Source: a virus. From it: a DNA stretch of 31,219 nucleotides. Every line of letters begins with the position of its first letter. Positions within the stretch are counted from its first letter, which is position 1. A program made the translations under genes and the position numbers. Positions 1 to 31,219 of this stretch are shown piece by piece. The stretch is from IMG/VR virus record IMGVR_UViG_3300046009_013073, positions 1 to 31,219 of that record. The stretch is one strand, 5' to 3'. Below the pieces are notes generated by a model. That model saw nothing but the letters and a program-made list of their open reading frames with translations, searched no databases and was not told the DNA's origin.

Positions 1-1
1 G

Positions 2-481
2 AACCAATGTGGGAAAGGTATTCCGAAGTTTTTAAATAATAGTAAATTTGGAAAAATAGCTCCTGTTGAGGATATAGTAAACGGGAGAATAGATGCTTCT
101 TCATTTAACCCTGAAAAACTGAAATTTAAATTAGTTGAAGCGGGTTATATGCTGGAGCAATGTTATTATTGCGGATTTAATGAAAAACGAAATATTGACG
201 GTAAAATACCATTAATTATGGTTTTTCTTAATAAACATAAATATGATTTTACTGACGGGAATGCACAGTTATGTTGTTATAATTGTTACTTTATCCAAGT
301 AGGAAATGTATTTACAGAACGAGATTTAGACGCTTTAGAAAGCCATCAAGCAACTTATAAAACAAGTGAGATGGTAGACTTCCAAGTAGATGAATATACT
401 AAAAAACGATTAGAGGAACTAGGTGGGTTTGATACTAGAGTTGAGGATGATCCGTATTCTTTAGTTTCGAGGAAAAAATAA
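2..481 (+). CDS. HNH-like zinc-binding nuclease protein, 5' partial
   Basis: The reading frame is open from base 2, so the gene starts left of the window; an internal ATG at 149 is probably not the start. The visible 159 residues contain two cysteine pairs, CYYCG and, about 45 residues later, CCYNC, with the segment NKHKYDFTDGNAQL between them. This spacing is typical of HNH/endonuclease VII-type treble-clef zinc sites found in many large phages as free-standing or homing nucleases. The central histidine region is less canonical than in active HNH enzymes, so catalysis is uncertain. The C-terminal 50 residues are charged and unassigned. The next gene starts 15 nt downstream. Confidence 0.6.
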   Translation, partial: NQCGKGIPKFLNNSKFGKIAPVEDIVNGRIDASSFNPEKLKFKLVEAGYMLEQCYYCGFNEKRNIDGKIPLIMVFLNKHKYDFTDGNAQLCCYNCYFIQVGNVFTERDLDALESHQATYKTSEMVDFQVDEYTKKRLEELGGFDTRVEDDPYSLVSRKK

Positions 482-495
482 TATTTATTATTGAA

Positions 496-651
496 ATGAA
501 AAGTAAAAAACATACTAAATTAGTCAAAGATTACGATAAACAAAAACAACGTCATTTGGAAAAGTTAGCCAATAAAATGTTGGAGAACGATGAAAAATTT
601 AGTAAATTAAAGGGGAAAAATATTGACCCGGGATTCTTAAATTTATTTTAA
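496..651 (+). CDS. small basic hypothetical protein (51 aa)
   Basis: A 51-residue ORF starts with MKSKKHTKLVKDYDKQKQ and ends GFLNLF. It is lysine-rich with one predicted amphipathic helix and has no recognised family. It fits exactly between the HNH-like gene and the next ATG at 653, with one base between its stop and that ATG. This tight packing is the main support. No promoter of the phage type precedes it, so it is probably read through from upstream. Confidence 0.55.
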   Translation: MKSKKHTKLVKDYDKQKQRHLEKLANKMLENDEKFSKLKGKNIDPGFLNLF

Positions 652-652
652 C

Positions 653-958
653 ATGGCAATAGAAATTAATGTATTCGATAGTGAAGAGTTTGAGGAAATG
701 ATTGCTAAACGTGATTTGAGGATTTCAAAAGCGTTAGTTGACACTATACTCAACAATTTAAAAGGGAGAAAAAGACATTTACATGCTCTATCTGTACTTG
801 TAGAGCAAGAACAAACTATATATGATATAACAGTTGATAGACAAGATTTTATAGTAACATTGGAAAACAATTTATCTATATATGAGGAACATGAATTATA
901 TGAGGATTGTGCTAAAATTGTGGATGCTATAAAGTTTTTAAAGGATAAGAAAAAATAA
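653..958 (+). CDS. hypothetical protein with UVR-like C-terminal helix pair
   Basis: This 101-residue protein is mostly helical. Its last 25 residues, including YEEHELYEDCAKIVDAI, follow the UVR (UvrB/UvrC interaction) pattern of E-x2-YE-x2-A-x-I-x-D-x-I. In UvrB and UvrC this helix hairpin mediates protein contact; here it is stand-alone, so binding to a host UvrB/UvrC-type partner is only a possibility. Similar tails occur in the genes at 8606 and 23442 in this window. It is tightly packed behind the 51-aa gene. The ORF on the other strand here is a shadow. Confidence 0.65.
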   Translation: MAIEINVFDSEEFEEMIAKRDLRISKALVDTILNNLKGRKRHLHALSVLVEQEQTIYDITVDRQDFIVTLENNLSIYEEHELYEDCAKIVDAIKFLKDKKK

Positions 959-978
959 TTTGGTTATTTGACCTTTTA

Positions 979-991
979 TTTATATATTAAA
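979..991 (+). promoter_or_regulatory. possible variant minus-10 box before the SWIM gene
   Basis: TTTATATATTAAA lies 19 nt before the ATG at 1011. It resembles the recurrent TTCGTATATTTAA box, but it lacks the CG and has no RGGA box 27 nt upstream. Confidence 0.35.
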
Positions 992-1010
992 TTTAAAAGA
1001 AAGAAAGGTC

Positions 1011-1349
1011 ATGGCTAAATATGAAGTTGAAAAACACCCTTACTTACCAGTTGCAATAGTAAGACTCTTCGATAAAATAGTAATCATGCCAGCGGGTATA
1101 GAATGTTCTTCAGATACAACATTAGATGACATTACAATTATAGAAACTAAAACTGAAACTAAACAAGCAACACTTCAACATAAAGAAGAAAAAACATGGG
1201 AGTTTGAATCATCTAGTTCAGATGGTTTTTATACAGTGAGAGAAAATATAGGGAAGTTAAGTTGTAATTGTCCTGGAACATGGAGAGCAAAAGATAGAAG
1301 ATGTAAGCATATTAAAGAAGTAGAAAAAGAACTTGGAATAGTAAAATAA
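1011..1349 (+). CDS. small SWIM-type zinc-finger protein
   Basis: The 112-residue protein ends in a SWIM-type zinc finger: C85, C87, C98 and H100 in the pattern CNCPG-x8-RCKH, preceded by the usual aromatic strand GFYTVRENIGKLSC. SWIM fingers bind DNA or proteins and are usually part of larger ATPases, transposases or MEKK-like proteins. Here the finger is almost alone, behind an N-terminal beta-rich stretch (LPVAIVRLFDKIVIMPAG). It could be a nucleic-acid-binding adaptor. The zinc ligands are clear; the role is not. It starts after a 52-nt gap. Confidence 0.75.
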   Translation: MAKYEVEKHPYLPVAIVRLFDKIVIMPAGIECSSDTTLDDITIIETKTETKQATLQHKEEKTWEFESSSSDGFYTVRENIGKLSCNCPGTWRAKDRRCKHIKEVEKELGIVK

Positions 1350-1351
1350 AA

Positions 1352-1364
1352 TTTGTATATTTAA
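1352..1364 (+). promoter_or_regulatory. phage promoter minus-10 box
   Basis: TTTGTATATTTAA, 10 nt before the ATG at 1375. The position 27 nt upstream reads AGAACTTGG, a poor match to the RGGA box. Confidence 0.5.
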
Positions 1365-1374
1365 AATAAAAAAC

Positions 1375-1470
1375 ATGAGCAAAGTAAGCACAAGACAAAG
1401 AGCAGAACAGTTACAAGGTTGGTTGTCCTTTATAAAGGCAGAAGCAATCAGAAAAAGTAAAAGAAAATAA
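1375..1470 (+). CDS. tiny basic peptide (31 aa)
   Basis: MSKVSTRQRAEQLQGW begins a 31-residue ORF ending in a basic tail, RKSKRK. It has its own promoter-like box and a purine-rich leader, which is the reason to accept such a short gene. No family is recognised. It ends 5 nt before tRNA-Glu, so the transcript may continue into the tRNA cluster. Confidence 0.5.
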   Translation: MSKVSTRQRAEQLQGWLSFIKAEAIRKSKRK

Positions 1471-1475
1471 TAGAT

Positions 1476-1547
1476 GGTCCCATCGTCTATCGGTTAGGAC
1501 GTTAGGTTTTCATCCTAGAAAGCGGGGTTCGATTCCCCGTGGGACTA
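1476..1547 (+). tRNA. tRNA-Glu (UUC)
   Basis: A complete cloverleaf of 72 nt. The acceptor GGTCCCA pairs with TGGGACT and the T arm is CGGGG-TTCGATT-CCCCG. The anticodon loop TTTTCAT carries TTC. The discriminator is A and CCA is not encoded. It opens the tRNA cluster. Confidence 0.95.
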
Positions 1548-1604
1548 CAAAAACGCTTAATAGGACGAAGTACAAGTCTAATGCAGGGAGCGGATCCTGC
1601 AAAT

Positions 1605-1689
1605 GCTCGGGTGGTGGAACTGGTAGACACGCCGGACTTAAAATCCTGTGGGCATTACGCCCGTGCGGGTTCGATTCCCGCCCCGAGTA
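1605..1689 (+). tRNA. tRNA-Leu (UAA)
   Basis: An 85-nt type II tRNA. The acceptor GCTCGGG pairs with CCCGAGT, the D arm has the leucine-type GGTGGAACTGGTAGACAC pattern, the anticodon loop CTTAAAA carries TAA, and there is a GGGC/GCCC long variable arm. The anticodon stem has one C-T mismatch. UUA is likely a heavily used leucine codon in this AT-rich genome, so the gene plausibly supplements the host pool. Confidence 0.95.
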
Positions 1690-1858
1690 CAAAAAAATCG
1701 CGTGATGGAAACATCAAAGGTGTGTAATGCTAGCAGCACCGCAGGTTAAGCGATATCCTGCAATATTGTGTTGTCCCCTTGAGAAAGGAACAGGATTAAA
1801 TAAGATTAAGTGATTCGGGCTACTGTCTTACAACACAGAGGACTTCTCAACCTCACAT
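1690..1858 (+). ncRNA. structured tRNA-cluster spacer with possible pseudoknot
   Basis: The 169 nt between tRNA-Leu and tRNA-Gln have no convincing ORF but much complementarity. GCAGG (1741-1745) can pair with CCTGC (1757-1761). TGTGTTGT (1767-1774) matches ACAACACA (1830-1837), and TTGAGAA (1779-1785) matches TTCTCAA (1844-1850). The last two pairs interleave, as in an H-type pseudoknot. The segment could be a processed spacer or a small RNA; its function is unknown. Confidence 0.4.
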
Positions 1859-1931
1859 TGTCCTATGGTGTAACTGGCAACACGTCTGGTTTTGGTCCAG
1901 AAGAGTCGAGGTTCGAGCCCTTGTGGGACAA
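1859..1931 (+). tRNA. tRNA-Gln (UUG)
   Basis: A 73-nt cloverleaf. The acceptor TGTCCTA pairs with TGGGACA. The anticodon stem TCTGG/CCAGA closes the loop TTTTGGT with anticodon TTG. The T arm is CGAGG-TTCGAGC-CCTTG. The discriminator is A, and CCA is not encoded. Confidence 0.93.
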
Positions 1932-2097
1932 CAGCAGTTACTTGACTCCGATAGTTAACAGTAACAGTCGTTGGAATTTCGGAAGATTCACGAACGGCGG
2001 CGCAAGATAAGGAGTACTTGCAACAGTGGAGTGCCGAAGACAAAAGAAACGAAACGTAGGGGTGATCATACGTTGGTTTACAAATCTCCACTACAAT
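1932..2097 (+). other. gene-free structured spacer
   Basis: A 166-nt spacer with higher G+C than the flanking genes. It contains GTTACT/AGTAAC, GCAAG/CTTGC and GTGGAG/CTCCAC pairs. No ORF with a plausible start fits, and no further tRNA T-arm is visible. Confidence 0.4.
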
Positions 2098-2160
2098 GGT
2101 CATGTTGCATAAGGGTAAATGTACTATACTCAGCAGGGGGTTCGAGTCCCCCCTTGACCA
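2098..2160 (+). tRNA. tRNA-like gene with shortened anticodon region
   Basis: The acceptor GGTCATG pairs with CTTGACC (one T-T mismatch). The D arm is GCAT-AAGGGTAA-ATGT and the T arm is GGGGG-TTCGAGT-CCCCC, all good. Only about 12 nt (CTATACTCAGCA) lie between the D and T arms, where a normal tRNA has about 22, so there is no room for an anticodon stem plus variable loop. The total is 63 nt. It is either a degenerate tRNA or a tRNA-like RNA. No anticodon can be assigned. Confidence 0.5.
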
Positions 2161-2166
2161 CGCAAA

Positions 2167-2264
2167 AAACACATAAACTTCAGTTCCCACACAGCGGTGA
2201 GGCGGGCTAAGCTAGATACAATTTCTCGGGGCTGGGAGTAGAAGGCTGAAGAGTGTGTTTTTTT
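2167..2264 (+). ncRNA. structured RNA or complex terminator
   Basis: A nested fold: AAACACA (2167-2173) with TGTGTTT (2254-2260), CTTCAG (2178-2183) with CTGAAG (2246-2251), and TCCCA (2185-2189) with TGGGA (2233-2237), around a G-rich centre. The outer stem runs into a U tract. It may be an elaborate intrinsic terminator or a small RNA ending in one. It lies between two tRNA-like genes. Confidence 0.5.
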
Positions 2265-2268
2265 AAAT

Positions 2269-2371
2269 AGTCAGGTGGCGGAAAGGTAGACGCTGTAGGT
2301 TCACAACTACGAAGGCAAGAACTGTGAATGATACTTGCTTGACAATATAGGTTCGAGTCCTGTCCTGGCTA
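2269..2371 (+). tRNA. long type II tRNA-like gene, anticodon uncertain
   Basis: The acceptor AGTCAGG pairs with CCTGGCT, the D arm is leucine-like (GGCGGAAAGGTAGACGCT), and the T arm is ATAGG-TTCGAGT-CCTGT. The anticodon hairpin GTAG-GTTCACAA-CTAC has an 8-nt loop and only four clear pairs. It is followed by an unusually large hairpin, GCAAG/CTTGC. At 103 nt it is longer than a normal type II tRNA. CAC is one reading of the anticodon but is unsafe. It shares its ends with the genes at 10102 and 12139. Confidence 0.55.
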
Positions 2372-2448
2372 CGCAAAAAACATTGAATGGAGTTTCCTTA
2401 CCTCAATGAGAGATGGGTTTTAAAAGTTCATTTTTTAAATAAAGTTAT

Positions 2449-2775
2449 ATGACACCAGAACAATTCGTTTATTGGCTACAAGGATTTATGGAAATGGCCG
2501 ATCCAAAAGAGTTGAACATAACACAAACTCAACAAATTAAAGACCATTTAAAACTAGTATTTGATAAAAAGACACCAGAAGTATCTTTACCATCAATTCA
2601 ACATACGGAACCATTTAGAATCACTCCATACCAAATTACTTGTGATGACAACAATAATTTCCCTGATTTAATGACTACCCCAGTATGTAGCGCAACTACA
2701 ATAACTACAACATCACTTGATTCTGATGTTAAAAATGAATCTAAACGAGTAAAATTTGGTGGAATAAAATGTTAA
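2449..2775 (+). CDS. conserved phage protein with FVYWLQGFME motif
   Basis: The 108-residue protein begins MTPEQFVYWLQGFMEMADP and continues with a helix ending in DHLKLVF. This N-terminal pattern recurs in many phages of diverse bacteria as a small protein of unknown function. The C-terminal half is low-complexity (Thr/Ser/Asp), ending KRVKFGGIKC. It starts 77 nt after the tRNA-like gene and is the only protein gene inside the tRNA cluster before the large structured RNA. No function is known to me. Confidence 0.75.
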   Translation: MTPEQFVYWLQGFMEMADPKELNITQTQQIKDHLKLVFDKKTPEVSLPSIQHTEPFRITPYQITCDDNNNFPDLMTTPVCSATTITTTSLDSDVKNESKRVKFGGIKC

Positions 2776-3169
2776 CAATATGTATAAACAAATACCTACC
2801 ACGCTTCTGGACTGTGGTGACCACGATCGAGCGTACCAGGGTAGGTCTTTTGCACCCCACCAACATGCAAATGTTGGGACCCTCGAGTGATACGGTTGCT
2901 CGAGTATAGTTCTTTACCTTGAGTAAGGAATCTATAAAGGTTTTATACATTGAACCCAAATCAATGTACCACGCCCCCCTGTGGTGAGATAACCATAGGC
3001 CCAGTGCCATCGGGCTTACCGTAAGATCAGCTCACTTGTATGGCCTTTTCGATATTGGGAAATTGGGATGCTTTGTAAGTGCAAACGCGTTGCCTTTACA
3101 AACTACCATATAACCAGTATCACCCCCTAGATGGTCTACTTGATCAATAGATACCTCTAGGGTTTTTTT
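2776..3169 (+). ncRNA. candidate large ornate structured RNA (~390 nt)
   Basis: There is no ORF with a plausible start on either strand, but hairpins are dense: ACCTACC/GGTAGGT (2794/2840) enclosing ACGCT/AGCGT; CCAACAT-GCAA-ATGTTGG with a GNRA loop (2860-2877); CTCGAG/CTCGAG (2882/2899); CTTTAC/GTAAGG (2912/2923); an 8-bp stem TACATTGA/TCAATGTA (2946/2961); GCCC/GGGC (2999/3012); and TTTGTAA/TTACAAA around GCAA/TTGC (3072-3102). It ends with terminator CCCTAGA/TCTAGGG and seven T. Phages carry large RNAs such as GOLLD and ROOL near tRNAs. I see no specific match to those, so this may be a new class. Confidence 0.6.
3125..3169 (+). terminator. intrinsic terminator of the large RNA
   Basis: CCCTAGA (3125-3131) pairs with TCTAGGG (3156-3162), with GGT/ACC extending the stem inside, followed by TTTTTTT at 3163-3169. 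The next base is the first base of tRNA-Asp. Confidence 0.8.
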
Positions 3170-3244
3170 GGTGCGTTAGTTCAGTTTGGTTAGAATATCT
3201 GCCTGTCACGCAGAGGGTCACGGGTTCGAGTCCCGTACGCACCG
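3170..3244 (+). tRNA. tRNA-Asp (GUC)
   Basis: A 75-nt cloverleaf. GGTGCGT pairs with ACGCACC over seven perfect pairs, the anticodon stem TCTGC/GCAGA closes loop CTGTCAC with GTC, and the discriminator is G as expected for Asp. The gene starts directly at the U tract of the upstream terminator and ends 1 nt before the next ATG. Confidence 0.95.
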
Positions 3245-3245
3245 C

Positions 3246-3401
3246 ATGGAAAAGAAACAATTGAAAGTAAAAGTAGAACTTGGCTCACTAGAAAACGTTC
3301 TAGCAAAATTGGAGGAAAAATATAAAGAATTTCCTTCAAAAAATTTAAGTGACACAATTACACATTTACAAGCTACAATTCGTAGTTTAAAAAATGTTTA
3401 A
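3246..3401 (+). CDS. small hypothetical protein immediately after tRNA-Asp
   Basis: MEKKQLKVKVELGSLENVL starts a 51-residue, mostly helical and charged protein. I chose the ATG at 3246 because the open frame upstream of it lies inside tRNA-Asp. With only one base between the tRNA 3' end and the start codon, maturation of the tRNA would leave an mRNA with almost no leader. No family is recognised. Confidence 0.65.
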   Translation: MEKKQLKVKVELGSLENVLAKLEEKYKEFPSKNLSDTITHLQATIRSLKNV

Positions 3402-3409
3402 TATTTATA
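3401..3409 (+). promoter_or_regulatory. ATATTTATA box before tRNA-Ser
   Basis: This sequence lies 6 nt before tRNA-Ser. The same 9-mer occurs shortly before the starts at 3519, 8091, 26255 and 29418, so it may be a second promoter class. Confidence 0.3.
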
Positions 3410-3415
3410 ACAAAC

Positions 3416-3502
3416 GGAAGTGTGCTTGAGCGGTTTAAAAGGCTGGTCTTGAAAACCAGTGAATTCGAAAGGGTTCCGTAGGTTCGAATCCTACCACTTC
3501 CG
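3416..3502 (+). tRNA. tRNA-Ser (UGA)
   Basis: An 87-nt type II tRNA. GGAAGTG pairs with CACTTCC, the anticodon stem CTGGT/ACCAG closes loop CTTGAAA with TGA, the long variable arm contains a TTCGAAAGG element, the T arm is GTAGG-TTCGAAT-CCTAC, and the discriminator is G. Confidence 0.95.
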
Positions 3503-3506
3503 CTTA

Positions 3507-3515
3507 ATATTTATA
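3507..3515 (+). promoter_or_regulatory. ATATTTATA box before the gene at 3519
   Basis: It lies only 3 nt before the ATG, so a transcript starting downstream of it would be nearly leaderless. Alternatively it is an AT-rich translation-initiation context. Confidence 0.3.
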
Positions 3516-3518
3516 AAC

Positions 3519-3713
3519 ATGGATAAAATAACTAGTATATTAGCAATAGTGTTTTTAGGTGTAACGTGTGTTTTATGGCCATTTTGGCTAGCAAACGGTT
3601 ATTTAGATAGTTGGTATTTGAAAATATCTACATTCATTGCAGTGTATGGAGGTTTTACAGCAAATTTAGTGTGGTACCTTCAATACAGAAAAAACAATGG
3701 CAATAATATTTGA
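3519..3713 (+). CDS. small membrane protein, two TM segments
   Basis: A 64-residue protein, MDKITSILAIVFLGVTCVLW onward, with hydrophobic segments at about residues 5-28 and 38-55 and a basic tail (QYRKNNGNNI). The start at 3519 avoids the overlap with tRNA-Ser that a longer frame would need. It overlaps the next membrane protein gene by 17 nt, which suggests translational coupling. It is likely an inner-membrane protein; its role is unknown. Confidence 0.7.
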   Translation: MDKITSILAIVFLGVTCVLWPFWLANGYLDSWYLKISTFIAVYGGFTANLVWYLQYRKNNGNNI

Positions 3714-4107
3714 AATAGTATTTTATACAATAGCAAGCATAGTTTGTTTTGGAATAGCAGGATGGTGTGAAGCGATAATGGACACTTTACAATTCCATTT
3801 TGAATCATCTATTTTCTATTGTTTTAAAAAAAAGTACTTTTGGGACCCAAAAATATCTTGGTATAACAAGTACAAAAATAAAGACCCATTAGCTGGACCT
3901 CGTTTCCCAGGTTCAACAACTTTATTTGTTGGGGTAACAGATGGATGGCATTTCTTTAAATTATTGAGAAATTTATTCATATGTATAGGTGTATTTATTT
4001 TATTATACGCTATTGTAGGTCCGTTTTGGGCTTTAATATATGTTGTAATAGCAAGAGTGGTATTTGGTTTAGTATTTACTCTATTTTATTACATGTTGGG
4101 GGATTAG
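3697..4107 (+). CDS. conserved phage membrane protein (WDPKISW family)
   Basis: The 136-residue protein has hydrophobic helices at about residues 3-22 and 92-130. A soluble centre carries WDPKISWYNKYKNKDP, FPGSTTLF and TDGWHFFK, motifs I recognise from a family of membrane proteins in Bacteroidota and their phages with no known function. The last codons, GGG GAT TAG, lie inside tRNA-Ala, a 10-nt overlap on the same strand. It is coupled to the small membrane gene upstream. Confidence 0.75.
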   Translation: MAIIFEIVFYTIASIVCFGIAGWCEAIMDTLQFHFESSIFYCFKKKYFWDPKISWYNKYKNKDPLAGPRFPGSTTLFVGVTDGWHFFKLLRNLFICIGVFILLYAIVGPFWALIYVVIARVVFGLVFTLFYYMLGD

Positions 4108-4171
4108 CTCAGCTGGCTAGAGCACCTGCCTTGCACGCAGGGGGTCAACGGTTCGACTCCGTTATCCTCCA
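4098..4171 (+). tRNA. tRNA-Ala (UGC)
   Basis: A 74-nt cloverleaf. GGGGGAT pairs with ATCCTCC, including a G3-U70 wobble, the classic alanine identity element. Anticodon stem CCTGC/GCAGG closes loop CTTGCAC with TGC. The discriminator is A. Its first 10 nt are also the last codons of the upstream membrane protein gene. Confidence 0.96.
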
Positions 4172-4175
4172 CTTC

Positions 4176-4205
4176 AACCCTACTTTTATAGTAGGGTTTC
4201 TTTTT
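4176..4205 (+). terminator. intrinsic terminator after tRNA-Ala
   Basis: AACCCTACT (4176-4184) pairs perfectly with AGTAGGGTT (4190-4198) around loop TTTAT, followed by a T-rich tract. It closes the tRNA cluster. Confidence 0.9.
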
Positions 4206-4242
4206 CCTTGGATATTTAAATTTTCTTTCATATACTTAAAGT

Positions 4243-4959
4243 ATGAAAATGGAAATTACCTTTATATCAGATACTCACGGAAAACATAACCAAATCATAA
4301 AAGACTTACCTGGTGGAGACGTATTGATCCACGCTGGTGATTTTATGAACTCAGGTTATCAACAAACAGAGGCAACCCAATTTTTAGAGTGGTTTGATAA
4401 AATAAATAACTACGAGAACAAAATATTCATTGCTGGAAACCACGATCGTTTATTTGAAAATGACCCTGAATGGACAAAATTTATACTAGACGAATATAAA
4501 ACAATAGATTATCTACAGGATGAAGAATGGGTTGACTACAATGATGGGCCAAACGGTGACTCACCAGAAGATAACATTCGCATTTACGGTTCACCGTGGC
4601 AACCTGAATTTTACAATTGGGCATTCAATTTACCTCGAAACGGAGATAAAATGAAAGCATATTGGGATGCTATTCCAAACAATACAGACATATTAGTTAC
4701 ACATGGTCCACCTTACGGACATTTGGATGTACCAGGAGGGCATACAATTCGAGTTGGATGTGAAATGTTACGTTTTCGAGTAGATGAAATCAAACCAAAA
4801 ATACATGTATTTGGTCATATTCATGGCAGTGCAGGATATTATTTCAATGGACATACACATTTTATAAACGCTGCTGTTTTAAACGAGCAATATATGTATC
4901 AAAATATTCCATTAACAATTGAGTGGGACAACATTACCAATGAAATTAAATGGTTGTAA
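4243..4959 (+). CDS. calcineurin-like metallophosphoesterase
   Basis: The 238-residue protein carries all the metal-binding motifs of the family: D10-T-H12, G-D33, G-N66-H67-D68, H154 (THGPP) and G-H192-I-H194. The short form with an early GGDVLIHAGD and late VTHGPPYGHLD resembles the MPPED1/MPPED2 subgroup, which hydrolyses phosphodiesters and has been linked to 2',3'-cyclic substrates. In a phage it might process RNA ends or cyclic nucleotide signals, but that is inference. It follows the tRNA cluster terminator and precedes a phage promoter, so it may be monocistronic. Confidence 0.9.
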   Translation: MKMEITFISDTHGKHNQIIKDLPGGDVLIHAGDFMNSGYQQTEATQFLEWFDKINNYENKIFIAGNHDRLFENDPEWTKFILDEYKTIDYLQDEEWVDYNDGPNGDSPEDNIRIYGSPWQPEFYNWAFNLPRNGDKMKAYWDAIPNNTDILVTHGPPYGHLDVPGGHTIRVGCEMLRFRVDEIKPKIHVFGHIHGSAGYYFNGHTHFINAAVLNEQYMYQNIPLTIEWDNITNEIKWL

Positions 4960-4960
4960 G

Positions 4961-4994
4961 AGGAATAGGCTATTTAAAAGAAGTTTTGTATATT
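4961..4994 (+). promoter_or_regulatory. ECF-type phage promoter
   Basis: Minus-35-like AGGAATAGG at 4961 and TTTGTATATT ending at 4994. It drives the gene at 5008. Confidence 0.75.
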
Positions 4995-5007
4995 TAAAAT
5001 AAAAAAG

Positions 5008-5307
5008 ATGGCAAAGAGATTAAGTAGACAGGAAAAAATCGATCAATCAATAGTTGATTTGATTAATGAAATGTTTAAAATTGCAGGTCATGAAGTAACA
5101 TATGATGATATCAAAGATCGTAAAGATAATTGGTTTCAAGAATACACAATGACTGAAGAGCAAAACAATGAATGGATTGAATTTGGTAAAAAATACATCA
5201 AGAAAAAATTACCTATGCTTGCTTATAGAGCAGAAAAAGAAATGATGTGGATTAATTTAATGTGGGGTTTAAAAACAATAAGAAATGAGCAAACTGAATC
5301 AAACTAA
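5008..5307 (+). CDS. conserved phage hypothetical protein (99 aa)
   Basis: A helical, charged protein beginning MAKRLSRQEKIDQSIVDLIN with aromatic C-terminal helices (EKEMMWINLMWGL). Similar proteins occur in large Bacteroidota phages without assigned function. It is the first gene of a compact series: its 3' end overlaps the next gene by 23 nt, and four further genes follow with very short gaps or overlaps. Expression is expected from the promoter at 4961. Confidence 0.7.
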   Translation: MAKRLSRQEKIDQSIVDLINEMFKIAGHEVTYDDIKDRKDNWFQEYTMTEEQNNEWIEFGKKYIKKKLPMLAYRAEKEMMWINLMWGLKTIRNEQTESN

Positions 5308-5599
5308 AATACCAGTTGATATAGAAGATTCTAGACCAACCCCAAAATATAAACTAGTAAGAGAACATGACGGTTTAACAAAACATTCAGAAGATGTTCT
5401 TTGGGTAGAATGGGATGAAGGAGGATATTTCAAAGAAAGACATCCACAACTTGAAATAGGTAGGTCACTGTTAATGTCCCCGTTCCACCCATTTTTCTTT
5501 ACATGGCAAACTACACCTGTAACCGAAATTATAGAACAGAGGGAAGACTATATTAAATTCAAAACAGAAAATAGTAACTACGAATTATTTAAACTATGA
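5285..5599 (+). CDS. hypothetical protein (104 aa)
   Basis: It starts MSKLNQTKIPVDIEDSRPTP and is rich in beta-forming and aromatic residues: YKLVREHDG, WVEWDEGGYFKERHP, SPFHPFFFTWQTTPV. This suggests a small soluble beta domain. It overlaps both neighbours (23 nt upstream, ATGA at the 3' end), which supports co-translation. I do not recognise a family. Confidence 0.65.
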   Translation: MSKLNQTKIPVDIEDSRPTPKYKLVREHDGLTKHSEDVLWVEWDEGGYFKERHPQLEIGRSLLMSPFHPFFFTWQTTPVTEIIEQREDYIKFKTENSNYELFKL

Positions 5600-5832
5600 G
5601 AATCAGTCACGAAGGCAAAGGTAGACCAGCTGAGGAAAAAATACCAACAGTTGTAGTATATAAAAAACCAACAGGAAAAAAACACTACATGCTAGTAACA
5701 GAATCTGAAGTTGACACTATTTTAACCTCAGCTAAACGTAAACCACTTATTCCAGATGGGTGTGAAGTGGTTGATATTGGAATTGGAAAATCGTTTATTG
5801 AAAAATTTAAAAAACAATACGACATAAAATGA
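5596..5832 (+). CDS. hypothetical protein (78 aa)
   Basis: MRISHEGKGRPAEEKIPTVV begins a small alpha/beta protein ending FIEKFKKQYDIK. Its ATG overlaps the stop of the previous gene in ATGA, and its own stop overlaps the next start in the same way, so it is the middle of a coupled chain. No known family. Confidence 0.65.
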   Translation: MRISHEGKGRPAEEKIPTVVVYKKPTGKKHYMLVTESEVDTILTSAKRKPLIPDGCEVVDIGIGKSFIEKFKKQYDIK

Positions 5833-6059
5833 AACAGTGGTACAGACATGGTGAACAAATGTATATCATCCACCGAAAAATAGCGATTTCATCGTTTACA
5901 AACGCAAATGGTATATTAAACATGGAAATAGTTAAAGAAGGAAGAGACTCGTTGTTTAACGTGGATCATGTGTTGAAAACAGATTCACATTTTTTATTTG
6001 TAGAAACAATTCAAGATGCTGAAATTATTGAAGAAATGGTGGAAGAAGCACATTGCTGA
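5829..6059 (+). CDS. hypothetical protein (76 aa)
   Basis: It begins MKQWYRHGEQMYIIHRKIAI and ends with an acidic helix, AEIIEEMVEEAHC. It is the last gene of the overlapping set that starts at 5008. The overlap with the previous gene is ATGA. Nothing in the sequence indicates a function. Confidence 0.6.
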   Translation: MKQWYRHGEQMYIIHRKIAISSFTNANGILNMEIVKEGRDSLFNVDHVLKTDSHFLFVETIQDAEIIEEMVEEAHC

Positions 6060-6097
6060 TACTTGCCCTGAACATTTAAATGATATATTTTAAAATT

Positions 6098-6637
6098 ATG
6101 ATAGACAAAATTAAATTGTGGTGGAAATTTGAAGGTAGATATTACCATAGAGATTTCACAAACGGAATTAAAAACTTATGGAAATGGTTTCCTGTAATTT
6201 GGAGAGATAGAGATTGGGATTCAAATTTTATATATGAGATACTTATCCATAAACTAGAAAAACAAGCCACTTATATTCACAAACATGGAAACCATGTTAG
6301 TGCTGAACGTGATGCTGAAAAAATGTTTTTATGTGCTAGATTGGCTCGTATTCAACAAGAGGAATTGTATATGGATGAATATTATGACACATATGAAATG
6401 AAATGGGAATTTGTTCCAACAGATGAAACCGAAAAATGGTTTACAATGGAAACAGAAATTACCAGTGAGAATTTTATAGACTATTTTGCAAAATATCCAA
6501 GACAATATCGTTTGATCGATAAAACAGATAAGGAAAAAAATGAAATTGCAAGAGAAATAGCATACAGAAACCAAGAACGTTCTCGTAAACTGTTATTTAA
6601 AATAATGGAAGAGAATATTGAAAGATGGTGGAACTAA
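6098..6637 (+). CDS. conserved phage protein, Trp-rich helical family
   Basis: About 179 residues from the ATG at 6098. An ATG at 6080 is in frame but lies in an AT box (GATATATTTTA) that could be promoter sequence. The protein is rich in Trp, Tyr and His: WWKFEGRYYHRDF, NLWKWFPVIWRDRDWDSNF, then EILIHKLEKQATYI and YRNQERSRKLLFKIM. WFPVIWRDRDWD followed by a helical KLEKQA segment marks a family found in many large phages, with no known function. Arg and Asp pairs could form a catalytic or nucleotide site, but this is unproven. Confidence 0.75.
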   Translation: MIDKIKLWWKFEGRYYHRDFTNGIKNLWKWFPVIWRDRDWDSNFIYEILIHKLEKQATYIHKHGNHVSAERDAEKMFLCARLARIQQEELYMDEYYDTYEMKWEFVPTDETEKWFTMETEITSENFIDYFAKYPRQYRLIDKTDKEKNEIAREIAYRNQERSRKLLFKIMEENIERWWN

Positions 6638-6664
6638 AATACAAATTAACCCAAATATAAAACA

Positions 6665-6922
6665 ATGATATCACCACAATCAATTAGAAAAGGAATTACC
6701 ATTAAATTTGATGGAATTATAGTAGACAAACAAACTGTCCTTAAAGCAAGTGAAGAATGGAAAGAAAGTCACGAGACATTATTTAAAAAACTACTTAAAC
6801 AAGGTGGTTCATTTAAAATAAATGGAGTAGTAGTTGAAGTTAGACCAGAAGAAAAAACATTCAACTCAAAAGGTGAAACAGACGGAGGTGCTCCAAAAGT
6901 AGATCCATTAGCTAGATTTTAG
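6665..6922 (+). CDS. hypothetical protein (85 aa)
   Basis: It starts MISPQSIRKGITIKFDGIIV with a beta-rich N-terminal half and a second short beta hairpin (GGSFKINGVVVEVRP). The last 25 residues, ending DPLARF, look disordered. It sits 27 nt after the Trp-rich gene and 15 nt before the lipoprotein gene in one transcription unit. No family recognised. Confidence 0.6.
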   Translation: MISPQSIRKGITIKFDGIIVDKQTVLKASEEWKESHETLFKKLLKQGGSFKINGVVVEVRPEEKTFNSKGETDGGAPKVDPLARF

Positions 6923-6937
6923 AATAAAATTTAAAAT

Positions 6938-7228
6938 ATGAAAATAAATTGGAAACAAATTATTTATATCCTAACAGGAATAACTTTAGGTTATTCTTTA
7001 TTTGGATGTAAATCATCAAAGAATGGATGTGATGCTTATTCATTACAATGGGCTCAAGAAGTTGATTCACTTATAGTTTATAAAGATGATGAAATTTTTC
7101 TTCCTAAAATACAAGCAAATAATGCTAAACAAATGCATTTTAACAATATGGAAAAAGGAATATATGTTGTCAATCTTTTAAAAAACGGAGAAGTCATTGA
7201 AACTAAAAAACTAACCATTAACAAATAA
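6938..7228 (+). CDS. putative lipoprotein
   Basis: The N-terminus MKINWKQIIYILTGITLGYS is a signal peptide with a positive n-region, a hydrophobic core and a lipobox-like LFGC, with cysteine at residue 24. The mature 73 residues are soluble and include a VVNLLKNGEVIETKKL strand pair resembling a small beta-sandwich edge. It is probably anchored in the host envelope. In phages such proteins can act in superinfection exclusion, but there is no direct evidence here. Confidence 0.7.
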   Translation: MKINWKQIIYILTGITLGYSLFGCKSSKNGCDAYSLQWAQEVDSLIVYKDDEIFLPKIQANNAKQMHFNNMEKGIYVVNLLKNGEVIETKKLTINK

Positions 7229-7232
7229 CTTC

Positions 7233-7844
7233 ATGAAAAACCTCAGATATTTAAAAACATATTTTTCCCCATTCAAACCACTTACACCAAGGTTTTATAT
7301 TGGAAAAACAGCTATTGGTACACCATATTTCTACCCACGTAAATGGGTTAAAGCAACTCCGGCATTAGCCCACGAAGATGCATTACGCCAGATAAAACGT
7401 GTAGAAGATTTTAATGAACGCAATGTAAAATATGGATCACCCCAAACAGTACCCGATTATGACACTGCATATGCTCGCGCAATGAGATATACCTATCCAA
7501 AAAACAAACGTATTGGTATTGACTTTGTAGAATTGGGATGGAAAACAAAATGGACAGATAAAGATATTCGCTTTGAATGGGCTCCAATTTGGTCATTTGT
7601 GTTTTTTGGATATCAAATAGCAATTACATGGAATGCACCTGAACAAGATCATTATTGGGAGTCATGGATATACTATGAATATCACACTGACAAAACAAAA
7701 TCAAAAGCAGAGCGTATTGAGCAATGTAAAACAGAATTTCCAAACACTTGGACTAGACATGGAAAAGATGGAATTCCTGTTGAAATCAATTACTACGATT
7801 TAATTTTAAGAAAAAAATATTTAACAGAGGAAGAGGGAGCGTAA
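7233..7844 (+). CDS. conserved phage protein with LGWKTKW motif
   Basis: The 203-residue protein contains FYIGKTAIGTPYFYPRKWVK, IDFVELGWKTKWTDKDIRFEW, PIWSFVFFGYQIAITW and ESWIYYEYHTDK. These blocks mark a family I know from many large phages, still of unknown function. The conserved W/Y/F and charged residues suggest a folded enzyme or nucleic-acid-binding domain. The stop codon lies in the loop of a terminator hairpin whose U tract leads straight into the next promoter. Confidence 0.8.
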   Translation: MKNLRYLKTYFSPFKPLTPRFYIGKTAIGTPYFYPRKWVKATPALAHEDALRQIKRVEDFNERNVKYGSPQTVPDYDTAYARAMRYTYPKNKRIGIDFVELGWKTKWTDKDIRFEWAPIWSFVFFGYQIAITWNAPEQDHYWESWIYYEYHTDKTKSKAERIEQCKTEFPNTWTRHGKDGIPVEINYYDLILRKKYLTEEEGA

Positions 7845-7861
7845 GCTCCCTTTTGTATATT
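7828..7861 (+). promoter_or_regulatory. ECF-type phage promoter enclosing a terminator
   Basis: AGGAAGAGG at 7828 and TTTGTATATT ending at 7861. The spacer is the terminator hairpin. It drives the gene at 7879. Confidence 0.7.
7835..7854 (+). terminator. terminator with the stop codon in its loop
   Basis: GGGAGC (7835-7840), loop GTAA, GCTCCC (7845-7850), TTTT. The TAA stop (7842-7844) of the preceding gene is in the GNRA-type loop. Confidence 0.85.
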
Positions 7862-7878
7862 TCATTCAAAATTAAGAA

Positions 7879-8088
7879 ATGAAAATTATATTAGATAAAA
7901 AACGATGTGAACCTAAACCAAAACAATTTATAGTGTTAAACGAATACTGTCAGGTGTTTTGTGGTTTACAGGGCGGTTATCCTGCTTTCAGTGATAATTT
8001 AGATGAAGCCAAACCACTTGAAAGAGATTCTCAAATTAGATTGATTCAACAAGGAACTTCATTTAGATTAGAAAAGGAATATTTATAA
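7879..8088 (+). CDS. hypothetical protein (69 aa)
   Basis: MKIILDKKRCEPKPKQFIVL begins a short beta-rich protein (QVFCGLQGGYPAFSDNLDEAK) resembling small phage proteins of an uncharacterised type. It has its own promoter at 7828. Its stop codon overlaps an ATATTTATA box just upstream of the next ATG at 8091. Function unknown. Confidence 0.65.
   Translation: MKIILDKKRCEPKPKQFIVLNEYCQVFCGLQGGYPAFSDNLDEAKPLERDSQIRLIQQGTSFRLEKEYL
8079..8087 (+). promoter_or_regulatory. ATATTTATA box before the gene at 8091
   Basis: The 9-mer overlaps the stop codon of the upstream gene and lies 3 nt before the ATG, the same layout as at 3507. Confidence 0.25.
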
Positions 8089-8090
8089 CC

Positions 8091-8264
8091 ATGGAAGAGA
8101 GAATTTTAGAGGAACTTAAAGCAGCACACTATGCTTTAGTTAACGCAAAAGAATATGACCTTGAAGCTGAAGTGTTTGTTTGGTCTTTGATTTATTTAAA
8201 AGAAAATCCAGATTTAACCATTGAGGAAGCTATTGAAAAGGGACATAGCGAATGGATTAAATAG
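8091..8264 (+). CDS. small acidic helical protein (57 aa)
   Basis: MEERILEELKAAHYALVNAK starts a 57-residue protein composed of two or three amphipathic helices and ending GHSEWIK. It is too short for family assignment. It follows the previous stop by 2 nt, and its TAG stop is next to the minus-35-like box of the next promoter, so it is well bounded on both sides. Confidence 0.6.
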   Translation: MEERILEELKAAHYALVNAKEYDLEAEVFVWSLIYLKENPDLTIEEAIEKGHSEWIK

Positions 8265-8298
8265 AGGAATAGGTTTTGAAAAAGAAATTTCGTATATT
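8265..8298 (+). promoter_or_regulatory. ECF-type phage promoter
   Basis: AGGAATAGG at 8265 and TTCGTATATT ending at 8298. It drives the membrane protein at 8320. Confidence 0.8.
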
Positions 8299-8319
8299 AA
8301 AGTATAAAAGAAAAAAGTT

Positions 8320-8547
8320 ATGAAAATAAATTTTACATCATTGTTAGTTAAAGTAGGTTTAGCTTACGGTTTAGTAGTGTTTTTGAGTAATCCAAAAAAC
8401 ATTAAACGTTTAAAGTATTTTGTTATATTTTCGTTTGCTATTTTTATAGTAATTAGTATTATTTTACTTATAGCTAATTTTGATTATGACTTGTATAAAA
8501 AAGAAATGAAGGAAATTCAAAGAAGTAATCAAACTTTAAGTTACTAG
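8320..8547 (+). CDS. small membrane protein, two TM segments
   Basis: A 75-residue protein with hydrophobic stretches at about residues 7-23 and 32-53, and a basic loop (NPKNIKRLKY) between them. A charged tail (DLYKKEMKEIQRSNQ) follows. The layout suggests both ends on one side of the inner membrane. It is a single-gene unit with its own ECF-type promoter. Function unknown. Confidence 0.65.
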   Translation: MKINFTSLLVKVGLAYGLVVFLSNPKNIKRLKYFVIFSFAIFIVISIILLIANFDYDLYKKEMKEIQRSNQTLSY

Positions 8548-8581
8548 AGGAATAGAAGATTTAAAAGTAAATTCGTATATT
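8548..8581 (+). promoter_or_regulatory. ECF-type phage promoter
   Basis: AGGAATAGA at 8548 and TTCGTATATT ending at 8581. It drives the gene at 8606. Confidence 0.8.
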
Positions 8582-8605
8582 TAAAGTAAGAAAAAAATAA
8601 AGGTT

Positions 8606-8833
8606 ATGTATAGAAGAAATTTCTTAACAGTGAAAAATAACAATGGTTTTCATCCAATAATTGCAGAAAGTAAATTATGTATAGGAGATAAATTAGTATT
8701 GCAACATTTACTTGAAAACGAATTCAATTACGATATTTTACTATTGTTAAAAGATATGATGAAACATGCTATTGAAATGGAAGAATATGAAGTGGCAGCA
8801 ATTTTAAGAGATGAATTAAATAAAGGAATATAA
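8606..8833 (+). CDS. small UVR-motif protein
   Basis: A 75-residue protein whose C-terminus, HAIEMEEYEVAAILRDELN, is a clear UVR motif (A-x2-x-E-x-YE-x-AA-x-LRD-x-L), as in the UvrB/UvrC interaction helices and in McsA and ClpC-type proteins. The N-terminal 45 residues are unassigned. A stand-alone UVR motif could bind a host protein with a matching motif, for instance a repair nuclease or Clp adaptor; this is inference. Confidence 0.75.
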   Translation: MYRRNFLTVKNNNGFHPIIAESKLCIGDKLVLQHLLENEFNYDILLLLKDMMKHAIEMEEYEVAAILRDELNKGI

Positions 8834-8857
8834 AATCTAAAATAATTTTCGTATATT
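8824..8857 (+). promoter_or_regulatory. ECF-type phage promoter
   Basis: AGGAATATA at 8824, inside the last codons of the UVR gene, and TTCGTATATT ending at 8857. It drives the gene at 8886. Confidence 0.8.
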
Positions 8858-8885
8858 AAATTAAATAAAAGAAATAAAGGTTATT

Positions 8886-9230
8886 ATGGCAAAAAAAGAA
8901 AAACACATTATCGAGACAAAATTTGAAACGTTAAAAAGCAAATTCAAAGCAGGTGAATTAACAACCGACGAAATCGACAATTTAACATGCAAGTTAATTA
9001 TGGAATTAGCATTACTCACTGAACGAGGAATTACAGAAATAAATGGCACTTCAATTGATTTGTACAAAGATAGAGTTTGGTGGATGGTAGAGAAAGCTGG
9101 ATTATTACCTGAATATAGGGATCCTGGAGAGGACTTGTTTGATTTAATAGATGATGAAGAAGATGACTATTACAAAATGGGAGACGATGATTTTGATTTT
9201 GAAATAGATGATAGTAAATTTTATAAATAA
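8886..9230 (+). CDS. hypothetical protein with acidic tail (114 aa)
   Basis: The N-terminal 75 residues are helical (FETLKSKFKAGELTTDEIDN, then KLIMELALLTERG). The C-terminal 35 are extremely acidic (EEDDYYKMGDDDFDFEIDD). Such Asp/Glu tails are common in DNA-mimic or histone-like-binding phage proteins, but also in many unrelated proteins. It is a single-gene unit with its own promoter and RBS-like AAAGGTT. Confidence 0.65.
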   Translation: MAKKEKHIIETKFETLKSKFKAGELTTDEIDNLTCKLIMELALLTERGITEINGTSIDLYKDRVWWMVEKAGLLPEYRDPGEDLFDLIDDEEDDYYKMGDDDFDFEIDDSKFYK

Positions 9231-9252
9231 AGTTTGGAAACCCAAAAAAGTT

Positions 9253-9265
9253 TTCGTATATTTAA
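9253..9265 (+). promoter_or_regulatory. phage promoter minus-10 box
   Basis: TTCGTATATTTAA before the DUF932 gene. No RGGA box at the usual distance; GGAAA occurs only 20 nt upstream of GTATATT. Confidence 0.5.
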
Positions 9266-9287
9266 ATAAATTAAAAAAGAAAAAGTT

Positions 9288-10091
9288 ATGTTAAATTTAA
9301 AAAATGATGGCTTTTTAAGCACAAGCCAAATCAAAGAAAAAGCAAAATCAGTATTCACTGAAACTGCTGCACCAACTGTTTCAGACAAATTTACACATAT
9401 CCCGACTCATAAGGTGATTGAGGATATGGAACAATTAGGATGGGGTGTAGTTGATGTTAAAGAAGTGAAAGCAAGAAAGGGTGTTGGCTTCCAAAAACAT
9501 TTAGTTGTATTCCGTAACCCAGACATTGTAATCAATGGAGCAGATGGTGATACAGTTTTTCCTCAACTTTTACTAACCAATAGTAATGATGGAAAAAACG
9601 CATTCACATTCATAGCAGGAATTTTCAGAATGATATGTGAAAACGGTTTGGTTGTTTCCACTCAAGAATTTGAAAATGTAAGAATCCGTCATATGGGATA
9701 TACGTTTGAGGAACTACAGAAACAAGTTCGTACCATGGTTGAACATTTACCGTTAACAGTTGAATCAATGAACAAAATGAAAGCTATCCAATTGAGTGAG
9801 GAACAAGCAAAAGAATTAGCTACAAAAGCATTGACAACACGTTTCACAGAAGAACAAGTTGAAGGTTTGAACATTGATTTAGATTTGTTACTTGAACCAA
9901 CACGCCCTGAAGATAAAGGTAGTGATTTATGGTCAGTGTTTAACGTGATTCAAGAAAAGATATTAGATGGAAGTTTCACATATATGTCAGGGGCTAAAGT
10001 AAGAAAAGCTCGTAAAGTAAAGAATTTCAAACAAGACATAGAAATCAACCAAAAATTATTTGCAATGGCAGCTGAATTTATAGCTGCCTAA
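9288..10091 (+). CDS. DUF932-type phage/plasmid-like protein
   Basis: The 267-residue protein shows the DUF932 (phage/plasmid-like, YfjQ/YafZ-related) pattern: HKVIEDMEQLGWGVVDV near the start, a central LLLTNSNDGKNAFTFIAGIFRMICENGLVV, and GSDLWSVFNVIQEKILDG near the end. Members are common on plasmids and phages, often next to defence or anti-defence genes, but their biochemical role is not settled. The length is in the usual range and there is no visible truncation. A tRNA-like gene and a strong terminator follow. Confidence 0.85.
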   Translation: MLNLKNDGFLSTSQIKEKAKSVFTETAAPTVSDKFTHIPTHKVIEDMEQLGWGVVDVKEVKARKGVGFQKHLVVFRNPDIVINGADGDTVFPQLLLTNSNDGKNAFTFIAGIFRMICENGLVVSTQEFENVRIRHMGYTFEELQKQVRTMVEHLPLTVESMNKMKAIQLSEEQAKELATKALTTRFTEEQVEGLNIDLDLLLEPTRPEDKGSDLWSVFNVIQEKILDGSFTYMSGAKVRKARKVKNFKQDIEINQKLFAMAAEFIAA

Positions 10092-10101
10092 GACAAAGGT
10101 A

Positions 10102-10174
10102 AGTCAGGTGTACTTAAATGGTAAATTACCTAACGTTTAATTAGGAAATGCAGGTTCGAATCCTGTCCTGACAA
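10102..10174 (+). tRNA. tRNA-like gene, possible tRNA-Lys (UUU), U33 replaced
   Basis: A 73-nt cloverleaf. AGTCAGG pairs with CCTGACA except for A-A at the end, the anticodon stem CCTAA/TTAGG is perfect, and the T arm is GCAGG-TTCGAAT-CCTGT. The loop CGTTTAA gives anticodon TTT, but position 33, almost always U, is G. The D stem is weak (ACTT/AATT with one mismatch). Its 3' half and the flank after it are nearly identical to those of the gene at 12139, indicating duplication. Confidence 0.6.
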
Positions 10175-10200
10175 CAAAACGCTTCATAACCGTTTCTTTT

Positions 10201-10237
10201 CCTGCCGTGTGGATACGAACGCACGGCAGGTTTTTTT
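10201..10237 (+). terminator. strong intrinsic terminator
   Basis: CCTGCCGTG pairs with CACGGCAGG, followed by seven T. It ends the DUF932 and tRNA-like transcription unit. Confidence 0.93.
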
Positions 10238-10241
10238 AAAA

Positions 10242-10275
10242 AGGACGTGTATGAGCAAAAGAAAAATTGTATATT
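10242..10275 (+). promoter_or_regulatory. ECF-type phage promoter
   Basis: AGGACGTGT at 10242 and ATTGTATATT ending at 10275. It drives the four-gene set from 10290. Confidence 0.7.
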
Positions 10276-10289
10276 TAAAATAAAAAAAT

Positions 10290-10490
10290 ATGAACACACA
10301 TTTAAAAACAACATTAACACTTTTATCCATTGTTGCTATTGCAACAGGAGTTTATTTTGACCCAATTACCACATTAGTGGTAGTTGTATTGTTATTTTCA
10401 TACATAGCAATTTACATTGACATTAAAGAAACAGAAAATGAAAAAAAGAAAAATGGAGAAGATACTAGAACAACTGAAGGAGACATTTGA
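10290..10490 (+). CDS. small membrane protein, two TM segments
   Basis: 66 residues with hydrophobic helices at about residues 8-22 and 26-44, then a hydrophilic tail ending TTEGDI. It is the first gene after the promoter at 10242. The following coding frame overlaps its 3' end. It is likely an inner-membrane protein; function unknown. Confidence 0.65.
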   Translation: MNTHLKTTLTLLSIVAIATGVYFDPITTLVVVVLLFSYIAIYIDIKETENEKKKNGEDTRTTEGDI

Positions 10491-10617
10491 TCTTCAAAAT
10501 GAAATGATTGAGATACTAAAAGAAAATTTAGAATCTCGAGATAAATTCATAAACATATTAGAACGTCAATTAAAAATAGCAGAAAACCACATAAAAACAT
10601 TACATGGACAAAAATAA
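10438..10617 (+). CDS. small coiled-coil protein
   Basis: From the ATG at 10438 (an earlier ATG at 10417 increases overlap) it is 59 residues: MKKRKMEKILEQLKETFDLQ followed by heptad-like ILKENLESRDKFINILERQL, a single long coiled coil. It overlaps the gene before by about 50 nt and the gene after by 14 nt. With flanking small membrane proteins, the arrangement recalls phage spanin/holin-type clusters, but no such motif is seen. Confidence 0.55.
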   Translation: MKKRKMEKILEQLKETFDLQNEMIEILKENLESRDKFINILERQLKIAENHIKTLHGQK

Positions 10618-10804
10618 ATCAACATCAAGCGGATTAGGGATTGGAATGATACTTTTCCTTATATTTTTAACTTTAAAACTAGCCGAAATCGGACCAGTAC
10701 AGTATTGGTCGTGGTGGTGGGTATTTGCTCCGCTTTGGATACCACTTGCTGTAGTTGTGTTAATTATCGGAATGGTAGGAATCTTTTATTTAATGAAACG
10801 ATGA
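10604..10804 (+). CDS. small membrane protein with WSWWWVFAPLWIP motif
   Basis: 66 residues with two hydrophobic segments (about 12-28 and 38-62) and the motif WSWWWVFAPLWIPL between them, a signature I know from a widespread family of small phage and bacterial membrane proteins of unknown function. The ATG overlaps the previous gene by 14 nt and its stop overlaps the next start in ATGA. Confidence 0.75.
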   Translation: MDKNKSTSSGLGIGMILFLIFLTLKLAEIGPVQYWSWWWVFAPLWIPLAVVVLIIGMVGIFYLMKR

Positions 10805-11037
10805 GAAAAGTAACACCCGATAATAAAACATTCAAACATATTAAGGGAATGATTGGTAAAATAACATACACTAATTTATCTCCAACTATGAAAGCAGAAT
10901 TAACCGGATGTGATAAAGAAAAATCATGGTTTGTAGTGTTACCTCACCAAGAACATATAAAATACAATGCGTGCGCTGGGCAAACATTTTATGTTCCAAC
11001 ATATATGGCTGTTAACTTTGATTATAAAGAGGATTAG
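10801..11037 (+). CDS. hypothetical protein (78 aa)
   Basis: I use the ATG at 10801, which overlaps the previous stop in ATGA, over an upstream ATG at 10705 that would lie deep in the previous gene. The protein MRKVTPDNKTFKHIKGMIGK onward looks like a small beta-barrel (GMIGKITYTNLSPTM, SWFVVLPHQEHIKY). It is the last gene before the sigma factor; its 3' end carries that gene's minus-35-like box. Confidence 0.6.
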   Translation: MRKVTPDNKTFKHIKGMIGKITYTNLSPTMKAELTGCDKEKSWFVVLPHQEHIKYNACAGQTFYVPTYMAVNFDYKED

Positions 11038-11063
11038 ATTTTAAAATAAAGGTTTCGTATATT
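11030..11063 (+). promoter_or_regulatory. ECF-type promoter of the sigma factor gene
   Basis: AGGATTAGA at 11030 and TTCGTATATT ending at 11063, only 9 nt before the sigma ATG. This implies autoregulation and a near-leaderless mRNA. Confidence 0.78.
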
Positions 11064-11072
11064 AAAAGAGTT

Positions 11073-11672
11073 ATGAAAGAAGAAAAATTAAAAGAAATAA
11101 TAAAAGGTTGTATTGAACAAGACTCTAACTCTCAAAAAGAATTATATAATCTTTTTTATAACAAGATGTTAGCAGTTTGTTACAAACATACCTCAGACCC
11201 GGAAGTAGCTAAAGACACAGTTCAAGATGGATTTATTAAAGTTTTTCAATCCATACATACATTTAAAAGTGATCATATCAATTATAAAGTAGAGGCTATT
11301 TTATACTCGTGGATGAGACGAATCATGTATAATACTTCATTTGACAGATTAAGAAGAGAAAAAATTAGACCTACTAATGTACAAACTGATTATAAGTTTA
11401 TTAACTTAATATCTAGTAATGATTTTGAGGAAAATGAAGATAACATATTAAGGGAAAAAATAATAGAATCTGCATTAGAGGCAATAGAAGGGTTAGCTCC
11501 TATGCTTAAATTAGTTGTTAACAAATTTATTTTTGATGGATACTCACATCAACAAATAGCTAATGAACTTGGGATTAGTGAAGGAACATCTAAATCATAT
11601 TTTTTTAGAGCTAAAGAAAGATTAAGAAAAATCATGGAAAAAAAGTTAAAAGGAGTAGAATTAATAAGATAA
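11073..11672 (+). CDS. phage-encoded ECF-type RNA polymerase sigma factor
   Basis: The 199-residue protein has both domains of ECF sigma factors. Region 2 (about residues 20-95) has ELYNLFYNKMLAVCYKHTSD, VAKDTVQDGFIKVFQSI and SWMRRIMYNTSFDRLR. Region 4 (about 135-188) has the helix-turn-helix YSHQQIANELGISEGTSKS followed by RAKERLRKIM. The wording of both motifs is that of Bacteroidota ECF factors. There is no obvious anti-sigma gene next to it. It carries the same bipartite promoter that precedes some 30 genes here, so it most likely directs host RNA polymerase to those promoters. It lies in the small-gene region and the gp55-like sigma in the late region, suggesting it acts earlier. Confidence 0.93.
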   Translation: MKEEKLKEIIKGCIEQDSNSQKELYNLFYNKMLAVCYKHTSDPEVAKDTVQDGFIKVFQSIHTFKSDHINYKVEAILYSWMRRIMYNTSFDRLRREKIRPTNVQTDYKFINLISSNDFEENEDNILREKIIESALEAIEGLAPMLKLVVNKFIFDGYSHQQIANELGISEGTSKSYFFRAKERLRKIMEKKLKGVELIR

Positions 11673-11684
11673 ATTTCGTATATT
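11651..11684 (+). promoter_or_regulatory. ECF-type phage promoter
   Basis: AGGAGTAGA at 11651, within the sigma gene's last codons, and TTCGTATATT ending at 11684. It drives the gene at 11702. Confidence 0.8.
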
Positions 11685-11701
11685 TAATAAAAATAAAAGT
11701 T

Positions 11702-11965
11702 ATGACAGTAAGAGAATTTAGAACAACAGTAGGAGAAACAAAGATATTCTCAGTTGATTTCATTAAAAAAGATGGTTCATTGAGAACAATGATTGCCCGT
11801 TTAGGTGTAAAAAAACATTTACAAGGAGGAACATTAAAATACAATGCTGAAGAAAAATCATTATTGCCTGTATTTGACATGGAGAAACAAGCATACAGAA
11901 TGGTAAATGTAAGTACTATTCAAGAGATTAGATATGATGGGGAAACAATCAAATTAGAAGATTAA
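11702..11965 (+). CDS. SH3-like beta-barrel (DUF2693-like) protein
   Basis: The 87-residue protein reads MTVREFRTTVGETKIFSVDF, then DGSLRTMIARLGVKKHLQGG, LLPVFDMEKQAYRMVNVSTI and EIRYDGETIKLED. The repeated beta strands and the pattern DGSLRTM...VFD...YR-x-N-x2-TI match small SH3-fold proteins annotated in Bacteroides phages and mobile elements (DUF2693-like). The role is unknown, possibly RNA or protein binding. A small membrane gene follows 4 nt later. Confidence 0.65.
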   Translation: MTVREFRTTVGETKIFSVDFIKKDGSLRTMIARLGVKKHLQGGTLKYNAEEKSLLPVFDMEKQAYRMVNVSTIQEIRYDGETIKLED

Positions 11966-11969
11966 ATAC

Positions 11970-12131
11970 ATGAAAAAATATCACATACCATTTGGAGGGT
12001 TGTATTTATATTTAAGAAGTTTTAAAATCTATCAATATGAAAATACCACCAAAGAAATTTTATTTGATTTTTGGATGGTTTTATACCATTCAGTTTATAT
12101 TGGTTTATCATTAGGTTTACTCCTAATTTAA
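11970..12131 (+). CDS. small hypothetical protein with C-terminal TM segment (53 aa)
   Basis: MKKYHIPFGGLYLYLRSFKI opens a 53-residue protein whose last 20 residues (WMVLYHSVYIGLSLGLLLI) are hydrophobic. It starts 4 nt after the previous gene and ends 7 nt before a tRNA-like gene, so both edges are tight. It is possibly a tail-anchored membrane peptide. No family recognised. Confidence 0.55.
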   Translation: MKKYHIPFGGLYLYLRSFKIYQYENTTKEILFDFWMVLYHSVYIGLSLGLLLI

Positions 12132-12138
12132 ATAATAT

Positions 12139-12224
12139 AGTCAGGTGGCGGAATGGTAGACGCTATACTTAAGCAGTTGAAGCTGGGTAATTCAACAATA
12201 CAGGTTCGAATCCTGTCCTGACTA
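12139..12224 (+). tRNA. type II tRNA-like gene with abnormal anticodon arm
   Basis: 86 nt. AGTCAGG pairs perfectly with CCTGACT, the D arm GCG-GAATGGTAGA-CGC is leucine-like, and the T arm is ACAGG-TTCGAAT-CCTGT. Between them the only strong helix is GTTGAA/TTCAAC. The 12 nt before it (TATACTTAAGCA) cannot make a normal anticodon stem. AAG or TAA can be read as an anticodon only with a broken stem. The ends closely match the genes at 2269 and 10102. Confidence 0.55.
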
Positions 12225-12263
12225 CAAAACGTTTCATAACCGTTTTATCTTGAATATACGATT

Positions 12264-12290
12264 AAAGCCCATCTAAAAAGGTGGGCTTTT
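12264..12290 (+). terminator. intrinsic terminator
   Basis: AAAGCCCA (12264-12271) pairs with TGGGCTTT (12282-12289), ending in a short T run. It follows the tRNA-like gene. Confidence 0.85.
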
Positions 12291-12299
12291 AATGTTAAG

Positions 12300-12333
12300 A
12301 GGAATATGAAATGAAAAATAAAGTTCGTATATT
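12300..12333 (+). promoter_or_regulatory. ECF-type phage promoter
   Basis: AGGAATATG at 12300 and TTCGTATATT ending at 12333. It drives the genes at 12352 and 12484. Confidence 0.8.
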
Positions 12334-12351
12334 TAAAGAAAAAATAAAGAT

Positions 12352-12468
12352 ATGGATAAAAAAACACTTAAACCAATTGTATGTGAACATAAGAACATAT
12401 ACATTGCCGTACGCCACTCATCAGGAATGAGACTTTGGAAATGTAAAGATTGTAATTCAGTTGTTTAA
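12352..12468 (+). CDS. tiny zinc-ribbon-like protein (38 aa)
   Basis: MDKKTLKPIVCEHKNIYIAV begins a 38-residue protein with C11 and H13 in CEH and C31-x2-C34 in CKDC, spaced like a minimal zinc ribbon. Its own promoter supports the call. It could be a nucleic-acid or RNA polymerase binding peptide, but no homologue is known to me. Confidence 0.6.
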   Translation: MDKKTLKPIVCEHKNIYIAVRHSSGMRLWKCKDCNSVV

Positions 12469-12483
12469 ATTAAAAATAAAGAT

Positions 12484-12627
12484 ATGGAAATACAAAAATT
12501 AATAAGATCTACCTACATAGTGGTAAATGTAAGTACTGGAGAAACTCTTTTTATGGGGACACATGAGGAATGTGAAAATTATGTTTGGGGTGAAGAAATA
12601 AAATTAGAGAGGGAATATAGATACTAA
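12484..12627 (+). CDS. hypothetical protein (47 aa)
   Basis: MEIQKLIRSTYIVVNVSTGE opens a 47-residue beta-then-alpha protein (VVNVSTGETLFMGTHEECEN). Such a compact strand-turn-strand-helix unit is frequent in small phage proteins. It follows the zinc-ribbon gene by 15 nt with a GATATGG start context and ends in the minus-35-like box of the next promoter. Confidence 0.55.
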   Translation: MEIQKLIRSTYIVVNVSTGETLFMGTHEECENYVWGEEIKLEREYRY

Positions 12628-12644
12628 AATTGAATTCGTATATT
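12611..12644 (+). promoter_or_regulatory. ECF-type phage promoter
   Basis: GGGAATATA at 12611, in the previous gene's last codons, and TTCGTATATT ending at 12644. It drives the gene at 12673. Confidence 0.8.
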
Positions 12645-12672
12645 TAAGTATAATTAAAAAAAGATAAAAGTT

Positions 12673-13437
12673 ATGGAAAATTTAAACGAACAAGAACAGA
12701 TCAAAGATCCAAATCAATTAGATCTATTTGAAGGTGTATTATTTACACCTGAACAAGAAAAAATGATAGCTGATTTTATTAATCTTTCTAAGAAAACAGT
12801 AGAAGAAAAAGAAAAATTTATTAGGTCTGTTGAGGTGTTATTGAATGCTGCTGGGTTTATTAAGGATGTTACTTATGTAAACAATTTCAAAATAGAAACT
12901 ATTACAAGAGAAGTCATATTAGGTTCTAGTTGGAATAAAAATCAATTCACAACAGAATTAACTTACCTAACCACTTCAGGAAATATCTTTTTAAAAGGAA
13001 CTCGGTTTGATGGGAGTAAAATGAAAGAAGCATTACTTAATACTGATGTTTTTAAAGGTAAATTTAATTGTTATACTCTTCAAAATAGTTCACGTTATAT
13101 CAAACTTGAAACGTTATTGGAGAAATTAAGATGTTATAATGAAAGAGAACAACATAAGTTTGAAGAATTTCTAAAGAAAACAGATGTAAAACAATACACA
13201 GTTGAGAAATATAAAGAAAAATATCCAACCGCTACAGTAACACTTGAAGTAGAATGGACCAAATACGGAACAATTGATTTAATGAACATTAAATTCATTT
13301 CAGGAAGTTGGGTTAAATTTAGATTGTTTTCTAAAAGAGATACAGAAAGTATTCATTCAAAATATGATAATGAATTCGCTAAATTGAATACTGAAGAGAT
13401 ATTAAATAAATTTAACAATCAGGAAGCCTCTAATTAA
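12673..13437 (+). CDS. hypothetical protein with clamp-binding-like QLDLF
   Basis: The 254-residue protein has QLDLF at residues 15-19, which fits the bacterial sliding-clamp binding consensus QL(S/D)LF, in a disordered N-terminus where such peptides usually sit. The rest is alpha/beta with no motif I recognise (FIRSVEVLLNAAGF, WNKNQFTTELTYLTTSGNIF, ATVTLEVEWTKYG). If real, the peptide would tether it to host or phage clamp at replication forks. The stop codon sits in the loop of a terminator. Confidence 0.65.
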   Translation: MENLNEQEQIKDPNQLDLFEGVLFTPEQEKMIADFINLSKKTVEEKEKFIRSVEVLLNAAGFIKDVTYVNNFKIETITREVILGSSWNKNQFTTELTYLTTSGNIFLKGTRFDGSKMKEALLNTDVFKGKFNCYTLQNSSRYIKLETLLEKLRCYNEREQHKFEEFLKKTDVKQYTVEKYKEKYPTATVTLEVEWTKYGTIDLMNIKFISGSWVKFRLFSKRDTESIHSKYDNEFAKLNTEEILNKFNNQEASN

Positions 13438-13454
13438 AGAGGCTTTCGTATATT
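13421..13454 (+). promoter_or_regulatory. ECF-type phage promoter enclosing a terminator
   Basis: AGGAAGCCT at 13421 forms part of the terminator's 5' arm; TTCGTATATT ends at 13454. It drives the gene at 13477. Confidence 0.75.
13424..13446 (+). terminator. terminator with the stop codon in its loop
   Basis: AAGCCTCT pairs with AGAGGCTT around AATTAA, which holds the TAA stop (13435-13437). The T run merges with the next TTCGTATATT. Confidence 0.85.
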
Positions 13455-13476
13455 TAAATAAATAAAAAAGAAAGTT

Positions 13477-13851
13477 ATGGCAACAAGAAGTAGAATAGCA
13501 ATTGAAAATCAAGACGGAACAGTAACATCAATATATTGTCATTTTGATGGTTATTTAGAAGGAGTAGGTAAAAAATTATTTGAACACTACGATAGAGAAA
13601 AAACAGAAAAACTAATAGAACTAGGAGATATTTCAGCATTAGAGGAATCAACAGAAAATATAATTGCATATTGTAGAGATAGAGGAGAAGATTTACATTA
13701 CCAAACACATTCAAGAGTAGAAGCATTGTTTGAAATGGATAGTAGTGTTGATTACATTTACTGTTTAACTAAAGATGGAATTTGGTTAGTATCTCGATTT
13801 GGAGGTGAAGTAGAAAATTTAAAAGAAAAATTAGAGGAAATAGAGGCGTAA
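13477..13851 (+). CDS. conserved phage protein (MATRSRIAIEN family)
   Basis: The 124-residue protein begins MATRSRIAIENQDGTVTSIY followed by CHFDGYLEGVGKKLFEHY, a very widespread N-terminus in phages of many bacteria. The second half (YIYCLTKDGIWLVSRFGG) is another beta pair. The family has no established function; the conserved HFDGY and GVG residues suggest a folded binding site. Single-gene unit, with the stop in a terminator loop. Confidence 0.85.
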   Translation: MATRSRIAIENQDGTVTSIYCHFDGYLEGVGKKLFEHYDREKTEKLIELGDISALEESTENIIAYCRDRGEDLHYQTHSRVEALFEMDSSVDYIYCLTKDGIWLVSRFGGEVENLKEKLEEIEA

Positions 13852-13868
13852 GCCTCTTTTCGTATATT
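13835..13868 (+). promoter_or_regulatory. ECF-type phage promoter enclosing a terminator
   Basis: AGGAAATAG at 13835 and TTCGTATATT ending at 13868, with the terminator hairpin as spacer. It drives the gene at 13889. Confidence 0.78.
13842..13860 (+). terminator. terminator with the stop codon in its loop
   Basis: AGAGGC-GTAA-GCCTCT plus TTT. The TAA stop (13849-13851) is in the GTAA loop. Confidence 0.85.
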
Positions 13869-13888
13869 CCACTCAAATTAAAAAGAAA

Positions 13889-14293
13889 ATGAAAGATAGA
13901 ATACAAGTAGATGGAGTATGGTATGTTAGAGAATCATCAACATTACCAATAGTAGAAATTAATGAGATGTTAGTTACCAGTACTTTAGGTTGTATTTGGG
14001 AATCAGATAATTGGTGTTTCCAAGCAACAGCTATATTGAGAGATGAAGCGATAAATTTAACAGATATTTTTACTCAAATAATAGACATAGCCATTACAGA
14101 CAAACGCCCAGCAAATAGAGATGAATGGATTGAACATGATACTTGTGATAATAATAGATGGTTCCTAGGTGTTTTAGAAGGAAACCCTGAAAGTATGGTT
14201 GAGGCAGAGGAAATGATGGACGAGCAAGGTATAGCTGAGTTTAGAGGGTTTATTAAACATTTAGTTGAAAAAGGTTGGGTAGTAAAGGAATAG
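13889..14293 (+). CDS. hypothetical protein (134 aa)
   Basis: MKDRIQVDGVWYVRESSTLP starts a protein with an N-terminal beta motif (DGVWYVRE, common in small phage proteins), then TLGCIWESDNWCFQATAIL and a helical C-terminal half (RDEWIEHDTCDNNRWFLGVL, EFRGFIKHLVEKGW). Tryptophans and cysteines are frequent. No family I can name. The last codons AAG GAA TAG are also the next promoter's minus-35-like box. Confidence 0.65.
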   Translation: MKDRIQVDGVWYVRESSTLPIVEINEMLVTSTLGCIWESDNWCFQATAILRDEAINLTDIFTQIIDIAITDKRPANRDEWIEHDTCDNNRWFLGVLEGNPESMVEAEEMMDEQGIAEFRGFIKHLVEKGWVVKE

Positions 14294-14319
14294 AAATTAT
14301 CAAATAAATTTCGTATATT
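14286..14319 (+). promoter_or_regulatory. ECF-type phage promoter
   Basis: AGGAATAGA at 14286, overlapping the upstream stop codon, and TTCGTATATT ending at 14319. It drives the gene at 14340. Confidence 0.8.
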
Positions 14320-14339
14320 ACAGTATAAATAAAGAAAAT

Positions 14340-14717
14340 ATGAGTGGAGGAACATTTGATTACAATCAATATAAAATCAGATACATAGCTGATGATGTTG
14401 AACAAGAAATAGCTAGAAGTGGCAAACCAAAAACACCACGTGAATTAAAAGAAGAAGGCTATTACAGAGATAGAGAATGGTATGAAAAATACCCAGAGGA
14501 CCTAAACCACTACAAATACCCAGATGAAGTCATAGCAGAATTTAAAAAAGGCTATGAAATACTCCGCAAAGCAGAAATATATGCTCAACGTATAGATTGG
14601 TTGTTGGCAGGTGATGATGGTGAGGAATCGTTTATAGAACGATTAAAAGAAGAATTGGATAATTTAGAACTTGAATTAAAAAATAAAAAGTTTGAAATAG
14701 AGGACGAAGAAGATTAA
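14340..14717 (+). CDS. conserved phage protein (MSGGTFDYNQY family)
   Basis: The 125-residue protein begins MSGGTFDYNQYKIRYIADDV, continues EQEIARSGKPKTP, then YPEDLNHYKYPDEVIAEF and AQRIDWLLAGDDGEESF. These blocks mark a family present in very diverse phages and some bacterial genomes, without known function. The second half is an acidic coiled coil (EELDNLELELKNKKFEIEDE). Single-gene unit with its own promoter. Confidence 0.85.
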   Translation: MSGGTFDYNQYKIRYIADDVEQEIARSGKPKTPRELKEEGYYRDREWYEKYPEDLNHYKYPDEVIAEFKKGYEILRKAEIYAQRIDWLLAGDDGEESFIERLKEELDNLELELKNKKFEIEDEED

Positions 14718-14734
14718 AATAGATTTCGTATATT
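14701..14734 (+). promoter_or_regulatory. ECF-type phage promoter
   Basis: AGGACGAAG at 14701 and TTCGTATATT ending at 14734. It drives the gene at 14760. Confidence 0.75.
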
Positions 14735-14759
14735 TAAGTATAATTAAAAAAAGAAAGTT

Positions 14760-15002
14760 ATGACAAAAAAACAAATGATTGAAGTAGTTCAACAAAAAGA
14801 AGCAGAATCATTTTTACAATTACATTTAGATATAAAATTGTTTGGAGATGATCATATTATTACATCGCGTTCAAGATCGGAATGGGCTAGAATTCATGAT
14901 TTAATGACTGAGATGGAAATCCAACCCAACAATTCATTACCAGAAAATCAATCAGCAATGAATTTAATTATTGAAAAAAATAAAAAGGAAGCTCTTAAGT
15001 AA
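14760..15002 (+). CDS. conserved small phage protein (EA-LFG type)
   Basis: 80 residues: MTKKQMIEVVQQKEAESFLQ, then KLFGDDHIITSRSRSEWARI and MEIQPNNSLPEN. The pattern EA...LFG...S-x-W...I-x-P is shared with the gene at 20419 in this window and with small proteins in other phages. It is probably an all-helical protein of unknown role. The similarity between the two genes suggests an old duplication. Confidence 0.7.
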   Translation: MTKKQMIEVVQQKEAESFLQLHLDIKLFGDDHIITSRSRSEWARIHDLMTEMEIQPNNSLPENQSAMNLIIEKNKKEALK

Positions 15003-15019
15003 AATAGAATTCGTATATT
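14986..15019 (+). promoter_or_regulatory. ECF-type phage promoter
   Basis: AGGAAGCTC at 14986 and TTCGTATATT ending at 15019. It drives the gene at 15048. Confidence 0.78.
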
Positions 15020-15047
15020 TAAGTATAAATTTAAAAAAATAAAGGTT

Positions 15048-15395
15048 ATGAAAAAGGAAAATTTAATTGAACAACTAGAAACAGCAAAAGCATTATCATC
15101 AACAGTTGATATTGATAAAGTAATTGAATTGATTAAACAAATTGAAGTAGGAGGACTCACAGCAGAAATAGCTAGGGAAATATCTAACAAATTTGAGTTA
15201 GTAATGGACCGTAATTGTGATGATTTAGTTGATTTGAATAGTGCAGAGTTTGAGTTGAATTATGATAATAGAATTGAATTGAATAGAGTAGATATTAACA
15301 TTGGGGACATAATACAACATATCGATGCAGTACTTGATGAATTTATAATTGAGGAGGATGAAGACGAAAATTCAACAGAGGAAGCAGCTAATTAA
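15048..15395 (+). CDS. acidic helical hypothetical protein (115 aa)
   Basis: MKKENLIEQLETAKALSSTV opens an all-helical, strongly acidic protein (VIELIKQIEVGGLTAEIARE, CDDLVDLNSAEFELN) with a Glu/Asp-rich tail. No domain is recognised; it could be a dimeric regulator. The stop codon lies in the loop of a terminator whose U tract is part of the next promoter. Confidence 0.65.
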   Translation: MKKENLIEQLETAKALSSTVDIDKVIELIKQIEVGGLTAEIAREISNKFELVMDRNCDDLVDLNSAEFELNYDNRIELNRVDINIGDIIQHIDAVLDEFIIEEDEDENSTEEAAN

Positions 15396-15412
15396 AGCTG
15401 CTTTCGTATATT
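15379..15412 (+). promoter_or_regulatory. ECF-type phage promoter enclosing a terminator
   Basis: AGGAAGCAG at 15379 and TTCGTATATT ending at 15412. It drives the gene at 15435. Confidence 0.75.
15382..15405 (+). terminator. terminator with the stop codon in its loop
   Basis: AAGCAGCT pairs with AGCTGCTT around AATTAA, which contains the TAA stop (15393-15395). Short T run before CGTATATT. Confidence 0.8.
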
Positions 15413-15434
15413 TCAGTAAATAAAAAAGAAAGAC

Positions 15435-15605
15435 ATGAATTTTGAAAAAAGAGAACGAATTGAAAACCTATTAACATTCGAATCAGCTGTAAATTTAACA
15501 ACAGCTATTAATGAAATAGCAGATCAAATGTTAGAGATGGGTTTTGAATATGATGATGTAAAGGAATATATTAAAGTTTATTTAGATGAAATTTTAGGGA
15601 AATAG
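15435..15605 (+). CDS. small helical protein (56 aa), paralogue of 17611
   Basis: MNFEKRERIENLLTFESAVN starts a 56-residue protein ending YDDVKEYIKVYLDEILGK. The ending GF-x2-(D/E)DV-x2-YLK-x-YL-x-(D/E)ILG is shared with the 55-residue gene at 17611, so both belong to one small family, each under its own promoter. Function unknown. Confidence 0.65.
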   Translation: MNFEKRERIENLLTFESAVNLTTAINEIADQMLEMGFEYDDVKEYIKVYLDEILGK

Positions 15606-15630
15606 AGATTTAAAATAAAGTTCGTATATT
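15597..15630 (+). promoter_or_regulatory. ECF-type phage promoter
   Basis: GGGAAATAG at 15597, overlapping the stop codon, and TTCGTATATT ending at 15630. It drives the gene at 15659. Confidence 0.78.
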
Positions 15631-15658
15631 AAAGTATAAATAAAAAAAAATAAAGGTT

Positions 15659-15901
15659 ATGAATTATGAAAAATTAATGTCATATGAACCAACAGAATAT
15701 GGTTCAATGATCAACAGCCAAGGACAAAAAATTATATTTATTGAACACCCAACTAGAGGAGATGAATACCCAGTAATAGCAGTATGTCATGAATTGAAAC
15801 GTGCCGCGGCAACAGACTTCTTTGAATTAGATGATATGATGGCGGAACATGGTGAATATGAACCTTGGTTTGATGAAAATGGGGAATTAGAAATTGGTTA
15901 A
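15659..15901 (+). CDS. conserved small phage protein (80 aa)
   Basis: It contains GSMINSQGQKIIFIEHPTRG, then DEYPVIAVCHELKRAAATDF and ELDDMMAEHGEYEPWFDENG. The combination of a short beta hairpin (QGQKIIFIEHP), a PVIAVCHEL strand and an acidic HGEYEPWF end recurs in phages of Bacteroidota and others as an uncharacterised family. Its own promoter and RBS-like AAAGGTT precede it. Confidence 0.75.
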   Translation: MNYEKLMSYEPTEYGSMINSQGQKIIFIEHPTRGDEYPVIAVCHELKRAAATDFFELDDMMAEHGEYEPWFDENGELEIG

Positions 15902-15915
15902 ATAAATTGTATATT
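15882..15915 (+). promoter_or_regulatory. ECF-type phage promoter
   Basis: GGGAATTAG at 15882, inside the previous gene, and ATTGTATATT ending at 15915. It drives the gene at 15943. Confidence 0.75.
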
Positions 15916-15942
15916 TAAGTATAAATAAAAAAAATAAAGGTT

Positions 15943-16179
15943 ATGATAAGCATTGAAGAAATTAAACAAATGATCATCAAAAATGAAACAGAATGGATTG
16001 AAGAAATTCATGACGATGATGAAATCCCAGGACTAGTTAATGGTATGATAGATGACATTAATGAATGTTTTTGTATAGATGATTTGATTGACTTTTACAC
16101 AACTAAAGGTTTAAGTATACAAGAAGGATTTGAAGCTATTGTAATGATATTAAGAGAAAATACTCAAGTAAAGGAATAG
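15943..16179 (+). CDS. acidic helical hypothetical protein (78 aa)
   Basis: MISIEEIKQMIIKNETEWIE begins a small acidic protein of three helices (LVNGMIDDINECFCIDDLID, LSIQEGFEAIVMIL). It resembles its neighbours in size and composition, not in sequence. The last codons AAG GAA TAG form the next minus-35-like box. No function can be proposed. Confidence 0.62.
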   Translation: MISIEEIKQMIIKNETEWIEEIHDDDEIPGLVNGMIDDINECFCIDDLIDFYTTKGLSIQEGFEAIVMILRENTQVKE

Positions 16180-16205
16180 AAGTTATTAAAGAGAGTTCGT
16201 ATATT
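16172..16205 (+). promoter_or_regulatory. ECF-type phage promoter
   Basis: AGGAATAGA at 16172, overlapping the stop codon, and TTCGTATATT ending at 16205. It drives the gene at 16234. Confidence 0.8.
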
Positions 16206-16233
16206 AAAGTATAAATTAAAAAAGAAAAAAGTT

Positions 16234-16422
16234 ATGACAGTAGAAAAAGCATTAGCAGAATTAATTGAAAAAGGAGCAGATATCAAACAAATCGAGGCAG
16301 ATAAATTCATGGTTACAGACAATGGTTTCTTTGGGTTTTGTAGTGATGAGGACCCGTTTATTGTAGATGGGAATGGGATATTTGAAATTTATGAAGATTA
16401 TATTGGAGAAATAGAGGACTAA
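16234..16422 (+). CDS. small acidic hypothetical protein (62 aa)
   Basis: MTVEKALAELIEKGADIKQI starts a 62-residue protein with one helix followed by two or three strands (DKFMVTDNGFFGFCSDEDPF, FEIYEDYIGEIED). Its MTVEK start is shared with the gene at 19634 but the rest is not clearly related. Single-gene unit. Confidence 0.6.
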   Translation: MTVEKALAELIEKGADIKQIEADKFMVTDNGFFGFCSDEDPFIVDGNGIFEIYEDYIGEIED

Positions 16423-16448
16423 GATTATTAAAAGATCATTCGTATATT
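16415..16448 (+). promoter_or_regulatory. ECF-type phage promoter
   Basis: AGGACTAAG at 16415 and TTCGTATATT ending at 16448. It drives the gene at 16472. Confidence 0.78.
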
Positions 16449-16471
16449 AAACATAATTAAAAAAGAAAAAT

Positions 16472-16885
16472 ATGACAATTTGTGGTGGTTATTTTAGTAA
16501 TAGTTTTACTCATGTTCAACCAAAAGAATCTGTTGGAACACAACAACAACAGAACTTAATAAATGATATGTTACATTTAGGTTTTGTTTCAAGAGGTACA
16601 TTTGAGAATAAAAAACAACAACATATAGAATGGACAGAACAAAACCAATACAACAACACATTTGCTCATGTTCAGTATCATAGAGTAATGTTTATGGGAA
16701 AAATATATTTTATCCATCAAACACAATACTACAACCATAACTACAATGATTGTAGAAGTCCCGGTTATACAAAAGTATACATTAAAGATGATGAAACGGG
16801 AGAAAATTTAGGTACTTACATAATGGATACAAAGGAGTATATTAAAGATCTTAAAACATTAGAAATAAAGGAAAGAGTATCTTAA
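16472..16885 (+). CDS. hypothetical protein, His/Gln/Tyr-rich (137 aa)
   Basis: MTICGGYFSNSFTHVQPKES starts a protein unusual for this region in being rich in Gln, His, Asn and Tyr (EWTEQNQYNNTFAHVQYHRV, FIHQTQYYNHNYNDC) rather than Glu and Lys. FTHVQ and FAHVQ occur twice about 50 residues apart, a possible internal repeat. Clustered histidines might bind metal. No family known to me. Confidence 0.62.
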   Translation: MTICGGYFSNSFTHVQPKESVGTQQQQNLINDMLHLGFVSRGTFENKKQQHIEWTEQNQYNNTFAHVQYHRVMFMGKIYFIHQTQYYNHNYNDCRSPGYTKVYIKDDETGENLGTYIMDTKEYIKDLKTLEIKERVS

Positions 16886-16902
16886 AATAAAGTTCGTATA
16901 TT
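16869..16902 (+). promoter_or_regulatory. ECF-type phage promoter
   Basis: AGGAAAGAG at 16869 and TTCGTATATT ending at 16902. It may drive the 18-aa ORF at 16929 or the untranslated segment after it. Confidence 0.75.
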
Positions 16903-16928
16903 TAAGTATAAATTTAAAATAATAAAAG

Positions 16929-16985
16929 ATGAAAGAAAAATTATACTTGCTATTAATTAGTATTGTGTATAGGAAATTAAATTAG
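16929..16985 (+). CDS. possible 18-residue peptide
   Basis: MKEKLYLLLISIVYRKLN is the first ORF after a good promoter and has a hydrophobic core. It may be a leader peptide, a membrane microprotein or chance. A transcript from this promoter would also run into the repeat-containing gene-free stretch that follows. Confidence 0.3.
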   Translation: MKEKLYLLLISIVYRKLN

Positions 16986-17405
16986 TGTGTTAAAACGACT
17001 ATTACAAGAAAATCACCAAATGTATCATCAAAGGAAAATTACCCGTTATATCACAAGAAAATCACCAAAGGAAAATTACCGTATATGACAAAATGTAGGG
17101 TAAATGGAATGTAGAGGGTAATGAAAAAGTAAAATAATATGATAGTATATGACAAGTGAGGGAGACAGTGGGTGGGGTGGAAAAGTGCAAGGTCTAACCC
17201 CCCGACACATCACACACACCCCCTTAACTTCTCTCCAAAAGTATATACAAAAGTTTGGTTAAAAGGGAAAAAGATCATATATTTATCATAGAACACAACG
17301 CAGGAAACGGGTAACGAGTAGCAACAGCTTTGGACACAACAGTACTCTCAGGACCTACAAGCAAAAAAGTGTTTAATTTAATTTAAAAAGAAAAAAAGCT
17401 TACAT
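16986..17405 (+). other. gene-free region with repeats and G-rich/C-rich tracts
   Basis: About 420 nt without a supported ORF on either strand. It has direct repeats at 17004-17080, G runs at 17160-17180 (GGG, GGG, GGGG, GG), C runs at 17198-17203 and 17219-17223, and a TACAT-GGGA-ATGTA hairpin at its end. It could encode an untranslated RNA from the 16869 promoter, or be a replication or packaging site. Nothing settles this. Confidence 0.5.
17004..17080 (+). repeat. two-unit direct repeat
   Basis: ACAAGAAAATCACCAAA occurs at 17004-17020 and 17053-17069, and AAAGGAAAATTACC at 17030-17043 and 17067-17080. Each second block is followed by CGT-TATAT. Only two copies, so this is not a CRISPR array. 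Confidence 0.8.
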
Positions 17406-17439
17406 GGGAATGTAGGCCACCGTTCTGTTTTCGTATATT
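17406..17439 (+). promoter_or_regulatory. ECF-type phage promoter
   Basis: GGGAATGTA at 17406, within the small hairpin, and TTCGTATATT ending at 17439. It drives the gene at 17456. Confidence 0.72.
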
Positions 17440-17455
17440 TAAAATAAAAAAGAAA

Positions 17456-17569
17456 ATGAAAACAATTCAAATAACTCAGGCTGAAATAAATCAAGCCACT
17501 CGCCCTAACATTTATAGGAATAAGAAAAAATATACAAGAAAATCAAAACATAAGAATTCAGGGGAGTAA
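17456..17569 (+). CDS. tiny basic peptide (37 aa)
   Basis: MKTIQITQAEINQATRPNIY opens a 37-residue protein with a strongly basic second half (RNKKKYTRKSKHKNSGE), suggesting nucleic-acid or ribosome contact. Its promoter and the following minus-35-like box at its stop frame it well. No homologue is known to me. Confidence 0.55.
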   Translation: MKTIQITQAEINQATRPNIYRNKKKYTRKSKHKNSGE

Positions 17570-17595
17570 ATTAATTAAAAATAATATCGTATATT
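17562..17595 (+). promoter_or_regulatory. ECF-type phage promoter
   Basis: GGGAGTAAA at 17562, overlapping the stop codon, and ATCGTATATT ending at 17595. It drives the gene at 17611. Confidence 0.72.
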
Positions 17596-17610
17596 TAAGA
17601 AAAAAAAGTT

Positions 17611-17778
17611 ATGACAAATTTAGACCGTTTAGAAGGATTAATTAACCAAAACCACTTAAAACAATTTATAGAGGTTGTTGAGTTAATAGGTGAAGATTTA
17701 ATTGAGAAAGAAGGATTTGATGGTGAGGATGTAATTGATTACTTAAAAAGTTATTTAAAAGATATTTTAGGGGAGTAA
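17611..17778 (+). CDS. small helical protein (55 aa), paralogue of 15435
   Basis: MTNLDRLEGLINQNHLKQFI opens a 55-residue acidic helical protein ending DVIDYLKSYLKDILGE. The C-terminal half aligns with that of the gene at 15435. The AGTT immediately before the ATG is typical of this region's leaders. Function unknown. Confidence 0.62.
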   Translation: MTNLDRLEGLINQNHLKQFIEVVELIGEDLIEKEGFDGEDVIDYLKSYLKDILGE

Positions 17779-17804
17779 GATAATTAAAATCAGTTTCGTA
17801 TATT
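17771..17804 (+). promoter_or_regulatory. ECF-type phage promoter
   Basis: GGGAGTAAG at 17771, overlapping the stop codon, and TTCGTATATT ending at 17804. It drives the gene at 17831. Confidence 0.78.
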
Positions 17805-17830
17805 TAAGTATAATTTAAAAATAAAAAGTT

Positions 17831-18082
17831 ATGAAAGGTAAATTAATGGTATGTGAAGGATATATAGTAGAATCCGAACAAGATGTAAAAAACGCTGTAA
17901 CAAAATGGATGAATGATAACCCAGATATCACTTATGATGGAGCTTCAAAGAAGGATATTGTTAAAATGTATAGAAAAAGGACTAAACCTTTCAGACATAT
18001 AGTGTTTATTAAAATGGAAGATAATTGGTTTATAGAATTTTTAACTGATGAGGATGTTTTATATAGAATGTCAAGGGGATAA
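17831..18082 (+). CDS. hypothetical protein (83 aa)
   Basis: MKGKLMVCEGYIVESEQDVK begins a small alpha/beta protein: strand, helix (VKNAVTKWMNDNPDI), helix, then strands (FRHIVFIKMEDNWFIEFLTD). The basic stretch KKDIVKMYRKRTKPFRH could contact nucleic acid. No recognised family. Single-gene unit under its own promoter. Confidence 0.62.
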   Translation: MKGKLMVCEGYIVESEQDVKNAVTKWMNDNPDITYDGASKKDIVKMYRKRTKPFRHIVFIKMEDNWFIEFLTDEDVLYRMSRG

Positions 18083-18109
18083 AATTAATTAAAATCAGTT
18101 TCGTATATT
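18076..18109 (+). promoter_or_regulatory. ECF-type phage promoter
   Basis: GGGATAAAA at 18076, overlapping the stop codon, and TTCGTATATT ending at 18109. It drives the gene at 18129. Confidence 0.75.
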
Positions 18110-18128
18110 TAAAACAAAAATAAAGGTT

Positions 18129-18332
18129 ATGAGAGCAAGTACAATTAGGAAAAAGGAGACACTCCAACAATTAAAGAATATGGAATACCGTTTTAAGAAA
18201 ATAGGTGGATATTCAAATTGGGATAGTCAGGTAAAAATAACATTCCAAAACACAGGTTCCTATTCATTTGAGGATTTGGTTTATAATGATATTAATTCAG
18301 CTGAGTATTTAATAGTTAAATTTAAGGATTAA
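18129..18332 (+). CDS. hypothetical protein (67 aa)
   Basis: MRASTIRKKETLQQLKNMEY starts with a basic helix and continues with strands (SNWDSQVKITFQNTGSYSFE, EYLIVKFKD). Size and layout suggest a small beta-sheet domain with an N-terminal helix. RBS-like AAAGGTT precedes the ATG. Unknown function. Confidence 0.6.
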   Translation: MRASTIRKKETLQQLKNMEYRFKKIGGYSNWDSQVKITFQNTGSYSFEDLVYNDINSAEYLIVKFKD

Positions 18333-18358
18333 ATTAGTTTAAAATTGAATCGTATATT
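18325..18358 (+). promoter_or_regulatory. ECF-type phage promoter
   Basis: AGGATTAAA at 18325, overlapping the stop codon, and ATCGTATATT ending at 18358. It drives the gene at 18385. Confidence 0.75.
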
Positions 18359-18384
18359 TAAGTATAATTTAAAAATAAAAAGTT

Positions 18385-18612
18385 ATGGAAAAAGTAAACA
18401 TTAAAACATTAGGACCTGAGTATTCAATTTTTGGAAATAAAGGAAATGTATGGTCAGGAACAGCACATGCTTATAAATCAGGGTTTGGACCTGGGTCAGG
18501 TAATTTATGTGGGACACCGGCTTTAAGTTCTAATCATGCTCGTTATGAAGGTATTGAAGAGGTAGGGTGCCCAGAGTGTTTGAAGAAATTAGCTGAGGAA
18601 GTAAATAATTAA
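18385..18612 (+). CDS. small Cys-containing protein, possible zinc site
   Basis: 75 residues including AYKSGFGPGSGNLCGTPALS, SNHARYEGIEEVGC and PECLKKLAEEV. The pattern LCGTP...N-x2-R...VGCPECLK, with three cysteines and nearby histidines, is seen in small phage and actinobacterial proteins that probably bind zinc. It may contact DNA or protein. Single-gene unit. Confidence 0.68.
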   Translation: MEKVNIKTLGPEYSIFGNKGNVWSGTAHAYKSGFGPGSGNLCGTPALSSNHARYEGIEEVGCPECLKKLAEEVNN

Positions 18613-18629
18613 TAAGTAATTCGTATATT
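18596..18629 (+). promoter_or_regulatory. ECF-type phage promoter
   Basis: AGGAAGTAA at 18596 and TTCGTATATT ending at 18629. It drives the AT-hook-like gene at 18660. Confidence 0.78.
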
Positions 18630-18659
18630 TAAGTATAAATAAAAATAAAAATAAAGGTT

Positions 18660-19082
18660 ATGGAAAGAAAAGAATTAGTTAAAAGAGCTTTAGAGTTAGG
18701 AATTACAAAAGCACATACTATGAAGAGTGTAGTATTAGAAGAAATGATTAAAATAGAAGTAATAGAAAAAACAGGTAAAAGAGGTAGACCGGTTAATGAA
18801 GGTAGTGTTAGACAAATTAGATTAAAAGAATTAGAAGAGAAAAGGGTAAATGGTGAATTGAGAAGAGGGAGACCAGTGAATGAAGAGAGTGTAAGACAGA
18901 TGAGGTTGAAAACATTAGAAGAGAAGAGAGAAAATGGTGAGTTAAAATTAGGAAGACCTGTAAATGAAAACTCTGAAAGACAAAAGAGAATAAAAGAGTT
19001 AAATGAAAAAAGAGAGTTAGGTTTAGTTAAAAGAGGACGACCTAAAATGAATAAATCAGATAATAATGAGGTAGCCGCTTAG
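18660..19082 (+). CDS. repeat protein with four AT-hook-like GRP motifs
   Basis: The 140-residue protein has RGRP at 41-44, RGRP at 69-72, LGRP at 97-100 and RGRP at 125-128, spaced exactly 28 residues apart. Between them lie near-identical repeats of the form GRPVNE-x-S-x-RQ-x-R-x-KELEEKR-x-NGEL. The N-terminal 38 residues (MERKELVKRALELGITKAHT onward) resemble a small helix-extended-helix or SAP-like fold. RGRP cores are the minor-groove contact of AT-hooks, so binding to AT-rich DNA is likely, perhaps as a phage nucleoid or silencing protein. The stop is in a terminator loop. Confidence 0.75.
   Translation: MERKELVKRALELGITKAHTMKSVVLEEMIKIEVIEKTGKRGRPVNEGSVRQIRLKELEEKRVNGELRRGRPVNEESVRQMRLKTLEEKRENGELKLGRPVNENSERQKRIKELNEKRELGLVKRGRPKMNKSDNNEVAA
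18780..19040 (+). repeat. 84-bp in-frame tandem repeats
   Basis: Three degenerate 84-bp units encode the 28-residue repeats of the AT-hook-like protein. Unit boundaries coincide with the GRP cores. Confidence 0.75.
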
Positions 19083-19094
19083 GCTACCTTTTTT
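19069..19094 (+). terminator. terminator with the stop codon in its loop
   Basis: AGGTAGCC (19069-19076) pairs with GGCTACCT (19082-19089), followed by T6. The TAG stop (19080-19082) begins in the loop. Confidence 0.88.
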
Positions 19095-19114
19095 AATTAA
19101 TTAATTCGTATATT
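19081..19114 (+). promoter_or_regulatory. ECF-type phage promoter, weaker minus-35
   Basis: AGGCTACCT at 19081, on the terminator's 3' arm, and TTCGTATATT ending at 19114. It drives the gene at 19139. Confidence 0.65.
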
Positions 19115-19138
19115 TAGTTATAATTAAAAAATGATAAA

Positions 19139-19339
19139 ATGAAAAAGTATTTAGTAATTGATGTTAATGATGGGAATTATTTTTATTTAGTTGATGATTT
19201 AACTGAATTAATTATTGAAATGTATGAATGTGAATTGTTTGATAATGAATTTGAAGTAGTTAAAGGTTGGTTTTTTGAGAATTTTAAAGTATTTGTTAGT
19301 AATAGTGATATAATTGAATTAACCAAGGATATAGAATAA
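19139..19339 (+). CDS. small acidic hypothetical protein (66 aa)
   Basis: MKKYLVIDVNDGNYFYLVDD opens a 66-residue acidic protein of mixed strands and helices. Its leader, from the promoter through AAAAAATGATAAAATGA, is nearly identical to that of the next gene, so the two units share a duplicated promoter cassette. The coding strand has almost no C (one in 19141-19320). Function unknown. Confidence 0.6.
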   Translation: MKKYLVIDVNDGNYFYLVDDLTELIIEMYECELFDNEFEVVKGWFFENFKVFVSNSDIIELTKDIE

Positions 19340-19359
19340 TAAAATTAAATTCGTATATT
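19326..19359 (+). promoter_or_regulatory. ECF-type phage promoter
   Basis: AGGATATAG at 19326 and TTCGTATATT ending at 19359. It drives the gene at 19385. The box and leader duplicate those at 19105. Confidence 0.75.
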
Positions 19360-19384
19360 TAGTTATAATTAAAAAATGATAAAA

Positions 19385-19582
19385 ATGATAAAGTATTTAA
19401 AAGTTGATTTAGAAAATTGTTATGGTATTAGTTATTGTGATACTAAAGATGAAGTAATTGAAAGTTGTGGTTATGATGTTGATGAAATTACTTTTGAAGA
19501 ATTATTAGAAGAAGTAAAAGGTGTATATGAAATTGTTGAAGTTAAAGGTGATTTTGAATTAAAATGGTTAGTTGAGGAATAA
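19385..19582 (+). CDS. small acidic hypothetical protein (65 aa)
   Basis: I prefer the ATG at 19385 (MIKYLKVDLENCYGISYC) to the in-frame ATG at 19376, because the leader motif AAAAAATGATAAA also precedes the neighbours at 19139 and 19893 and is out of frame in the first of these. The N-terminus KYLKVD resembles KYLVID of the gene at 19139. Acidic, unknown function. Confidence 0.58.
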   Translation: MIKYLKVDLENCYGISYCDTKDEVIESCGYDVDEITFEELLEEVKGVYEIVEVKGDFELKWLVEE

Positions 19583-19608
19583 CATATATTAAAAATAATT
19601 CGTATATT
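19575..19608 (+). promoter_or_regulatory. ECF-type phage promoter
   Basis: AGGAATAAC at 19575, overlapping the stop codon, and TTCGTATATT ending at 19608. It drives the gene at 19634. Confidence 0.8.
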
Positions 19609-19633
19609 AAAGTATAAATAAAAAAGATAAGTT

Positions 19634-19834
19634 ATGACAGTAGAAAAATTGATTGAGAAATTAAGTAAATTTGATCCTAAAATGATTGTATTAGGTGAAT
19701 TTGATAGTGATGGAGATGAGTTTATGGTTAAAGTTGATGTGAAAAAAGTGTATAAAGGAGATGGTTTTGATGATAGTGGGGATTTTGATGGAGATGAAGA
19801 TGAAAAGTTTTGTATAATTAAATTAGATTATTAA
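19634..19834 (+). CDS. small acidic phage protein (66 aa)
   Basis: MTVEKLIEKLSKFDPKMIVL begins with a helix-then-strand pattern (LIEKLSKFDPKM) common to small phage proteins of one uncharacterised type. It continues with a very acidic linker (GDGFDDSGDFDGDEDE) and a final strand, FCIIKLDY. Single-gene unit with low C content. Confidence 0.62.
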   Translation: MTVEKLIEKLSKFDPKMIVLGEFDSDGDEFMVKVDVKKVYKGDGFDDSGDFDGDEDEKFCIIKLDY

Positions 19835-19867
19835 GGACTATTAATATTAATAAATAATTCGTATATT
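19834..19867 (+). promoter_or_regulatory. ECF-type phage promoter
   Basis: AGGACTATT at 19834 and TTCGTATATT ending at 19867. It drives the gene at 19893. Confidence 0.75.
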
Positions 19868-19892
19868 TCAGTATAATTAAAAAATGATAAAG

Positions 19893-20153
19893 ATGAAAGA
19901 AAAATTGATGTTTTTATTTGAAAAGTTAAAAAATGATTTTAATGAAATTAATGTTAAAGATGATAAAGTATTTTTATTTGAAAATGATAGTTTGAATTAT
20001 ATTGAATTTGTAGAAACTCTTAAAGGAGAAAAGTTATGTTTAAATTATAATTTCTTTAGAAGTTATGGATATTTGTTTAGAAAAGATGAGAAAAGTTTAT
20101 TAAGATTAATTAGAAATAATAAAGAGTTTTTTAGAAAGGAAATAAAAAGATAA
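19893..20153 (+). CDS. hypothetical protein (86 aa)
   Basis: From the ATG at 19893: MKEKLMFLFEKLKNDFNEIN and onward, a helix followed by strands and a basic C-terminal helix (FRKDEKSLLRLIRNNKEFFR). An in-frame ATG at 19884 belongs to the recurrent leader AAAAAATGATAAA. Phe- and Lys-rich, low C. Function unknown. Confidence 0.58.
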   Translation: MKEKLMFLFEKLKNDFNEINVKDDKVFLFENDSLNYIEFVETLKGEKLCLNYNFFRSYGYLFRKDEKSLLRLIRNNKEFFRKEIKR

Positions 20154-20170
20154 AGTAAGATTCGTATATT
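20137..20170 (+). promoter_or_regulatory. ECF-type phage promoter
   Basis: AGGAAATAA at 20137, in the previous gene, and TTCGTATATT ending at 20170. It drives the microprotein at 20196. Confidence 0.72.
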
Positions 20171-20195
20171 GTGTTATAAATAAAAAAGAAAAGAT

Positions 20196-20267
20196 ATGTT
20201 AGGTAGTTTAGTTTATTTAAGTTTGATTGGAGTTTATTTAACAATGATTAAAATAAGTAGTAAGTAA
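20196..20267 (+). CDS. membrane microprotein (23 aa)
   Basis: MLGSLVYLSLIGVYLTMIKI is almost entirely hydrophobic and ends in SSK, a single-span membrane peptide. Its promoter and leader match those of the neighbouring genes, so I accept it despite its length. It might act on the membrane or be a lysis or exclusion peptide; no evidence decides this. Confidence 0.5.
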   Translation: MLGSLVYLSLIGVYLTMIKISSK

Positions 20268-20291
20268 TTTATATATTAAAAAATAAAGGTT

Positions 20292-20417
20292 ATGACAAAA
20301 GCAGAAATAAAATTAATGAAGTTATTATTGAAACAAGAAATGGCTTGTGGAATAATTTTAAACCCAAATTTACTTGGAGTGTTAGAGTTTGATGAGTGTG
20401 TAATTAGATGGAATTAA
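20292..20417 (+). CDS. small hypothetical protein (41 aa)
   Basis: MTKAEIKLMKLLLKQEMACG opens a 41-residue protein, one helix plus a short strand, ending CVIRWN. It has an AAAGGTT leader and a weak promoter variant (TTTATATATTAAA at 20268) without the RGGA box, so it may be read through from 20137. The next ATG follows 1 nt after its stop. Confidence 0.52.
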   Translation: MTKAEIKLMKLLLKQEMACGIILNPNLLGVLEFDECVIRWN

Positions 20418-20418
20418 T

Positions 20419-20658
20419 ATGAGAAGAGTTGACATGATACAAAAACTCCAACTAGCAGAAGCTAAAGCGTGGGTGGTGATGAGAGAATGGGAAACATTAT
20501 TTGGTCATAATAAACAATTTGAATTAAAATCGAGTGCGTGGAATAGTTTATATTCAGCGTTGTTAATGTTAAACATAGAACCAGACCGCGAATTACGTTC
20601 ACAATTGATTGAAGCGGATATAAAATGTAATGGTATGTTAGGGACTAATTTAATTTAA
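20419..20658 (+). CDS. conserved small phage protein (EA-LFG type)
   Basis: 79 residues, MRRVDMIQKLQLAEAKAWVV and onward, with ETLFGHNKQFELKSSAWNSL and MLNIEPDRELRSQLIEAD. It shares the EA...LFG...S-x-W...I-x-P layout with the gene at 14760 and with small proteins in other phages. It is less C-depleted than its neighbours, which hints at a different history. It starts 1 nt after the previous stop. Confidence 0.7.
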   Translation: MRRVDMIQKLQLAEAKAWVVMREWETLFGHNKQFELKSSAWNSLYSALLMLNIEPDRELRSQLIEADIKCNGMLGTNLI

Positions 20659-20674
20659 ATTAATATCGTATATT
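20641..20674 (+). promoter_or_regulatory. ECF-type phage promoter
   Basis: GGGACTAAT at 20641, in the previous gene, and ATCGTATATT ending at 20674. It drives the gene at 20700. Confidence 0.75.
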
Positions 20675-20699
20675 TAAGTATAATTTAAAAATATAAAAA

Positions 20700-20933
20700 A
20701 TGAAAGATTTAAAATTAAATTTAGAATTAGAATTAGGATTAAAAGTTAATTATGTTGGGGATGATAATAGTGGATATGAAGATGATTTTTATTTAAATAT
20801 AAATGATGAAATAGATATAGTTGAAGGGGCATATCAGAAATGGGACATTTATATAGAAGAGGGAGATATAGAGAAAAGTTTTATGAGTGATGAAGAGTTA
20901 ATTATGTTTTTAAAAGATTATATTAAGGAATAA
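20700..20933 (+). CDS. acidic hypothetical protein (77 aa)
   Basis: MKDLKLNLELELGLKVNYVG begins a strongly acidic protein (DDNSGYEDDFYLNINDEIDI) ending with helix ELIMFLKDYIKE. The alternating L/E/K start suggests a beta strand or amphipathic helix. Very low C content. The ending AAGGAATAA overlaps the next minus-35-like box. Confidence 0.6.
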   Translation: MKDLKLNLELELGLKVNYVGDDNSGYEDDFYLNINDEIDIVEGAYQKWDIYIEEGDIEKSFMSDEELIMFLKDYIKE

Positions 20934-20959
20934 AATTAATAAAATAAATTTAGTATATT
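20926..20959 (+). promoter_or_regulatory. ECF-type phage promoter
   Basis: AGGAATAAA at 20926, overlapping the stop codon, and TTAGTATATT ending at 20959. It drives the gene at 20998. Confidence 0.75.
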
Positions 20960-20997
20960 TAAATATAATTAAAAATAAATAATTTAAAATTAAAGTT

Positions 20998-21252
20998 ATG
21001 AAGGAAAAAAGAGAAATGTTATTAAAAAGATTAAATGTTTTAGTTGAAGGAAGAGAAAAAGAGTTTTTAGAGTTTATGGGAATGGGAGAAAATAGTTTTA
21101 GGGATTGGAGTAAATTAAGTTTAGAGGAATTGTTAGATAGTTTTATATATTTTGAAGAGGATAATAATGGAGAGGAGTTTACAGAGGAAGTGATGGATGA
21201 AGTATTAGAAATATATATCCCAGGATTTGAGAGAGGGGAACATGTGTTTTAA
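20998..21252 (+). CDS. acidic helical hypothetical protein (84 aa)
   Basis: MKEKREMLLKRLNVLVEGRE starts an all-helical protein (FLEFMGMGENSFRDWSKLSL, FTEEVMDEVLEIYIPGFERG). It is the last gene of the small-gene train and is followed by a terminator and the gene-free boundary region. No recognised family. Confidence 0.62.
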   Translation: MKEKREMLLKRLNVLVEGREKEFLEFMGMGENSFRDWSKLSLEELLDSFIYFEEDNNGEEFTEEVMDEVLEIYIPGFERGEHVF

Positions 21253-21274
21253 ATAAATTAGGAAGGAGGAAGGG

Positions 21275-21302
21275 CCATCTAGGAATAGGTGGTTTTCTTT
21301 TT
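21275..21302 (+). terminator. terminator closing the small-gene region
   Basis: CCATCT (21275-21280) pairs with AGGTGG (21287-21292, one T-G pair), followed by TTTTCTTTTTT. Confidence 0.75.
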
Positions 21303-21620
21303 TAAATCTTAACCCCGGGGAATAGGCTCCTGTAATATGGTATATATATGGTATATATTACGGCGGGGAATAGGCTATAATACCACGTACGTTGATATCA
21401 ATATACGGCGGAGGTATTGGGGAAGGGCATTTAGACCACTTCACAGCTCGTAAACGATCTTTACACATCGACATTGTATATAACTATATACCCACAAACA
21501 CATCCCAAAATCCCAAAATACCAAAAGGGATAAAACCCCACAAGAATCAAAATTTCTTTTTTATAAAATTCTTTGGTATCGACATAGGATATACGTATAT
21601 TTCAAATAAAACAATATAAA
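21303..21620 (+). other. gene-free boundary with repeats and palindromes
   Basis: About 320 nt between the small-gene and late regions. It holds GGGGAATAGGCT at 21317 and 21365, an AT palindromic run (TATATATATGGTATATATTA, 21341-21360), ACGGCGG twice, and AATACC/GGTATT (21379/21413) around the perfect palindrome TTGATATCAA (21392-21401). A frame from 21392 encodes 75 residues but has no leader and an odd composition, so I do not call it. It may be an origin or regulatory site (inference). Confidence 0.5.
21592..21604 (+). promoter_or_regulatory. variant minus-10 box before the late small genes
   Basis: TACGTATATTTCA, 16 nt before the ATG at 21621. No RGGA box at the standard distance. Confidence 0.45.
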
Positions 21621-21701
21621 ATGATAAAATTATTAGTTATATCAACAATAATAGGTACAGTACTAGGAATTATATACGGGATATTTATATCCAAACTCTA
21701 A
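21621..21701 (+). CDS. membrane microprotein (26 aa)
   Basis: MIKLLVISTIIGTVLGIIYG with tail IFISKL is a single hydrophobic span. It has a promoter-like box and an adjacent downstream gene that starts 2 nt after its stop. Possible small lysis or membrane component. Confidence 0.45.
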   Translation: MIKLLVISTIIGTVLGIIYGIFISKL

Positions 21702-21703
21702 AC

Positions 21704-21811
21704 ATGATAAAAAACTTACTTAAAATACCAGTATATTTTGCTATAGGATTTATAGCCATATTCTTATGTGCCCACTTATGTTTACTTGACATATGTATAC
21801 CAAAAAAATAA
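21704..21811 (+). CDS. small membrane protein (35 aa)
   Basis: MIKNLLKIPVYFAIGFIAIF followed by LCAHLCLLDICIPKK: one transmembrane helix with a cysteine-rich end. It lies between the 26-aa microprotein and the virion-like gene, with the next ATG directly after its stop. Packing is the main support. Confidence 0.5.
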   Translation: MIKNLLKIPVYFAIGFIAIFLCAHLCLLDICIPKK

Positions 21812-22150
21812 ATGGCATCTTACACTTATACTCAATTATATGGAACCGGTTCAATTGGTGAAAATCTTTCAGGTTTAAAAACATTTACGTTTACTAACCC
21901 AAGTGGATCCTCTTATTTTACCATGGAAACAACTCGTAACTCAAACGGTTACTATGATTCCACTTCCCCAACAAATTTTAGTGGCTCTTACGTTACCTCG
22001 GCTTCAATGAATTTAGTAACATCTTCTTATATTTCCTCTGTTGTTGTACAACCTGGTGTTTCCAGTTTTAAATTTACTCCAAGTTCCGCGGTTACTGGGA
22101 CGACATATTATTTAAGAGGAACAGGAATGTATTCCTTGGTTATTTCTTAA
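21812..22150 (+). CDS. probable virion-associated beta protein
   Basis: 112 residues very rich in Ser, Thr, Tyr and Gly: MASYTYTQLYGTGSIGENLS, then FTFTNPSGSSYFTMET, GYYDSTSPTNFSGSY and VVQPGVSSFKFTPSSAVTGT. This composition and strand pattern are those of phage structural or fibre proteins, and a similar N-terminus occurs in other T4-like environmental phages. It follows the previous stop with no gap. Base composition is C-richer than in the small-gene region, as in the later structural genes. The exact role is unknown. Confidence 0.65.
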   Translation: MASYTYTQLYGTGSIGENLSGLKTFTFTNPSGSSYFTMETTRNSNGYYDSTSPTNFSGSYVTSASMNLVTSSYISSVVVQPGVSSFKFTPSSAVTGTTYYLRGTGMYSLVIS

Positions 22151-22198
22151 GGAAAATTAACTTAAAAGTTAAAAAGCCCTTGGCCCATGTATTTCTTA

Positions 22199-22211
22199 TT
22201 CGTATATTCAA
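22199..22211 (+). promoter_or_regulatory. phage promoter minus-10 box
   Basis: TTCGTATATTCAA before the gene at 22249. The minus-35 position reads AGCCCTTGG, a poor match. It is the last such box in the window. Confidence 0.5.
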
Positions 22212-22248
22212 AGTATAATAAAAATTAATAATTTAAAAAATAAAGGTC

Positions 22249-22389
22249 ATGAAAACAACAATCACATTTATCTCAATCATTGTAACACTAGGTATTGCAT
22301 TTTTGATTAGTTCACCTCTACTAGCTCTTGTGGCTGGGTTTGCATTGGGAACAAAACTAGGAGAAGTTATTTTTGGTATTGAATTGTAA
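22249..22389 (+). CDS. small membrane protein (46 aa)
   Basis: MKTTITFISIIVTLGIAFLI with SSPLLALVAGFALGTKLGEV forms two hydrophobic helices with a short turn; it ends IFGIEL. It has its own promoter-like box and an AAAGGTC leader. Size and topology are compatible with a holin-like protein, but nothing specific supports that. Confidence 0.58.
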   Translation: MKTTITFISIIVTLGIAFLISSPLLALVAGFALGTKLGEVIFGIEL

Positions 22390-22419
22390 ATTATAAAGTT
22401 TTAAATAAATTTAAAAATC

Positions 22420-22662
22420 ATGGAAAACAAAAAGTATCAACCATCTAAAAAAATCAAAACAGCTGATGGAACCGAAATGTATATGTTTGATGGTAAATTA
22501 CATAATTGGGAAGGACCCGCGTTAATACCTGAAGGAAACACGCGTAAAAGAGAATATTATTTAAATGGAATCCAATATACGGAGGAGAAGTGGAAAGAGG
22601 CGTGTCGAAGCAGAGAAGGATTACCTTGGTATAAAGGGTCTGCTGCTAAAGCAAGATTCTAA
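22420..22662 (+). CDS. conserved phage protein, MORN-like (80 aa)
   Basis: It contains TADGTEMYMFDGKLHNWEGP, ALIPEGNTRKREYYLNGIQY and TEEKWKEACRSREGLPWYKG. The pattern DGKLHNWEGPAL...REYYLNG...TEE-W resembles MORN-type beta-hairpin repeats and is conserved in small proteins of T4-like and other phages. Its function is not known. It starts 30 nt after the previous gene. Confidence 0.75.
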   Translation: MENKKYQPSKKIKTADGTEMYMFDGKLHNWEGPALIPEGNTRKREYYLNGIQYTEEKWKEACRSREGLPWYKGSAAKARF

Positions 22663-22697
22663 AAGTAATAATTGATATTATTAAAAATAAAGGTTAT

Positions 22698-23150
22698 ATG
22701 GAACGTTTAACAGACGAGGAAGCAAGGGCTTTTATCCCTTGTAGTGAAGATTATTCTGAAAATTCACCTACTTATTTTACGGTTAAAACTGATCAAGATG
22801 GGTGGGATATTATTACTTATTACACGAATAAAAAACGAGGCCTATATACTAACCATGAAGGTGATGAATGGGTGTATATACTTACTAATCCTGCAATACC
22901 GGGGATGCTGAAAATAGGTTATACTAAACTTGATCCGTTTGAAAGAGCATCCCAAATTTCTAGAGGGACAGGAGTTCCTCTTGGGTTTGATGTTGAGTGG
23001 GCTTATAAGTGTTTTAAAGGGGAACGTATAGAACAAGAAGTTCATAAATATTTTAAAAAGCAACGTGTAAATAAACAAAGAGAATTTTTTAAAGTCTCAT
23101 TAGAAGAAGCCCAACAAATTATAAAACAAATAGGAAATAAATACATTTAA
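22698..23150 (+). CDS. T5orf172/MUG113-type GIY-YIG superfamily protein
   Basis: The 150-residue protein has WVYILTNPAIPGMLKIGYT at residues 58-76 (strands of the GIY-YIG fold in the T5orf172 variant), conserved R83 and R89 after it, then GERIEQEVHKYF with E110/H116 and REFFKVS at the end. The family contains predicted nucleases of phages and mobile elements. The N-terminal 50 residues (MERLTDEEARAFIPCSEDYS onward) are extra and unassigned. It could be a DNA-cleaving or homing-type enzyme; activity is inferred from the family only. Confidence 0.8.
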   Translation: MERLTDEEARAFIPCSEDYSENSPTYFTVKTDQDGWDIITYYTNKKRGLYTNHEGDEWVYILTNPAIPGMLKIGYTKLDPFERASQISRGTGVPLGFDVEWAYKCFKGERIEQEVHKYFKKQRVNKQREFFKVSLEEAQQIIKQIGNKYI

Positions 23151-23152
23151 AA

Positions 23153-23401
23153 ATGAATAATATTTATCAACAAATAGTAGATATGGAATTACGTGACCTA
23201 GAAGATAAAATATGTGATCTTCAAAATGTTTTGGTTAGTAATTATAATGTAATGGATGAACTTTGGAAATATCACCCTGCAAATCCTGATTTTGTTAATG
23301 TTATTAAAGCATATGATGAAGTAAAAAAAGAAATTGTAGATATGGAAATTCAATTGGTTGATTTAGAATTAAAAATTAAACATATAAAATCAATTAATTA
23401 A
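23153..23401 (+). CDS. coiled-coil hypothetical protein (82 aa)
   Basis: MNNIYQQIVDMELRDLEDKI begins a helical protein with two coiled-coil stretches separated by LWKYHPANPDFVNV. It starts 2 nt after the stop of the T5orf172 gene, so both are probably co-translated. No recognised family. Confidence 0.6.
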   Translation: MNNIYQQIVDMELRDLEDKICDLQNVLVSNYNVMDELWKYHPANPDFVNVIKAYDEVKKEIVDMEIQLVDLELKIKHIKSIN

Positions 23402-23441
23402 CAGGGGATTTAACCACTTAAAATAATTAATCATATAATTT

Positions 23442-23876
23442 ATGTCTCTAAATAAAATATTCTCTTTATTCGGTTTCCCAGATAATGAGGAAAATAAAAA
23501 AATTGAATTAGAATTAGAAATTTATAAAGAAACACCCCATTTTAAATTAGGCATGTTTCAGAAATTAATCTTAAATGGGAATGCATTTTCAAAACAAATT
23601 ATAAAATTTTTCTCTAAAGCTGATCCTAAATTAGATGTTAAAGGAATTGATGAGGCTGGAGAATATATGATGTATACTAGAGCGTATTTTTGGGTTAAAG
23701 ATTGTAATGTGAGAAAAAAAGAATGGAAAATTGCTTTAAAAAATAATGTAAATGAAGATTTTATTAATTCAATAAAGTTATGTATTCGTTATTTTGAGAG
23801 TACCGAAGAGTATGAAAAATGTGCCCATTTAAAAAAAATTCAAGATTTCTTACAAAAGAATTTAAGGGAAGCTTGA
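23442..23876 (+). CDS. hypothetical protein with UVR-like C-terminus (144 aa)
   Basis: MSLNKIFSLFGFPDNEENKK starts a helical protein; FSKADPKLDVKGIDEAGEYM is its middle, and the C-terminal CIRYFESTEEYEKCAHLKKI resembles the UVR helix pattern (E-x2-YE-x-CA-x-L) seen at 653 and 8606. It might mediate dimerisation or binding to a common partner. The gene precedes a 125-nt AT-rich gap with no visible feature. Confidence 0.6.
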   Translation: MSLNKIFSLFGFPDNEENKKIELELEIYKETPHFKLGMFQKLILNGNAFSKQIIKFFSKADPKLDVKGIDEAGEYMMYTRAYFWVKDCNVRKKEWKIALKNNVNEDFINSIKLCIRYFESTEEYEKCAHLKKIQDFLQKNLREA

Positions 23877-24001
23877 TTCCCCAAAGAATTTTTATTATCT
23901 TCATCAATTGAATTTATGTTAACAATTATTTAATAAAAAAATGATATGAAATATTAATATAAAATAATAAATAAAAATTAAAATAATATAAATAAATAAA
24001 T

Positions 24002-24169
24002 ATGAAATATAAAGAATTAGTATTGAGAAGGATGGAATCTATGGAAAATCGCTTAAAGCGATTAAGACATGCCTTAAATGAAAGAAATATTGAAGCAGCA
24101 AGAGAAATTTTAAGAGAGATTGAGGAATTAAGAGATGATACCCAATCGATAATTGAAAGAGAAGATTAA
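24002..24169 (+). CDS. small coiled-coil protein (55 aa)
   Basis: MKYKELVLRRMESMENRLKR is followed by LRHALNERNIEAAREILREI, a highly charged helical hairpin in which NIEAAREILREI is again close to the UVR-type A-x-x-I-R-x-I pattern. Similar short proteins appear upstream of late genes in T4-like phages. It starts 125 nt after the previous gene and ends 18 nt before the HD-domain gene. Confidence 0.6.
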   Translation: MKYKELVLRRMESMENRLKRLRHALNERNIEAAREILREIEELRDDTQSIIERED

Positions 24170-24187
24170 TTAAAAATAAAATAAGTT

Positions 24188-24982
24188 ATGAATTTGACAG
24201 CCGAACAAATCCAAGATAATTGGGAAGAATTAATATCATATATTGATGGTTATATTTCATCCCCACGTAAAGAAAAAGTTTTAGAATTTTATAATCAATA
24301 TTCTGAACGTTTAATGTTAATGCCTGCCGCGCATAAAAAAGAATATCATAATGCTTTCCCTGGGGGATATATAGAACATGTTTTACGAGTTATTCGATGT
24401 GCTTTAAAACAGTATGATTTATGGGCAAGTGAAGGAGCAGATATGACTACTTTTACAGTTGAAGAATTAGTATTTTCAGCATTAAATCATGATTTAGGTA
24501 AAATGGGAGATGAAAATGAAGAATCTTATATCCCTCAGACTGATCAATGGCGTAAAGATAAATTAGGAGAAGATTATATGTTTAATGAAAAAATCCCATT
24601 TGCTTCAGTCCCAGATAGAGGATTATTTCTACTTCAATCCCATAGTATTTTTTACACGTTTAATGAAATGATAGCTATTCAGACCCATGATGGTTTATAT
24701 GATGAAGCTAATAAAAAATACCTTACAGGATTCATCCCAGGACAAAAACCAAGAACATCTTTACCTTTTATACTCCACCAAGCAGATTTAATGGCAGCAC
24801 GTATTGAATTTGAACGTGAATGGTTACCTAAGTTAAAAGAAGGTAAGAAGTCCGTGGATACCGGAAAAGGAAATTATACATTAGGGAATAAACCAAACAT
24901 GTCTAAAAAAACCTCAACAAAGGAAAAAGCATTAAGTTCGTTTAAAAGTGATGGTTTGAAAAATTTATTAGATAGTATATGA
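24188..24982 (+). CDS. HD-domain phosphohydrolase
   Basis: The 264-residue protein has the HD-domain metal ligands in order: H64 (GGYIEHVLRV), H101-D102 (LNHDLGKMG), H167-D168 (QTHDGLYDE) and D200 (LHQADLMAARIE). HD domains hydrolyse phosphomonoesters or phosphodiesters of nucleotides. Phage members include (d)NTPases and enzymes thought to degrade signalling nucleotides. The C-terminal 50 residues are basic and probably disordered. Position in the late region, just before a membrane protein and the late sigma gene (ATGA overlap), is conserved-looking, but the substrate is unknown. Confidence 0.88.
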   Translation: MNLTAEQIQDNWEELISYIDGYISSPRKEKVLEFYNQYSERLMLMPAAHKKEYHNAFPGGYIEHVLRVIRCALKQYDLWASEGADMTTFTVEELVFSALNHDLGKMGDENEESYIPQTDQWRKDKLGEDYMFNEKIPFASVPDRGLFLLQSHSIFYTFNEMIAIQTHDGLYDEANKKYLTGFIPGQKPRTSLPFILHQADLMAARIEFEREWLPKLKEGKKSVDTGKGNYTLGNKPNMSKKTSTKEKALSSFKSDGLKNLLDSI

Positions 24983-25263
24983 TAGTTTTAACAATTGTTT
25001 GCTGCGTATTAGCAGTTTTAGTCGTGATTCTAGGATTCACGACTTTTAATCTTCTCAAGAAAAATGAAAAAGCAGAAGATATTGTGGTTGGTTATGTTGA
25101 CTATTTAGATAGACTATCCCGTGTGATTGAAATCTCAGATAAAAAACTTAAAGAATTAGATTATAATGGGGCTTTTAAAACAGATGATGAAGTAGGTTCT
25201 ATTTTTAAAGGTATAAAACAAATCCAAGAAATATTAAATGAATTCAATATTAGAAAATACTAA
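24979..25263 (+). CDS. single-span membrane protein (94 aa)
   Basis: MIVLTIVCCVLAVLVVILGF is an N-terminal transmembrane helix, followed by a cytoplasmic helical domain (VGYVDYLDRLSRVIEISDKK, GSIFKGIKQIQEILNEF). Proteins of this type, one TM helix plus a short helical domain, are typical between gp55-like and neighbouring genes in marine T4-like phages. The start overlaps the HD gene stop in ATGA. Function unknown. Confidence 0.75.
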   Translation: MIVLTIVCCVLAVLVVILGFTTFNLLKKNEKAEDIVVGYVDYLDRLSRVIEISDKKLKELDYNGAFKTDDEVGSIFKGIKQIQEILNEFNIRKY

Positions 25264-25266
25264 TTT

Positions 25267-26226
25267 ATGTCATTATCTACCCCAAATTATGAGTCTATAT
25301 TAATTAAAATTTTACCTGAATTAAATAATATAAATGACTTAAATGGAGCTAAAAAACTTATCTATACTCATATATCATCCTCTGAAATAAATGATTATGA
25401 TAAAATACAAATTTCATGTAGTTTAAATCTTATATCCTCAACTAAAGAATTAGATACTTACATCCATAATAGTATCTTATATTACGAAGGACACTCAATC
25501 AATAAATATAAAGTTAAAAAACGAAAACCTAAAAGTAAAAATTATTTTACTCAAGAAACCGAAGATGCTATTGTATTATATAATAATACTTTGGATCCTA
25601 TTTTAAAAAGTAAAATATATGAAAAAAAAATACATTACGCCTTTTTTAAATTAACTCAAAATATAATCCATACTTTTAAATTTTACCATACTGAAGTAGA
25701 AGATTTAGAACATTTACAACATGAAATCATAGTATTTTTATTATCTAAAATCCATCTTTTCAACCCAGAGAATGGTGCTAAAGCATATTCATATTTTGGT
25801 ACTATAGTAAAACGTTGGTGTATATTATATAATGATAAAAATTATAAAAGTAAAATTAAAAAGGTATCTATCATTGAATTAGAACAAGATGATTCTTATT
25901 CTTATACTTTAGAAACATCCTCCCCCCAAAAAGATAAATTATCGTTTTTTATAGACCAATATGTTAATTATACAACAGAAAACATCTATAATTTTTTTCC
26001 AAAAGAATACGATGCGAAAATTGCAGATGCTATTCTAGAACTATTTAGAAAAAGGGATCAAATTGATATTTTTAATAAAAAAGCTCTTTACATCTACATA
26101 CATGAAATGATTCCAAATGCTAAAACACCCAAAATTACAAAAATAGCAAACTTATTATATAGTATATTTAAAAAGAATTATTTATTTTATTTAGATCAAG
26201 GATATATAGAGTTTCAATCCTTGTAA
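25267..26226 (+). CDS. gp55: gp55-like late-transcription sigma factor
   Basis: The 319-residue protein has a sigma region 2-like core at about residues 120-190: VEDLEHLQHEIIVFLLSKIH, FNPENGAKAYSYFGTIVKRW and LYNDKNYKSK. This core, especially PENGAKAYSYFGTI-x-KR, is characteristic of T4 gp55-type factors in T4-like phages. There gp55 directs RNA polymerase to simple minus-10-only late promoters together with the clamp. The N-terminal 90 residues and the C-terminal 120 are variable. It begins 3 nt after the previous gene and precedes the baseplate genes. Confidence 0.85.
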   Translation: MSLSTPNYESILIKILPELNNINDLNGAKKLIYTHISSSEINDYDKIQISCSLNLISSTKELDTYIHNSILYYEGHSINKYKVKKRKPKSKNYFTQETEDAIVLYNNTLDPILKSKIYEKKIHYAFFKLTQNIIHTFKFYHTEVEDLEHLQHEIIVFLLSKIHLFNPENGAKAYSYFGTIVKRWCILYNDKNYKSKIKKVSIIELEQDDSYSYTLETSSPQKDKLSFFIDQYVNYTTENIYNFFPKEYDAKIADAILELFRKRDQIDIFNKKALYIYIHEMIPNAKTPKITKIANLLYSIFKKNYLFYLDQGYIEFQSL

Positions 26227-26232
26227 TTTTTC

Positions 26233-26241
26233 ATATTTATA
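26233..26241 (+). promoter_or_regulatory. ATATTTATA box, candidate late promoter
   Basis: It lies 13 nt before the ATG at 26255 in the only spacer of this region. It is the reverse complement of the T4 late core TATAAATA plus one base, so its direction is uncertain. Confidence 0.35.
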
Positions 26242-26254
26242 CCCAAAAAATACT

Positions 26255-26599
26255 ATGAGTAATTTAGAAGAAAATATTTGGGGTAAGAAAAAATTCTCTG
26301 ATTTATTAAAAGAAATTTACGAAAATTCAAAGAAAAAAGAAGCCCAAATTAACGCTCTAATAGGTGAATTAAAACCCCTTATCACAGACATAGGCGATGC
26401 TACTTTAATAGTTCCTTTAATCAAGGAATATATGGAATTAGGTATTAAAAATGATGAACAATTGATTAAAATGGCTACTATTGCCCAACGTGCAATTGCT
26501 AGTGGTAAATCAAGTGAGGAAGGATTTGGTATGACTGAAGAGGAAAAAGCTCAATTATTACAAGAAGTTAAAAAATTTAATTCTAAAGATGATAAATAA
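26255..26599 (+). CDS. helical hypothetical protein between late sigma and gp5 (114 aa)
   Basis: MSNLEENIWGKKKFSDLLKE starts an all-helical protein with central GELKPLITDIGDATLIVPLI and ending EEEKAQLLQEVKKFNSKDDK. Its place between gp55-like and gp5-like genes would suit a gp33-type co-activator or a small structural chaperone, but I see no motif for either. It overlaps the next gene by 11 nt, so translation is coupled. Confidence 0.62.
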   Translation: MSNLEENIWGKKKFSDLLKEIYENSKKKEAQINALIGELKPLITDIGDATLIVPLIKEYMELGIKNDEQLIKMATIAQRAIASGKSSEEGFGMTEEEKAQLLQEVKKFNSKDDK

Positions 26600-27854
26600 A
26601 GCTGGCCTATCAGGTGCACTAAATAATCTTAACCCAAAAAATTCAACATCTAGTAAATCAAATACTGGATCTAATATAGTAGGAAGGGTTACGGATATAA
26701 TTTTAGATGAAAATCACCCAAGATATACTGAAGTAGGATTAGGAACTAATGGTATAGGGGTTATATTTTTTGAACCTGTAGGTGTAGATAATGTTGGAGT
26801 TGAAAGGATAGCTAAGTCATATTTACCTAATATTAAAAATTACCCACTGATAAACGAATTAGTTTATTGTTTTTATCTCCCAACACCAACATTAGGAGCT
26901 AGTAGCAATTTCAAAAGAGAATATTACTATTTAACTTCAGTAAATACTTGGAGTAACCCACATTTTAATGCTCTCCCCCCAACAATTAATAAAGTTTTAA
27001 AAGAAACATCCAAAATAAATTCTTATCAACAAACAGAATTAGGTGTAACTCAAATAAACAACCCACAAAACCCAACCTTAAACCCAAATAACCTAGTAAA
27101 CCCAAGTCAAGATACATTTGTAGAAAAAAGCAATATTCATCCATTAATGCCTTTTGCTGGGGATATATTACATGAGGGTAGATTTGGAAACAGTTTAAGA
27201 TTCGGTAACACTGCAAAATCAAAAAGCCAATATGCTAATAATTGGTCAACCTCAGGAGAAAATGGGGATCCAATTACTATTTTAAGAAATGGTCAACCAT
27301 TAAATGCTTCAAGTGAAGGTTGGATCCCAATTACAGAAAATATAAAAAATGATTTATCTTCAATTTGGTTAACTTCTACTCAAAAGATCCCATTTAGTTT
27401 ATCAAATGAGAATTTCAATTCTTATAAAACCCCACCAATAACCCCATCAACTTTTACCTCCCCCCAAATAATACTTAATTCAGATAGAATAATTTTAAAC
27501 GCAAAATCTGATAGTGTTTTAATTAGTGGACAGAATTCCATTGGATTATCATCAAATAACAGTATTAACGTAGAAGCCAAACAAATATATTTTGATGGAA
27601 ATGACATTAAATTAGGGTCTAAAAATGCAACTCAACCTGTTTTAAAAGGAGATGATACTGTAGAAATTTTAAAAAGAGTAATCACAGAACTACTTAACAT
27701 ATCCACAGCATTAAAAACACTCCAAATATTCCCTGGAGGAGTACCTTCCCCTGACCCAGTTGTTGGGCCTATAGCTAACATAGCAGCTAATAATTTAAAT
27801 ACTGTTCTTCAACAAATAGACAGTATTAAATCTAATTTTGTAAAAACTACATAA
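26589..27854 (+). CDS. gp5: baseplate hub/spike protein (gp5-like)
   Basis: The 421-residue protein has an N-terminal OB-fold-like region (NIVGRVTDIILDENHPRYTE, GLGTNGIGVIFFEPVG), a middle with GRFGNSLRFGNTAKS and NGDPITILRNGQP, and a C-terminal beta-helix-like end (ILNSDRIILNAKSDSVLISG, IYFDGNDIKLGSKNATQPVL) followed by a helix, VEILKRVITELLN. This order is typical of gp5/gpV-type central baseplate hub proteins of contractile tails; no lysozyme domain is visible. It lies with gp25- and gp6-like genes. Confidence 0.75.
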   Translation: MINKAGLSGALNNLNPKNSTSSKSNTGSNIVGRVTDIILDENHPRYTEVGLGTNGIGVIFFEPVGVDNVGVERIAKSYLPNIKNYPLINELVYCFYLPTPTLGASSNFKREYYYLTSVNTWSNPHFNALPPTINKVLKETSKINSYQQTELGVTQINNPQNPTLNPNNLVNPSQDTFVEKSNIHPLMPFAGDILHEGRFGNSLRFGNTAKSKSQYANNWSTSGENGDPITILRNGQPLNASSEGWIPITENIKNDLSSIWLTSTQKIPFSLSNENFNSYKTPPITPSTFTSPQIILNSDRIILNAKSDSVLISGQNSIGLSSNNSINVEAKQIYFDGNDIKLGSKNATQPVLKGDDTVEILKRVITELLNISTALKTLQIFPGGVPSPDPVVGPIANIAANNLNTVLQQIDSIKSNFVKTT

Positions 27855-27855
27855 T

Positions 27856-28368
27856 ATGGCTCAAGATCCTTCAACTATAGACCCGTTTTCAAGCCCCAAA
27901 TATAAAACTCCTATATGGAATCCCCAATATGCTAGAGATATAGATCAACGTAAACAAAATTACATTGGACCTTATGTATATGATATGTTAGATCAATATA
28001 ATTGGGGAAACGTAGATAAATTTTCTCTCCCTGATGGGGTATATGAATTAAGATCAACAGGTACTGGATTTTTCTTTGTATTTAGTTCTAATAACCAATG
28101 GACTGGATATACAACTCAATTTTCTATAACAGATAGTAATGGCAAAGCAGTTATTTCAAAAAACCCAATACAATTAACTTTTTTAAAAGGAGTAGGAGTT
28201 CCTAAAGTATCTAAAAAACAAGTAGGAACATTTGGTTATATATTTACTTTAATAGACAATACTTATCCAAAATATGGTTCCCAACCCAAACCAGCAAATG
28301 TTGTAGTAAATGCAACAGTAATTGATTCAAAAACAGGTGAACCTATTAAAGGAGTAAAAACTAATTAA
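27856..28368 (+). CDS. baseplate-region structural protein (170 aa)
   Basis: MAQDPSTIDPFSSPKYKTPI starts a beta-rich protein with YELRSTGTGFFFVFSSNNQW and VGTFGYIFTLIDNTYPKYGS. The last 20 residues, VVVNATVIDSKTGEPIKGVK, read like the first strands of a carboxypeptidase-regulatory-like beta domain that stops early. The next gene begins 2 nt after the stop with what looks like the rest of it. Likely a virion or baseplate component. Confidence 0.68.
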   Translation: MAQDPSTIDPFSSPKYKTPIWNPQYARDIDQRKQNYIGPYVYDMLDQYNWGNVDKFSLPDGVYELRSTGTGFFFVFSSNNQWTGYTTQFSITDSNGKAVISKNPIQLTFLKGVGVPKVSKKQVGTFGYIFTLIDNTYPKYGSQPKPANVVVNATVIDSKTGEPIKGVKTN

Positions 28369-28370
28369 AA

Positions 28371-29399
28371 ATGAGTAATAATCTATCAATTGAATTAACA
28401 TCTTCAATAGACACTACTGGTGAAGTCCCTAAAGTAATTATATCAGCTCCGGGATATGAGTCTATAGAAAAAATCCCATATAAAGGAGATGGTACTGCAA
28501 AAGAAGATTTGGGTGTTATTCAATTAAATCCTATTCAAGATGGTCTTGAATTAGATAAACTTAAATCATCCCAATTAGATACTAAACAGATAGAGGAAAT
28601 TTCATCTTCAAAAAAAGATTTTAAATATTTTTCTCAAAAAAAATTAACAGATCTTATAGGTAATCTTAAATCAACTTTAATACCCCTTGTATTAACTTTA
28701 ATAGCTCAATTTGGAATAACCAAAGTAAGTAAATTAATAGCCAATGGGAAAACTAAAGCGGATGATGTAAAAGATCAAATCTCATGCCCCACCCCAGAAG
28801 AATTAAGTAAAATAATATCTCGTAAAAATAAAACAGTTAAACAATTAAATAATGCTCTTAAAATAATAGATAATACTACTAAAGCATTAGGGATAACTGA
28901 GGGTATTTTAATTCTTCTTGATGCTACTCTTTTTACAGCTGATAATACTCCATCATTCATTAATCCACTCCCTCCAGGAATCAATAAAATATTAAGTAAA
29001 ACCATTGATGGTTTAAAAGCAACGAATGCAGGTTTATTAGTTGTATTAGTACTCTTAAGACAAGTATTAACCCAAGCCGTTCAATATTTAAGTTTACTTG
29101 ATAGTCTAGTCCAGCATTGCTCCCCAGGTACTCCTCAAGAACAAATATCTGGTGAATTAATTCGTTTAACCCAACAACAAGCAACCCAATCATCTCCTGT
29201 AGTTACTGTAGTAAATGGTTTTACAATGGGGGTTGAAACTGAAGTAACAGATAAACCATTAAAACGTAGACGTGCTATTGCAACAAATAAAAATGGTGTT
29301 GTAATGTTGCAAGGAGATTGGTCTTTCAGTTCAGTTGATCAGATATTAATCGATGAACTTGTATTTTATATACAACAAAATAATTTAAAAGCAGATTAA
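28371..29399 (+). CDS. large baseplate-region structural protein (342 aa)
   Basis: The N-terminal 55 residues (VIISAPGYESIEKIPYKGDG, DLGVIQLNP) match the second half of a carboxypeptidase-regulatory-like domain. The rest is mostly helical, with hydrophobic stretches (TLIPLVLTLIAQFGITKVSK; LLVVLVLLRQVLTQAVQYLS) and a C-terminal beta end (AIATNKNGVVMLQGDWSFSS, ELVFYIQQNNLK). Similar proteins flank gp5- and gp25-like genes in environmental T4-like phages. It could span baseplate and tail tube or act as a tail chaperone; not determined. Confidence 0.68.
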   Translation: MSNNLSIELTSSIDTTGEVPKVIISAPGYESIEKIPYKGDGTAKEDLGVIQLNPIQDGLELDKLKSSQLDTKQIEEISSSKKDFKYFSQKKLTDLIGNLKSTLIPLVLTLIAQFGITKVSKLIANGKTKADDVKDQISCPTPEELSKIISRKNKTVKQLNNALKIIDNTTKALGITEGILILLDATLFTADNTPSFINPLPPGINKILSKTIDGLKATNAGLLVVLVLLRQVLTQAVQYLSLLDSLVQHCSPGTPQEQISGELIRLTQQQATQSSPVVTVVNGFTMGVETEVTDKPLKRRRAIATNKNGVVMLQGDWSFSSVDQILIDELVFYIQQNNLKAD

Positions 29400-29403
29400 C
29401 CCT

Positions 29404-29412
29404 ATATTTATA
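29404..29412 (+). promoter_or_regulatory. ATATTTATA box, candidate late promoter
   Basis: It lies 5 nt before the ATG at 29418, in the only gap between the late genes around it. Confidence 0.33.
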
Positions 29413-29417
29413 ATCAT

Positions 29418-29753
29418 ATGAAAAGTACAGATTTTAAAAAAATTATTAAAGAAGCAGTTAGAGAAGCAATTCAAGAAGAATTAAAAGATATTCTATTGGA
29501 AGCGGTTCGTGCACCCAAAACAATTGTAAAGGAATCTATTCAACCTATAGAAACTCCAAAACCAACATTTACTCAACCAACAATGGATTTAAGACAAAAG
29601 TATAAAGATGTATTGGGGGAAACAGCTTTAAGTTTTACTTCAAATGACATTCAACAAACATTTAGACCACAATCAAGCGATCCGGTAAATGGTAATTTAG
29701 GAATGGGAGAAGTAGGAATGGACCAAATTATGGGACTTTTAAATAGTAAATAA
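29418..29753 (+). CDS. baseplate-region hypothetical protein (111 aa)
   Basis: It starts with an amphipathic helix, MKSTDFKKIIKEAVREAIQE, followed by a Pro/Thr-rich linker and a C-terminal GNLGMGEVGMDQIMGLLNSK. The helix-linker-helix layout suggests an adaptor or scaffold-like virion protein. Its stop overlaps the gp25 start (TAATG). Confidence 0.62.
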   Translation: MKSTDFKKIIKEAVREAIQEELKDILLEAVRAPKTIVKESIQPIETPKPTFTQPTMDLRQKYKDVLGETALSFTSNDIQQTFRPQSSDPVNGNLGMGEVGMDQIMGLLNSK

Positions 29754-30157
29754 TGGCATTTGATCCTCAACAAATATATCCAATTGATTTAAATGCAAAT
29801 GCTGCTGTTGGGGTAAATCTTCCATTAAATGGTTCTGCTGTTTTTATTTCAAATTACCAAACCAGAGATGCCATTAAAAACAATTTAATTAATTTTTTTC
29901 TAACTAATCCTGGAGAACGCCCATTAAATCCAACATTCGGGGGTGGATTACGTACTTTTATATTTGAACAAATTACAACAGATAATTTAGATTTTCTTAG
30001 AGAAGATGTAAATTCTAAAATATCTACTTATTTTCCTAATATAGCAGTGAATGATTTAATTGTCACAGGACAAGAAGACTTAAACCAAATTACCGTAACC
30101 CTTAAATATTCAGTAGTTAACACTAATATAACTGATACTTTAGAAATCCAACTTTAA
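29753..30157 (+). CDS. gp25: baseplate wedge protein gp25 (GPW/gp25 family)
   Basis: The 134-residue protein shows the gp25/gpW lysozyme-like fold signature: AIKNNLINFFLTNPGERPLN, PTFGGGLRTFIFEQIT, then a helix REDVNSKISTYFPN and final strands QITVTLKYSV. This family forms the wedge core near the sheath in T4, P2 and type VI secretion baseplates. Length and position before gp6 are as in T4-like phages. Start codon overlaps the previous stop. Confidence 0.92.
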   Translation: MAFDPQQIYPIDLNANAAVGVNLPLNGSAVFISNYQTRDAIKNNLINFFLTNPGERPLNPTFGGGLRTFIFEQITTDNLDFLREDVNSKISTYFPNIAVNDLIVTGQEDLNQITVTLKYSVVNTNITDTLEIQL

Positions 30158-30159
30158 AA

Positions 30160-31219
30160 ATGGCCAATACAAATAGAGATATAAAATATATTAATCGTGA
30201 TTTTTCAGATTTTAGACAACGATTAATTGAATATTCTAAAACATATTTCCCTAACACATATAATGATTTCTCTCCCTCATCACCTGGTATGATGTTTATG
30301 GAGCAATCAGCATATGTTGGTGATGTTTTAAGTTTCTATTTAGATAATCAATTGCAAGAAACATTTATACAATATGCCCAACAAACAAACAATATTTATG
30401 AATTGGCATATATGTTTGGTTATACTCCTAAAGTTTCAACAGTTGCCCAAGCTACAATAGATTTTTACCAACAATTACCAGCTAAACAAGTAGGTACAGA
30501 ATATGTTCCTGACTATGATTATGCTTTAACAATTGGAGAAAATACAACGGTATCATCTCAAAATGGTACCTCATTTTTAATACAAGATAAAATTGATTTT
30601 TCTGTTTCAAGTTCTCAAGACCCAACAGAAATTTCTATTTATCAAATTGCAGGTAATATCCCTCAATATTTCTTATTAAAGAAAAGCAGAAATGCCATTT
30701 CAGCTACAATTAATACATCTACATTTAATTTTATAGAACCTATTCAATTTAATACAATAGATATTAATTCAAATAATTTTATTAAAATACTAGATGTTGT
30801 TGATTCTGATGGAAATAAATGGTATGAAGTAGATCATTTAGGACAAGAAATGGTATTAGACCCAATTAAAAATACTAATATAAATGATCCTAACAGTGGA
30901 ACGGATGCTTCATATTTATTAAGGCTTAAAAAAGCTCAACGTAGATTTGCTTCTCGTATAATATCAAATACTAAAACCCAACTTCAATTTGGAGCTGGCT
31001 CCCCAAATGATACAGATGAAGAAATTACACCCAATGCAAATAATGTAGGTATAGGATTACCATTTATGCAAGATAAATTAACAGCAGCTTATTCACCTGT
31101 TAACTTTTTATATACTGGAACATATGGAATTGCCCCTTCAAATACAGCATTAACTGTAAGATATTTAACTGGAGGTGGAGTCAACTCAAATTTAGATTCA
31201 AATACATTAACAACAGTCT
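30160..31219 (+). CDS. gp6: baseplate wedge protein gp6 (baseplate J-like), 3' partial
   Basis: 353 codons are visible before the right edge. The N-terminus MANTNRDIKYINRDFSDFRQ, SSPGMMFMEQSAYVGDVLSF and YLDNQLQETFIQYAQ with ELAYMFGYTP is typical of gp6/gpJ proteins, which dimerise to form the baseplate ring. T4 gp6 is about 660 residues, so roughly half is shown. It starts 2 nt after gp25. Confidence 0.9.
   Translation, partial: MANTNRDIKYINRDFSDFRQRLIEYSKTYFPNTYNDFSPSSPGMMFMEQSAYVGDVLSFYLDNQLQETFIQYAQQTNNIYELAYMFGYTPKVSTVAQATIDFYQQLPAKQVGTEYVPDYDYALTIGENTTVSSQNGTSFLIQDKIDFSVSSSQDPTEISIYQIAGNIPQYFLLKKSRNAISATINTSTFNFIEPIQFNTIDINSNNFIKILDVVDSDGNKWYEVDHLGQEMVLDPIKNTNINDPNSGTDASYLLRLKKAQRRFASRIISNTKTQLQFGAGSPNDTDEEITPNANNVGIGLPFMQDKLTAAYSPVNFLYTGTYGIAPSNTALTVRYLTGGGVNSNLDSNTLTTV

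Follow-up and report, generated by a model that had tools for sequence, protein, structure and literature searches.

What is the role of phage genes that keep most of a tRNA and have no working anticodon arm? The question is raised by four genes in the phage record IMGVR_UViG_3300046009_013073, whose 31,219 nucleotides were analysed as a whole (hereafter the window). Genes 2098, 2269, 10102 and 12139 (elements 1 to 4, Table 1) have acceptor, D and T arms; the preliminary description of intact acceptor and T arms combined with an aberrant anticodon arm in all four was borne out by Rfam scores, folds and pairing. In covariance scoring with the Rfam tRNA model (gathering score 29), three genes exceeded the threshold (41.3 bits for 12139-12224, 34.1 bits for 2269-2371 and 32.0 bits for 10104-10172), and gene 2098 was missed at E<=1. 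The sole ARAGORN call among the four was 12139, as a false Leu(aag). Neither ARAGORN nor Rfam found a tmRNA in the window, and none of the four elements matches the tmRNA family.

Table 1. Elements and flanking features in the window.
Feature	Position	Strand	Details	Basis
Element 1, short tRNA-like RNA	2098..2160	+	acceptor 2098-2104/2153-2159; D stem 2107-2109/2120-2122; 13-nt linker 2123-2135 where an anticodon arm would lie; T arm 2136-2152; A73 at 2160	
Spacer RNA S4, conserved, structured	2161..2268	+	directly 5' of element 2	
Element 2, AGTCAGG/Leu-type D arm scaffold	2269..2371	+	interior 2294-2346; T arm 2347-2363	Rfam, fold
phrog_12094 gene, unknown function	9288..10091	+	directly 5' of element 3; marks cassette site in relatives	
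Element 3, AGTCAGG scaffold	10102..10174	+	tRNA-Lys-like anticodon stem 10129-10133/10141-10145	Rfam, relatives
Hairpin AACG-CTTCATAAC-CGTT and intrinsic terminator	10177..10240	+	closes element-3 site	
Element 4, AGTCAGG/Leu-type D arm scaffold	12139..12224	+	interior 12164-12199; hairpin 12176-12181/12191-12196	
CTTCATAAC-type hairpin copy, then terminator-like hairpin (GCCCATC/GGTGGGC, T run)	12226..12292	+	behind element 4	

The irregularities first read from the letters alone were confirmed on closer analysis. The anticodon arm of element 1 is shortened, so that its D and T arms lie only 13 nt apart; its acceptor GGTCATG/CTTGACC forms 6 of 7 pairs, the D stem is GCA/TGT and the T arm has 5 bp. 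This element is kept in L290 and L293, with an A-U to G-C compensation of the D stem in L290, and its homologue in L240 has the AGTCAGG acceptor. Few members of the family described below are as short. The 8-nt loop of element 2 closes a 4-bp stem, which in the predicted fold is followed by a second hairpin of 7 bp, and the loop sequence UUCACA is able to pair with UGUGAA in the second loop. A different interior occupies this site in L291; no relatives of the element-2 interior were found, making it unique so far, and the evidence for selection on interiors leaves this element out. Element 3 has a 5-bp stem and a 7-nt loop, CGUUUAA, in which U33 is indeed missing: G33 (10135) takes its place here and in all 5 relatives found (6/6), and position 34 varies between T, C and A. 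A true tRNA-Lys arm, CCTAACTTTTAATTAGG, is present in L272 and L294. As for element 4, the unrelated hairpin said to replace its anticodon arm has 6 bp, and the loop GCUGGGUAA and the 5' strand UAUACUUAAGCAG are invariant. The AGTCAGG acceptor and a nearly identical T arm are common to elements 2, 3 and 4, of which elements 3 and 4 each stand isolated in the window, both points as originally described. When relatives were compared at the same loci, other non-decoding interiors were found, never a normal anticodon arm, an outcome that speaks for the preliminary description.

The four genes have many counterparts. An exact 25-base search with the shared 5' part matched at least 120 viral stretches, and among the matches listed 118 of 121 full-length ones lead on to a T arm and a closing acceptor strand that are shared as well. 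The frame consists of an acceptor stem, a D arm that is usually of the Leu type, a T arm and a discriminator A, and CCA is not encoded; most members combine the Leu-type D arm with A73, and some have other D-arm designs (AGTCAGGTAATGCGTAATG...). Since the reversed-pattern control gave 0 matches, versus 1-9 per contig for the real 3' pattern, the frame is not a chance recurrence. Within it, the 398 distinct sequences hold 281 unrelated interiors, and the total is estimated at about 880. Of the 153 testable interior clusters, 0 have a canonical anticodon arm containing U33 and 2 have an anticodon-type arm that lacks U33 (shuffled background 0.8%). The search for a common payload motif returned only weakly enriched k-mers such as GTAAGTCC. 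A single match to tmRNA below threshold (L024:1916-2038; 18.9 bits versus a cut-off of 47) does not correspond to any element of the window. Judged from these sequences, this is a large family of phage-encoded tRNA-like RNAs, predicted to be non-decoding, with hundreds of unrelated structured payloads where a tRNA has its anticodon and variable arms. It is apparently undescribed, as no description was found in Rfam 15, INPHARED, GTDB or the open-access literature, to which the search of papers was confined.

We then asked whether the interiors are under selection. In aligned relatives, 62 compensatory pairs were counted in interiors, against 16+-4 in shuffled controls (maximum 22), and the mean MFE z of interiors was -0.75 (s.e.m. 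0.07). Where a payload has moved to another frame (L053, L071, L073), the fold is kept and the acceptor sequence is not. The interior of element 4 is nearly invariant in 20 other contigs in which the flanks are unrelated; its stem is compensated in L154, and 9 pairs have changed on both sides, versus 0.7 after shuffling. Because compensatory pairs exceed the shuffled level and the element-4 interior is almost invariant, the interiors are not products of decay, and the two comparisons with shuffled controls argue against tRNA pseudogenes that have lost their structural constraint.

The elements are also mobile. At four genomic sites similar flanks surround differing interiors, and the units therefore exchange as cassettes. 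Exchange is seen 3' of the phrog_12094 gene, a locus where 12 of 16 relatives have a family member, mostly just 3' of the gene and with differing interiors, and also 3' of spacer S4, which has 8 compensatory pairs of its own (0.7+-1.0 shuffled; 16 sequences) and precedes other elements in some relatives. The siphophage-type loci A and B keep a constant promoter and upstream flank, with 6 and 4 unrelated interiors, respectively. Behind elements in relatives, too, there is a terminator and a hairpin with the kept loop CTTCATAAC and a varying stem. The terminases of the carriers are as little as 24-27% identical. Whole units move between sites and between unrelated phages, the host phylum probably being Bacteroidota, and their near-identical ends may offer an obvious homology for recombination. 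Some elements have their own promoter, a Bacteroidota -7 box beginning at -12; according to the promoter spacing of F. johnsoniae (PMC6847099), a box at -12 puts +1 on acceptor nt 1, and such elements begin exactly at the predicted +1. No integrase was found in the siphophage-type carriers, where the contigs are short fragments. Among neighbour genes, no defence gene or protein partner was consistently linked to the elements; the most frequent neighbour was the phrog_12094 gene, partly owing to the search design. Among isolate phages, no carrier was recognised in INPHARED by blastn, nor by pattern search in six isolate or huge phages whose terminases are related, and a search of 84,980 genomes gave matches only in four MAG contigs.

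We propose that the tRNA frame stabilises and displays a payload RNA that would act in trans, probably by inhibiting or mimicking host defence or competitors, a reading to which we give about an even chance. The frame would be recognised by host tRNA enzymes, namely RNase P where a leader exists, 3' processing, CCA addition and perhaps LeuRS and EF-Tu. Its processing would yield a stable and abundant RNA, as with the laboratory 'tRNA scaffold', and the payload would work through its shape, most likely inhibiting or mimicking host defence factors or competing elements. Such an action would explain why payloads are diverse and turn over, and also why a single payload is nearly invariant across distant phages. 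Action against defences or rivals is our best guess. Somewhat more tentatively, the family could be a natural, phage-borne RNA display system whose payloads each inhibit one specific host defence or rival element, which would make it the RNA equivalent of islands of anti-defence genes. There are precedents in a phage RNA that mimics an antitoxin (PMC3475682), in phage tRNAs that take part in counter-defence against tRNA-cleaving systems (PMC10264068; PMC11555353) and in the engineered tRNA scaffold (PMC3753655). Payload diversity and exchange are also compatible with antisense regulators or inter-phage warfare.

Other explanations must be weighed against the scaffold proposal. The weak tRNA scores in the window could point to degenerate tRNA genes or assembly errors; this has a negligible probability, given hundreds of contigs, conserved promoters and identical interiors in independent assemblies, and as a general account it is refuted by the covariation of interiors, that of element 4 included. 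The elements might instead be punctuation or selfish cassettes, whose ends serve RNA processing or recombination around an interior with no role of its own. The precision of exchange at fixed sites agrees with this, but interiors covary and are sometimes better conserved than the frame, which makes it highly improbable. Scarcely more probable is the use of an aminoacylated RNA outside translation, in which a LeuRS substrate would, once charged, serve another enzyme or load LeuRS or EF-Tu: most members do have the Leu-type D arm and A73, but the other D-arm designs do not fit and the selected, hypervariable interiors are left unexplained.

The preliminary description had suggested non-decoding RNAs that keep the tRNA parts needed for processing and CCA addition, which stands, and had offered decoys for anticodon nucleases as a possible purpose. 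Decoys or resistant substitutes would be in line with the known use of phage tRNAs against tRNA-cleaving defences (PMC10264068, PMC11555353) and with the tRNA-Lys-like arm and conserved G33 of the 10102 type. However, elements 1, 2 and 4 have no anticodon loop and no other feature that such a nuclease should recognise, position 34 varies even in the 10102 type, and the absence of canonical U33 loops from all 153 interiors rules decoys out as a general account; the idea, very improbable overall, could apply at most to the 10102 type. Antisense or regulatory small RNAs, in which the scaffold would stabilise a guide whose loops pair with host or rival-phage RNAs, are unlikely but deserve more weight. 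Invariant single-stranded stretches do lie beside covarying stems, as with UAUACUUAAGCAG and GCUGGGUAA of element 4; yet many interiors are largely paired or hold several hairpins, and when element-masked phage DNA was searched for long stretches complementary to interiors the strong matches were unmasked element copies, the rest being little above reversed controls.

If the payloads act, they would form a large library of small folded RNAs, so far unlisted, which selection has pre-sorted and which each come in a natural expression frame. RNA inhibitors of bacterial defences could then be sought in it directly, and the inability of some phage 'tRNA genes' to decode would have an explanation. 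Function aside, the family is a large class of structured RNAs whose boundaries are exact and which tRNA annotation has concealed, and it makes the role of non-decoding phage tRNAs directly testable.

How does the family compare with known systems? Like tmRNA, it joins a non-tRNA insert to a tRNA-like acceptor and T arm; unlike tmRNA, it keeps the D arm and has many unrelated inserts, in which no reading frame or tag was seen. GOLLD is found near phage tRNAs. The large GOLLD and ROOL RNAs (PMC12286853) are likewise structured, but they are much larger single families in which the tRNA frame is absent. With decoding phage tRNAs (RF00005), among them those by which phages escape tRNA-cleaving defences, the family shares the acceptor, D and T arms and a position in or near phage tRNA clusters, whereas it has no functional anticodon arm and exchanges its interior, a structured RNA of unrelated sequence, as a cassette. 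Pseudo-ToxI of phiTE (PMC3475682), an antitoxin mimic, resembles it in the proposed mode of action, mimicry or inhibition of a defence component by a phage RNA, and differs in consisting of tandem repeats without a tRNA frame. In the engineered 'tRNA scaffold' (PMC3753655), acceptor, D and T arms also serve as the frame and a payload replaces the anticodon stem-loop; the family presented here differs in being natural and phage-borne, with hundreds of payload families.

The four odd tRNA-like genes picked out in the preliminary description proved to be real, since three are scored by the Rfam tRNA model (element 4, 41.3 bits; element 2, 34.1; element 3, 32.0) and element 1 was recognised through comparison with relatives. 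Their anticodon arms are missing or abnormal, as that description had stated, and against Rfam 15 they matched no family except tRNA. They belong to a family of phage tRNA-like RNAs in which an acceptor, D-arm and T-arm frame holds an unrelated folded interior, or payload, in place of the anticodon arm. Exact search of viral contigs with the 25-mer AGTCAGGTGGCGGAAWGGTAGACGC, which comprises the acceptor 5' strand and a Leu-type D arm, matched at least 120 stretches; among 84,980 bacterial and archaeal genomes it occurred in only 4 MAG contigs. Among the matches listed, 118 of 121 complete 5' matches had, within the next 260 nt, a T arm and an acceptor strand complementary to the first. Shifted 400 nt downstream, this test gave 12 positives, as expected where several elements are closely clustered. 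Members of this set measured 72-161 nt (median 106). For an independent search with the family's 3' part, the matches listed are likewise a lower bound; contigs of 95-289 kb held 1-9 copies of this signature and 0 of the reversed pattern.

Coordinates of the features in the window
Feature	Position	Remark
Ordinary tRNAs (Glu, Leu, Gln, Asp, Ser, Ala)	1476-4172	six genes
S1/S2	1692-1858	conserved spacer RNAs
S3	1932-2092	conserved structured spacer RNA, about 160 nt
Element 1	2098 (start, +)	
S4	2161-2268 (also delimited as 2164-2262)	conserved spacer RNA
Element 2	2269 (start, +)	
S5	2793-3150	conserved structured non-coding RNA, about 360 nt, inside tRNA cluster
Metallophosphoesterase gene	4243-4959	adjoins tRNA cluster
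TTCGTATATTTAAGTATAA motif	8800-20900	upstream of each of many small genes
phrog_12094 gene	9288-10091 (+)	
Element 3	10102 (start, +)	
CTTCATAAC hairpin	10177-10195, 12226-12247	also in loci L225-L240
Element 4	12139 (start, +)	
Protein compared with 'immuto'	26589-27854	

The loci examined contain at least 398 distinct members, whose interiors fall into at least 281 clusters unrelated to one another; of these, 219 are singletons, and the Chao1 estimate is about 880 clusters. Interiors were clustered by blastn, and very diverged homologous interiors may therefore count separately. All family counts are lower bounds and cover members built on the AGTCAGG frame; other acceptors also occur in such frames but fall outside the counts. 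The metallophosphoesterase gene has 341 relatives in viral contigs; among 80 of them picked irrespective of element presence, 20 loci had at least one family copy within the stretch examined. No Rfam family other than tRNA rose above cut-off in the loci tested, no carrier was recognised by blastn among 50,697 phage records or by pattern among six related phage records, and no publication on such a family was found in the open-access literature.

Judging from nucleotides 27-43, family members do not decode. This segment folded into a 5-bp stem closing a 7-nt loop in two of the 153 clusters whose D arm is of Leu type (shuffled background, 0.8%), and U33 within such a canonical arm was found in 0 of 153. 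The type closest to tRNA is that of element 3, whose arm CCTAA-CGNTTAA-TTAGG is similar to true tRNA-Lys (arm CCTAACTTTTAATTAGG, present in L272 and L294); it carries G at position 33 in 6 of 6 sequences, and T, C or A at position 34.

Covariation indicates that the interiors are selected RNA structures. RNAalifold consensus folding of 60 interior alignments gave 62 pairs with compensatory changes, against 16.3±4.0 (maximum 22) in column-shuffled alignments folded identically, and average stability was higher for interiors than for their dinucleotide-shuffled versions (mean z -0.75, s.e.m. 0.07). The clearest case is element 4, whose interior pattern matched 21 contigs, namely 20 family members, with many unrelated flanks, and one chance coding match. 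Comparison of 16 distinct sequences shows hardly any change in the interior but variation in the acceptor, D loop and T stem; in L154 the stem is swapped through compensatory changes with both flanking strands retained. Nine pairs of the named structure changed on both sides (0.7 in shuffles), against 0-2 in slid control structures. The copies in L273 and L279 have an additional hairpin, GAGCGTGGTGTCCACGCTC, within the D loop, with GG and the interior intact.

The interiors are also exchanged. A member lies in the locus of 12 of 16 relatives with the phrog_12094 gene, and the elements after this gene have many different interiors, mostly followed by one and the same CTTCATAAC hairpin plus terminator. 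This hairpin, of invariant loop and varying paired stem, could be a site of processing or of protein binding. L291 and L076 have other interiors after S4, where element 2 lies in the window. Two siphophage-type sites, A and B, have an upstream gene end and promoter common to members, and at site A the downstream sequence is also common to most; between the shared flanks are six (A) or four (B) unrelated interiors, that of L282 at site A being the element-4 interior. Some interiors also occur in frames with different yet still pairing acceptors (L053, L071 and L073), so it is the tRNA fold that is kept, not merely a DNA end sequence. Terminases of carriers are as low as 24-27% identical. Taken at the level of sequence, these comparisons show a tRNA frame, a non-decoding interior, selection on interior structure and cassette exchange.

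Frame variants were also seen. A second internal T-arm-like hairpin (e.g. GTCGGTTCGAGTCCGAT) occupies the D-arm place at L009:2390, L028:13264, L063:2809 and L104:4030, and in L142 and L352. A AGTCAGGTAATGCGTAATGTGAAAATGG... frame without a normal D arm occurs at L229:5774, L231:6919, L232:6818 and L240:7631, the last two having about 40 nt of additional apex segment. Compensatory pairs also characterise S5, inside the tRNA cluster (24, against 1.2±1.1 in shuffles; no Rfam match), S3 (16 against 3.1±1.5; nine sequences) and S4 (8 against 0.7±1.0). S5 homologues occur in L291, L297, L258, L290, L293 and L292 (mean identity 57%), and S1/S2 show a recurring TTGAGAAAGGAA hairpin.

The window is a fragment, in a 31 kb virus record, of a large tailed phage whose baseplate genes are T4-like. 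The nearest isolate relatives found are the Flavobacterium phages 'immuto' (30% by tblastn for the protein compared; 56% for the terminase of G002, a contig related to the window). In 397 stretches upstream of elements, the Bacteroidota -7 box (TAnnTTTG) was counted 40 times, with 27 of the copies lying within -18 to -8 (reversed-motif control, 4). It starts exactly at -12 in 15 cases, which come from sites A and B and so represent two sites, not fifteen independent events. In F. johnsoniae this box occupies -12 to -5 (PMC6847099), a spacing that places the predicted transcription start at the first acceptor nucleotide. We infer that some elements are expressed from their own promoter; Bacteroidota are named as hosts on the strength of this box together with the isolate relatives. 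The near-identical TTCGTATATTTAAGTATAA motif is probably a phage promoter.

The payload would act through its shape. Payloads may be antisense RNAs; most likely, each would inhibit or mimic a host defence or a rival, as turnover between phages is fast yet any single payload hardly changes, the pattern expected of such a molecule. The frame would allow both ends (5' and 3') to be processed and CCA to be added, and would protect the RNA from nucleases, as does the engineered tRNA scaffold (PMC3753655). Among natural precedents, a phage RNA mimic is used against ToxIN (PMC3475682), and phage tRNAs counter retron-Eco7 and PrrC-type defences (PMC11555353; PMC10264068).
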